From a virus: DNA of 45,444 bases. How positions within the stretch are numbered: the first letter of the stretch is position 1; each line of letters begins with the position of its first letter. The stretch is taken from the IMG/VR virus record IMGVR_UViG_3300028030_000021, positions 1 through 45,444 of that record. One strand, given 5' to 3'. The notes beneath the pieces were generated by a model, which worked only from the letters and a program-made list of their open reading frames with translations, searched no databases and was not told the DNA's origin. Shown here in pieces: positions 1 through 45,444 of the stretch. A program made the translations under genes and the position numbers.

Positions 1-145
1 TCCACAACCAAGACACATCGTCTTCATCGCCATTCTTCAAAGTCAACTGAAGAGCGGTGTTGAGTTTCCCATTAACATATATTTCACCTATACGGCAATT
101 TCCATTAAGCCCTTGAACCAGCCCTAGTAACGCCCTAACAAAATA
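1..145. repeat. Left copy of the 145-bp terminal direct repeat
   Basis: The first 145 bases match 45300-45444 apart from one base: G at 127, A at 45426. The repeat lies inside the megatron tail gene, whose reading frame continues correctly when the ends are joined, so it marks closure of a circular or circularly permuted map of about 45,299 bp rather than a genetic element. On the coding (minus) strand the mismatch is CTA versus TTA, both leucine, which suggests a population variant. Confidence 0.95.
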
Positions 146-556
146 ATCATAGGCAACTATTACTTCTTGGGTTCTTGTGTGCGTTTCTACGTCCGCATCC
201 TTTCCATCAGCGTCAAGCTCCTGAACCGTATAAGTCTGATATTGTTTAACCGGGACAGTCCATTTGTCGAAAACCTGAATAATTTGAGGAGCCATCAGTT
301 TCGTTCCGCAAAGGTACGGAATAGGAGCATTCTCCGCATAGCTCATCATTTGGAGGTCGTTGGGCTTGGGCGTTTCTAACTGCCCCGGTTCCATAGAAGG
401 CATATGAGGTGGGGAAGGGGCAAATACCGTTGCTTGAAGAACCCCGCCTATCATTCCGCCAATTCCACCGCCTATCGCAGCTCCCGCCGGACCAAAGAAG
501 TATCCTCCAATGGCCATCCCTACAACAGAAAATATTATCCCTACAAACTTAGACAC
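1..556 (-). CDS. Megatron-like tail tip protein with TIM-barrel domain, N-terminal part (continues at the right end of the window)
   Basis: This is the 5' part of the large tail-tip gene; its 3' part is at 41842-45444. After circular closure the whole gene is 4014 nt, about 1337 aa, close to the length of gene 15 of the Rhodobacter gene transfer agent. Translation starts at GTG 556, preceded by GAGGAG at good distance and overlapping the upstream peptidase gene by 8 bp. The first 45 residues are hydrophobic and Gly/Ala-rich, as is common in large tail hub proteins. The next stretch has a SYAENAPIPYLCG motif like that seen in tip-attachment proteins. The start choice is based on the ribosome binding site and the lack of another upstream start. 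Confidence 0.85.
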   Translation of the reverse strand, partial: MSKFVGIIFSVVGMAIGGYFFGPAGAAIGGGIGGMIGGVLQATVFAPSPPHMPSMEPGQLETPKPNDLQMMSYAENAPIPYLCGTKLMAPQIIQVFDKWTVPVKQYQTYTVQELDADGKDADVETHTRTQEVIVAYDYFVRALLGLVQGLNGNCRIGEIYVNGKLNTALQLTLKNGDEDDVSWLW

Positions 557-896
557 AGGCCTCTCTCCTCAATAACGGATGGGCGAATATGGTCCATTCC
601 GCCGTTGTCCTTTTAATTGCTTCCAATTGAGACACTTTTACCTTTCCGTAGGATGAATGGGTGAATCGTTCCTGGTCTAAAAATACTCCGAAATGTATCT
701 CTACATATCTTTGGATCACAAGGATATCTCCAGCCTGCGGCTCATCCGTTTCAAAAAACCCTGCCCTTAATGCTTGTCTCCGGACATCGCTTATGTTCTT
801 CGCATCTCCTTTGGGAAGAGAGATTCCAAAGTTGTCTTGACAATAATCAATCACATACTTGAAACAAGCTGGCTCTGTCCGGCGTATAGACAACAT
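549..896 (-). CDS. NlpC/P60-like cell-wall peptidase of the tail tip (GTA gp14-like)
   Basis: A 115-residue protein with the shape of NlpC/P60 cysteine peptidases found in phage and GTA tail tips. The probable nucleophile is Cys11 in PACFKYVIDYC, aligned with the family DCWGLV motif and followed by the usual FGISLP. The probable His is in EIHFGVFL. Its expected role is local peptidoglycan cleavage during DNA injection. It sits between the DUF2163-like gene and the megatron gene, the same order as GTA genes 13-14-15. ATG 896 overlaps the upstream stop as TGATG, which indicates translational coupling. The residue usually next to the Cys (Asp) is Ala here, so activity is not certain. Confidence 0.75.
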   Translation of the reverse strand: MLSIRRTEPACFKYVIDYCQDNFGISLPKGDAKNISDVRRQALRAGFFETDEPQAGDILVIQRYVEIHFGVFLDQERFTHSSYGKVKVSQLEAIKRTTAEWTIFAHPLLRREACV

Positions 897-1570
897 CAGA
901 ACACAATATCTCCTGCTTTGGGGATATATAGAAATCCCCCAAAATTCTCTACCTGTCCATATTTTACGCAATCAGAAAAAGTCTTCTCGCATACAGGTCT
1001 AACATCCGCAGCCCCCACCTCGAATTCATCAGGATCGGCCATATACAGATATTGACCGGAAACTTGATAGGCTACCTCGCTGATTCCTGATTGAACGAGT
1101 TCACGGTAATTCGATGATAAATCCGCATCAACTTTAACGTAATTTTGCCCCACGTCCGTGATATTGACGCTAATTTTATTAGCATCTATATTGTAAAGGC
1201 AAGCCCCTTTTCCGAAAGAGAAGGAGCAAGCCCTTCCATATATCCGTCCCGGAACCAAGAGATTGAAATTATTGTCATCAACTATAGCGTATGAATACAA
1301 ATCACCATCCCAACTCTCTGTAACAACAATCCCGCTGACCAATAAGACCTCCTGACCATTTATCACCTCGTAAGCCCGGAGTCTCTGTCCCTTTTCAAAA
1401 AATTGAGTAGGAACTTGGATCGTTATTCCGGCAGGACCCGCCATGGCATCCATCTTGACATTCAGGTCGATGGCTTGAAATTTGCCCCCTTCCACTCCGG
1501 TTGACGTCCAGATCTCTCCAGTAGAAACATCTACCAGTTTGTAATATATATTGATATATTTCAGACTCAT
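896..1570 (-). CDS. DUF2163/BR0599-like tail hub protein (GTA gp13-like)
   Basis: A 224-residue protein recognised by its C-terminal signature: Cys-x-Lys-Thr-Phe-x-Asp-Cys, then an Asn-Phe-Gly-Gly-Phe stretch followed by IPKAGD. This matches the Cys-rich C terminus of DUF2163 and phage BR0599-type proteins. In GTAs this family forms a hub of the tail tip below the distal tail protein. Internal cysteines in YGRACSFSFGKGACLY also fit the family. It overlaps the upstream gene by ATGA (1567-1570) and the downstream peptidase by one base. A metal site or disulfide in the Cys motif is inference. Confidence 0.75.
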   Translation of the reverse strand: MSLKYINIYYKLVDVSTGEIWTSTGVEGGKFQAIDLNVKMDAMAGPAGITIQVPTQFFEKGQRLRAYEVINGQEVLLVSGIVVTESWDGDLYSYAIVDDNNFNLLVPGRIYGRACSFSFGKGACLYNIDANKISVNITDVGQNYVKVDADLSSNYRELVQSGISEVAYQVSGQYLYMADPDEFEVGAADVRPVCEKTFSDCVKYGQVENFGGFLYIPKAGDIVF

Positions 1571-1908
1571 GTGCTCTCTACAACAATCTGAACAATCATA
1601 TCATAACGGTTAGGGCCTACAAAAGTAACATTAGGAGGTGTGTCATTAAACCAAGCTGTTTTCACTCCTCCTGTCTCTATGTCATGCCAATCAAATGAAG
1701 AGGTTCGGTTTTGTTCATAAAAATTAATAAGTGTGTTCTTGTCATCAATATATATGGCTTTGTAAACAAGCCCATATATCTTTCTCAACACACCATGAAC
1801 AACTTTTATAGGCTCTCCATCCCCTGCTCTAAAATCCTTGACATTAGAATCATCATATCCGAGCGTGGTTCGATAAGAAGGGACAGGATCTTGCGGGTAA
1901 GTAGCCAT
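1567..1908 (-). CDS. Probable distal tail protein (position of DUF2460/minor tail protein)
   Basis: A 113-residue protein directly after the tape measure gene and before the DUF2163-like gene, the slot of the distal tail protein. No signal peptide or membrane segment is seen. The beta-rich composition, with alternating hydrophobic residues and a central FDWHDIETG stretch, fits a small tail-completion protein. It is about half the usual DUF2460 length and could instead belong to the lambda gpM-like minor tail group. The assignment rests mainly on gene order. Confidence 0.5.
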   Translation of the reverse strand: MATYPQDPVPSYRTTLGYDDSNVKDFRAGDGEPIKVVHGVLRKIYGLVYKAIYIDDKNTLINFYEQNRTSSFDWHDIETGGVKTAWFNDTPPNVTFVGPNRYDMIVQIVVEST

Positions 1909-4251
1909 CTAAAATCTCCTAAATCCTGATACAGTCCCAGAACTTGTCATTTGTTGAGCATATCGATAAAGGACATCTTGGACACCTTTAGAATCAAGAG
2001 CATACACATTTATAACAGTCTGAGAAACTTCCTTGGTGCCTTCCTTCTCCTTCTCCTTCTCTCTGCGGATCTGTTCCGGTGTGCGAACCTCTTCATCATA
2101 TCGTAAGATAGCAGGAAACTCGCCAGGTTTCAAGCCATCATGAAGTCGAGGAACAGAAGATATCCAACTCTTTGGGAAATACCGAGCAGGACCTCTATTA
2201 ATTCCGACATACCCTGTATGTTGTGCGTACCAAGGGATATCAAATGAAGCACCTTCTGTAGCTGACACTATGTCTGCATTAGCAGCCCATCCTGCTCCTG
2301 TACTCATATTAACCGCTCCAGCACTGGTAGAAGCCATATTCCCGGCTCCACCTGCTCCGAAGAAACTGCCTGCTAAACCAACAGCCCATCCTACAGCTTT
2401 CTGAATAAGCCCACCCTTTCCGCCTTGGCCCCATAAGGCCATCTGTAACTGTGCGGCCATCCAATCAGCCAGCATCCGATTTAACATCATCTGAAAACTT
2501 CTGAGTAAGTTTTTGAAATTCCCTTCCATGATATTCATAAAGAAATCACTGGAGGCTGATTGCATTGATCGCATAGCGCCAATCCAAAACTGCGACATGG
2601 AATCAGATGTGTCCTTAGCAACTTGCTTGACTTTCTTCAACTCCTCTTGTTGTCTGGTGTACAGCCCGATGGAAAGTTTTGCATACTTTGAGTACGAAAT
2701 AGCTCCGGAATCGTACAATTTTTGAAGTTCTTCGTTCAAAAGGTTATATTTTACCCTGATAGACTCAATTCTTCTTTCATATTCAGGAAGAGCTTTAAGA
2801 GTCAAATCATCTATAAGCTTCTTGTATTCTTCGAGCTTATTCTTCCCTCCTTTTTTGGAACTAAAATCAGACACATCCAGAACTAATTTAGATTTCGCCT
2901 TAGAAACAGACTCAAAAGCTGAATTAACAACAGATGTGTATTGCTTTATTTTATCAATCGCAGACTGAACTCTCTGTTCCATCGCCCCAGGAGCTTCTTC
3001 AGGCTGCGAAGAAGGACGAGGACTAGGCCCTTCTTCGTACAAAGGAGTTGACTTAAGATAAGTCTTTCCAGAACCTGGCTTCATAGCCTTAGCCAGTAAT
3101 TGAGAAGCAATCAATGGATGGGTTTTGGTTTGTTCATCCTGCCATTGTCTCAGTTTTCGCAAGATAGTCAATGCGCCCAATAAGGTAGCAGTTCCTTTCT
3201 TGCCGAGCACAAAAGCTCCGATAACACCTACTTCTTGAGCCCAAGTAGGAAGTTGTTTGAACTCTTTCCAAACAGCCTTTACAGTGTCTCCCATATCAGA
3301 GAGAATAGGATGAAGAGTGTCATATATTGATGCAATTCCTAAAGCAGTTCTCTCAAAAACACGAACAACAGCATCAGAAACACTCTTGGCCCACTCATCC
3401 AGTTTCCCCTCCTTTTTCAAACGCTCAATTTGGTCATTAACAACCCTTAGAGAAGCAGCAAGATATTTCCCAAGGCCTGAAGACATTAATTTATCTTCAA
3501 CCTGCTCAACATAAGAAATGAAAACTTCCCATTGCCCTTTGAGAGTGTCCATAAGCCGAGACATCTGTCCGCCAAAACGACTCTCCATATAATGGATAAA
3601 CGCCTCATAAACATCCTTCATAGACACAGCTCCTGAGGCGATAGCATCATTCAATTTGTCTATATCCTTCTTGGTAACATTAAATGCACCGCTTAGAACC
3701 TCATTGACATTAATCCCGGCCTGGATAAGCTGGTTGAGGTCCTGAGCCATGAGCTTCCCTGCTGAATTGATCTGTCCAAGGGCAAAGGCAATCCTGCCGA
3801 AAACTTGCTTATCTCCAAAAGCAGCGGCAGTGTCCCCTAATGCTCTCATCGCCTCAATTGTAGGGTCAAGCCCATAGGCCTTCATAGTCATATAAGACTT
3901 CATCACTTCGCCAATTCGAAACGGTGTGTCTTGTGCAAAATCAAGAAGTTCTTTCCATTTCTTTGCCGCAGCAGTCTGCGTACCTTCTAATGTTGAGAGA
4001 GTCTTTCTATACTGTTCAAAGGCATTTGATGTGGAAATGACGTCTCTAATTACAATCCCTGCTCCAAACCCCATCAAAGCAGTTCTGAGAGAGAATAATG
4101 AGTCCTTAACACGACTAATTGTGGATCTCAATTTACCAAAGGCTCCCTTGACACGACGAGCTCTCGGAATAATAGAATTCAATGCTTCATTTACTTCTCT
4201 TGCTCCTGCTCGTGCTCCGCTCGAATCTATAAATATATCAATGCCTGGCAT
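1909..4251 (-). CDS. Tail tape measure protein
   Basis: A 780-residue protein, the longest between the tail chaperone genes and the tip genes, as expected for the tape measure. Residues about 30-75 are basic and lead to a hydrophobic GFGAGIVIRDV segment. Residues about 75-240 resemble the conserved N-terminal tape measure domain, with FRIGEVMKSYMTM and LMAQDLNQL. The middle is helical and charged, and a Gly/Ala-rich hydrophobic stretch lies near residues 610-660. At about 1.5 angstrom per residue it predicts a tail near 115-120 nm; this is an estimate. A conserved-looking NVYALDSKGVQDVL segment is near the C terminus. Confidence 0.9.
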   Translation of the reverse strand: MPGIDIFIDSSGARAGAREVNEALNSIIPRARRVKGAFGKLRSTISRVKDSLFSLRTALMGFGAGIVIRDVISTSNAFEQYRKTLSTLEGTQTAAAKKWKELLDFAQDTPFRIGEVMKSYMTMKAYGLDPTIEAMRALGDTAAAFGDKQVFGRIAFALGQINSAGKLMAQDLNQLIQAGINVNEVLSGAFNVTKKDIDKLNDAIASGAVSMKDVYEAFIHYMESRFGGQMSRLMDTLKGQWEVFISYVEQVEDKLMSSGLGKYLAASLRVVNDQIERLKKEGKLDEWAKSVSDAVVRVFERTALGIASIYDTLHPILSDMGDTVKAVWKEFKQLPTWAQEVGVIGAFVLGKKGTATLLGALTILRKLRQWQDEQTKTHPLIASQLLAKAMKPGSGKTYLKSTPLYEEGPSPRPSSQPEEAPGAMEQRVQSAIDKIKQYTSVVNSAFESVSKAKSKLVLDVSDFSSKKGGKNKLEEYKKLIDDLTLKALPEYERRIESIRVKYNLLNEELQKLYDSGAISYSKYAKLSIGLYTRQQEELKKVKQVAKDTSDSMSQFWIGAMRSMQSASSDFFMNIMEGNFKNLLRSFQMMLNRMLADWMAAQLQMALWGQGGKGGLIQKAVGWAVGLAGSFFGAGGAGNMASTSAGAVNMSTGAGWAANADIVSATEGASFDIPWYAQHTGYVGINRGPARYFPKSWISSVPRLHDGLKPGEFPAILRYDEEVRTPEQIRREKEKEKEGTKEVSQTVINVYALDSKGVQDVLYRYAQQMTSSGTVSGFRRF

Positions 4252-4255
4252 TTTA

Positions 4256-4962
4256 TCAATCCTCTTTGGCCATTTTCAAATAATATATGTCAAGAACAGT
4301 TACCCATTTTGTAATATAAGACCACTTGTCTTGAGGAATGTCAAATAAGGTTAGATAGCTGAGAATCTCTCTCATTTTAATTGCCTCAATCACAAACCCT
4401 ACATTCCTTGTAAAATTCAGTGCCTCAAATGTGTTCCAAACATCTTGAAGGTCTGCAAAAAGCTCTGGCTTGTTCTCAATAGCGGGAATGTGATGTCCCT
4501 CTTCAACAAGTGAATAGAGCCATTCTTCTTTCTCTCCATAATGGAACCACCATTCAAGGCACTCTTTTAGTTTTTTTCAGTCTCAGCATCCTCCTTACAA
4601 CGGAAAAGCTCCATACTCTCCGAACATGACTCAACAAAATCCCTGAAATCAGGATATTCTGTCAAATATTCATATGCTTTCTCTGGAGAATAAGGAATGG
4701 AGTTTCCATCCTCCTCAAATCCACGCCAATCAAGAACAATTGTCTCTGCGGTACATTTAGCAAGAATTTTATCAAAAACATCCTGACTCAATGTACCTTT
4801 CCTGATAGCTGATTTGTAAGGGAGGGTCAAACGCTCAAGCATTGACTTGAATCGAGGATTGCCTACTCTAGCAATCAGAATTGAAGACGAGTCATCAATG
4901 TCCACCCACACCCCTTCCTTCTCAGCTATTGGATCAGTTTTGAATATTTTCTTTATGTCCAT
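4256..4962 (-). CDS. Tail assembly chaperone GT fusion made by -1 frameshift
   Basis: Reading gene G (4567-4962) and slipping -1 at A AAA AAC (4576-4570) opens a second frame that stays open for about 104 residues to TGA at 4258-4256. The extension begins LKECLEWWFHYGEKEEW, is rich in aromatic and acidic residues, and has no start codon of its own near the junction. Siphovirus tail chaperones of the lambda G/GT type use this layout just upstream of the tape measure gene: the short form coats the tape measure protein and the T domain recruits tail tube subunits. The 4-base gap to the tape measure start fits. The shift itself is inferred from sequence. Confidence 0.8.
4567..4962 (-). CDS. Tail assembly chaperone, short form (lambda gpG analogue)
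   Basis: A 131-residue acidic protein between the tail tube gene and the tape measure gene. It ends two codons after a slippery A AAA AAC, and its stop follows at once (TAA 4569-4567), the normal arrangement for gpG-like chaperones. N-terminal residues include WVDIDDSSSILIARVGNPRF, a pattern common in phage tail chaperones. It should be made in excess over the frameshifted GT form and act in the cytoplasm during tail assembly. No enzymatic motif is visible. Confidence 0.8.
   Translation of the reverse strand: MDIKKIFKTDPIAEKEGVWVDIDDSSSILIARVGNPRFKSMLERLTLPYKSAIRKGTLSQDVFDKILAKCTAETIVLDWRGFEEDGNSIPYSPEKAYEYLTEYPDFRDFVESCSESMELFRCKEDAETEKN
4570..4576 (-). other. -1 ribosomal frameshift slippery heptamer
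   Basis: On the minus strand the heptamer A AAA AAC is in the correct zero-frame register (AAA AAC) and is followed immediately by a TAA stop. It lies in a run of seven A residues. A small dyad (TCCAT/ATGGA) lies about 25 bases downstream and could be a weak stimulator. The T frame it opens runs about 104 codons. Confidence 0.75.
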
Positions 4963-4974
4963 AAACTCTCCTTA

Positions 4975-6117
4975 TTATGATCCAAAACGATCTATTTGCA
5001 TGGTCCATCCATATGTAGGATGAACAATAGCCTGAAATCCCATGTTCTCCATAACATCCTGATTTTTCCCCGGAACGGAAATGTCATCAGAGGAGAATTT
5101 TATTCTTGGAAACGTAAATATATAAGTCTTATTGTTCTTTGTAACTCGGAAAGAGAAACTTGATGTAGTATTGTTGATAAATTTATCATACATACTGCCA
5201 TCAGCAAAATAGATGGACATATTCCCTTTCACATCACAGTCACCTTCTGCAAGATCCGCATTACCAAGAACACCAATAGCAGAGAGCCCTCGAACATTGT
5301 TATTCACACTGAAATCGACACTCTGTATGAATGTGTCAGAAATTACAGAACCTCCCTCCATTATGTTTCCAACATTGGCAACAGCGTTCATAACATCTTC
5401 GGTAGATCCTTGATTTGGTGCTCCTGTACCCACAGTAGAAGTAGTCCTGCCCACAGTTTTCCCGATAAAAGTCAATGTTCCTGTAACAACCGAATTCGCA
5501 GCCACTTTCATTGCCAGCTGAGAAACAACCATCCCTGTCCAATGGAAGAATTGTCCTTTATCCTGATGCTCTCTTTCAATTGTGAAAGACTTCTCTGTAG
5601 TACCATCAGTTAGTATTGAGCCCGTGATAGAAATAGACGACCCAGAACTCTCAGTAGTCAATGTTCCGTCCGTAATAATCAATTGATGTTGGGCAACAGC
5701 GCTGACATGCCAAAACCCATCATTATTTGAACTTCCGGACACTTTTATCCACTGCCCTGCCTTAACTGAAGAAAAATCAGTAGAGGTCGAGTCAATTGTA
5801 TTACCAACTCCGTCAAAAGAAATGTCAGACCCTGAGATGCTCAAATCACTGGACCAACTGTTATACAGCGCAGATTCCAAGAAATCATCTGGCCCTCCAT
5901 ACCTCAATTCAAAGTTAATTGTACCTCCAGGATTAGCCCCTGTCTGGATCAGATCTTCAATCTTGCGATCAGATCGAATTGTTTCTGACTGAATAGTAGA
6001 TATGTTATAAGACAGCGAATCGCTCGTATCGCCAAAATTGGTGAAAGCAATAGAAGGAATTTCTCCCCAAGTGCTCTCAACTCCATACCTGATCTGTGTT
6101 CTGTTTGCACTACTCAT
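4975..6117 (-). CDS. Major tail tube protein with inserted beta-sandwich domain
   Basis: A 380-residue protein in the tail tube position, between the tail terminator and the chaperones. The N terminus (RTQIRYGVESTWGE) and the C-terminal block (FPRIKFSSDDISVPGKNQDVM, then MGFQAI) resemble phage tail tube proteins. Between about residues 95 and 175 is a Thr/Ser-rich insert with a DSTSTDFSSV motif, which looks like a surface-exposed accessory domain. A similar domain occurs at the N terminus of the 30305-31915 protein. The product polymerises into the non-contractile tube. No sheath gene is present, which supports a siphovirus tail. Confidence 0.85.
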   Translation of the reverse strand: MSSANRTQIRYGVESTWGEIPSIAFTNFGDTSDSLSYNISTIQSETIRSDRKIEDLIQTGANPGGTINFELRYGGPDDFLESALYNSWSSDLSISGSDISFDGVGNTIDSTSTDFSSVKAGQWIKVSGSSNNDGFWHVSAVAQHQLIITDGTLTTESSGSSISITGSILTDGTTEKSFTIEREHQDKGQFFHWTGMVVSQLAMKVAANSVVTGTLTFIGKTVGRTTSTVGTGAPNQGSTEDVMNAVANVGNIMEGGSVISDTFIQSVDFSVNNNVRGLSAIGVLGNADLAEGDCDVKGNMSIYFADGSMYDKFINNTTSSFSFRVTKNNKTYIFTFPRIKFSSDDISVPGKNQDVMENMGFQAIVHPTYGWTMQIDRFGS

Positions 6118-6119
6118 TG

Positions 6120-6515
6120 TTATTTCACCTCATCATAATAAAATGGGATTGTCACTTTATATTGAACCCAATCTCCAGGAGGCGTAAAAGGTGTCATACT
6201 ACCAGTCAAACACACGAGACCTTCCTGATCAAAATGATAAAACAAATCAATTAAATCAGATGCTAAACTGAAGGCCTTATGTGTTCCTGTATTTTTAGGA
6301 ACCATCACTGATATATCAATAATTCCGAACCACCTATTCAACGCTGCATTATCTCCTAAAGATATCTGACTCCCTTCCCCAGGGATAACGAAAACCTCAA
6401 TATAAGAAACTCCTCTTTCTGGGTTATAAGGCAAATTAGCAAACGCAAAAGGCGTCTGCGTCCATTCAGACTTTATTCGCCCTTCAACAAGCTTTCGTAT
6501 CTTATCAAGACTCAC
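6120..6515 (-). CDS. Tail terminator-like protein (DUF4128-like)
   Basis: A 131-residue protein directly upstream of the tail tube gene. It has an N-terminal helix beginning IRKLVEGRIKSEW, followed by IEVFVIPGEG and a C-terminal VTIPFYYDE strand, consistent with small tail-terminator/completion proteins of the DUF4128 type. Such proteins cap the tail tube and join it to the head connector. It overlaps the preceding gene by ATGA. Family assignment is by pattern and position only. Confidence 0.65.
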   Translation of the reverse strand: MSLDKIRKLVEGRIKSEWTQTPFAFANLPYNPERGVSYIEVFVIPGEGSQISLGDNAALNRWFGIIDISVMVPKNTGTHKAFSLASDLIDLFYHFDQEGLVCLTGSMTPFTPPGDWVQYKVTIPFYYDEVK

Positions 6516-6724
6516 TTCTTGCGCCTCTTACAACTTGGGAAGGATGGATATCTCTTACAAACAGCTTGCCGCACTTTCTTTATCTCAAAAGGAGTCCCAA
6601 ACTGTGATACTCTTGCTAAGGCATTAGCAGCATGACTCCTGTCATAAATAGGATATTTCCTTTTCTCTGGAATTGCAAATGAAGACTTGGGCAATCTCTT
6701 CCGTTTAGAGTAAGATAACTTCAT
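6512..6724 (-). CDS. Small basic conserved phage protein (SHAxNALARV motif)
   Basis: A 70-residue, very basic protein with the conserved pattern KRKYPIYDRSHAANALARV. Short phage proteins and domains with this motif are found beside head and prohead genes; their role is not established. The C terminus has two Cys (VCKRYPSFPSCKRRKK). It is flanked by 4-bp overlaps on both sides, so it is clearly part of the late operon. DNA or protein binding is possible from its charge, but not shown. Confidence 0.65.
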   Translation of the reverse strand: MKLSYSKRKRLPKSSFAIPEKRKYPIYDRSHAANALARVSQFGTPFEIKKVRQAVCKRYPSFPSCKRRKK

Positions 6725-7188
6725 AGTTTGATATCCTTTAACATTCTCACAAGAGCATTTCTAACTGAAATGAGCGTCACACGAACCATGCCAGCAGGGG
6801 CTTGCCTGGAAAAGCCAGCAGCAGTGACTTTCTTAGTTGGACCATGCCACAGTCCAAACTCAGCCGTCTCTGCATAATCCATATGATTAGATATAACAAC
6901 AATATCTCCACATTGAGCTTTGTTGATTGTTGAATTTGCAGAGTGAAAAGCAACAAAAGAAGCTCCTGCAGACGCCAACCTGCCTCCATGAATATTTACT
7001 CTCGCATCCGGAACCTTATTAAGCCCTACTTGCCATGAAGCTCTTAACGCTCCTGTATCAACAGGAGTACGCATCACCACCCCCTTAAAAACATCCATAG
7101 CAGTCTTTCTCAACACTTTGTCTAATGAGATATTGAGAGTATCTGATAATTTTTTCAGGTCGGCTTCAAATTTGGCAAGGTCTCTCAT
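6721..7188 (-). CDS. HK97 gp10-like neck/tail-joining protein
   Basis: A 155-residue protein with the typical pattern of HK97 gp10-like minor proteins: an N-terminal amphipathic helix, then TPVDTGALRASW near residues 60-70, and an YAETAEFGLWHGP segment. The family contributes to the head-tail junction or tail completion. It overlaps both neighbours by 4 bp. The internal segment between the two motifs is longer than usual. Confidence 0.75.
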   Translation of the reverse strand: MRDLAKFEADLKKLSDTLNISLDKVLRKTAMDVFKGVVMRTPVDTGALRASWQVGLNKVPDARVNIHGGRLASAGASFVAFHSANSTINKAQCGDIVVISNHMDYAETAEFGLWHGPTKKVTAAGFSRQAPAGMVRVTLISVRNALVRMLKDIKL

Positions 7189-7556
7189 TTCAGTCCTCCT
7201 GCAGGACGCATTGCTGTTTCAACAATGACGGAATTATTCGACAAAATCTTTGTTATTTCATACTCTTCTTTATCTGTCCGAACAACTCTGTGCACTTGTA
7301 TGTCATCAGATTGAGGATTAGCCAGAAACACTCCTTTACAAACATCATCAGACAAGTGATATTTATCTATCTCTTGAGCTGTGAATGTCTGAATCAATAA
7401 CAAGTAGGAAGAGGAATGGGTGAAAATATTGTTATGCTCGCCGGTAGAAGGGTCATACGACAATTCCAAAACTCCAACATCAGCATTTTGCACAAGCCCT
7501 TCTCTTTTGAGAGCTGTGAAATATTTCTTTGCTAATTGTTGGAGTTGTCTTAACAT
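7185..7556 (-). CDS. Putative head-closure (stopper) protein
   Basis: A 123-residue protein between the head adaptor-like gene and the gp10-like gene, the normal slot of the head-closure protein. It has an N-terminal helix, followed by beta-rich sequence (SYLLLIQTF, VHRVVRTDKEEYEITKI). No diagnostic family motif was recognised. The call comes from position and size. Confidence 0.5.
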   Translation of the reverse strand: MLRQLQQLAKKYFTALKREGLVQNADVGVLELSYDPSTGEHNNIFTHSSSYLLLIQTFTAQEIDKYHLSDDVCKGVFLANPQSDDIQVHRVVRTDKEEYEITKILSNNSVIVETAMRPAGGLK

Positions 7557-8056
7557 CTAAAAAGTCTCACTTCCGAATTTTTTATGTTCTTACTGGGAGT
7601 TCCCCAATAAGAAATAAAATTAATAATATAATCTGGAATAAATTCCGAATCAGTGTCAGACACCTTAAAAGATAACCCCGCACCAAGAGAAACAGATTTA
7701 AAAATAGAAGAATTGTTTAAAGGGTTATTTTCCAAAAGATAAACAGCTAACAAAGCGGTGGCTATTTTAAGCTCTGGAAGAATTTCATTATCAGGAACAA
7801 CATTCCCCATTTTATCAAACAAACCTGTTCGAGGGTGCTGGAGAGCTTGTATAGTAGGATTTGTTGGGGACCCATTCCATTCAATATAATTGTCAAGAAT
7901 GTTAGTGGCCCATCTCAAAGAAGCTTCCTGCTTGCTCAATTCGAAAGATCGCCAATCATCTACCGACAATGAATGATTGTTTAATAAATCATCAGCCTCT
8001 TCAACCGATATATAAGAATCAGCATCAGAGGCTCCTGGAGAAGTGACGAGAGACAT
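7550..8056 (-). CDS. Head-tail adaptor-like protein (DnaT-like family in databases)
   Basis: A 168-residue protein with the N-terminal pattern GASDADSYISVEEADDLL, followed by a helix of the type EASLRWATNILDNYIEW and QALQHPRTGLFD. This combination is common in phage proteins labelled DnaT-like ssDNA-binding, found after the capsid gene. Their genomic position points to a connector role rather than to replication. It overlaps the 46-aa gene upstream by one base and the next gene by 7 bp. Confidence 0.65.
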   Translation of the reverse strand: MSLVTSPGASDADSYISVEEADDLLNNHSLSVDDWRSFELSKQEASLRWATNILDNYIEWNGSPTNPTIQALQHPRTGLFDKMGNVVPDNEILPELKIATALLAVYLLENNPLNNSSIFKSVSLGAGLSFKVSDTDSEFIPDYIINFISYWGTPSKNIKNSEVRLFRC

Positions 8057-8196
8057 TATTCAGCCTTCTTATCTTCTTTCCGTTTCTTCTCTTTATAAAC
8101 CTTGTGTACTTTGGGGTCAAAGTCTTCTTTGTTGATGACCATGAACCCATCCTTTGAATCATGAACAACTTTTACCGTTTCTTTCTTATACATCAT
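8056..8196 (-). CDS. Small conserved phage protein after coat gene
   Basis: A 46-residue Lys/Glu-rich protein (two adjacent ATGs at 8196 and 8193), preceded by GGGGTG. The core VVHDSKDGFMVINKEDFDP resembles short phage proteins often found just after the major capsid gene. A longer reading frame to 8256 exists but would start inside the terminator-like hairpin and has no ribosome binding site, so the shorter form is preferred. Function unknown. Confidence 0.6.
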   Translation of the reverse strand: MMYKKETVKVVHDSKDGFMVINKEDFDPKVHKVYKEKKRKEDKKAE

Positions 8197-8215
8197 ATCA
8201 AACACCCCATAAATT

Positions 8216-8251
8216 ACAAAAAGGCAGGGCGCACTTGCTATAATGCGCCCC
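8216..8251 (-). terminator. Rho-independent terminator-like hairpin after coat gene
   Basis: A perfect 7-bp GC-rich stem (GGGCGCA/TGCGCCC, 8250-8244 with 8233-8227) and a 10-base loop, followed on the minus strand by TGCCTTTTTG. It lies between the coat gene and the next late gene. Because later genes depend on the same operon, partial termination that raises coat mRNA is plausible. Confidence 0.7.
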
Positions 8252-8284
8252 ACCAAGGACCAGGAGGATAGGAGAGAAGGAGGA

Positions 8285-9406
8285 CTAACCCGCTATACGG
8301 GCAGCAAGACGGGCATCCACGAGTTTTGTGCCCCACATTGCATCAACTTCCCACATGAGCTGCTTGTACTGCCGAATAAGCTCCAGCCGGAACACCAGTC
8401 CTGACACAGGATCAGCCATCGTAAAGGCATTCTGCTCATTATACACTTCTTTGAGACCTGCATCAGGCTGTCTCATTGCAAGGGCAAAGGCGTCACGATG
8501 GGCAACAATATTGACCACATGGGAATCTTTAAAAGTGAGGGCTGCGTTATTTGCAAAAGCAGTCTTGGCAGCAGGTGTATAAGTAATAATGTTGGAAGCA
8601 TAAGACTTCACAACATATGTCTGAGAATCACCTGCTACAGTAAATATATCACCCTCAAGAATAGTTCCAGACCCAGTGTCAATCTGTACTGTAGTATCGC
8701 CCACTTCATGATCGCTCTGATTAACAAGATACCCAGAAGCAGTGCCGGCGGTGTGGGTGGGCACATCATCATCTGCGACCCAATCAATACCAAATTTACG
8801 ACCTATCTCACCCTGGATTTTGACATCATTGGACCCGACCTTCTCAGCATCAGAGAACTGCGGCAGGGCAAGAGCGTTGGCTTCAGCATCCCAGTCAAGC
8901 ACACCAAACCTGGGATATTTGAAAGCTCTTTGCTGATTAAGAACTTTCCTGGCAGAAGTGGCGGCGGAGACATCGCTGGCAAAAGGAGTAGTGCCGGGAG
9001 TGCCGGTGAATCCATATATGCCTTTGTATTCATTGAACACAGACTGATTGATAGCACGAGCGAGCGCCTCAAAAGCTTCTTCCATCTGCTTTGGGATAAA
9101 AAACTCCTTAGCTGCAATCTTTTGCAAATCAGCATCAGTTAAACCGAAATCAGCCTTTTTCCAATTGTTCAAAGGAATCTGTACATACTCAATGGTAGTA
9201 TCCTCAGGAGCAGGAGGAGTTGGGGCCGGAGTTACATCTGAAACTGTACGGGCCTGACTAATAGGAACATCAACAGTCTGACCTTTCTTCTTGGCCTCTG
9301 TAGAATAATCTATATTAACAAGACGAGTCATCAAAACCCTGGACCTTAGGACTTCAAGCCCTGTGGCAAGAATTTTTGGCATTATTTTAAGTATATCATT
9401 TGCCAT
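8285..9406 (-). CDS. Major capsid protein, P22 coat-like
   Basis: A 373-residue protein after the scaffold gene with features of the P22 gp5-like coat family: N-terminal LKIMPKILATGLEVLRSR, VPISQARTVSDVTPAP, a helix-rich E-loop region and a terminal SGLVFRLELIRQYKQLMWEVDAMWG followed by LVDARLAARIAG. Residues about 230-290 (VNQSDHEVGDTTVQ onwards) are a Thr-rich beta insert. The protein forms the HK97-fold capsid shell. The ATG at 9406 has AAAGGAG at good distance. Confidence 0.9.
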   Translation of the reverse strand: MANDILKIMPKILATGLEVLRSRVLMTRLVNIDYSTEAKKKGQTVDVPISQARTVSDVTPAPTPPAPEDTTIEYVQIPLNNWKKADFGLTDADLQKIAAKEFFIPKQMEEAFEALARAINQSVFNEYKGIYGFTGTPGTTPFASDVSAATSARKVLNQQRAFKYPRFGVLDWDAEANALALPQFSDAEKVGSNDVKIQGEIGRKFGIDWVADDDVPTHTAGTASGYLVNQSDHEVGDTTVQIDTGSGTILEGDIFTVAGDSQTYVVKSYASNIITYTPAAKTAFANNAALTFKDSHVVNIVAHRDAFALAMRQPDAGLKEVYNEQNAFTMADPVSGLVFRLELIRQYKQLMWEVDAMWGTKLVDARLAARIAG

Positions 9407-9470
9407 CTTAAATCTCCTTTTATATTATCAAAATTTATTCCTCCGGAACACAGCAAGCCTCCCTGAGACT

Positions 9471-10268
9471 TTACACAATATCGATTTTACCCGATACAAG
9501 GTTAGAAATAAGTTCTGCTGAACCACCATTTTCAGTAGCAGTCTGACGAAGTTGATCAATAGAAATATAGGCCTTACCATTTCTATCAATGCTATTAGAA
9601 CCCCCGCCAGAGCCCCCGCCAGAGCCCCCGCCAGAAGATCCTTCAAAAAGGTATGGGGCCTGTTCAACAAGAGACTCTGCCCAATCTTTAAAAGTCAATG
9701 GACCATCATCAGTTTGTATTACTTCACCTTTTTCGTCAAAAGGCATTACTTCCCCATCATCGGTAACACGCCAAGTCTGCTTTGCCCTAAGGAGAATATC
9801 ATTAATTGCACCCTCCCTGGGCTTGGCAACAGAAAGCACCGCCTTCTGAACCTCTGCGTCCACCAGGGTTGTGGAAAGCTTGTTTTTGTAAAGCTCCGCA
9901 GCCTTGCTGGCCTCTTCCGCCTTTTTCTCAAGCTCTTTCAGCTTGTCTTCAAAGGACTGCTTGATTTTCATAGCCCTTTTCTGAACAAGCTCATCTATCT
10001 TACCTGCGCTAAGGAGTTTCTCTTCCTCAATCGCCTGAAATTTTTCCTTGAGTTCTTTATATTCTGCAAGATCAACTCCCGACAACTTTTTCTCCAACTC
10101 TTCAAGCTTTTTCATAAGCCTGATATTATTGTCACGAAATTCATCAAGTTTTCCTTTAGGAACAACTGGGTCTTTAAGTTTTAAATGCCATGCTCCGTTA
10201 CGTTCTTCATAAAGGTCCTTAACATCTTCTGGAATTTCGTTTTGTGATTTGTACTGTAACTTAAGCAT
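9471..10268 (-). CDS. Scaffold protein with coiled coil and GGGS linker
   Basis: A 265-residue protein upstream of the coat gene. Residues about 45-140 are strongly coiled-coil (Leu/Glu/Lys heptads). Next come a short folded region, a (SGGG)3-type linker near residue 213, and a C-terminal segment (DRNGKAYISIDQLRQ) that may contact coat protein. No protease motif is visible. It fits an internal scaffold that organises procapsid assembly and leaves during maturation. The stop lies 64 bases before the coat start. Confidence 0.8.
   Translation of the reverse strand: MLKLQYKSQNEIPEDVKDLYEERNGAWHLKLKDPVVPKGKLDEFRDNNIRLMKKLEELEKKLSGVDLAEYKELKEKFQAIEEEKLLSAGKIDELVQKRAMKIKQSFEDKLKELEKKAEEASKAAELYKNKLSTTLVDAEVQKAVLSVAKPREGAINDILLRAKQTWRVTDDGEVMPFDEKGEVIQTDDGPLTFKDWAESLVEQAPYLFEGSSGGGSGGGSGGGSNSIDRNGKAYISIDQLRQTATENGGSAELISNLVSGKIDIV
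9601..9636 (-). repeat. Three 12-bp tandem repeats coding (SGGG)-type linker
   Basis: Three nearly identical 12-base units (CCCCCGCCAGAG on plus, last base changed in the third) lie inside the scaffold gene. They encode Gly-Gly-Gly-Ser repeats and are in frame, so copy number changes would only alter linker length. Confidence 0.85.
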
Positions 10269-10270
10269 TT

Positions 10271-11374
10271 TTACCCTCCGGGTTTACCATATTTTTTGTA
10301 AAGTTCATCTAATGTAAGGGGATTTCCCTTTTGATCAACAAGTTGAGACACATTCGTTATTTTCCCTTTTTTCCATAACTCATAGCGTTTAACACCTAAA
10401 ATTTCTATTACATCTTTTTTTCCTTGTTTTCCTTTCTTTTCATGATCTTTTAACCAATCATTATAACTTTTTGTTTCTGGAATCGCACCATCTATAGATG
10501 CCCGTTGTCCTGGTTTCAACCTATTGACAGTCTTATTAAATTTTAAATTTTTATTTAATTCGTCATAAGAAACCGTTATAGGAACAGTAGTAGACCTGCA
10601 ATTCCAATGAATAGGCGGCCAACCCCTCCACTTCATACCATGGCCAATAGGCTCTTTGTCCTCTAACCTCCACCTACGATTATCAAGCGTAGCACAAATA
10701 AAAGTGGTTCTAGTATCCAGTGTGGCAACCCACATAACCTGGGAAATCACATCACTATTGCCCTCATAAATCTGCCTCCGCACATCCTGGAAGATGTTCT
10801 GGAAACCTGTCCTTGACAACGCTTCCGCATGGTTCTGCGGGATAACCAACGAGTCCTTTACACGCTCGATCAACTCGTCTATCGACTCACCATCTAAAAT
10901 GCCTTCTGTCATTTCTGCCTTGTAACGGTATTTGTAGTCAATAGACTGTTTTTCCCACCACTCTTTTGTAGTATGCCCTTCAAACACCTGTTCACTTACA
11001 ATCGTCGCAATAGCCTCTTTAGTAAGCACCGGATGAATGACACCTGCACCAAACTCTCTGTTGTATATCTTAGGGAATATTTGAGCTTCAGCATGTCCAT
11101 ACTGAGTCATTAAGCTGGTATGAGTCGATGCCATTTTGTTATAAGTATCCGTAATCAGATTATTGGCCTGCGTAAGCAAATTTTCAATTACAACCTTCTG
11201 ATTTACAGGAAACGCAACGCCAGTAGGGTTAGTCTGAGCAACAAACGCAATTAACTCGTCCCTAAGATTCTGTAGGTGCTTTAACACCTGTTTTGTGCCC
11301 AATGCAGACACTCTCTCAAGCTCCGTTTGATGCCTGATAAGTGCATCCTGAATTCTGGTGTTAAACGATTCCAT
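10271..11374 (-). CDS. MuF/SPP1 gp7-like minor head protein
   Basis: A 367-residue protein between portal and scaffold with the signature of phage head morphogenesis proteins: an R-x-T-x-x-x-I-C-A motif around residues 215-235 (TLDTRTTFICATLDNRRW) and a Trp-Pro-Pro-Ile-His-Trp-Asn-Cys-Arg-Ser motif at about 254-263. These proteins bind the portal and are packaged in the capsid. The ATG at 11374 has a poor ribosome binding site. A 19-codon overlapping frame (ATG at 11423) ends at this start and could couple its translation to the portal gene. Confidence 0.8.
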   Translation of the reverse strand: MESFNTRIQDALIRHQTELERVSALGTKQVLKHLQNLRDELIAFVAQTNPTGVAFPVNQKVVIENLLTQANNLITDTYNKMASTHTSLMTQYGHAEAQIFPKIYNREFGAGVIHPVLTKEAIATIVSEQVFEGHTTKEWWEKQSIDYKYRYKAEMTEGILDGESIDELIERVKDSLVIPQNHAEALSRTGFQNIFQDVRRQIYEGNSDVISQVMWVATLDTRTTFICATLDNRRWRLEDKEPIGHGMKWRGWPPIHWNCRSTTVPITVSYDELNKNLKFNKTVNRLKPGQRASIDGAIPETKSYNDWLKDHEKKGKQGKKDVIEILGVKRYELWKKGKITNVSQLVDQKGNPLTLDELYKKYGKPGG

Positions 11375-11412
11375 TATTCATCGGAGAAAGAAAGCCTTCG
11401 TAATCAAGCTTC

Positions 11413-12825
11413 TCACTCATTTTTTAGCGGTACCCCCTCAGACGACTCCTCTTCTGATGGTATATTATTAACAGGCGGTGGACTTCCCATAAGAATCATG
11501 TCACCCTCTATTCTTGCCTTTTCCTCTTCAGCAGTGATACCATCTTCTATAATTTCACCTTTCTGGAAGTTATAGAACAATGTTTCCCAAGAAATAGTAC
11601 CTGACTGGTAAGCTTTGACCAGAGCAGTTACTTCATTTGGCGTCATCGAAACAGCAGTAAAATCAGTATTGAAACTTACAACTACATCGCCTGATTTGCC
11701 TTCCCACATGGCCACAAATTCAAAAACCCGTGTAAAAAGGTCAGATAAAGTAAGTGATATGGACGAAAGCACATTGTGCTCACCCATATTCCGCACCTTG
11801 TAAGTCTCTGCCGCTTCAACACCCTTTTTTGGAACATCCAGAAGCCGTGTGCCGATAATGGCCATCTGATACTCTTTCTGCTCTAATGCCTTTTCAAGAG
11901 AACTCAGGCCCTGACCAGTAAACTCCAGAAACCCCGCCTTTGCACCAGGGTCCTCTGAAATCCAAGCAACAGAACTGCCAATCTTAAGCGTTATATCAGC
12001 CGGAAATCCAGCAACCCATGCCGTTGGAAGTGCCGTAAAATGCCTACCATGCTCAAGATCCGCAGATGAATTGTAATGAGAAAGGTTTATATCCACCAGA
12101 TCAATAAGTGGTGGCTTTATAACCTCTGCACCTACCTTTTGCCAATTAGAAAAGATAAATGGGATCTCATGTATTCTGGATCCCCTCATGGTAGGTACAA
12201 TTTGTTCCACCAATGTGTAATCTTTTGTCGTTGAATCCAGCCGATATATTTCCTGGACATAAACACCGTCTCTGAGCACAAGCACTCTATATTGTTCTTT
12301 TATCTGGTCTTCAAATTCATCTATTTCTTCTGTATATTCCTCCCTGATTACCACCATGGTAAGCATTAACTTATCTCCCACCAATTCAACTTTCCAATTG
12401 ATGATATCCTCTGCCTTATAAACAACAAGATAGCACCGATTGGTGATATTATTTAAAGGTGGCATATCTACCAAAATACCAACCCTGCCAGTAGTGAGAA
12501 GCTCATTAAGTGTATATTTGGAAAAATCAGTAAGAGAATTGTTCTGGACAGTGACATGTTTGTCTCTGTCTACCTCAGGATATACAAACTGATAAGACTT
12601 GCGGAAAATAGCACCCACCAGGGCGTCAAGAGTTCGTGATGAGGCATTATAAAAGGTAGCACGTTTTTTATAAGCCGAATACTCATCGCTACTCTGGCCA
12701 GATAAAGATGGAAGATAAACTTCACCTTTTGCCTTTACAGCATCAGCACCCTCAATGACGTCACGGCATCTAGTCCACTTGTGCCTGTAAGCTTCATATT
12801 GTCTATGTGTAGAATTAACTGGCAT
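11413..12825 (-). CDS. Portal protein (DUF4055-like)
   Basis: A 470-residue protein immediately after TerL. Motifs include HRQYEAYRHKWTRCRDVIEG, LPSLSGQSSDEYSAYKKRA and a central GSRIHEIPFIFSN, all typical of the DUF4055 portal group. The C-terminal region (residues about 400-440) is helical and ends in an acidic, Pro-rich tail. It should form the dodecameric channel for DNA packaging and exit. The stop overlaps a small frame leading into the MuF-like gene. Confidence 0.85.
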   Translation of the reverse strand: MPVNSTHRQYEAYRHKWTRCRDVIEGADAVKAKGEVYLPSLSGQSSDEYSAYKKRATFYNASSRTLDALVGAIFRKSYQFVYPEVDRDKHVTVQNNSLTDFSKYTLNELLTTGRVGILVDMPPLNNITNRCYLVVYKAEDIINWKVELVGDKLMLTMVVIREEYTEEIDEFEDQIKEQYRVLVLRDGVYVQEIYRLDSTTKDYTLVEQIVPTMRGSRIHEIPFIFSNWQKVGAEVIKPPLIDLVDINLSHYNSSADLEHGRHFTALPTAWVAGFPADITLKIGSSVAWISEDPGAKAGFLEFTGQGLSSLEKALEQKEYQMAIIGTRLLDVPKKGVEAAETYKVRNMGEHNVLSSISLTLSDLFTRVFEFVAMWEGKSGDVVVSFNTDFTAVSMTPNEVTALVKAYQSGTISWETLFYNFQKGEIIEDGITAEEEKARIEGDMILMGSPPPVNNIPSEEESSEGVPLKNE

Positions 12826-12881
12826 CTTCTTTCCTCATCTTACCTACATTATAACATACAAAAAAGCTTCTGTCAATGGCT

Positions 12882-14156
12882 TTATGTGCCTTGAACTTTA
12901 GCAATACCAGCACGGAGTTTATGAACTGGAAATAAATACGCTATCGGATATGAAAAAGCATCTGTCACATGATCATATTTACCATCTTTAGACGGTAAAC
13001 CATTATCATCATAAACTTGCTGTTCAAGCGCCTCCGTTAAATTAGGACATCTGGCCACATCAACAAAAAGCCTCCGCTCCCCTTCACCGTTGCAAAACAT
13101 AGTATTGGTGGCAATAACCCTGTCCTTAACAGAAGGGTTAGCACGATTTGCTCTTACTGTGAAACCAGCATCCCTTAATAAAGAAAGATCCGATATAGAA
13201 GCATTTATAGTCTTTCTTGCAGACCCACTGGCATCAGGATACACTATTACTGATTTCCCAGGGTATCTTTCTTTAATAACGGATATAGTTTCATTGGTAT
13301 CAAAGGTATTGATTATTTCATCAATGGCGACAGCTACCTTTTCAGCATCTGATGACGGTTGTCTTATATCGAAAATTACAGCACACCCCTTCCCAACATT
13401 GAAATCCATACCAACATGGATTGGATTTACAGATGATATTGAATCAACAGACATCCTGTTCTTTTCTCTATCAAACTCTGCCCACACTCCCAGTTTATTG
13501 ATGTTTACAAACTTCCCAAGCAGATAAGCATCTATAAGAGACTTTGGGTATTTTTTAATCAAAGTTGGAATAAAATCATCCGGTAAATTAGCAATATTAT
13601 CATAAGTGGACATCCTAATAAGAGTTGAATCTTCCAGAGGCTCTTTTTCAAAGTTATGGTACATATACTTATAGCCTTCTGGCGTTGAAATAAGATATAA
13701 CTGGTTCTTGGCACCTTCTATGCGTTGCCTCATCCTAGCCATCATCTTATCAATTACCTTTTCAGCCAATTCATACGGCAAAAGATCCACTTCATCGCCA
13801 TAGGCACTAAGAATGGAAAAACCAATCATAGTTTCAGGCTTTAAAGCTGACCTGAAATAAATAATACCATACCCAGGTACACTGATATATCTTGCCTGTT
13901 TATTACTATGATATGGTGTCTTGGTATTGGTTAAAAACTCCTCTAACATGGGGTATGCAATATCGAAGCACAACTGATATCCAGGAGCAAAATAACAAAG
14001 ATTCGCCCCTGGGTTTGAAAAATAATCATAAAGCATCTTTAAAATGAGAACGAACGTTTTTCCAGAACCATATCCGGCAACACAGGCCACATACTTATTA
14101 TCCGCCAGAAAAAGCTTTCTCTGCGAAGGATTAAGCTTTACTCTCATTACCCTCAC
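12882..14156 (-). CDS. terL: Terminase large subunit
   Basis: A 424-residue packaging motor and nuclease. Walker A is AGYGSGKT at residues 27-34, with Lys33. The acidic Walker B pair is Asp121-Glu122 in AYGDEVDLLPYE. The C-terminal RNase H-like nuclease has acidic candidates in HVGMDFNVGKG, VYPDASGSARK and YDHVTDAFSYPIAYL. It cuts concatemers and pumps DNA through the portal. It overlaps TerS by 26 bp, indicating co-translation. Type of packaging (headful or site-specific) cannot be read from it alone; the circularly closing map favours headful. Confidence 0.92.
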   Translation of the reverse strand: MRVMRVKLNPSQRKLFLADNKYVACVAGYGSGKTFVLILKMLYDYFSNPGANLCYFAPGYQLCFDIAYPMLEEFLTNTKTPYHSNKQARYISVPGYGIIYFRSALKPETMIGFSILSAYGDEVDLLPYELAEKVIDKMMARMRQRIEGAKNQLYLISTPEGYKYMYHNFEKEPLEDSTLIRMSTYDNIANLPDDFIPTLIKKYPKSLIDAYLLGKFVNINKLGVWAEFDREKNRMSVDSISSVNPIHVGMDFNVGKGCAVIFDIRQPSSDAEKVAVAIDEIINTFDTNETISVIKERYPGKSVIVYPDASGSARKTINASISDLSLLRDAGFTVRANRANPSVKDRVIATNTMFCNGEGERRLFVDVARCPNLTEALEQQVYDDNGLPSKDGKYDHVTDAFSYPIAYLFPVHKLRAGIAKVQGT

Positions 14157-14577
14157 TTAAATCAATCACAATTGGGGATGGTGGTACTGAATCAGAGCCA
14201 ATAATACCGTGAATATGAAATTCAAGCCTGGTAAGTTTATCCTGGACTGATGCTAATTTCTCCAGGACCTGCACCCTTCTTAATGCGTCCATGTCCCTGA
14301 GTTCCTCACCAATCAGCACTGTTGCCACCTGCAGCATCTGCTGTTTCTGCCTGACCGCTGCCTTATTAGCATTCTTAATATAATCTTCATCAGCAAACTT
14401 AACAGGGCCTGGCTCAGGATCATAGGCCAACACCGCAGGGCCTGGTTTAAACCCTTCTTTATATGCTACCTTCTGCAATTCCTCAAAGGATAAACCAAAC
14501 CGCTCAAGAGCAATATCCAACTCTTCACGAGATTGGGAATTAAGATATATGGCAGCTAACACTTGTAAATTTTGCAT
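14131..14577 (-). CDS. Probable terminase small subunit
   Basis: A 148-residue protein directly before TerL, overlapping it by 26 bp. The N-terminal part looks like a helix-turn-helix region (LALERFGLSFEELQKVAYKEG pattern at residues 22-43). A helical middle (residues 75-125) with charged heptads could mediate ring assembly, and the C terminus is acidic. This matches small terminase architecture, but no family-defining motif is strong. Confidence 0.65.
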   Translation of the reverse strand: MQNLQVLAAIYLNSQSREELDIALERFGLSFEELQKVAYKEGFKPGPAVLAYDPEPGPVKFADEDYIKNANKAAVRQKQQMLQVATVLIGEELRDMDALRRVQVLEKLASVQDKLTRLEFHIHGIIGSDSVPPSPIVIDLSEGNESKA

Positions 14578-14584
14578 ATTAACC

Positions 14585-14785
14585 TCATTTACTTTTATAT
14601 GGCATGTATGGGTAAAGTGGGCAATCGACTATCTGGCAATTCAGTTTACCATCAACATAACCGGCATTACAATCAGCACACTTTGCAATAATAGCCTCTC
14701 CTCTGGTAAGCCTTTCACCATTTAAATGACGCATCATGTGCTTTTTCCCTGGTGATTGTGCCCAGCTTTTTACCTCATTGTGCAC
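14585..14785 (-). CDS. Small Cys-rich zinc-ribbon-like protein beside terminase
   Basis: A 66-residue protein with Cys-x2-Cys (KCADCNAGY) and a second pair in CQIVDCPLYPYMPY, a pattern shared by short phage proteins next to terminase genes. It is probably zinc-binding. GTG 14785 is the start, with AAGGAG ten bases upstream. It is the first gene of the leftward late operon. Its role is not known. Confidence 0.7.
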   Translation of the reverse strand: MHNEVKSWAQSPGKKHMMRHLNGERLTRGEAIIAKCADCNAGYVDGKLNCQIVDCPLYPYMPYKSK

Positions 14786-14820
14786 TGCCTTTTAGCTCCT
14801 TTTTTTTTCTTTTTCTTTTA

Positions 14821-14849
14821 TTTTAACATAAAACTAAATATTGTGTCAA
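14821..14849 (-). promoter_or_regulatory. Candidate late promoter
   Basis: On the minus strand TTGACA (14849-14844) is followed after 17 bases by TTAAAA (14826-14821), upstream of the first late gene. The -35 box is perfect, the -10 box poor (3 of 6), which would fit a promoter needing activation. A poly-A/G leader and ribosome binding site follow. Confidence 0.4.
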
Positions 14850-14970
14850 GTAACTATTATTTACACCTAATAGGGCCTAATAATAACTGGCGCACAACAA
14901 AAAACCAAAGGAAATAGCGAAGTGCACAAAAAGTATTATATAGACTACACCAGAGCCTGACCTTGAATAT

Positions 14971-15015
14971 TAAATCAAATACTTGACAAATGAATCTTGA
15001 TGTGTTTTAATGTAA
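14971..15015 (+). repeat. 45-bp promoter repeat, copy 1
   Basis: Perfectly identical to 15044-15088, with a 73-bp offset. It contains TTGACA (14983-14988), a 17-base spacer and TTTAAT (15006-15011), so each copy carries a full sigma-70-like promoter reading right. Confidence 0.9.
14983..15011 (+). promoter_or_regulatory. Early promoter 1 (upstream copy)
   Basis: TTGACA at 14983-14988, 17-base spacer, TTTAAT at 15006-15011. It reads toward the KOW gene at 15134. The identical arrangement in the second copy supports function. Confidence 0.7.
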
Positions 15016-15043
15016 ATACAATACGACAAAAACAACATCAAAA

Positions 15044-15088
15044 TAAATCAAATACTTGACAAATGAATCTTGATGTGTTTTAATGTAA
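15044..15088 (+). repeat. 45-bp promoter repeat, copy 2
   Basis: Second perfect copy of the unit at 14971-15015. The copies diverge immediately outside the 45 bp, which indicates either a recent duplication or selection for the whole unit. Confidence 0.9.
15056..15084 (+). promoter_or_regulatory. Early promoter 2 (downstream copy)
   Basis: TTGACA at 15056-15061, 17-base spacer, TTTAAT at 15079-15084, about 50 bases upstream of the ATG at 15134, which has AAAGGAG. Confidence 0.75.
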
Positions 15089-15133
15089 GTACAAAATAAA
15101 ACAGTGCTAACAGCACAATGAAAGGAGACCGAT

Positions 15134-15709
15134 ATGAAGGTTAAAGTAACAACAGGAAAGTTTGAAGGACAGACTGGAACAGTGATATCTGAGAACAGAG
15201 GATGGTTTACCGTTAAACTCGATAATGGTGAAACTGCCAATCTCCGTAAAAATCAGTTTGAGGAGACAACCAACCAGGAAACTAAATCCAGTAAACGCAA
15301 CGTATTCCGCAAAAGTCGCAATGAATATTACAAGGGCTTTGGGAAAACTGCTAGTGGAAATGCCACCGTTGATAATGGCGACGAAGTAGCAGAAAAACTC
15401 AGAGGACTTACCTCTCATCAAGTCCTGGATACCCTGGCAGATGAATTGGCTGTCCTGCCATTTAAGGTAGCACTTAGCAAAAACTTCCAGAAGAAATACA
15501 AAAGAGCTGCTGAAAGGTACGGCTGGAAAGAATGGCCAGAAGGAGTTGACCAGTGGGTACACCTCCTGTGGGAAGGCAAAAACGCAGGGCTTGTCAGGGC
15601 AAATGCCGGAAACGTGCTCAGAGGAGCATATAGAAGACAAGCACAGGCACAGGAAACTGAGCAGGATGATGCCCAAGAAAAAGCCACCGCAGTGCTGTAC
15701 GGAGGGTAA
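15134..15709 (+). CDS. First early protein, N-terminal KOW-like domain
   Basis: A 191-residue protein, the first gene of the rightward operon under the duplicated promoters, with AAAGGAG before ATG. Residues 1-40 read as a KOW motif (VKVTTGKFEGQTGTVISE, then WFTVKLDNGE), the fold found in NusG, ribosomal proteins and some antiterminators. Residues 80-165 are helical with many Lys and Trp (KKYKRAAERYGWKEW). It is followed by a strong hairpin and not directly by another gene. A role in nucleic-acid binding or transcription control is plausible; no homologue was recognised. Confidence 0.7.
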   Translation: MKVKVTTGKFEGQTGTVISENRGWFTVKLDNGETANLRKNQFEETTNQETKSSKRNVFRKSRNEYYKGFGKTASGNATVDNGDEVAEKLRGLTSHQVLDTLADELAVLPFKVALSKNFQKKYKRAAERYGWKEWPEGVDQWVHLLWEGKNAGLVRANAGNVLRGAYRRQAQAQETEQDDAQEKATAVLYGG

Positions 15710-15730
15710 GAACCCAGGCCCAGGAGCATA

Positions 15731-15773
15731 CAAAAAAGCCAAGGGAGGCGGTTCTCTTAGCTTCCCTTGGCTT
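15731..15773 (-). terminator. Strong hairpin with T-run in minus orientation
   Basis: An 11-bp perfect stem (AAGCCAAGGGA at 15736-15746 with TCCCTTGGCTT at 15763-15773), extended by one wobble and one GC pair. Read on the minus strand it is followed by six T, the form of an intrinsic terminator. In the plus direction the T-run is poor, so termination of the upstream KOW gene would be weaker. Confidence 0.65.
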
Positions 15774-15910
15774 CTGGATATGAACAAAGCTTTATTGGTC
15801 CTATCGGGTATAAACCCAACCCCAGGAAGCATATAGCAGAAACACAACTTAACAAGCTAGCACGCCACTTACTTTTTTTAAAAAGAAAACGTGTCTGTCT
15901 GTCTCCTTCC
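15732..15910 (-). ncRNA. Possible antisense small RNA
   Basis: A minus-strand promoter-like pair (TTGTCT at 15946-15941, 18-base spacer, TATAAA at 15922-15917) points leftward, and the intrinsic terminator at 15731-15773 lies about 140-180 bases downstream. No start codon with a ribosome binding site and frame occurs in between. Together these would give a short untranslated RNA beginning with GGAAGGAGACAG. This is inferred only from signal arrangement. Confidence 0.3.
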
Positions 15911-15961
15911 TATATCTTTATACGTTATGATATATAAAATAGACAAATAGACAGACAGACA
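15892..15961. repeat. 13-bp perfect inverted repeat of GTCT/AGAC units
   Basis: TGTCTGTCTGTCT at 15892-15904 is perfectly complementary to AGACAGACAGACA at 15949-15961, with a 44-base AT-rich loop that contains promoter-like sequences in both directions. Each arm is three 4-base units. It may be an operator, a replication-initiator site or an RNA hairpin. Confidence 0.85.
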
Positions 15962-16051
15962 ATAGTTCTTTTTATTTTAAAAATATTTGACAACGTTTAG
16001 CAAGCGCCGTGCCAAATGGATTAATTTTTCATCGAAGTACAAACACTGATC

Positions 16052-16080
16052 TTGACAGAAGCTTCCGTCCATGCTAAAAT
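16052..16080 (+). promoter_or_regulatory. Promoter of the replication operon
   Basis: TTGACA (16052-16057), 17-base spacer, TAAAAT (16075-16080), about 50 bases before the GTG start of the primase gene. One of the best sigma-70-like promoters in the window. Confidence 0.75.
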
Positions 16081-16132
16081 AACTTTGTGCGCCTCTTAAG
16101 CATTAATAATATATATAAAAGGAGATACTGCC

Positions 16133-17932
16133 GTGCCAAACCCCAAACTTGATTTAATTTATAATCTTTACAAGCTCCCAGATAAATGGAAATCTGGTAT
16201 ACATTCTATTAGAGATCCTAAGACAAATAAAATAAAAGTGATTGATACCACTGTAGATCAGTATATCCATGCAAAGCCAGACCCTAAGGGTAAAAAGCCT
16301 AAGATTGTTGAAACAAAGCTTACAACGCCGCCGATAGAAGAATTTCCCTGGGTACAACATGATCCACCAAAGTCTGCCATTGGATATGCACCTATATCCA
16401 GGGCCATGGCAGAGGATTTGGACACTGCCACAGTAACGTGGTGCGTTATAGATATTGATGGAAATCCTAATATTGCTGATGGTCTATACAATGCTGTTTC
16501 CAGCATTGTTTCTAACATCAAAGCTGCCAATAATCAAAATATTCTGTATAATCCCTTACCAGTTAATATATTACCATCATACTCCCGCACAGGTGTACAT
16601 GTGGTCCTCTTTTTTAATAAGCCAATTCTCGTAAACCATGTAAGGGGTTACGTTGCTGTTGTAAAGCTTATTCTTGCTTATGGTTTGCGTAATTTTCATC
16701 TAAAATGCACCTCTCAGGGCTTTGAGTCTTTCAAATTTGATAAAGTGTTCCTGGATAACCCTGGCCTCAGAGTGCTTTTACCAAACCCAGCGGATTTTCC
16801 GGAGGAGCCTGTTATTATAAATATATCTAAGATTGTACCGGTACCGCCATGCATGCAGTCAGTCATTGATCTTGCGGATTCAATTAATATGCTTGATCAT
16901 GATGGAACATTACCAAGTATTATTAAAAAAGGTGAACGCAACAACACCACATATCAACTTACACTTTATCTTAGGTACTTTGGAGTAAAAAATCCTACGG
17001 CTCTTATTTATTATATTATGAAGGGATATAATGACGCTGGAAGAGACAAAACTATTAAAAGTGCTAATAAACAATATAAAAGATGCTTGGAAGAAGGAAG
17101 CGGAATTGGATTTGGATGTAAAAGATGCCCATCTGATAGAAAGGAAAATTGTAAAATAGGTGGTGCTGTGTCTCAGGCCAAGGTAATAGATACCTTGGAA
17201 AAATTCAAACTTAAAATTGAGATTGAAAAAGGCACCAAAAATGAAGCGTATATTTTAACCTTTCTCGATGCTATCGAGTATCGATTTAACTTCAAGGAAC
17301 TTTCCAGTTGGCATACAGTTAAATCCAAATTGATTCAATCGGGCGCTGGTGTTGATGAAATCAGAAAGATTGACAAAAAATTATGGGGAGAAATGTGGGA
17401 TTTTTTATTAGAAAGTGCCGAAGTGAAGCGCACAGACAATCCAACATATTTGATGGTAAGAAATCACATTATTAATAGCATACACACTGCGGTAAAGGAT
17501 CCGGCTGTTCTTTTAAGGAGTAAAGATAAGTTCATCGGGTTTTTTGACAATAGCTTTCATGTTTCTATTGATAAATTGGTATATTCCAGCAAAAAGATGT
17601 ATAAGCCACAGGATGTGGCAACTGCACTTAAGATTTATTTTGATGTGGAGCCGACACCTTATACTGGTGTATATAAAATAAAATCAGATGAACTCGTGCC
17701 GCCTTTGGAAGTGGATGCCAAGGACAATTTACTTGCATCCGGAAAGCAGGTTTCTTATGATGATATCAGAAAAGGATTCCAGTTTATGGGTGCGGAATAT
17801 TGTACGACTATAAACGGACGACTTTATCTTATTCCATCGGAACTGATTCAGGAGGATAAGGGCTTGCGGACAATAGTAAAGGAAGAGATCCTGAAAAAAA
17901 GACGGAGTATCAAGAGAAATCGTGATTTTTAA
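16133..17932 (+). CDS. AEP-type primase / primase-polymerase
   Basis: A 599-residue protein, GTG start preceded by AAAGGAG. Residues 103-111 (WCVIDIDGN) give the archaeo-eukaryotic primase metal-binding D-x-D (Asp107, Asp109). Residues 149-158 (SYSRTGVHVV) give the second AEP motif with His156. The third acidic residue is not assigned. A Cys cluster near 325-337 (GCKRCPSDRKENC) may bind zinc, and the C-terminal half is probably a PriCT-like or accessory domain. It should make primers, and possibly extend DNA, at the phage fork. It heads the replication operon. AEP-type enzymes also occur in known 2-aminoadenine phages such as S-2L. Confidence 0.75.
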   Translation: MPNPKLDLIYNLYKLPDKWKSGIHSIRDPKTNKIKVIDTTVDQYIHAKPDPKGKKPKIVETKLTTPPIEEFPWVQHDPPKSAIGYAPISRAMAEDLDTATVTWCVIDIDGNPNIADGLYNAVSSIVSNIKAANNQNILYNPLPVNILPSYSRTGVHVVLFFNKPILVNHVRGYVAVVKLILAYGLRNFHLKCTSQGFESFKFDKVFLDNPGLRVLLPNPADFPEEPVIINISKIVPVPPCMQSVIDLADSINMLDHDGTLPSIIKKGERNNTTYQLTLYLRYFGVKNPTALIYYIMKGYNDAGRDKTIKSANKQYKRCLEEGSGIGFGCKRCPSDRKENCKIGGAVSQAKVIDTLEKFKLKIEIEKGTKNEAYILTFLDAIEYRFNFKELSSWHTVKSKLIQSGAGVDEIRKIDKKLWGEMWDFLLESAEVKRTDNPTYLMVRNHIINSIHTAVKDPAVLLRSKDKFIGFFDNSFHVSIDKLVYSSKKMYKPQDVATALKIYFDVEPTPYTGVYKIKSDELVPPLEVDAKDNLLASGKQVSYDDIRKGFQFMGAEYCTTINGRLYLIPSELIQEDKGLRTIVKEEILKKRRSIKRNRDF

Positions 17933-17960
17933 GATTAACGTTGAATATTTAGGTAATAAA

Positions 17961-18122
17961 ATGCAAAGGATATGTGACAAGGAGCCGTCCATTGAATGGA
18001 TCCGGAAAGAATGGTTGGAGTCCTTTGGGTATCCCCTGCCTGTGGACTATGACAAGAAATATAAAAAAGGACTCACACTTGATATAGGAGCATTAATAGA
18101 TGAATATAATAGGAGAAGATAA
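17961..18122 (+). CDS. Small protein between primase and helicase
   Basis: A 53-residue protein from ATG 17961 (or 66 residues from GTG 17922, which overlaps the primase stop). It contains SIEWIRKEWLESFGYPLP and ends overlapping the helicase start by 23 bases. Ribosome binding sites for both starts are weak. No family recognised; position suggests a replication accessory protein. Confidence 0.55.
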   Translation: MQRICDKEPSIEWIRKEWLESFGYPLPVDYDKKYKKGLTLDIGALIDEYNRRR

Positions 18123-19566
18123 AGAAGCATATTTTGTAAAATGCCGGTTTGAGCACAACCACTTGTTAGAGGGCCTGGACAAGCGGTGGAACAAGAGAAC
18201 ACGCTCATGGCGGGTGTACAAAAGCAGGTTAAATATTGCGTTGTTGGTTGACTTGGGGCTTTTACCAAAAGATCAGCTTTCAAGTCCACCAATGGTGCCT
18301 GCACCATTGGATCTAATTTTTCATACGGAACCCAGGTTATACCAGGAAGGTGCAGTTCGTTTTCTTTTATCTCTTCCTTATGGTGCTTTAATTGCGCCTA
18401 TGGGGTCCGGCAAGACAAAAATCATGATTGATGTTATCAACAATCTCATTGGAATCAGGGATATTAAGGCTTTGATCATTGGCTTGGTGTCTATCAAAAA
18501 GAACTGGGAAGATGAAATAAAGATGCACGCTCCAGAAACCCTGCCTTTTTGCAGGATAGAGGGTATTGAGTCGCTTTCTTCTTCAAAGAAGTTAAATAAG
18601 GAGCTTCAGAAATATGTGGATGACCGTACTTTGGTGGTCATTGATGAGGCCCACACCATAAAGAATCCGAATGCCAAAAGGACCAAAAATGCATATAAGA
18701 TTGCAAAACCTGCCAGAAGGCGGTATGTAATGACAGGGACACCAGTGCTAAATGGCAAGGAGGATTTGTTTTCCATATATGGTTTCTTAAACCCTGATAT
18801 CATAGGTATTAGTACCTTTATAGGGTTTAAAAATAGATATTGCATCAGAGGCGGATTTGAAAATAGGCAGATTGTAGGTTATAAGAATGAGGATGAGCTT
18901 ATGGAGAATATCTCCAAGTACACCTTCTTTATATCCAAGAAAGATGCTATGCCGCATCTGCCCCCACAGACTGATGTTAAGAGGGAGTGCAAGATGACTC
19001 CGAAACAACGGGAGCTTATCAATGTGGTGCTGAATGATGGGGAACTAAACCCGCTCACCAAATTGCTCCGGATCCTGCAGATATCTGGCGGTTATGATCC
19101 TGTTTCACGTGAAACATTTACGGCACCAAAGATCAAGCTCCTGGATGAGATTGTGGAAACAGGAGAAACACTGGTAATATATGCAAATTTCATTTCAGAG
19201 ATCCGCACTATATCTGAACGATATAACGCACCATTTATTGATGGTGGCATATCGCCTAAGGACCGCCATGAAATTGTCCAGGACTTCCAGAATGGTGCGT
19301 TTCCTGTGATAGTTGCTCATCCTGCAGTGGGGTCTACTGGCATCAACCTACATTGCGCATCTACTATGGTTTTTTACAGTTATTCACATAATCTTGGCCA
19401 TTATCAACAGGCCAAAGGCAGGATTGCCAGGATGCAACAGATTAACCCCATGGTGTATTACCACCTCATCACCAAAGGCACTTTAGATGCAAGAGTGTTA
19501 TGGTGTCTGCAGCATAAAAAGAGCATTCTGAAGAATGTAGAAGAGATTTTATCACAATTGGATTGA
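18100..19566 (+). CDS. SNF2-family DEAH helicase/translocase
   Basis: A 488-residue superfamily 2 protein. Motif I is GSGKT at 102-106, motif II DEAH at 182-185 within VVIDEAHTIKN, motif III MTGTPVLN, motif V GSTGINL and motif VI QQAKGRIARM. The order and the QAKGRIAR form point to the SNF2/Swi2 group, which translocates on double-stranded DNA. The first 70 residues are a separate domain (RWNKRTRSWRV) of unknown role. Many phages carry such an enzyme in the replication module, probably for fork or recombination work. It starts inside the upstream small gene. Confidence 0.88.
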   Translation: MNIIGEDKEAYFVKCRFEHNHLLEGLDKRWNKRTRSWRVYKSRLNIALLVDLGLLPKDQLSSPPMVPAPLDLIFHTEPRLYQEGAVRFLLSLPYGALIAPMGSGKTKIMIDVINNLIGIRDIKALIIGLVSIKKNWEDEIKMHAPETLPFCRIEGIESLSSSKKLNKELQKYVDDRTLVVIDEAHTIKNPNAKRTKNAYKIAKPARRRYVMTGTPVLNGKEDLFSIYGFLNPDIIGISTFIGFKNRYCIRGGFENRQIVGYKNEDELMENISKYTFFISKKDAMPHLPPQTDVKRECKMTPKQRELINVVLNDGELNPLTKLLRILQISGGYDPVSRETFTAPKIKLLDEIVETGETLVIYANFISEIRTISERYNAPFIDGGISPKDRHEIVQDFQNGAFPVIVAHPAVGSTGINLHCASTMVFYSYSHNLGHYQQAKGRIARMQQINPMVYYHLITKGTLDARVLWCLQHKKSILKNVEEILSQLD

Positions 19567-19588
19567 TCCGAATGGGTCAACATAATAC

Positions 19589-19617
19589 TTGTGAAGAGTC
19601 CCAAGGTATGGTATAAT
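19589..19617 (+). promoter_or_regulatory. Internal early promoter
   Basis: TTGTGA (19589-19594), 17-base spacer, perfect TATAAT (19612-19617), in the 113-base gap after the SNF2 gene. A 6-bp hairpin (GCTGGT/ACCAGC, 19630-19644) lies at the predicted 5' end of the transcript and could protect it. GGAGG precedes the next ATG. Confidence 0.75.
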
Positions 19618-19679
19618 GGTCCTATCGCTGCTGGTGATACCAGCAATTACTAATATCTTATAAAAGGAGGTACATACTT

Positions 19680-19982
19680 ATGGATGTATCAAAGGCAGAA
19701 AGGGCATTTGAAAAAATGCCGGTGGAAGATGTTTTTGAACTCAATCCAGAAACCGGTGAGCTTTTTTGGAAGATCACCAGAAACAACAAAAAGGCCGGAA
19801 CACGTGCTGGCACTTTCCATGCAAGAAGTGGATTCAGGAAAATAATGTTCAATTACTGCAGTTTTTCTGAACACCAGATTGTGTGGAGGCTTGTACATGG
19901 GTATTGGCCAGAGAAGCCCATCATTCACATCAATGGAGATAAAACAGACAACAGACCAGAGAACTTGAAAGAGAAAGAATAA
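19680..19982 (+). CDS. Small HNH-endonuclease-like protein
   Basis: A 100-residue protein with the C-terminal HNH-3-like signature: HQIVWRLVHGYWPEKP followed by HINGDKTDNRPENLK. The first His (in IIHINGD) and the Asn of DNR are present, but the usual Asp before the first His is Ile. The N-terminal FWKITRNNKKAGTRAG segment is typical of these proteins. It lacks the C-terminal AP2-like DNA-binding domain often attached, so it may be a minimal or degenerate homing-type nuclease. It is the first gene after its own promoter. Confidence 0.65.
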   Translation: MDVSKAERAFEKMPVEDVFELNPETGELFWKITRNNKKAGTRAGTFHARSGFRKIMFNYCSFSEHQIVWRLVHGYWPEKPIIHINGDKTDNRPENLKEKE

Positions 19983-20371
19983 TGCGCAAACTTATCGAAG
20001 AATTTAAAGAAATCAAAGACGAATTGGCAAAGATCAAAGAACAAAAGAAGGAACTACAAAAGAAGTTCGATGAATATCGGTTCAAGTTGATTCCTGAGGC
20101 CATGGAAGAAGCCGGTTTGGAGCGTGCTACATTTGATGGGATAGGTACTGTGTATCTGACATCAGATATATACTTCAGTATTCCGGCACCCAAAAAGGAG
20201 GATGCTTTTAGATGGCTGCATCACCATGGTCACGGGGATCTTATCACGGAAACCGTGAATGCGTCCTCAGGAAAGGCTTGGGCAAAGGAGATGCTCCAGA
20301 AAGGTGAACAGTTACCTGAAGATTTATTTAAAATAACGCCTTATACCAGGGCAGTATTAAAGAAAGGATAA
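19982..20371 (+). CDS. Uncharacterised coiled-coil early protein
   Basis: A 129-residue protein whose first 40 residues are an obvious coiled coil (KEIKDELAKIKEQKKELQKK). A compact domain follows, with FRWLHHHGHGDLI and TVNASSGKAWAKEML. Similar proteins are found among recombination and replication genes of phages, but no function is established. ATG overlaps the upstream stop by one base (TAATG). Confidence 0.65.
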   Translation: MRKLIEEFKEIKDELAKIKEQKKELQKKFDEYRFKLIPEAMEEAGLERATFDGIGTVYLTSDIYFSIPAPKKEDAFRWLHHHGHGDLITETVNASSGKAWAKEMLQKGEQLPEDLFKITPYTRAVLKKG

Positions 20372-20376
20372 GAACG

Positions 20377-21075
20377 ATGACAGACGAAATTATGAAAACA
20401 GAAGGAATCATTACCGAAGAAAGACCGGACTGGATGGAGATTGAAGAGGGTGATAACAGGGGATCTGAAGAGGTCACACACGAAGACCTGATTATCCCAA
20501 GGCTCAGCATCATCCAGGGCTTGAGTCCGGAACTTAAGAAAAAGGATCCGGCTTATATCGAAGGTGCCGAAATCGGTATGATCTTTAACACTGTTACCCG
20601 TGAGCTTTATGGGGATTCAGTGGTGGTGATACCGGTACTCTTTAAGAAGTTTTATATCATCTGGAAGCTTCGAGATGAGGGTGGCGGATTTGCTGGCCAA
20701 TATGACACATTTAAAGAGGCTGAAAATGCACTTGTAGAATTTGAAGATCCAAACAAGTACGAGATAGTGGACACTCCAACAAACCTATGTTTGCTCCCAA
20801 ATGGCCAGGAAGTTATGGTACCCATGCCCAAATCCAAGGCCAAGGTAGCCAGGCAATGGAACAGCCTGGTGAGGATGGCAGGAGGGCCACGCTGGAGCCG
20901 TGCATATAAATTATACACGGTAGATGAGACATCAGATAAGGGTGATTATGTGAATTACGCTGTGGCCATGATAGGATATCCATCAAAGGAACTCTTTGAT
21001 AAGGCCACGGAGCTTTATGAACAAATTACCAGCGGTGCGGTGAATGTCTCTATGAATGAAGATGAGCCGTTTTAG
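20377..21075 (+). CDS. Phage protein with SSB-like acidic C-terminal tip
   Basis: A 232-residue protein with a core beginning EDLIIPRLSIIQGLSP and a long beta-rich middle (YGDSVVVIPVLFKKFYIIW). It ends in NEDEPF, which resembles the acidic D-D-x-P-F tip by which SSB recruits partners. The SSB of this phage ends in DIPF. Placement between recombination-like and helicase genes fits a DNA-binding or replication-scaffold role; the family is not assigned. It has a weak ribosome binding site (AAAGGATAAG). Confidence 0.65.
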   Translation: MTDEIMKTEGIITEERPDWMEIEEGDNRGSEEVTHEDLIIPRLSIIQGLSPELKKKDPAYIEGAEIGMIFNTVTRELYGDSVVVIPVLFKKFYIIWKLRDEGGGFAGQYDTFKEAENALVEFEDPNKYEIVDTPTNLCLLPNGQEVMVPMPKSKAKVARQWNSLVRMAGGPRWSRAYKLYTVDETSDKGDYVNYAVAMIGYPSKELFDKATELYEQITSGAVNVSMNEDEPF

Positions 21076-21114
21076 CAAATTGATCCGAATGAAAATCTTA
21101 CAGATTTCCATTTA

Positions 21115-22116
21115 GTGAACGTTAAGGTGATCATAGGCTGCCCTGGTGCAGGAAAGAGCACATATCTGGCCAGGGCAGCCAACCGGCTTGATCCCAAGAA
21201 AACTATAATAGTATCTTTTTCAAGAAAGGCTGCAAAAAGCATCAACAATAAACTTGGAAAAGAATATAGGGCTTCAACCATACATAGTTATTGTTGCAGG
21301 GCATCAGGTATAAGACCTGAAGACATTATAACAGACTATGATATATCAAAAGAAGCTATGGAGGTATACAACCATGCATGTAACATAACTGAAGAGATGA
21401 TAACTGAAGAAAGCATTATTGAAGCATGTTTGCATAAAGGGTATTACAACATTGATGAAATCACAGATGAAATAAGCAAATACATACAATATAAGGAGGA
21501 CCACGTACTTTATGACTTTAATGATATGTTAAAAGTGTTCACTCCATATAAGGTGCCGGAAAACTTGCTTATAGATGAGGCCCAGGACTTATATCCGGCT
21601 TTAAAAGGGGTAATAGACAGGCTCATAAAAGCCGGACTTAAGAATTTGTGGCTTGTTGGAGATCCGGACCAGTGCATATACCAATTCAACGGATCAGATC
21701 CAAAGATTATGACTTCATATGGTGGAGAAATCAAATATCTGGATCAATCACACAGATGCCCAGAAGAGGTAGTGAAATTTGCTAAACAAATCTTGCCGCA
21801 TGCAAGATTTAAACCTACAGATAATAAAGGGGAGGTGATATATACAGATAAGATCCCAAAAGATGCAGAAGTTGTTCTTGTAAGAACCAAGTATGTGCAG
21901 GTAAATAGTGATAAGACTATGACTATGCACAAAGCAAAGGGACTTCAATGGAACAGAGTTGCAATATATGATGACATAGGGAGTACAAAAGTAAACGTTA
22001 ATAACGAAGAAGAGAAACGATTAATGTATACTGCTATTACAAGAAGCCGTGATGTGGTATATATTGTGAAAGGAAACTATGATTATTTATATCGATACAG
22101 AAACGACTGGCGTTAA
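21115..22116 (+). CDS. Small UvrD/Rep-type SF1 helicase
   Basis: A 333-residue superfamily 1A helicase. Walker A GCPGAGKST is at 8-16, motif II LLIDEAQDL, motif III VGDPDQCIYQFNGS, motif IV QSHRCP, motif V TMHKAKGL and motif VI LMYTAITRSRD. It is about half the length of UvrD and lacks large 1B/2B inserts, as in several phage Dda-like helicases. A 3'-5' or 5'-3' direction cannot be read from sequence. Start GTG 21115 follows an in-frame stop and has no clear ribosome binding site. It overlaps the polymerase gene by 38 bp. Confidence 0.85.
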   Translation: MNVKVIIGCPGAGKSTYLARAANRLDPKKTIIVSFSRKAAKSINNKLGKEYRASTIHSYCCRASGIRPEDIITDYDISKEAMEVYNHACNITEEMITEESIIEACLHKGYYNIDEITDEISKYIQYKEDHVLYDFNDMLKVFTPYKVPENLLIDEAQDLYPALKGVIDRLIKAGLKNLWLVGDPDQCIYQFNGSDPKIMTSYGGEIKYLDQSHRCPEEVVKFAKQILPHARFKPTDNKGEVIYTDKIPKDAEVVLVRTKYVQVNSDKTMTMHKAKGLQWNRVAIYDDIGSTKVNVNNEEEKRLMYTAITRSRDVVYIVKGNYDYLYRYRNDWR

Positions 22117-23806
22117 TTTGTTCACTGGTGATAAGATATTCGGTATAAGCTGGGCATTGGGTGATACTGAACCCAGGTACATTGATGTGCGAAATCAGGA
22201 TATTGCACCATTTAAACGAGACCTTAATAAAGCAGATCTGGTGGTCGCACATAATGTAAAGTTTGATGCTCATGCTCTTTATCAAATAGGCATAGACCTT
22301 ATCCATTATAACTTGGATTGCACAATGGTGCGTGCTCAGCTTCTTGATGAGCACAAGTTCAATTATGACCTGGATAGTCTGACCGGTGAAAAGTTGGACA
22401 TTATAGATGATCTGGCGGACATGTTTGGGGGCAAGGCCACCAAGAATGTACAGATGAAAAATCTGCATAAAGTATCGCCAGAATTTGTGGCCAGGTATGC
22501 CAAGCAGGATATTGTTGCACTCCGCAAGCTTTATAAGGAACAAGAGGAGCAGGAATTTCCGCCTGTATATGAGCTTGAGCGGAAAGTAATCAAGGTGCTG
22601 ATCCAGATGGAAAGAAGGGGTATCAGGGTAGATACCGGCAAAATTGATGAGACTATTTATTCTGTCAAAAAGATGATAGATGCCAAGCAAAAGGAGCTTG
22701 ATAGCATTGCCGGAAAGCATCTTAATGTAAATTCTACTCCTCAGATGCGGGGATTTCTGGTAAAGAAAAGGCTCAAGAGCGGGAAATTTGAGCTTGTAGA
22801 TGGCACTATAGCGGGGGCCACCAAGGCTGATGCTGCGTCTCTTGATGCTGATACCCTCAAGCAAATGACATATCCGCCGGCAAAGCTGATATTGGATATC
22901 AGAAGGTATAAAAAGATCCTTGATACTTTTTTGGTGTCTCAGATTCAGGGGCATTTGGTAAATGGACGTGTACATCCCAATTTCAATCAGACCAGGGTGG
23001 TAACAGGCAGGCTTTCATGCAACAGTCCAAATTTGCAGGCTATTCCCAAAAGGGATCCTGAAATGAAGAAGTTGCTCCGGAGCTTGTTTATTCCAGAAGA
23101 GGGCGCAAAGCTTCTGAGGTGTGATTATGAGCAGAGCGATGTGAGAGGGTTTGCACATTATATATCGCTCAGGGATCCTGACCATCCTATTAAAAAGGCA
23201 TATCAAAAGGACCCGTACACTGATTTTCACACTTTGGTTGCTGAAATGATGGACATTCCCAGGGACCCTAACCCAGAAACAGGTAATGCTAAGCAACTTA
23301 ACCTTGCTCAGATTTTTGGTATGGGTGCAGGAAAGCTTGCACAAACCATGGGGCTTAATTACACCATAAATGAAGAAGGCTTTCTGGTGCCAGGAGAAGA
23401 GGCTCAAAGGTTATTTGATTTATATCACGAGACCATACCAGGAGTGGGTAACATGTCTAAAAAAGCTGCGCACCGTGCAAGGCTCAGGGGATATGTAATA
23501 TCTATCCTGGGAAGGTACCTCAGGTTTCCGGATAAAAGATTCTGTCATAAGGCAGCTGGATACCTGTATCAAGCATGGACAGCGGATATCATAAAAGCAG
23601 CTATGGTAAGCACCTATAAAGTGCAGCCTCTCCATTTATCGGTGCACGATGAGCTTATATTTTCAGTATATGATATGGAGCTTATCAGCGTGATCAAGCA
23701 CAAAATGGAAAGTGTGCTGGATGGAATATCTGATATCCCAATTCGTACTGTACCAGAAATAGGCGACAATTGGGCATCTACTAAACCAATAACCGAAGGT
23801 TATTGA
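22079..23806 (+). CDS. Family A DNA polymerase with 3'-5' exonuclease (DpoZ candidate)
   Basis: A 575-residue Pol I-type polymerase without the 5' nuclease domain. Exo motifs: Asp6/Glu8 in IDTETTG, AHNVKFDAHAL and YAKQDIVAL. Polymerase motif A has Asp349 in RCDYEQSDVR. Motif B is AKQLNLAQIFGMG with Lys405 and Leu409 at the position of E. coli Phe762. Motif C is VHDE with Asp524. A start at 22079 has AAAGGA. In 2-aminoadenine phages such as phiVC8 a family A polymerase (DpoZ) is the partner of PurZ; the purZ-mazZ-datZ cassette just downstream makes the same role likely here. Confidence 0.9.
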   Translation: MIIYIDTETTGVNLFTGDKIFGISWALGDTEPRYIDVRNQDIAPFKRDLNKADLVVAHNVKFDAHALYQIGIDLIHYNLDCTMVRAQLLDEHKFNYDLDSLTGEKLDIIDDLADMFGGKATKNVQMKNLHKVSPEFVARYAKQDIVALRKLYKEQEEQEFPPVYELERKVIKVLIQMERRGIRVDTGKIDETIYSVKKMIDAKQKELDSIAGKHLNVNSTPQMRGFLVKKRLKSGKFELVDGTIAGATKADAASLDADTLKQMTYPPAKLILDIRRYKKILDTFLVSQIQGHLVNGRVHPNFNQTRVVTGRLSCNSPNLQAIPKRDPEMKKLLRSLFIPEEGAKLLRCDYEQSDVRGFAHYISLRDPDHPIKKAYQKDPYTDFHTLVAEMMDIPRDPNPETGNAKQLNLAQIFGMGAGKLAQTMGLNYTINEEGFLVPGEEAQRLFDLYHETIPGVGNMSKKAAHRARLRGYVISILGRYLRFPDKRFCHKAAGYLYQAWTADIIKAAMVSTYKVQPLHLSVHDELIFSVYDMELISVIKHKMESVLDGISDIPIRTVPEIGDNWASTKPITEGY

Positions 23807-23845
23807 TTCGGATCAGTGAAAGGAAAAAAGAAAAGGAGAAACGAA

Positions 23846-24220
23846 ATGAATCAAGCAATACTTATTGGAAACCTTGGAAATGACCCAGAACTATCATACA
23901 GCAGAAACGGTGACCCATATACCAAATTTAACATAGCCACCAATGAAAGAGATGGCAAGACCAACTGGCACCGCATCATATGTTTTGGTAAGACTGCTGA
24001 AAACTGTGAAAGGTACCTCAAAAAAGGTAGCAAAGTAGCTGTGTTGGGTAGAATTGAGTATGGCCAGTATGAAGACAGAGATGGTATAACCAGATATACC
24101 ACGGACATCATTGCATTTAACGTGGAATTTTTAGACACCAAAACCGATAACAATAATAAGCATATTCCACCAACAAGATATAAAAAGAGGTTTGACGATG
24201 AATCCGATATCCCATTTTAA
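23846..24220 (+). CDS. ssb: Single-stranded DNA-binding protein
   Basis: A 124-residue OB-fold SSB. The N terminus (MNQAILIGNLGNDPEL) and the KTNWHRIICFGKTAENC and KKGSKVAVLGRIEYGQYED segments are diagnostic, and the C terminus is the canonical acidic DESDIPF. The ATG at 23846 with AAAGGAG is preferred to GTG 23816, which would add a lysine-rich run. It protects replication intermediates and recruits partners through the tip. Confidence 0.93.
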   Translation: MNQAILIGNLGNDPELSYSRNGDPYTKFNIATNERDGKTNWHRIICFGKTAENCERYLKKGSKVAVLGRIEYGQYEDRDGITRYTTDIIAFNVEFLDTKTDNNNKHIPPTRYKKRFDDESDIPF

Positions 24221-24506
24221 ACAATGCAGCACCTCTGAATGCCACAACAGAGCTGTAGCTAAGTCAACGCTTACTGGCCAGTTTTATTGTATAAGATGCG
24301 CCATACAAACTACTGTTAATATTGGACCAGATGCAGTGGAAACTTTACCCGATGCAGTGTGGCCATGGAATGACACTATAACATGCAGGTCATGTGGCAG
24401 GTTGGTATCATTGCAATTGCTGCATCGAAATAACACCTGTCCATTTTGTGCAAAAGAAGCCATTAAACTAAATGTAGAATACTTAGAAGGAGTTGGACAT
24501 GATTGA
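24198..24506 (+). CDS. Double zinc-ribbon protein upstream of PurZ
   Basis: A 102-residue protein with four Cys pairs: CSTSEC, CIRC, CRSCG and CPFC, forming two likely zinc ribbons. It starts at ATG 24198 inside the SSB gene and ends inside the PurZ gene (8-base overlap with ATG 24499). No homologue was recognised. Its coupling to the Z cassette suggests it may take part in nucleotide or DNA handling there. Confidence 0.65.
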   Translation: MNPISHFKQCSTSECHNRAVAKSTLTGQFYCIRCAIQTTVNIGPDAVETLPDAVWPWNDTITCRSCGRLVSLQLLHRNNTCPFCAKEAIKLNVEYLEGVGHD

Positions 24507-25443
24507 TCCCGAAGTACACATAATTTGTGGAATGCAATTTGGAAGCGAAGGAAAACGCCTATTCCTGGATGTATATTCCAGGTATTTTGAGCCTGATGTC
24601 ATTGTAACGAATGCCTATCCTAATTCTGGTGGATATGATGGTAAAGGCAAAAAATGGTCAGCCATCCCATGTAGTTACCATGCAACAATAATGATATCGC
24701 CTGGATCTGCCATCAATATGGCAGCATTGAGAAGAGAAGGACACGGAAAAGAGGTACTTATCCATAAGAACGCTGCAGTGGTAAATAGTCATGCCTTGGA
24801 AGCTGAAAAGGAACTTGTCAGGATTGGGTCCACCATGACAGGGGGAATGGAAGCTGTAGTAACTAAAATGCGAAGAAATAGTGGTATAAAATGCACCGCT
24901 GGGCAGTGGCATTTAGAAGGAGTAATCAATAATGATGAATGGTTCGATAGGCTTTTATCAGCTAAAAGAATCCTGGTATTTGTTGCCCAGGGGCATAGCC
25001 TATCACTTAATTTTGGGATGTGGCCACATTGCACATCCAGGAATACCTCACCCCAGCAGGCTCTTGCAGATGCAGGCATCCCTATTCAGTGGGTAAAGCG
25101 AATAATAGGCTGTGCTCGTACATACCCTATCAGAGTTGCTAATAGATATGATGATAACGGCAATATGATAGGGTGGTCAGGCCCATGTTATCCGGATCAG
25201 AAGGAGATCACCTGGGAAGATATAGGAGTGCCACCTGAATATACCAGTATCAGCAAAAAGAAACGTAGAGTATTTACGTTTTCTGTGAAGCAATATAAGG
25301 AAGCTTTGCTTACCAATGGCATCACTGATGTTTTTCTTAATTTTATGAATTATGATCCTGATTTTGATGTTCCTGAAGAAGTATCATGGTGGGGTTGGGG
25401 ACCAAAATTGGAAGATATTGAATGGTACCCCACAAGAAATTAA
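24499..25443 (+). CDS. purZ: PurZ, adenylosuccinate-synthetase-like enzyme for 2-aminoadenine
   Basis: A 314-residue PurA relative. The glycine-rich loop reads QFGSEGK (residues 13-19) where PurA has QWGDEGK: the catalytic Asp is Ser16, the known mark of PurZ, leaving room for the guanine 2-amino group. VAQGHSLSLNFGMWPHCTSRN (162-182) corresponds to the PurA GAQG...TSSN segment. The expected reaction is dGMP + Asp + ATP (or dATP) to 2-amino-2'-deoxyadenylosuccinate monophosphate, which host PurB cleaves to dZMP. GGAG precedes ATG 24499. The mazZ and datZ genes follow directly. It is shorter than cellular PurA (about 430 aa), as other PurZ are. Confidence 0.9.
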   Translation: MIDPEVHIICGMQFGSEGKRLFLDVYSRYFEPDVIVTNAYPNSGGYDGKGKKWSAIPCSYHATIMISPGSAINMAALRREGHGKEVLIHKNAAVVNSHALEAEKELVRIGSTMTGGMEAVVTKMRRNSGIKCTAGQWHLEGVINNDEWFDRLLSAKRILVFVAQGHSLSLNFGMWPHCTSRNTSPQQALADAGIPIQWVKRIIGCARTYPIRVANRYDDNGNMIGWSGPCYPDQKEITWEDIGVPPEYTSISKKKRRVFTFSVKQYKEALLTNGITDVFLNFMNYDPDFDVPEEVSWWGWGPKLEDIEWYPTRN

Positions 25444-25451
25444 TTTGTCCG

Positions 25452-25745
25452 ATGATTAAAATAAATATAGAGCACCCCACTACCATGGCAGCCATTACGG
25501 TGTGGGGTGCCAAAGGCCAAATTGCTATTTTACAAGAGGAATGTGCTGAACTTATATCCGCTACTGCTCGATTTAACAGGGAAAGAACAGGTACGGATCC
25601 TGTTGCAGAAGAGGTGGCGGACGTTATCGTTTCACTCATGTCAGTAATCAATGTCCTGGACATCGAAGAACAAGTTAAATTACATATGAACCACAAAATC
25701 AAACGACTTGAAAGGAGAATTAATGAAATATCCAGCACCGTTTAA
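25452..25745 (+). CDS. mazZ: MazZ, MazG-like dGTP pyrophosphohydrolase
   Basis: A 97-residue all-alpha NTP pyrophosphatase of the MazG type. The metal ligands are in E29-E30-x-x-E33 (EECAE) and E54-x-x-D57 (EVAD). In 2-aminoadenine phages MazZ hydrolyses dGTP to dGMP, the PurZ substrate, and can also remove dATP. It lies between purZ and datZ, 8 bases after the purZ stop and overlapping datZ by 23 bp. A start at 25422 inside purZ is possible; ATG 25452 is preferred because the family begins near this point. No clear ribosome binding site was seen, so translation may be coupled. Confidence 0.85.
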   Translation: MIKINIEHPTTMAAITVWGAKGQIAILQEECAELISATARFNRERTGTDPVAEEVADVIVSLMSVINVLDIEEQVKLHMNHKIKRLERRINEISSTV

Positions 25746-26148
25746 AGATAATGAAGCTTTAAGGATGCAATATATATCTAGATGGGGCATTATATCTATG
25801 AACCGTCAACAATCTGTAGCAGAGCATTGCTACAACGCTATGGTTTATGTTACCAAAATCTGTAAACTGGTAGGCAAATCACCGGAAAAGTATGTGATGT
25901 ACTTGCTTTTTCATGAACTTGATGAAGCATATACTGGAGATATCCCATCACCGCTTAAAGATAAAGAGCCTATTTATTACGGCTGCCCCATATGTAAACT
26001 GGCGGATATGGTTGAAGCATATGTATATCTTAACAATCATTGTAATGATACGTCTGAAATAAGACTATGGGTAAGAAACCGGCTTGAAGAAAAAATGAAA
26101 CCGCTTCTTAAAATGCTCAATCTTAAACTTGAGGACATAACCAAATGA
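25723..26148 (+). CDS. datZ: DatZ-like HD-domain dATP triphosphohydrolase
   Basis: A 141-residue YfbR-like HD phosphohydrolase. Arg20-Trp21 match the YfbR Arg-Trp pair that selects deoxynucleotides, His35 lies in VAEHC, the metal doublet is His64-Glu65 (LLFHELDEAYTGD), with Glu68, Asp73 and Asp95 (KLADMVEA) as further catalytic or ligand candidates. The canonical doublet is His-Asp, so Glu65 is unusual. DatZ removes dATP so that dZTP can be incorporated. ATG 25723 follows AAAGGAG. It overlaps the DnaQ-like gene by ATGA. Because of Glu65, activity and substrate need testing. Confidence 0.85.
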   Translation: MKYPAPFKDNEALRMQYISRWGIISMNRQQSVAEHCYNAMVYVTKICKLVGKSPEKYVMYLLFHELDEAYTGDIPSPLKDKEPIYYGCPICKLADMVEAYVYLNNHCNDTSEIRLWVRNRLEEKMKPLLKMLNLKLEDITK

Positions 26149-26732
26149 ACAAATACCTATTTGTAGATACAGAAACCACAGGGTTTAATCCAAGCATTCA
26201 CACGGTGCACCAGGTGGCAGGTATTATTTCCATAGATGGGAAAGAGGTTGATGAGTTCAATTTTGAAATGCGACCACATCCAGATAAGCAAATAGAAGAA
26301 AAGGCCCTGGCGGTTTCAGGACTCAAAATATCTGACGTTATTTCACGAGACCTTACATCTGGCCAGGCATGCACAGAATTTCGGCTGATATTGGAGCAGC
26401 ATGTTGATAAATATAATAAGGCAGATAAATTCATCCTTGTGGCTTATAATGCTTCATTTGATGCAAGTTTTTTGAATGCCTGGTTCAAATCCCATGGTAA
26501 CGACTTCTTTTTTGGTCTGGTTCATGGTGGTGCTTATCTGGATCCGCTACAGTTGGCACTATTCCTGGAGATAAAAGAAAAGAAACGCATATTTCTGCCA
26601 AATCGAAAGCTTGAAACTGTAGCCAGTACCCTGGGGATCAAGCTTGATAACGCACATGATGCTCTGGCAGATATCAGAGCCACAAAGCAAGTGTTATCAG
26701 AACTCTGGAAGAGGTTATTCAAAAATGAGTGA
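26145..26732 (+). CDS. DnaQ-like DEDDh 3'-5' exonuclease
   Basis: A 195-residue proofreading-type exonuclease. Exo I has Asp8/Glu10 in FVDTETTG, Exo II an Asp in AYNASFDASFL, and Exo III His and Asp in NAHDALADI, which is the DEDDh layout of the DNA polymerase III epsilon subunit. It is an additional exonuclease beside that built into the polymerase. Its ATG overlaps the datZ stop (ATGA). It may serve in repair or recombination, or in clearing DNA with A in place of Z; the latter is speculation. Confidence 0.88.
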   Translation: MNKYLFVDTETTGFNPSIHTVHQVAGIISIDGKEVDEFNFEMRPHPDKQIEEKALAVSGLKISDVISRDLTSGQACTEFRLILEQHVDKYNKADKFILVAYNASFDASFLNAWFKSHGNDFFFGLVHGGAYLDPLQLALFLEIKEKKRIFLPNRKLETVASTLGIKLDNAHDALADIRATKQVLSELWKRLFKNE

Positions 26733-27027
26733 AAAGACACTTTGGAGATGGTTAAGGGATCATGGGTTTGATGGCCTTCGCATTGAGGGATGCAGCACTC
26801 CGGTGGGCATGCCCGATGTTATCACGCCAGAGGGATTTGTAGAGCTTAAAGACTGGTCAGGAAATACCAGGCACACTCTCACCAGGGAGCAATTAAGTTT
26901 CCTGGAGAAATATGGAGGTAGCTGTATAGTGAAAACTAAAACCGGTGTATACCAAATAAAAGACTGTTTTGAAAATTTGCTGGAATATTGCCCTGAATGG
27001 GTTGAAAAACATGGAAGAAAAGTTTAA
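26725..27027 (+). CDS. VRR-NUC-like PD-(D/E)xK nuclease
   Basis: A 100-residue protein with the short nuclease pattern GMPDVITPEGFVELK: the Asp and the E-x-K form the metal-binding core. An RIEGCST segment precedes it and a basic helix follows. VRR-NUC proteins act as structure-specific nucleases or Holliday junction resolvases. ATG 26725 overlaps the exonuclease stop by 8 bases. Confidence 0.8.
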   Translation: MSEKTLWRWLRDHGFDGLRIEGCSTPVGMPDVITPEGFVELKDWSGNTRHTLTREQLSFLEKYGGSCIVKTKTGVYQIKDCFENLLEYCPEWVEKHGRKV

Positions 27028-27313
27028 ATTCAAAAAACCCGTACTTTCACCAGAACAGAAGTTGATCGTTGCTATTATAAAGCAAGCTATACGAGATTCA
27101 AAACTTAAACCAGGGATCAATATGGAGCAAGATGCCTGTATTCAGTCTGCCAAGGACTTTTTATCTGGTGGAAGTGGTATGCTGCAAATGTACTTGGAAT
27201 TGCTTGGGATAGATGCTGAATCTGGTATACAAATAATAAATCGAATGATTAAAAAAATAAATAAACCAGACGGTAGACATGACACAAAACACTTACAGGC
27301 TCGTAATAAATAA
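27011..27313 (+). CDS. Uncharacterised early protein
   Basis: A 100-residue basic protein starting ATG 27011 inside the upstream gene. It has KPVLSPEQKLIVAIIKQA and FLSGGSGMLQMYLELLGID, a helical pattern without metal or nucleotide motifs. No family recognised; it may be DNA-binding from its charge. Confidence 0.6.
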   Translation: MEEKFKFKKPVLSPEQKLIVAIIKQAIRDSKLKPGINMEQDACIQSAKDFLSGGSGMLQMYLELLGIDAESGIQIINRMIKKINKPDGRHDTKHLQARNK

Positions 27314-27335
27314 AAATGTAGGAGGAATTGAGATA

Positions 27336-27524
27336 ATGAGAATAATGTTGTTAATGATAGTGCTGTGTTTTATGGTGATATTTTTATTGCTCCCATTGTA
27401 TCATGCAGCTAATGGAAACTTTGTTGGGATATTGATAGTAATTGGAGAAATATTATTGTTTTTTCATGGGTATGAGTTTGTAAAAAAATCACAAAAACAA
27501 GCAAAAGAAGAGGCATCGATATGA
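27336..27524 (+). CDS. Small two-segment membrane protein
   Basis: A 62-residue protein from ATG 27336 with GGAGG upstream. Residues 2-20 and 28-44 are hydrophobic and the C terminus is charged (KKSQKQAKEEASI). The topology would fit an early membrane factor or a small holin, but it is in the replication operon, so the lysis role is doubtful. It ends as ATGA with the next gene. Confidence 0.65.
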   Translation: MRIMLLMIVLCFMVIFLLLPLYHAANGNFVGILIVIGEILLFFHGYEFVKKSQKQAKEEASI

Positions 27525-27697
27525 ATTTTATACCGATTAGTTACTACTACACTTGGTTAATTCATGAAGATATGTCAATTGAGCAAACATTATGGCATAT
27601 AAGACAGGCGTTTCGTGAAGGCCAAATATCCCTAATAGAGTATCAAAGACTTTTTAACCATGTAAAAAGTATAGAAAAAGAAAATTTTGGAGAATGA
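27521..27697 (+). CDS. Small protein, 58 residues
   Basis: A frame from ATG 27521 to TGA 27697 that overlaps its upstream neighbour by ATGA. It reads MNFIPISYYYTWLIHED, then helical IEYQRLFNHVKSIEKEN. The chain of overlaps and the compact fit between neighbours argue that it is translated. No family is recognised. Confidence 0.6.
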   Translation: MNFIPISYYYTWLIHEDMSIEQTLWHIRQAFREGQISLIEYQRLFNHVKSIEKENFGE

Positions 27698-27699
27698 CA

Positions 27700-27909
27700 A
27701 TGATGAAAATAATAATAACAATTGTTATGATAGCCTGTATGATATTTTTTATATTAAATGCCAATGTTATAATTACTAAGGTATTCGGCCCTGTTAAAAT
27801 GCCGTTTGAAGTAAAAGCCTGTATGGAACGCCATGCAAATATGATCCATTGTGATAAGCAGTATGATTATTGGTTTTCATGGTGTCACCATGAAAATAGA
27901 TATTTTTAA
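27700..27909 (+). CDS. Small membrane or exported Cys-containing protein
   Basis: A 69-residue protein (ATG 27700 with GGAG, or ATG 27694 overlapping the upstream stop). Residues 3-22 form one hydrophobic segment, followed by a soluble part with Cys residues (VKACMERHANMIHCDKQYD and WCHHENRYF). It may be anchored or exported with the Cys outside. Function unknown. Confidence 0.55.
   Translation: MMKIIITIVMIACMIFFILNANVIITKVFGPVKMPFEVKACMERHANMIHCDKQYDYWFSWCHHENRYF
27874..27896. promoter_or_regulatory. Perfect 23-bp palindrome near dCMP deaminase start
   Basis: Eleven-base arms (TTTTCATGGTG and its complement) surround one central T. It lies at the end of the small membrane-protein gene and about 33 bases before ATG 27929. 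As DNA it looks like an operator; as RNA it would form a stem of about 10 bp followed by a weak T-run. No protein binding it can be named. Confidence 0.6.
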
Positions 27910-27928
27910 TATATGGAGAAGATTGAAA

Positions 27929-28405
27929 ATGAGAAGTTGGAATAGTTATTTTAGAAACATAGTAAGAGAAGTATCAGGGCGCAGTAATTGTGTCAAACGA
28001 CAAGTAGGCTGTGTGATTGTAAAGGACAAACGCATAATCGCTACTGGATACAATGGCCTACCTTCAGGCTTTCCAAATTGCAATGAAAACGGATGTTTGT
28101 ATCCCACACGAAAAAGCGGAGAGTCCTTAAACAAAATACCGTGTATCCATGCAGAAGAAAACGCTCTGCTTCAATGTGCCATGTACGGAGTGTCTTGTAA
28201 AGGAGCTACTGCTTATGTTAGCATAACACCCTGTAATACCTGTTTAACTAAGATGATCCAAGCAGGTATTCATACCATATTCGTTGAGAAATTTTATTAC
28301 TTGGGAGAAGATGAAGAATCACAGCGAATATGGCTGCTTGAACAAGCCAAACAATGTAACGGATTTCAATTGATATTATTACCCAAGATAGAAATTGAAA
28401 AATAA
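27929..28405 (+). CDS. dCMP deaminase
   Basis: A 158-residue zinc-dependent cytidine/deoxycytidylate deaminase. The zinc and catalytic residues are His74-Ala-Glu76 (HAEENAL) and Cys102-x2-Cys105 (PCNTC). A third Cys/His region near residues 46-56 is typical of the dCMP deaminase branch. It converts dCMP to dUMP, the precursor of dTMP. GGAGA lies before ATG 27929, which is preferred over an upstream in-frame ATG at 27890. It is the last gene of the early operon; its stop is directly adjacent to the stop of the endolysin on the other strand. Confidence 0.88.
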   Translation: MRSWNSYFRNIVREVSGRSNCVKRQVGCVIVKDKRIIATGYNGLPSGFPNCNENGCLYPTRKSGESLNKIPCIHAEENALLQCAMYGVSCKGATAYVSITPCNTCLTKMIQAGIHTIFVEKFYYLGEDEESQRIWLLEQAKQCNGFQLILLPKIEIEK

Positions 28406-28846
28406 TCAGGAGCCGAAACAAGTATAAAACAAATGGTCTCCTACCTTATATAAGTATTCAATTTTTTTAGCCCACGAAGGATGTACATCAACCCCATGGT
28501 AGTGTGTGGGCTTTCTCTTTACCATGTCATTCAACATTCCTGTATAAACTGCATGAGCAATAAGACTGTTTTCTCTCCATATGTAATCAACTTCTCTTTT
28601 CCGATGAATGATTCTCATTATATTACTATCCTGAAAACAGGAGAATTGCGTTGGAGCAAGGATGATTTCTCGAAGATTTCTTCCCCAATTCCAATGCCCT
28701 GGATGTTTTGACCTTTCCATAGCACACATAGCAACTAATACACGTCCTTCCCAGGATTGGTCTTCTGCTTCTCCGACAATGAGCCCGGACAACAGTTCTA
28801 AATCACTCCATGTCTGTATTTCGTGCCTTATATTTATAACATTCAT
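28406..28846 (-). CDS. SleB-type cell-wall hydrolase (endolysin)
   Basis: A 146-residue protein of the Hydrolase_2/SleB family. The diagnostic N-terminal pattern LIVGEAEDQSWEGRVLVAMC includes catalytic Glu26, followed by ILAPTQFSC and the C-terminal HYHGVDVHPSWAKK and VGDHLFY motifs. It cleaves peptidoglycan glycan strands. There is no signal peptide, so release needs a holin. It is the last gene of the late operon. ATG 28846 has AAAGGA and overlaps the upstream small gene by 44 bp. Confidence 0.87.
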   Translation of the reverse strand: MNVINIRHEIQTWSDLELLSGLIVGEAEDQSWEGRVLVAMCAMERSKHPGHWNWGRNLREIILAPTQFSCFQDSNIMRIIHRKREVDYIWRENSLIAHAVYTGMLNDMVKRKPTHYHGVDVHPSWAKKIEYLYKVGDHLFYTCFGS

Positions 28847-28988
28847 CTAATATCCTTTCAATATCAGCTATATCGTCTTTGATAATACCCAAACAATATT
28901 TTCCGTAAGATTTTTGCAAATTGTACTGAATGGTTATCAATTTAGTTCTTATGACATGGTTTGCTTTAAGACATTTTTTACTTATCAT
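28803..28988 (-). CDS. Small helical protein before endolysin
   Basis: A 61-residue frame, start overlapping the stop of the BppU-like gene as ATGA, and ending inside the lysin gene. It is rich in Lys and Ile with a helical second half (IADIERILDECYKYK). No family is recognised and it could be a coupling frame, but the ATGA link supports expression. Confidence 0.5.
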   Translation of the reverse strand: MISKKCLKANHVIRTKLITIQYNLQKSYGKYCLGIIKDDIADIERILDECYKYKARNTDME

Positions 28989-29314
28989 ACTATCTGAAAA
29001 ACACCTTTTCTGATTGTACGTTTGTTTGATGAGGTGTCAAACATAGCAATTCGATAATAATATCTTCCAGGTGATAAATCGGAGGTGTCAGATTCTTGAG
29101 GAGTGAATGACAATTCTCCTGTGTTATTAGTTTGATCTGGGTCGACAACGCCGTTCACAGAAAAAATAATAGGAGAGCCGGAATCCTCTTTTGACACTGA
29201 CATGGTAAAAGTATATCCGGTTAGATTAATTTTCTCTCCTGTACTCTTATTCTTAATAGTTAGCTGAATTGGGTAATGATCCCCTGCAGCCCATTCTATA
29301 TCTCTAAGGTCCAT
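28985..29314 (-). CDS. BppU-like small baseplate/receptor domain protein
   Basis: A 109-residue all-beta protein. WAAGDHYPIQLTIKNKSTG then NLTGYTFTMSVSK matches the N-terminal immunoglobulin-like domain of lactococcal-type BppU proteins (DUF2479). SFTPQESDTSDLSPGRYYY is the typical second half. Such domains are used in distal tail appendages. GAGGAA precedes ATG 29314. Confidence 0.65.
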   Translation of the reverse strand: MDLRDIEWAAGDHYPIQLTIKNKSTGEKINLTGYTFTMSVSKEDSGSPIIFSVNGVVDPDQTNNTGELSFTPQESDTSDLSPGRYYYRIAMFDTSSNKRTIRKGVFQIV

Positions 29315-29496
29315 GATAATTCCTCACATATTTCAATACAATATGGCTCAATTGATATTATTTCAGGATCCATTTCTATGTTGTAAATAGGGGTCGAACA
29401 AGAAAGATCTATGTTTTGATCAAATGAAATTTCAATCCATTCTTTCAATATGACTTGAGAAGATTCGCTGCTTTCACTATCATATCCGTCTGTCAT
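29296..29496 (-). CDS. Small acidic protein
   Basis: A 66-residue acidic protein starting at ATG 29496, which overlaps the upstream zinc-ribbon stop as ATGA. It begins MTDGYDSESSESSQV and contains IEISFDQNIDLSCS. A longer frame to 29541 lacks a ribosome binding site. It overlaps the next gene by 19 bp. Function unknown. Confidence 0.55.
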   Translation of the reverse strand: MTDGYDSESSESSQVILKEWIEISFDQNIDLSCSTPIYNIEMDPEIISIEPYCIEICEELSWTLEI

Positions 29497-29645
29497 ATAC
29501 ATCTTACATAATCCTCTGCTCCGCACCAAGGACAGAACCATTTTCTGTCTTTAACAGATCCTTCAATATGAGCATCTCCTATTGACCACCATCTATTGCA
29601 TTTCACACATTGGAAATGATATAATATCTCTCTTTTTATTTTCAT
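29493..29645 (-). CDS. 50-residue zinc-ribbon protein
   Basis: ATG at 29645 overlaps the upstream stop as ATGA and TGA at 29493 overlaps the next ATG. The protein has CVKC and CPWC pairs with a tryptophan-rich middle (CNRWWSIGDAH), a clear zinc-ribbon layout. The double ATGA overlaps argue for translation. Role unknown. Confidence 0.7.
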   Translation of the reverse strand: MKIKREILYHFQCVKCNRWWSIGDAHIEGSVKDRKWFCPWCGAEDYVRCI

Positions 29646-30292
29646 GTACTATAAATCTTAATAGTTTGGGTTAGTTGTCCGCCAGACACAACCTTATCAA
29701 GCAAAGTTTCCCCAGTGTCTGGGTCTGTGACAATGATTCTGTTGGGTCTTCTTTCTTCGTCTCCAGCCAGTCTTCTTCTTATCCAATCAAGTTTATGCTG
29801 CTCTTCTGGTGACAGTCCGCTGCCTGTATTAACGATATAACTCAAAAGGTCTGCCGCACCTTCCAGTCTCGCTATCGGAGGCGGAACACAATCAATCCGA
29901 TCATTATCGAAAAGGGAATTGTCTGATTGAGCATACAGATTTCCCTTAAATCGAGTCTCATGAGGATAATTAGCCAGAACGATCTTCCAACCGTTATCGT
30001 TTAAGAGGGTGAAATCAACCGATTGGTAAAGTTCATTTCCTTGCTCGTCGTAGCCTCGGAAAGCCCCACCTGACCGGCCAAAAGCTAACAGCCCCCATTG
30101 ATGAGCAAAAGCCCAATCAACCCAACGGCTCCAGAGGTCTTTTTTAATATCTACATATACCAGAGCGTCTGCAGACGGATCGGTGCTGGTGTAAATACGG
30201 TAGCCGTTTGGGTCTGTTGTATATGTAGGATGAGGCGGAACCTCATATATCCGCCTCAAATCCCCGTCGAAATACCAAGTAGGAGAGGCCAT
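29642..30292 (-). CDS. Distal virion protein with SRW-DW motif
   Basis: A 216-residue protein (ATG 30292, GGAGG upstream). The N-terminal block, WYFDGDLRRIYEV and then KDLWSRWVDWAF, is a pattern common in distal tail or baseplate proteins. The middle has YDEQGNELYQSVDFTLL, and the C terminus includes RRLAGDEERRPNRIIV and DPDTGETLLDK. It is likely a virion component; detailed role unknown. Confidence 0.6.
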   Translation of the reverse strand: MASPTWYFDGDLRRIYEVPPHPTYTTDPNGYRIYTSTDPSADALVYVDIKKDLWSRWVDWAFAHQWGLLAFGRSGGAFRGYDEQGNELYQSVDFTLLNDNGWKIVLANYPHETRFKGNLYAQSDNSLFDNDRIDCVPPPIARLEGAADLLSYIVNTGSGLSPEEQHKLDWIRRRLAGDEERRPNRIIVTDPDTGETLLDKVVSGGQLTQTIKIYST

Positions 30293-30304
30293 CAAAAACC
30301 TCCA

Positions 30305-31915
30305 TTATGCCGATGTGTAACTTGGATCGGCTTTTGGTGACAAGGTTACAGTCAAGTTTTCATCTTGGATCGTAAAATCCATATCTCCAGGTTCCACATA
30401 ACCTGGTCTGCCCCAGGCTATTGTACAATCAATCGGTGTTCCTGGAGTATGACCATCAACGTCATAGGAGCCATAAGCAATCGTTATTGCGTCGCTCCCC
30501 GTAATAGACACATCTTCTTGATCTGTGCCGTCTTCGTCCTGAAGCGGCACAGCATCATGCGTCCCGAAAGTGTCTTTATGGTAGATGCTGAAATGTCCTC
30601 CAACCAGAATGGACGGAGAACTTATAGTCAGGGCAACGATAGTCGGCCACTGGCGTACAGTACCACTGTGGTCAACAAGACGGAGGTCATTACGTTGTGC
30701 AGCGGGGTAATTAAGCAAATATGAATATACTGTGAAGACATCCCCACTGAATTCTGTAAGGATATTGTGTTTATCTCCCCGAATTGCGTCCCCAGTATTG
30801 TCACTGTTTATGTTGGTAGGTTGTCTGAGAAGGTAGTTAATCTTCTCGTGTATTGTCTGATGGGTTTTATGGTCTCCGTCTATATGACCGTCAAAATCGT
30901 AGGTTGTACCGTCAACATCACCTTGGTACAACCCGTCCGAATCTACATAGTATTTAATGTTTTGATAGTCAGCCCCATTAGCAATCTCTGTATCAGTGTG
31001 ATAAGGCGTCCCCGTTGACGGGTCGGCCAGTTTTGGGTCAATGGCGTTATTTGCTGAAACGGGGTATATTTCAGCGTACTGGAGATCGTGTGCTTCGAAA
31101 ACAATCGTTTTTCCAGGCTCGGCACACCGAGTGTACCATGTTCCCCTCTTATCATCTCCATCAGTATCATGAATAAGGACTAACTGGTTAATGTAACCAG
31201 TCATAACTGCCTCATTAGGGGCATTCATCTCTGGATCATTATAATACCAGAATGTCATTTGATCGGTCGAAGCATGAAGATTGCCTGTTGACCTAAGCAA
31301 CGCATACGCTTTAGTGTAGCTGGATGTTTCTGTTTCTCTGATTTCCAAGGCAGAATCCCTAATAGCATTTAGAGTATCTGAGTCGTGAGGCTCCCAGCCG
31401 TCCTTATTTGCCAGGCTTTTGGCCCTTGGCTCGATAGAGGTGAATACAGACGGATACTTGTCCAAGTCCGTATTATACCATTCGTCAACGCACCACGAGG
31501 CGAAAACCAGCCCTTGAACCCCATCAACAAAGCTCAACCCGTTGGCCTCTAAAAACTGATAAGTCTTTTTAAAAGCAAGGACGTTGATATCAGCCCCTGC
31601 GCTCTCGTCTGCGGAAGCATTGTCAACGTCCGTACAAGTAATGCTATGGGCTGACACCGAGGTAACATCGCCTCGGTAGCCCTCATTTGTACTGTTTGAC
31701 GTGTGACTGAGGGTTATTCTATCCCCAACAACAATTCCCCTGTTTACAATACCTCCGTTTTCCGAGGAGGCTGTAAAATCGGTAGATGTAGAGTTGATTG
31801 TGGTTGTTCCATTCCCATTATTGGTAATACTGATATCAGTACCGCCTTTATCAGCTATATGGAATTTTACATTTGTACCAAGAACAAGACTTGATTTGCT
31901 CGTTATTTTTGCCAT
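30305..31915 (-). CDS. Large distal tail structural protein
   Basis: A 536-residue protein. Residues about 25-110 form a Thr/Ser-rich beta domain with NSTSTDFTASS, resembling the insert of the tail tube protein. The rest contains DEWYNTDLDKYPSVFT and LHASTDQMTFWYYNDP, without enzymatic motifs. The last residues PKADPSYTSA closely match the C terminus of the next gene (KPDPSYS), so the two may share an attachment or assembly tail. A tail fibre or neck-whisker-type component is plausible. Confidence 0.55.
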   Translation of the reverse strand: MAKITSKSSLVLGTNVKFHIADKGGTDISITNNGNGTTTINSTSTDFTASSENGGIVNRGIVVGDRITLSHTSNSTNEGYRGDVTSVSAHSITCTDVDNASADESAGADINVLAFKKTYQFLEANGLSFVDGVQGLVFASWCVDEWYNTDLDKYPSVFTSIEPRAKSLANKDGWEPHDSDTLNAIRDSALEIRETETSSYTKAYALLRSTGNLHASTDQMTFWYYNDPEMNAPNEAVMTGYINQLVLIHDTDGDDKRGTWYTRCAEPGKTIVFEAHDLQYAEIYPVSANNAIDPKLADPSTGTPYHTDTEIANGADYQNIKYYVDSDGLYQGDVDGTTYDFDGHIDGDHKTHQTIHEKINYLLRQPTNINSDNTGDAIRGDKHNILTEFSGDVFTVYSYLLNYPAAQRNDLRLVDHSGTVRQWPTIVALTISSPSILVGGHFSIYHKDTFGTHDAVPLQDEDGTDQEDVSITGSDAITIAYGSYDVDGHTPGTPIDCTIAWGRPGYVEPGDMDFTIQDENLTVTLSPKADPSYTSA

Positions 31916-31927
31916 CTAAAAATCTCC

Positions 31928-33505
31928 TTAACTATAACTCGGATCGGGCTTAGCAGTGACTGCTATGGTAGAATTGTTTGTATCCAAGGTGAAATTTACG
32001 GGATCAATTACATACCCAGGACACACAAACAATGCTCTTGCCGGATCATCAGACACATCATAGGTATATTCATATTCCCCACCTGTAACAGACGCTTCAT
32101 GGTCGAGGGTATATGCTCCTTGAACCACTCTGGCTTCTGTGTTTTCTGGCAACCCTGTAAAAGTTTTTGTTCGTTTGTTGTAAAGAATGGTATTTCCTCC
32201 GCCTGATTCATTTATCTTTGTCGGGTCAATCTCTGTTCCGTCCTCCTGATAAATCGTCAGAGTGCCTGCGCTATAATGCGTTATTTCCGAGGTGCAGTTA
32301 TCGAATGTATAGTTGCTCAGGTGAACCGTGTCGTCTCCAAGAGTAACGCCATTAAATGAGTAGAAGAGTTTGATATTTTTAGGCGTATTAAGAGATGAAA
32401 TCATGAAATATGTGTTGACGTTAAAAATACAGTCATCCATATTGGCGCCGTTTGCTGTGACCTCATCGCAGAAATTGAACGTCGCTCGGATATAATCAGC
32501 AGAACAGAATTTGAGGCTATGTGCCCCGTAAAGTGTAGATTGATTAACCAGGAACGTGCCTGCAACGGTATGGAAATCCATATCCCATGACACTAAATCT
32601 AGGTCTGCCACCCTGGTAGCATGGTTTGTCCACTTGAGCGTTGTATCGTCGCCGGTGTTGACGAACCCATGAAATTCGTCGCCTGTCGAACTGCTTACAT
32701 TAGAGCCGTCGTAATAGCTATGCGAGGCAAAGATAAACAGCCGTTTGTCTTCCAGCATATAAACAGATTGACCGGTATCGCCCAGGGAGAATTTACCGTT
32801 GAGGAAAAATACTCCATTGTACTCTTCAACGATACCCATACGACGAGATTTGTCTTCTGTATAATCAAGTATCCCTGTTATATCTATCGGGTCGCTTTCC
32901 GTTCCGCCTGCAAACTTGACCCCAGGGCCTTTGTGGAAAATATCTATCCAAAATTCGGGAGAATTTACTCCCGTTAGATTCGAACTAAACTTTGTAATGA
33001 AACCAACAGCCGTCACATCGGACAGGTCAACTGTCCCATTTGTGTTTATTGGAGTCATGCTGGATGGTTTGAACACGTGTCGAGTCCAGCCCGACCGTAG
33101 TGTATCTATCCCTCCCACATAATACTCATTATAGTTACAGGAAGAATCATTCAGAGAATCGCTTGATGTATTTTTAGAAAGAGTCCCAGTATAAATTCTG
33201 AGTCTCAACCCTCCGTTGGCAATCGTGTCAAGATTGCCGAAAATTTTATCCGAGATGTTATACCAACACCACAGATAGTCAGATGATAAATCCTGGCTGG
33301 ATGTAAACTCTATAGCAATTCCCGTAACCCAGGCAGCAGCAAACCCAGGCTTGTAAGCCCCCGCCTGAGAACCCTGCTTGACGATGCTTGTGCTTACAGA
33401 CACATCGCCCGTTGTCCCTCCTATTTCCCATAGGCGATCATCAAGGTTTGATGCCTCGAAATCATCAAGAACGGTTAATTCTTCTATAATGGTAGGAGTT
33501 GCCAT
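31928..33505 (-). CDS. Large beta-rich virion protein
   Basis: A 525-residue protein, all-beta by sequence, with an N-terminal segment (VLDDFEASNLDDRLWEIGG) typical of carbohydrate-binding or concanavalin-like domains, a middle DFHTVAGTFLVNQSTLYGAH that may be part of a helix-like repeat, and C-terminal KPDPSYS shared with the downstream gene. It is likely displayed on the virion and may bind host surface glycans. This is inference from composition. Confidence 0.55.
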   Translation of the reverse strand: MATPTIIEELTVLDDFEASNLDDRLWEIGGTTGDVSVSTSIVKQGSQAGAYKPGFAAAWVTGIAIEFTSSQDLSSDYLWCWYNISDKIFGNLDTIANGGLRLRIYTGTLSKNTSSDSLNDSSCNYNEYYVGGIDTLRSGWTRHVFKPSSMTPINTNGTVDLSDVTAVGFITKFSSNLTGVNSPEFWIDIFHKGPGVKFAGGTESDPIDITGILDYTEDKSRRMGIVEEYNGVFFLNGKFSLGDTGQSVYMLEDKRLFIFASHSYYDGSNVSSSTGDEFHGFVNTGDDTTLKWTNHATRVADLDLVSWDMDFHTVAGTFLVNQSTLYGAHSLKFCSADYIRATFNFCDEVTANGANMDDCIFNVNTYFMISSLNTPKNIKLFYSFNGVTLGDDTVHLSNYTFDNCTSEITHYSAGTLTIYQEDGTEIDPTKINESGGGNTILYNKRTKTFTGLPENTEARVVQGAYTLDHEASVTGGEYEYTYDVSDDPARALFVCPGYVIDPVNFTLDTNNSTIAVTAKPDPSYS

Positions 33506-33506
33506 A

Positions 33507-33932
33507 TTACTCCTCGCCTGCTATCTTTGGCCCGCCTTCTACCTCGAAAATTAAGGCTATTCCCATACGAGTGTATGCGAACAGCTTTTCTTTGGATATT
33601 GTTCCGTTCGCTATCTCTGTACCAACATCAGAGATAGCTTGTTGTATCTGGCCTTGTATGATTTCAGCGTCCTTATTTTCTCGGAGGCAGAGGTATTTCA
33701 CAAATTCAGGCATGAAATCCTGTGTCGAGACAGAAATTACCTCATCATCGTATACAACGTGACCATCTTCGTCTGTCCCGTAGAGTTTCCCTGTGGCGTT
33801 TACAGCAAATTTGTCTGGATCGGATGTTGTATTTTTCTTACCTTGAGTAAATGCAAACTGCATTACGTGGAGTTTATCCAGCGTAATTGCTGGAATGGTT
33901 TTTGCTTCCGAGCTATCTATTTTGATTGCCAT
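33507..33932 (-). CDS. Uncharacterised structural-region protein
   Basis: A 141-residue protein (IPAITLDKLHVMQFAFTQGKK; later VYDDEVISVSTQDFMPEFV) with no signal peptide. It shares a one-base overlap with the lipoprotein gene upstream (TAATG). No family recognised. It separates the exported genes from the large distal virion proteins and may be an adaptor or chaperone. Confidence 0.5.
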   Translation of the reverse strand: MAIKIDSSEAKTIPAITLDKLHVMQFAFTQGKKNTTSDPDKFAVNATGKLYGTDEDGHVVYDDEVISVSTQDFMPEFVKYLCLRENKDAEIIQGQIQQAISDVGTEIANGTISKEKLFAYTRMGIALIFEVEGGPKIAGEE

Positions 33933-34219
33933 TATTTCACCGCCTTTGCTGTTTCGATTAAAGCCTGGATTAAGGCTTTTAAGAAAACCTCTGTGTTGTT
34001 AGGCCCGTTTCCAAGGCCACCAGTCTGTACATCAACTGCTCCTGTCTTTGGATCAACATGAAATACAAGACCGTCCTGAACTTCCCTGTTCGAATCCACC
34101 TTAATCTCAGTTGTTGAATTAGCTGATGTAAATGTGTATCTGTATGTTGCTCCGCCGGAAAATGAAGCGCATCCAGAAATCAGCACACAAATACTCAGCA
34201 AGCTTAACAATCTCATCAT
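33932..34219 (-). CDS. Lipoprotein
   Basis: A 95-residue protein with a lipoprotein signal: a basic start, hydrophobic core and LISG-Cys17 lipobox. The mature part is about 79 residues, Gly/Thr/Asn-rich. An outer-membrane spanin role is possible given its location in the late operon, but it is not Pro-rich and no partner overlaps it. It starts with ATGA overlap with the upstream exported protein. Confidence 0.75.
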   Translation of the reverse strand: MMRLLSLLSICVLISGCASFSGGATYRYTFTSANSTTEIKVDSNREVQDGLVFHVDPKTGAVDVQTGGLGNGPNNTEVFLKALIQALIETAKAVK

Positions 34220-34635
34220 TGTGTCACCTCAATCTGGATATCAGGAGTAGAAACAAAACGGATATGAAGAACTGTTGCCGGCTCCCAGTCTTGTGTTGCA
34301 GGGGGCGAAGCCCATTCGCTTTTTTGCTCTGCGAGGTCGACTGCCCGAACCGTGCATTCAGCCTTGCCTCTTGTGACTGGGACTTTGCCAGACCACTCAA
34401 ACGTCTTAAAGTAGTGGCGGTTTGTGTCAGATATCTTTAGGTTTGGGTCATCCACAGGAACCCGAACAATACTGGCATTGTCGCCAGGCACACAAGATAT
34501 TTCGTACCTTGCAATATCTGGAGGGAGATCGTGTTCCCAGGCAAGGCCGATTAGCCTGCTTTCCACGCTTGCATCTGCGGCGAAAACCATAGAAACTTGA
34601 ATTAAACTGAGTAAAAGAAACCATATAATTCTCAT
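34216..34635 (-). CDS. Exported protein, fibronectin-III-like
   Basis: A 139-residue protein with a Sec signal peptide ending near VFAADA (residue 20-22). The mature part is beta-rich with IARYEISCVPGD and WSGKVPVTRGKAECTVRAVD, which resembles a fibronectin type III-like fold with a possible disulfide. It is linked by ATGA to the beta-helix gene upstream and to the lipoprotein downstream. Confidence 0.65.
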   Translation of the reverse strand: MRIIWFLLLSLIQVSMVFAADASVESRLIGLAWEHDLPPDIARYEISCVPGDNASIVRVPVDDPNLKISDTNRHYFKTFEWSGKVPVTRGKAECTVRAVDLAEQKSEWASPPATQDWEPATVLHIRFVSTPDIQIEVTQ

Positions 34636-36281
34636 TTATCTACCTCCTTAATAAACATTCTTGAATCGCCAATATCAGGTCTGATTCTAAATTCATCTGC
34701 ACCAATGTCTGGCGTATCCACAATAGAGTCGCCGTCGATATCTTTAGCCCAATTAGGCCAAGGCTTGTGAATATCTGAGATTTTGACACCCGCATTACGG
34801 GCTGGAGATTGACGGGATATGTGATATCCCGTCAGAAGAGGGTCATCAGTTTTAGAATTTACGTCGTGTGAGGTTGCTGATTTCCATCCATTGAAATCGT
34901 GATATATGTGGTAATTGCTTTCGAATTTACTACTTCCATCAGGATAGTATAAATTATAATTTATATCATTATTGCCATCGTTTGAGTCAGTAAACCTATA
35001 AGCAATATGCTCACCAGTTGGATTGTACGATAAATTGTTCAAAAACCTAATATTAGCGATATTATGGCCTAAGTTAACATTATATTCGTAACCGCTAATA
35101 AAATTATTGACTATAGTGGTTGTTAGGTGAATATGGTCAAGAAAAAATCCCCAATCACCTTTATTCCCTTGCAACACATTGTATGCCACAAAGGATTCTG
35201 CGTGATTGCCATTGTTCGCCTCTTGCAAGGCTATACCATACGTTTCTACATCATTTAGGATGTTTCGTTTAATTTTTAAGCCCCTATAATGCGAATTAGG
35301 AGCACAATAACATACGATCCCTTTATAGCTTTTATCGGCATAATTTTCTACGATTACTACATTATCACCATTTTGTACTGAAACCAATTCTCCGTCTGCC
35401 AAAGAACCTGCTTCACTCCATTTGTAATTCGCATTATTTGTATAAAATGTGTTATAAAATTTATTATGTTTGATTGATACATTCCGGCTACGCTCAGGGC
35501 CGTCACCATGAGACGCAATAGTGACGTCTTGGGCTACACGGTTAAACACACACCGTTCCACTACAATATCGTTATTGTCAGTATTCCGTGCTTTAAGATG
35601 TATTCCTGCGGATGCGATATCATAAAAATAGCAATTTTTTACTTGTATATCACTTACTCCCGATGTTGAATCACTATGTACTCCATACACAACATTTCTA
35701 AACGATAAACCGCTGAAATGAAAATGTGAATGCCCCTGCAAATCAAACACAGCTCTCACCATTAACCGTTTAACATCATGATTATTAGGCGTTCCGCTTG
35801 ACGGTCTATAGTAAGTATCCGCTCCGTCATAATACCATACACCATCGTTCAGTGCCGTATTGGAGGCTTTCGCCTGATAAATACTGTCCTCTAAAAGAAA
35901 ACCTGTGTATACAGGACTTGTATATCTCCCATCTCCTAAAGATGTCCAAGAGCTAAAGCTGTCAACAACAGACATCTTAGGGCTTACTCCAAATAACGGC
36001 TTGATAATTATTGGGTGCTCAGCCGTTCCGTTTACGGTGACTCTGCTACGAGTGTTGGTGTCAGAACAAATGTAGACTGTGTCACCAGCCTGAACACCAC
36101 CAGAACCGTAAACAATGTAAACTAATTCTGCCCATGCACCAGACTGGCCATTAGCTGAAGCGCATTCGTGACTTGTACCGTCACCATTATGTGAACAGTT
36201 GGCATTTACATACCAATCAACCCCAAAAACAGAAGAAACTCCAAACACCAACATACATACTATTGCATATACGATTTTCAT
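34632..36281 (-). CDS. Exported right-handed beta-helix protein 1
   Basis: A 549-residue protein with a Sec signal peptide (residues 1-20). The mature N terminus has a Cys pair around NGDGT (Cys29 and Cys40), then about 350 residues of parallel beta-helix coils with HFHFSGLSFRNVVYGV, IQVKNCYF, DIVVERCVF and similar repeats, and a C-terminal PDIGADEF block. The fold is that of pectate lyase-like enzymes and tail spikes. Unlike normal spikes it carries an export signal. It is the downstream paralogue of the 36453 and 38222 genes. Catalytic residues are not clear; polysaccharide binding or cleavage is possible. Confidence 0.8.
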   Translation of the reverse strand: MKIVYAIVCMLVFGVSSVFGVDWYVNANCSHNGDGTSHECASANGQSGAWAELVYIVYGSGGVQAGDTVYICSDTNTRSRVTVNGTAEHPIIIKPLFGVSPKMSVVDSFSSWTSLGDGRYTSPVYTGFLLEDSIYQAKASNTALNDGVWYYDGADTYYRPSSGTPNNHDVKRLMVRAVFDLQGHSHFHFSGLSFRNVVYGVHSDSTSGVSDIQVKNCYFYDIASAGIHLKARNTDNNDIVVERCVFNRVAQDVTIASHGDGPERSRNVSIKHNKFYNTFYTNNANYKWSEAGSLADGELVSVQNGDNVVIVENYADKSYKGIVCYCAPNSHYRGLKIKRNILNDVETYGIALQEANNGNHAESFVAYNVLQGNKGDWGFFLDHIHLTTTIVNNFISGYEYNVNLGHNIANIRFLNNLSYNPTGEHIAYRFTDSNDGNNDINYNLYYPDGSSKFESNYHIYHDFNGWKSATSHDVNSKTDDPLLTGYHISRQSPARNAGVKISDIHKPWPNWAKDIDGDSIVDTPDIGADEFRIRPDIGDSRMFIKEVDK

Positions 36282-36449
36282 TTATTTCTCCCTTTTGCCA
36301 AGCTGATACCCAATAGCTGTGCCTGTGGCGATCGAGCCTAAAGATAAAATAATATCTCGAATTAGTGGCGCTGCTTCCTTGGTTGGAGGGTGCCAAAGCA
36401 CGCCGAGTCCTAACAATGTCATGGCTAATATCACAAAATGCTTGTCCAT
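36282..36449 (-). CDS. Small membrane protein, holin candidate
   Basis: A 55-residue protein from ATG 36449, AGGAG upstream. Two hydrophobic segments (FVILAMTLLGLGVLW and DIILSLGSIATGTAIGY) are separated by a short charged turn and followed by a basic end (KREK). Size, two segments and late-operon location fit a holin; a simple membrane anchor protein is the alternative. Its TAA is immediately followed by the next ATG. Confidence 0.65.
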   Translation of the reverse strand: MDKHFVILAMTLLGLGVLWHPPTKEAAPLIRDIILSLGSIATGTAIGYQLGKREK

Positions 36450-36452
36450 CAT

Positions 36453-38225
36453 TCACTCCTGTATTCCTATTGTGGAAAATGTAGATAGGGGTTCAATTGT
36501 GTTTATTCGTGACGAACCTCTGACAGGTCGTGCCATGAATTCATCAGCACCAATGTCTGGATTATTAATCACATATTGCAGGTCAATATCTCTTGCTGGG
36601 GAAGATTGATCGTGAATACCAGATATTTGAACTCCTGCATTGACTGCTGGAGAAGTTTTTGCAATATGAAAACCTAAGAGCATAGGATTGTCTGTTGAAG
36701 CATGACCAGACAGATCGATCTCTTGCGACGTTGTGGTACTATGCCCAGGATGTTCAAAGCCATAAATCAAATTATTAGAGGAATCGCTAATTACTTGATC
36801 TTGTACATTACTATCAACTGCCAATCCACCAATAGCACCATTAGCCGCCGTTAAAAGATTGTTTTTTATAATATAAATATCATCATAATTCCGACTTGCT
36901 CTCACACATTGCCTTGTGTGATCCAAACTGTCAGGCACAAAATCAGGAAAATTGCCGCAATCAACAAAAGAATTGTTATAGACTGTTACAGTGTCACCCG
37001 AACCCGTATTTTTAGCAGATAACCGCACGCCCTGCCCAACATGAACACCTACATTGTAATAAAATGTATTGTTTTCGGAACTATGATCCATATATGCCCT
37101 GGCGGTATTCTCGGCTATATTGTGATGAACTTTGCTATGACTCGCCCCTTCATCTAAATAATAACAGGACCCGTCTGGCCAATACTCACCATAATGATAA
37201 TCAGCACAATAGTTGTGCATTATTTCTAAGCCCGGATCAGGCTTAGTAGAATAATGATTCGACCAGTAAACTCCTCCTACAGATCTGGTGTATCCGTTGT
37301 GAAAAAGATAATTACGAAGGATTTTACAATCTTCAAAAACTCCATTAAAATATATAGGCACACACAGTATGTTTGACAACACATTTGAATCGATTATTAA
37401 ATTACTACTTGGGCGTGTGTCTGTTCCTGCACTTTTGATTCCATAAAACAATTGATCGAAACTACAGCCAGATATATGAACTTTCGATATAGGATAAGTA
37501 TTGGAAGAAACGTAGATTCCTACATAACTTTTATAGAACCTTATATTTTTGATTTTTGCATTAGTGATATTACGCAACCGGATAGTTGTGTTCTGTGCAG
37601 TCTGAAAATGGATCTCTCCATAATACGTGAACGGGTTAATTGATGAGGGAGAATAAATATAGAACCCATTAGGGTTTTCGCCAGATAGTGATTGATAGTC
37701 CCACTCCCCCCACTCATCTAATGCTTGGTGGGCTCCACCATTATGATATTGTCGCTGTTTTCCTGGTGTCCAATCCGCACCAAGTCCCAGAATGAAAGGA
37801 GGATTGCTCGCATAAGAGCTATCAGTTACGCAAAACCACACGTTTGTGTCGTGTAGGGTGCAAGTAGGTGGTGAGCTTTGATAATCATAATAATTGATAA
37901 TTATAGGATCTGAACCTGAACCGTAGGCCCCAAAGATTAAGCCATCTCCATCGGCAATGATCCGTTGGTGAGTGATATTATGCTTTGAACTCCAATCATC
38001 TATTGTGCCTCGCTTCCAATAAACATGTGTATTGTCAGTCGTTATGACCCAATTAGTGGGTGCTGTGTTATAAGCTCCAACTCCTCCTTCAGAAGTTGAA
38101 CATGTTTGAGCAGTTCCGTCACCATTATATTCACAAGAAGGGTTGATAAACACATCTATTGCTTCTGCATTACTGCAAAAACAAAACAACACAAACAAAT
38201 AGGATAAAATTATAGAACGTTTCAT
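36453..38225 (-). CDS. Exported right-handed beta-helix protein 2
   Basis: A 590-residue protein, signal peptide ending after SNAEA (residue 22). The mature N terminus has a CEYNGDGTAQTC disulfide-type motif, then beta-helix repeats (IRLRNITNAKIKNIRFYK, KVHISGCSFDQLFYGI, NLIIDSNVL, VTVYNNSFVDC) and a C-terminal NPDIGADEF. It is a paralogue of the genes on either side, with low direct similarity outside the ends and repeats. Role in glycan recognition or degradation is inferred from fold only. Confidence 0.8.
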   Translation of the reverse strand: MKRSIILSYLFVLFCFCSNAEAIDVFINPSCEYNGDGTAQTCSTSEGGVGAYNTAPTNWVITTDNTHVYWKRGTIDDWSSKHNITHQRIIADGDGLIFGAYGSGSDPIIINYYDYQSSPPTCTLHDTNVWFCVTDSSYASNPPFILGLGADWTPGKQRQYHNGGAHQALDEWGEWDYQSLSGENPNGFYIYSPSSINPFTYYGEIHFQTAQNTTIRLRNITNAKIKNIRFYKSYVGIYVSSNTYPISKVHISGCSFDQLFYGIKSAGTDTRPSSNLIIDSNVLSNILCVPIYFNGVFEDCKILRNYLFHNGYTRSVGGVYWSNHYSTKPDPGLEIMHNYCADYHYGEYWPDGSCYYLDEGASHSKVHHNIAENTARAYMDHSSENNTFYYNVGVHVGQGVRLSAKNTGSGDTVTVYNNSFVDCGNFPDFVPDSLDHTRQCVRASRNYDDIYIIKNNLLTAANGAIGGLAVDSNVQDQVISDSSNNLIYGFEHPGHSTTTSQEIDLSGHASTDNPMLLGFHIAKTSPAVNAGVQISGIHDQSSPARDIDLQYVINNPDIGADEFMARPVRGSSRINTIEPLSTFSTIGIQE

Positions 38226-39637
38226 CTCGGAAGATCCTTTTCACGCCTTATTAAACCACTTTTAATTTTAGGAGGGATATGAAATTCATCACAGCCAATG
38301 TCCGGACTATTTACAATATATTGTAAATCTATATCGTTTTCAGGATAAGCCTTGTCATGGATACCGGAAATTGAAGTCCCTGAATTGATAGATGATGAAT
38401 GATAATTATCTATATGTCCATCTCCGTTCAAGAAAGGATTGCCTACAATCGAATGCGAGCCCATGCTTATGTTGTGCGTATTGTCCGACAAATTTCCAAA
38501 ATACAAATTGTAGTCATTGTCAATCGCTACATTTGACCACAATCCATAATCAGGGCTCCCGGCCATGATATTATTCTTAACCTCTATATTCGAAGAATCT
38601 CCAGATACATATATCCCATAACAACTATCTCCAGAGACATTGTCATAAAAGTTGAAAACTGTATTATTTATCACTCCAAGATCATGGCTTCTATTCGTTA
38701 CAGCAATCCCTCCACGATTAAGTCCGCTAACCATATTGTAACGAACGACTCCTGATGCGGAAGAAAGCCATATTCCATAATATCCATTCATGATACGATT
38801 ATGATGGATATTTTCGTCTGTTCCAGAAACATAAACAACATTGGAATGGGTAGTTTCTGTTCCGTAATTTTGACTTTTGAGCCAGTTGTATGAAATCGTT
38901 GCGTTATTCCCTTGTATAATAATACATTGTTTTGGTTCATAAAAACTACTTATGTCTATGTGGTTATACTTGATGATATAACCTGTATGACTGCCTGAGC
39001 ATTGAAGACCGTCCCCTCTTCCCGATGATCCGGAGTTTGTAATTCCAAAGATTGTATTATTTTCAAAGGTGAAATCGTTCCCTCGTTGATAAATCATATC
39101 GCCGGGGCCATTGTATATAACGGAATCCTTTATAGTATTGTGGTTCCCCCTTGAAATAATTAGGGATCTGGTATTATCCGTGCTCTGGAGGTCGTGGACT
39201 TCACAATGTATAACTTTATTGAAAGTGCCGTCTGTTTCGTCAGCAGCAGTTAAATATACATTTACATAATCGCTACCAAAAACCTCCAAATCCTTAATTA
39301 CCACATTGGTGGCGTGATGACCCGCCCCATCATACCACGCATAAGTCTTCAACGCAGCGTGATGACCGCTGAAGTCAATCTTGCCAACTCCGTCACCTGT
39401 AAGGGTTATGTTGCTATGTTGTATCCCGATATCATGAATAGGATAGAGCGTGTCACAAATATGAAGCGTGTCGCCATCTGACATATTATCCCAATTAATT
39501 CCTGTCCAGCCGTACCACGCATTATCGCAAGAAGTCCCGTCTTGCGATCCACTCCCTGTATTAGCCACATACCAATCACTTCCAAAAGCCGACAGATTAG
39601 TGAATAAGATTATAAAACAAAAACAAATAAAAAACAA
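38222..39637 (-). CDS. Exported right-handed beta-helix protein 3, with frameshifted signal peptide
   Basis: A 471-residue frame from TTG 39637. The beta-helix region (VVIKDLEVFGSDYVN, NTIKDSVIYNG, FTFENNTIFGI) ends in SPDIGCDEF. No ribosome binding site lies before TTG. The ATG with GAGG at 39657 begins MKSLFFICF but is knocked out of frame after nine residues by a tandem 11-base duplication (39625-39646). Removing one unit joins ATG to the same signal peptide and helix frame. So this may be an out-of-phase allele of a phase-variable gene, or initiation may be at TTG. The signal cleavage site would be near LSAFGSD. Confidence 0.75.
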   Translation of the reverse strand: MFFICFCFIILFTNLSAFGSDWYVANTGSGSQDGTSCDNAWYGWTGINWDNMSDGDTLHICDTLYPIHDIGIQHSNITLTGDGVGKIDFSGHHAALKTYAWYDGAGHHATNVVIKDLEVFGSDYVNVYLTAADETDGTFNKVIHCEVHDLQSTDNTRSLIISRGNHNTIKDSVIYNGPGDMIYQRGNDFTFENNTIFGITNSGSSGRGDGLQCSGSHTGYIIKYNHIDISSFYEPKQCIIIQGNNATISYNWLKSQNYGTETTHSNVVYVSGTDENIHHNRIMNGYYGIWLSSASGVVRYNMVSGLNRGGIAVTNRSHDLGVINNTVFNFYDNVSGDSCYGIYVSGDSSNIEVKNNIMAGSPDYGLWSNVAIDNDYNLYFGNLSDNTHNISMGSHSIVGNPFLNGDGHIDNYHSSSINSGTSISGIHDKAYPENDIDLQYIVNSPDIGCDEFHIPPKIKSGLIRREKDLPR

Positions 39638-39646
39638 ATAAAAAAC
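39625..39646 (-). repeat. Two tandem copies of an 11-base unit in a signal peptide region
   Basis: On the minus strand GTTTTTTATTT is perfectly repeated (39646-39636 and 39635-39625), followed by a near third start (GTTTTTG). Eleven is not a multiple of three, so gain or loss of one copy changes the reading frame of the exported beta-helix protein. Slipped-strand events in such units are common. Confidence 0.85.
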
Positions 39647-39671
39647 AATGATTTCATTATATGCAAATCCT

Positions 39672-40211
39672 CTACGGAATAACTCGCATTTTCACAGAGC
39701 CTGCAGTCGTGTCATTCAAATTCGTGAAGTACACGACAGACACTCTCTTGTCGTTAATGATCTTTAATTCATCAGCATCGTTCTCTGAATTACTCGCCTT
39801 CAATACAGCAGGATAAGGAGACACAGATGAATTTAATTGAACCATTATATCAACTGTGCCTAAATTATAGAATTTAATAGACAATGTTTCTGGATCAACA
39901 ATCACACTAACTGTACCACCAGCAGGGATGTCAATATCCTGATCATAAACCGAAAGTGGAGCGTAAGGCTCATCAGAAACTTTCAGCCATATGTCTGATC
40001 CGTAGATAGTGTCAAGAAGCAAATAAGTTTCAACCTCCTGTCCCGGCTGAACTGCTTTCTGACAAGCGTACGGCTCATATGTAGCATCCTTGTAACAAGT
40101 GTCTATAAAAGTTTGTTTCTGTCCACTGACATTTTGGTAAGTTCCTGCGTATGAAACAACACAAGAAAGGAGAAAAATTATCAAAGTTGTAACAGATATT
40201 ATTGTTCTCAT
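39672..40211 (-). CDS. Exported protein of unknown function
   Basis: A 179-residue protein with a Sec signal peptide (hydrophobic TLIIFLLSCVVSYAG, cleavage near YAG-TY). A possible disulfide pair lies in DTCYKDATYEPYACQK. The rest is beta-rich (IDIPAGGTVSVIVDPETL). It is the first exported gene of the island, separated by 3 bases from the coiled-coil membrane protein. No family is recognised. Confidence 0.65.
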   Translation of the reverse strand: MRTIISVTTLIIFLLSCVVSYAGTYQNVSGQKQTFIDTCYKDATYEPYACQKAVQPGQEVETYLLLDTIYGSDIWLKVSDEPYAPLSVYDQDIDIPAGGTVSVIVDPETLSIKFYNLGTVDIMVQLNSSVSPYPAVLKASNSENDADELKIINDKRVSVVYFTNLNDTTAGSVKMRVIP

Positions 40212-40214
40212 ATT

Positions 40215-40526
40215 CTATGAGCCTCCTTGAAGTAATGACAATATAGTGTTTTGATGTGTTCGATATTCTTCTAAATTCTGATCTATTCTCTTCTCTAACT
40301 GACTAACGAGAACATCTAACTTGTCTGACAATTTATCAACACTCTGTACAACAAGTTTTGTTTTCTCGTCATTTATCTGTCTGACAAGATTACAATCTGT
40401 TTTCTTCATAAACTCCTCCTCAAGTTTTACAACAGAACGCCTAATAAAGAACCAAGCCAAAGCTCCTGCAGACGCACTTCCACCAGCTCCTCCAATAACC
40501 AGTGCATCCAAAACAGAAAAGTCCAT
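40215..40526 (-). CDS. Membrane-anchored coiled-coil protein (spanin or holin-accessory candidate)
   Basis: A 103-residue protein from ATG 40526, which overlaps the upstream stop as TGATG. Residues 8-30 contain one hydrophobic, Gly/Ala-rich segment, followed by a long coiled coil (VVQSVDKLSDKLDVLVSQLEK). This resembles inner-membrane spanins and some holin accessory proteins. The location just before exported genes fits a lysis role, but no family motif proves it. Confidence 0.55.
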   Translation of the reverse strand: MDFSVLDALVIGGAGGSASAGALAWFFIRRSVVKLEEEFMKKTDCNLVRQINDEKTKLVVQSVDKLSDKLDVLVSQLEKRIDQNLEEYRTHQNTILSLLQGGS

Positions 40527-41830
40527 CACACCACACTCCAATTGCTCCCATCAAAACACAACCTGACCACACCGTAGTTGGTGCTGATTGTGAAAGATGA
40601 AGCTCCGTCAATAGTAGCATCTCCATGAGGATTAACCACTATGTTGTTTGTTCCCGCATTTCCCGAAGCATCCTTGATAAGAACCTCATGACCAGGCCAC
40701 TGAGCCTCAGGAGTCATATCAATGGAAATCCCTGCCGAACTAACATCAGCCATAATCACCTCATCCAACTGTCTCACACTGTAGCTGTTTGAAGTGTTGA
40801 TAGGCGAAATTACAGGCCGATGAAGCATAAAAGCAGGCGGATAGGCCAGATTATCAATTCCTTTGTAAGGAGCATAAGCATATCCGGTCACCCATACATT
40901 CGGAATCCCGTTATGTATTCCGAATTGAGTAATAGACAAATCTCCGTCCGCTTCAATCTGTTTCACTTGGTCAACATAAACACGCACTTTGTCCGATGCC
41001 ATTGCTACGGAGATCAAATATTCCTGGTCCTGAAGAAAGTTGTAAAGGGCTTGAGTAGTTTCGGTTCCGATTTTGAGGGTGATAGCAGAGAAGGTAGAGT
41101 TGAAAAACAACTCAAAAGCATCAGTCCATAATATTCTCCCTGATTCCCTGGCCGATGACGCCATAGGGATACAACGAATCCCAAAGTTCATCTTATAGCT
41201 TTTAGACAAATTCCAGACCAGATTACAATCGTATCTCTTGTTCTCTTTGGTAGAAAAAGGGGTAACGTGAGATTTGGGTTCTACTTGAATGTGAGCCGCC
41301 CATTTCCCTGAGCCCAGAACTTTGAGCTTGTAGGTTGTAGAGGCGGAAAGGGTTATGTTTGCAGGGCTATTGGTGATGGTTTCTTCCAAGGTCGCTCCCT
41401 GGTATATTTCCAAGGTCGCATCGCCTTCAAACGACACAATGTGATTGGTCTCGCTTCCTGTAGTAAAATTAACCGACACATCTGACGAACCGTCTGGGAT
41501 AGAGATTTTCTTTGTCCCCATAACCCGGTCAAAGATAGCGGTTGTCGGCGAACCCGTATATGTCCAATCGGAAGGAGAAAAAGACTCAGCCGAAGGAATA
41601 AGATTATCAGTTTCTTCAAACGCAGGCAGCCCATAAACCCCGTCTCGCACTCTTCCCAACGTGTAGGGTGGTAATGTTCCTGTGACCTCGTCGAATCTCA
41701 ACACTCCTTCCGGAGGTACAATTTGGGAGTGAAACAGAAAATCTGAGTCGCCCCAATTTGTGTTTACATCCCTGTCCCAGTTCATTTGGTTAGTTTGTAT
41801 TGTAGCAAATCCGTAATGTTCTGTTGACAT
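40526..41830 (-). CDS. Minor virion protein after megatron, tail fibre-like
   Basis: A 434-residue protein just downstream of the tail tip gene (11-base gap). The N terminus includes MNWDRDVNTNWGDSDFLF, which may attach to the tip. Residues about 200-310 look like a laminin/concanavalin-type lectin domain (FELFFNSTFSAITLKIG, VRVYVDQVKQIEADGD). The C terminus, GASSFTISTNYGVVRLC and FDGSNWSVV, is a common terminal motif in phage tail fibres and minor proteins. It may contact host glycans. Confidence 0.65.
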   Translation of the reverse strand: MSTEHYGFATIQTNQMNWDRDVNTNWGDSDFLFHSQIVPPEGVLRFDEVTGTLPPYTLGRVRDGVYGLPAFEETDNLIPSAESFSPSDWTYTGSPTTAIFDRVMGTKKISIPDGSSDVSVNFTTGSETNHIVSFEGDATLEIYQGATLEETITNSPANITLSASTTYKLKVLGSGKWAAHIQVEPKSHVTPFSTKENKRYDCNLVWNLSKSYKMNFGIRCIPMASSARESGRILWTDAFELFFNSTFSAITLKIGTETTQALYNFLQDQEYLISVAMASDKVRVYVDQVKQIEADGDLSITQFGIHNGIPNVWVTGYAYAPYKGIDNLAYPPAFMLHRPVISPINTSNSYSVRQLDEVIMADVSSAGISIDMTPEAQWPGHEVLIKDASGNAGTNNIVVNPHGDATIDGASSFTISTNYGVVRLCFDGSNWSVV

Positions 41831-41841
41831 TATTTGGCCTC

Positions 41842-44800
41842 CTAATCCACCGGAACATAAGCCCTGTAGTCCCCGTAGTATATTACCACGTCCGTGGGCT
41901 TATAGTCCAATTCTGCCTCAACCGTTGAATTCCAATCGCTCCCATCTATAGTCATTTTCAACAAATCATAATTGATCTGAGGAGCTTGTCCGCCGGGATA
42001 TGTCCCCGCCCCGAACCCCCTGATAAGAGGGGCAACAATCCATTTTCCTTTCCTCTGATATACACGGCCCCCTATCCCATAGGATATATCGTTTCCGAGG
42101 TATGATTCGTCTGACATTTGGTTCCCGTACATGACTTGGGCGTGAATATCATACGACAGTCCAAGCCCGTCTTCTGGAACGGGATCGTTTCCAGGGAAAG
42201 AAAGGGAAAAGAGCTGTTGGCTGCTATCTTTTATTCTTGTTCCGTCATATCCCCTCTGAAGGTATGTTCCATAAAGCCCTGGGGCCAAGGCTATTAACTC
42301 CTTATTGTCTGTAATATAATATCCGGTCTCATACCCTTCAATTCTCACCATCGTTTCATTATCAAGCGAAAGAGAGGTTGACGTAGAAATTTGTGTAACG
42401 AAGAAAGAAGATTGATTTCCGTCACCAAAGGTAGCAGTAACCATAACCCAAGCAATATCCGGGCCATAGTCCGCCGAAACATACCATTTGTCAAACGAGT
42501 TAGCAAAATACGCCAAAGTCAAGGTCGGCGACGGGGCTGGCGGAGCCTCCGGATAATCCACCGGGGAAATTTGTTGCGAAAGTATATCGTGAAAAGGTTG
42601 CGACTCCTCATAACCAGAGTAATTCAACAAGCCCGATTCGTCCACTTGAAGATTCATAACCCGGTAATAACTGTCTTTGAGGTTTGTGATTATCCTCACC
42701 CGGTCCCCCACGTGGAAACGCTCCCAGCTTTGGAGTTTGAAGGTGTTGCGGTTATACACCGTGCTAGCAGCTATATACCGGGCCATCATACGGGCCACCA
42801 GCCCATCGGGAGCAATGCTTTGGTTGAGTCTTGAATCTTCCCAATTCAGATTACTTCCGATCATTACCTCATAGGTTTCAACTCTGGTTTTAAGCCCCTT
42901 GTTTTCAAAGTTCGTAGTATCAAAATATGTAACGGAGGCTCGAATATTTGTTTTAATTCCATCCATTATATCCAATGTCCCTTCAATAACATTGGATGAA
43001 TCTACATTATAACTCCCGGTAGTATAAGGCCAATCCTGTATATAGCCTCCTGAAATTTCATAACGCTTTCCTGAATGAATTACGTGATCGAACGGTTCAT
43101 CTATGAAATAGCCGGTTCCGTCTTGTTGAACATTAACCGGATAATCCTTTACATTATACAACGCCCCGTCATCGTCGGGTTTTATGTACTTTGCGGTCAA
43201 CTGACCGTCGTCCACATAAAAGAGGATAGGCATTTGCTTGCTCAAGGTTTTGAGCAACTCTTGGAAAGGAACGGGGTTGTCTATATAAACATTCCAATAC
43301 CAGCCATCGGAGCGAGCTTGTTGAAAAGCGGAAGAGATAGCCGATGTGTTAATGTTCAAAGAGATATTGCGCCTCTGTTCAAAATCATTAACAACAATAT
43401 CCGATACAGGATCAGGATAAGGATATTTCATCCAATGCCCAACTGGTATTCTATATCCATCATCCCAAAAAGACCTTCCTGACCCCATAAGGGTGAAAAG
43501 AGGCCGTGAATCAATATTCCAAAGACTGAACTCTCTCAAAGGCAGATTTCCATCATGAGCATTGTCAACTATGCTCTTATAGTAAAACAACTGAACTGTA
43601 TTACAAACAGTCAAAGTGGTTCCTTTAGGAAGTCCACCCTGAACTGCTTTAGGGTCGAAAAACAAATTGGGCTCGGTCGCTCCGCTGTCTATTGAAGGGC
43701 ACCCCACTTCAGCAAAATAAATCTTCTTGCTGTTCGGAACCCAATCTGTCTGACTGTTTTGAGAGCCGTCTGGATTGTAATTGTAATGATTGTGAGAAAC
43801 CCAATATTTAAGGTTCTTGGCAGCAAAAGCAGGATCGGTTATCGGGGCTGTTCCTCCAACATCGTCTTTCCAATCATCATAATCAGTTATGTAATAATCC
43901 CAATCCCTTCCCTTGGTCCAACCGTCGTAATAATCCTGATAAGCCAAGGTATGGTGTTCTGTCACGCCGTAATAAGCATCGATGAAAACCTCGTCTTGAA
44001 AAGCGAAAAGATCGTCCAACGGTCTCCACCAATACCCGTCATCATCCTTGAATCCGTTTACTTCGCTCCAGTCAGCCGAATACCCAACTAAAACATCGCC
44101 CCAGCCCGCATCGGAAAACTTATTTCTCACCTCTTCCACAATATCCATCAAATACGGAATTGAGGTAAAATGAAACGTCCCGTGAGCATCGGTATAAGTT
44201 CTCACATCGCTCCGATGAGGAGAAGCGTATGTTTTTTGTTGGTTGATTTTTACCAATTCAGAGCAAGCTATGAATCGTTTTGGTTTGAGATTATTATTTA
44301 TGAGAAGGTTAGCATAATAGAGACACTGACTCTTAACCTGGGTCAATAATTCACCTATAGTTTTATGCTCTGGCAACAAGTTGCCTCGCCAAGGCTTTTC
44401 TCCCGGAGGATCAGCAACCTCCATAAAGGAATAGAAAGAAAATTCAAACCCTTGAGAAATAGCATACTGAATCCCTTGAATAAGCCCGTCGTCTGCTGGC
44501 GTTCCTCCATAACAAGGGATTCCGTCTGAATCAAAATAAATCTGCTTTATCTGAGGTTCTCCGTATTGATTGAGAAATTGAACACCCCCTACAGTCGGAT
44601 TATAGTCTGTACAACCTTCCGGGAATCTGGTCTCATACGACACCACTGTGTCTTCGCCTTGACGAACAACCCCGGTATGATATTCCACCCCCCCCGCATT
44701 AACAGGCTTGACCTTCAATTTCATTATTTCTGTATTTTTAGTCTCGGTTCCTACTTGGATGGTGAATCCCATTATTTCTTCATACTTAGGTATTACAAGA

Positions 44801-45444
44801 GTCACAGGGATCAACTCAAACGCATGCATAGGAACAAAACTGTCATCAGCCAAGTCCCAGAACCAAGGAGCAACAAAAGTAAGCCCGATAACATTATCAG
44901 TTCCACCGATGAAATCTTTGACCTCCTTAATAGAGGCTGAAAAATCGGTCTTGCTCTCTGGATTTGTATCATAGGGTTGGTAATCCTTGTTAAAAGGCCA
45001 TTTGTTATAAGTAAGAGCATTCAAAGGCTCCCACTTATCCTTGTAATAATCCACCAGCTTCCATACTTCGGAGTTGTTAAAACACCCGATACTGGTGGAT
45101 ATCACATTTACCCATGCTCCTTTTTGATTATTGTTCTCTGGAAGGGTGGTGGCTAAAAAATCATATTCATCCGAGCCAGGAGTCCGAGTCACAGACACTT
45201 GAAGCGAAGGCATCATGAAAATATTCCGCCCCACTGATCCGTCTAACTCAGCATAGAAAAGGTCTTTGTATTTTTGAGGGTTATCGTAATTGTACTCATT
45301 CCACAACCAAGACACATCGTCTTCATCGCCATTCTTCAAAGTCAACTGAAGAGCGGTGTTGAGTTTCCCATTAACATATATTTCACCTATACGGCAATTT
45401 CCATTAAGCCCTTGAACCAGCCCTAATAACGCCCTAACAAAATA
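41842..45444 (-). CDS. Megatron-like tail tip protein with TIM-barrel domain, main part (continues at left end of the window)
   Basis: This is the 3' part of the tail-tip gene that begins at GTG 556. The segment KKIYFAEVGCPSIDSGATEP then NLFFDPKAVQGGLP is a strong match to the GTA TIM-barrel-like domain of Rhodobacter GTA g15. Before it are blocks typical of a glycoside-hydrolase-like barrel (FSFYSFMEVADPPGEKPWRG, VGYSADWSEV). The last third is beta-rich (MMARYIAASTVYNRNTFKLQ and WERFHVGDRVRI), as in tip-attachment proteins. It forms the base of the tail tip and may handle cell-wall material. Total length is about 1337 aa. Confidence 0.88.
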   Translation of the reverse strand, partial: YFVRALLGLVQGLNGNCRIGEIYVNGKLNTALQLTLKNGDEDDVSWLWNEYNYDNPQKYKDLFYAELDGSVGRNIFMMPSLQVSVTRTPGSDEYDFLATTLPENNNQKGAWVNVISTSIGCFNNSEVWKLVDYYKDKWEPLNALTYNKWPFNKDYQPYDTNPESKTDFSASIKEVKDFIGGTDNVIGLTFVAPWFWDLADDSFVPMHAFELIPVTLVIPKYEEIMGFTIQVGTETKNTEIMKLKVKPVNAGGVEYHTGVVRQGEDTVVSYETRFPEGCTDYNPTVGGVQFLNQYGEPQIKQIYFDSDGIPCYGGTPADDGLIQGIQYAISQGFEFSFYSFMEVADPPGEKPWRGNLLPEHKTIGELLTQVKSQCLYYANLLINNNLKPKRFIACSELVKINQQKTYASPHRSDVRTYTDAHGTFHFTSIPYLMDIVEEVRNKFSDAGWGDVLVGYSADWSEVNGFKDDDGYWWRPLDDLFAFQDEVFIDAYYGVTEHHTLAYQDYYDGWTKGRDWDYYITDYDDWKDDVGGTAPITDPAFAAKNLKYWVSHNHYNYNPDGSQNSQTDWVPNSKKIYFAEVGCPSIDSGATEPNLFFDPKAVQGGLPKGTTLTVCNTVQLFYYKSIVDNAHDGNLPLREFSLWNIDSRPLFTLMGSGRSFWDDGYRIPVGHWMKYPYPDPVSDIVVNDFEQRRNISLNINTSAISSAFQQARSDGWYWNVYIDNPVPFQELLKTLSKQMPILFYVDDGQLTAKYIKPDDDGALYNVKDYPVNVQQDGTGYFIDEPFDHVIHSGKRYEISGGYIQDWPYTTGSYNVDSSNVIEGTLDIMDGIKTNIRASVTYFDTTNFENKGLKTRVETYEVMIGSNLNWEDSRLNQSIAPDGLVARMMARYIAASTVYNRNTFKLQSWERFHVGDRVRIITNLKDSYYRVMNLQVDESGLLNYSGYEESQPFHDILSQQISPVDYPEAPPAPSPTLTLAYFANSFDKWYVSADYGPDIAWVMVTATFGDGNQSSFFVTQISTSTSLSLDNETMVRIEGYETGYYITDNKELIALAPGLYGTYLQRGYDGTRIKDSSQQLFSLSFPGNDPVPEDGLGLSYDIHAQVMYGNQMSDESYLGNDISYGIGGRVYQRKGKWIVAPLIRGFGAGTYPGGQAPQINYDLLKMTIDGSDWNSTVEAELDYKPTDVVIYYGDYRAYVPVD
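45300..45444. repeat. Right copy of the 145-bp terminal direct repeat
   Basis: Matches 1-145 except for A at 45426. The reading frame of the megatron gene is in phase to the last base and continues into the bases after 145 at the left end. Confidence 0.95.

Follow-up and report, generated by a model that had tools for sequence, protein, structure and literature searches.

A 2-aminoadenine-type cassette with departures at catalytic positions of PurZ and DatZ in a tailed phage from IMG/VR

A contiguous set of purZ, mazZ and datZ homologues, accompanied by a DNA polymerase of the DpoZ type, was found in the tailed phage IMGVR_UViG_3300028030_000021, whose whole record of 45,444 nucleotides is the window analysed here. 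Judging from the sequence, these genes can be attributed to the Z cluster of the phiVC8/PMBT28 type, and the Z pathway is probably working in this phage, with locally remodelled active sites of PurZ and DatZ (a probability of roughly two in three). Since the gene identities, the gene order and the link to a DpoZ-type polymerase hold, the presence of 2-aminoadenine (Z) in the phage DNA is a reasonable and the leading reading, and one of a known kind. At the same time, the cassette departs at catalytic positions that do not vary among about 100 relatives, so that activity may not be read from family membership alone. The first-pass annotation of this DNA had already proposed a genome with 2-aminoadenine instead of adenine, and the enzyme identities, the gene order and the polymerase agree with this proposal, but the departures at the catalytic positions of PurZ and DatZ had been missed.

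The cassette occupies positions 24499–26148, as had been annotated, and consists of three intact plus-strand ORFs, which overlap head to tail, have ordinary codon usage and give matches far above chance. The first of them, purZ (24499..25443; ATG at 24499, stop at 25443), encodes a 2-amino-adenylosuccinate synthase homologue of 314 aa; mazZ (25422..25745, with a second in-frame ATG at 25452) encodes a MazG-like pyrophosphohydrolase of the MazZ-1 type, and datZ (25723..26148, ATG at 25723) a compact HD-type dATP triphosphohydrolase homologue of 141 aa. The neighbouring genes, all on the plus strand, also overlap or nearly touch. The syntenic block begins with a UvrD/Dda-like helicase gene (21115..22116), found at the same position in the phages PMBT28 and SH-Ab 15497, and continues with the genes of the DpoZ-type family A DNA polymerase with a 3'-5' exonuclease (22079..23806) and a single-stranded DNA-binding protein (SSB; 23846..24220, over the cut-off of TIGR00621), and with a small Zn-ribbon-like ORF (24192..24506, a weak Pfam match below cut-off). 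The last two fill the 0.69 kb between the end of the polymerase gene at 23806 and the start of purZ, in accordance with the family A polymerase previously placed 0.7 kb upstream. Directly after datZ, a DnaQ-like 3'-5' exonuclease is encoded (26145..26732; PF00929, phrog_192).

The proteins of the phage were aligned with 98 other PurZ, 91 DatZ, 76 MazZ and 73 polymerases. The polymerase passes the NCBIfam model of DpoZ, NF038380, with 511 bits against a curated cut-off of 500, and its best PDB match is the phiVC8 DpoZ, 7pbk (E=1.5e-77, 265 bits, compared with 145 for Klenow). The clade of the phiVC8 DpoZ is marked by L455, F459 and G548, together with R161 and M165 in helix E2, Lys being allowed in place of R161 (PMC8599892). 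Equivalents of L455, F459, G548 and M165 are kept in the phage polymerase, which has Lys at the R161 position. As to the insertions, the polymerase has helix-O insertion 2 and a short insertion 3, but lacks insertion 1 along with its invariant Gly.

The MazZ protein matches the pyrophosphohydrolase family phrog_2245 (E=6e-19) and falls just below the cut-off of Pfam MazG. The motifs EExxE (E39–E43) and ExxD (E64–D67), noted at its initial recognition as a MazG-like protein, are present, and the metal ligands E35, E38, E50 and D53, as well as R83 (S-2L numbering), are all kept. The guanine-specificity positions I56 and D60 are occupied by Val and Ser, respectively, Ser74 standing at S-2L Asp60, which was named a guanine-specificity residue of the S-2L enzyme (PMC8342488).

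The product of purZ was described earlier as a PurA homologue with Ser in place of the catalytic Asp in the motif QFGSEGK, and this was confirmed, Ser16 being found where PurA has Asp13. It matches phrog_1211 (E=4.6e-51), and its best PDB match is the S-2L PurZ, 7odx (E=2e-47, 165 bits), followed by the phiVC8 PurZ with 145 bits, while PurZ0 and PurA give 39 or less. The score with the NCBI PurZ model NF038379, 205.6 bits, does not reach the curated cut-off of 300 bits, and the protein is therefore named here a divergent PurZ homologue. The same model gives 350 bits with PurZ of S-2L, 397 with that of phiVC8 and 422 with that of SH-Ab 15497, and 202–293 bits with four other divergent PurZ (among them L024 with 286, L089 with 265 and L121 with 202). 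The assignment of the protein to PurA was considered and rejected because of the PurZ-type Ser16 and of PurZ scores far above the PurA ones (206 bits with the PurZ model against 75 with the archaeal PurA model).

The dGMP pocket of PurZ is kept in the alignment, including S23, N49, G130, S131, T132, R146, Q190, C204, T205, R240 and V241 (S-2L numbering); the two pocket changes, A50S and Y203H, are both found in other PurZ, and the arginines R280 and R281 behind the aspartate loop are present. Structure prediction, suggested in the first-pass annotation as a check of the pocket, gave a confident model from a 70-sequence alignment (pLDDT 90.5, pTM 0.90) with the PurZ fold, matching solved PurZ with Z 40 and PurZ0 and archaeal PurA with Z 34–35. 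One of the least reliable regions of this model is the loop that lacks the active-site His (68 for residues 41–50 and 77 for residues 51–60).

It is the active site of PurZ that is most unusual. Gly45 (codon 24631–24633) stands at the position of S-2L H52 and Phe161 (codon 24979–24981) at that of Glu187, although all other PurZ have His and Glu at these positions (n=99 including that of the phage); the equivalent of T53, next after the lost His, is deleted. A compensating frameshift as the origin of the His loss was ruled out by reading the DNA. In the structure of the S-2L PurZ, these two residues, H52 and T53, are in contact with the energy donor at its triphosphate (PMC8342488). Altogether, of the 53 columns in which at least 95% of other PurZ agree, 44 are kept and nine are lost, which makes this protein the most deviant of 99 at near-invariant columns (the next one has 7 losses, the median being 0). 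The losses are D11G, T17E, G20R, H45G, the deletion of the following Thr, E161F, T250S, V251I and T252S, the changes in the aspartate loop, T to S and V to I, being conservative. The corresponding His of PurA, His41, is what we take to be an essential residue in the E. coli enzyme. The losses fall at 5 of the 12 conserved columns of the P-loop and the 40s loop against 4 of the 41 elsewhere (p=0.02, by a test picked post hoc).

Such clustering, with a kept pocket for the substrate base and changes at the phosphate-donor site from D11G to E161F, would also be expected if dGMP were still handled by the phage but the ATP-phosphate site of PurZ had been rebuilt for another phosphate donor, or if a different modified purine were made or incorporated. 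This seems highly improbable to us, as the polymerase retains the signature residues of DpoZ for Z, the aspartate-loop changes are conservative and a scan of neighbouring ORFs revealed no further gene for base modification.

The identification of the third protein as DatZ is supported by matches to the dATP triphosphohydrolase family phrog_7076 (E=5e-20) and to the S-2L DatZ, 6zpa, its best PDB match (E=2e-6), as well as by a model from a 70-sequence alignment (pLDDT 90.0, pTM 0.85; Z 15.8 to the S-2L DatZ). The first description of this protein as a YfbR-like HD hydrolase was right as to the enzyme family, but missed that the dyad reads His-Glu: Glu65 (codon 25915–25917) is located at S-2L D67, a position with Asp in all 91 other DatZ, so that HE is unique to this phage among 92 proteins. 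D67 is one of the four metal A ligands of the S-2L DatZ (PMC8065100), and the other three, H34, H66 and D119 (S-2L numbering), are kept, as are all the contacts to base, sugar and phosphate (R19, W20, I22, P79, K81 and K116). The related enzyme YfbR is inactivated by metal-ligand substitutions (PMC8177086).

The simultaneous disappearance of otherwise invariant catalytic residues from PurZ and DatZ, the changed specificity residue of MazZ, the loss of insertion 1 and its invariant Gly from the polymerase and the first rank of PurZ in deviance might indicate a decaying system, that is, a descendant of a Z phage in which the catalysis by PurZ and DatZ has been lost, the polymerase accepts dATP and the DNA is ordinary or slightly Z-substituted. 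We regard such decay as unlikely, though it deserves more credit than the other alternatives, because the ORFs are intact and overlapping, the folds are confident, most near-invariant columns and the whole dGMP pocket of PurZ are kept, and the losses are clustered. In a simple simulation of neutral decay by random point mutation, just 4.7% of the genes still contained no stop after nine conserved codons had been lost, indels and partial constraint being ignored. The stop-free ORFs and the clustered losses weakly favour remodelling under selection over drift, weakly because the clustering test was chosen post hoc and the simulation left out indels and partial constraint.

The odd residues could, in principle, also have come from errors of sequencing or assembly or from a minority variant of a canonical Z cassette, given that the phage belongs to a metagenome-like bin of 639 contigs and that Asp to Glu in DatZ takes one base change. 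This explanation is very doubtful, as the replacements of His by Gly, of Glu by Phe, of Thr by Glu and of Asp by Gly in PurZ each need at least two base changes and the deletion in PurZ is in-frame, the frame being open throughout.

Z phages are genetically and ecologically diverse and form at least seven groups (PMC12884076). PurZ is carried by 194 of 50,697 phage records, and 385 PurZ loci were confirmed in one IMG/VR scan. Z cassettes being so widespread, the novelty claimed in the first-pass annotation for the finding of one in this phage is weak. The order helicase, DpoZ, SSB, PurZ, MazZ-1 and DatZ is common to this phage and to Salmonella phage PMBT28, Klebsiella phage VLCpiS6a and Acinetobacter phage SH-Ab 15497; in contrast to the proteins described here, MazZ of these three has a DUF5664-like N-terminal fusion, and their PurZ (about 36% identity) and DatZ keep NAGHT and HD. 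Cyanophage S-2L also has contiguous purZ-mazZ-datZ with a short unfused MazZ-1, but it possesses a PrimPol and lacks DpoZ (PMC8342488), and its enzymes keep H52, T53, E187, D67 and D60, all of which are changed in our phage. The DpoZ of Vibrio phage phiVC8 belongs to the same clade as the polymerase considered here, and its PurZ (6fko/6tnh) has the same fold (Z 40), whereas phiVC8 has MazZ-2 and three DpoZ insertions instead of MazZ-1, no insertion 1 and a short insertion 3.

The uncultivated virus L024 (IMGVR_UViG_3300018063_000025) resembles our phage in the order of a Pam3-gp34-like gene, helicase, DpoZ, PurZ and DatZ, and the replacements of D by G and of T by E are common to the PurZ of both (39% identity). 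Its PurZ (3965–5005) is intact and has the His and Glu187, and its DatZ keeps HD, unlike the proteins of our phage; conversely, Gly-Val replaces the dGMP-binding S131-T132 (S131G, T132V), both of which are kept in our phage. With its own losses in L024, departures at conserved positions of PurZ are not restricted to this phage. A PurZ-like gene of another kind of location (L116, DJLZ01000001.1, 5001–6002) is situated about 314 kb into a 994-kb proteobacterial MAG contig and, hence, possibly belongs to a prophage or chromosome. Searches for close relatives gave none by megablast of the region against phages and none with PurZ alone or PolA alone against viral_contigs, and patterns for the N-terminus of the phage PurZ and for HE-type DatZ had zero hits in viral_contigs. 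The pattern GPCYPDQKE was found in two contigs, His being present in both. No other PurZ was detected at the cut-offs used in 186 relatives and 398 genomes of the phylum, and contigs with related capsids, possibly fragments, gave no PurZ match.

The record has a 145-bp direct terminal repeat, positions 1–145 being identical to 45300–45444, which shows that the assembly, about 45.3 kb long, is circular and complete. The phage encodes a terminase, a portal, a major head protein and a tape measure, as well as a tail protein of the GTA type. The GTA-like tail and the beta-helix noted at the first reading were both recovered, on the minus strand, as a GTA TIM-barrel-like domain (PF13547, E=3e-24) in the tail protein at 41842–45345 and as a right-handed beta-helix protein (PF13229) at 38222–39637. 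No Pfam or PHROG family was matched by the large ORFs at 30305–38225, and no Pfam, PHROG or NCBIfam family by a 599-aa protein at 16133–17932 (plus strand); by eye, DID and SRTGVH-like stretches of the latter recall archaeo-eukaryotic primase motifs, and it may be the phage primase.

The phage is contig C631 in a bin of 3.73 Mb, in which RpoB (L122, G000:C627), judged by eye, looks gammaproteobacterial. Another Z phage, phiVC8-like, is present in the same bin (L002, L123 and L124; G000:C103, 36,591 bp) and contains DpoZ, primase-helicase, PurZ, a MazZ-2-like ORF and DatZ, with canonical NAGHT and HD motifs; its PurZ shares 38% identity with that of our phage. The tetranucleotide CGCG does not occur in positions 1–45299 of our phage, against 29.5 occurrences expected from trinucleotide counts, whereas near-normal counts were obtained in the C103 phage (74 against 67.7 expected) and in sampled contigs of the bin (56 against 66.8), a contrast that makes it somewhat less certain that the bin is the true host. 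CGCG contains no A and would not be protected by Z; its avoidance would be consistent with restriction at a site left unmasked by Z, and a host restriction system may underlie it. However, CTAG, which contains A, is also scarce (11 against 53 expected), CCGG and GGCC show no strong depletion, and a general CGCG deficit is not seen in other Z-phage loci, so the absence of CGCG by itself is no evidence for Z.

In the working pathway that we favour, inferring each of its enzymatic steps as well as the presence of Z in the DNA, MazZ would convert dGTP into dGMP, PurZ would join dGMP and aspartate into a succinyl intermediate with energy from ATP or dATP, and host PurB and kinases would complete dZTP. 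DatZ would clear dATP, and the Z-preferring DpoZ would copy the genome with Z replacing A. With a remodelled phosphate-transfer site in PurZ and one remodelled metal ligand in DatZ, the activity would perhaps be lower or differently balanced; Arg20 of the P-loop or another side chain of PurZ might take over the phosphate contacts of the lost His.

In our opinion, the Z cassette as such is ordinary among Z phages, and the unusual part is the active sites. PurZ without the invariant His and Glu, together with the HE-type DatZ, may tentatively be regarded as an active Z branch with rewired phosphate-transfer and metal sites, or as one producing a related different base, a serious possibility but one that we would not yet prefer. 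If this branch is active, the adenylosuccinate synthetase superfamily can do without residues that are regarded as fixed, and its PurZ would be an example of synthesis of the adenylosuccinate type in which a His invariant elsewhere is missing, and a naturally occurring variant for studies of ZTGC-DNA. If it is inactive, this would be the rare case of a Z phage caught in the course of giving up Z, with the Z-type polymerase remaining.
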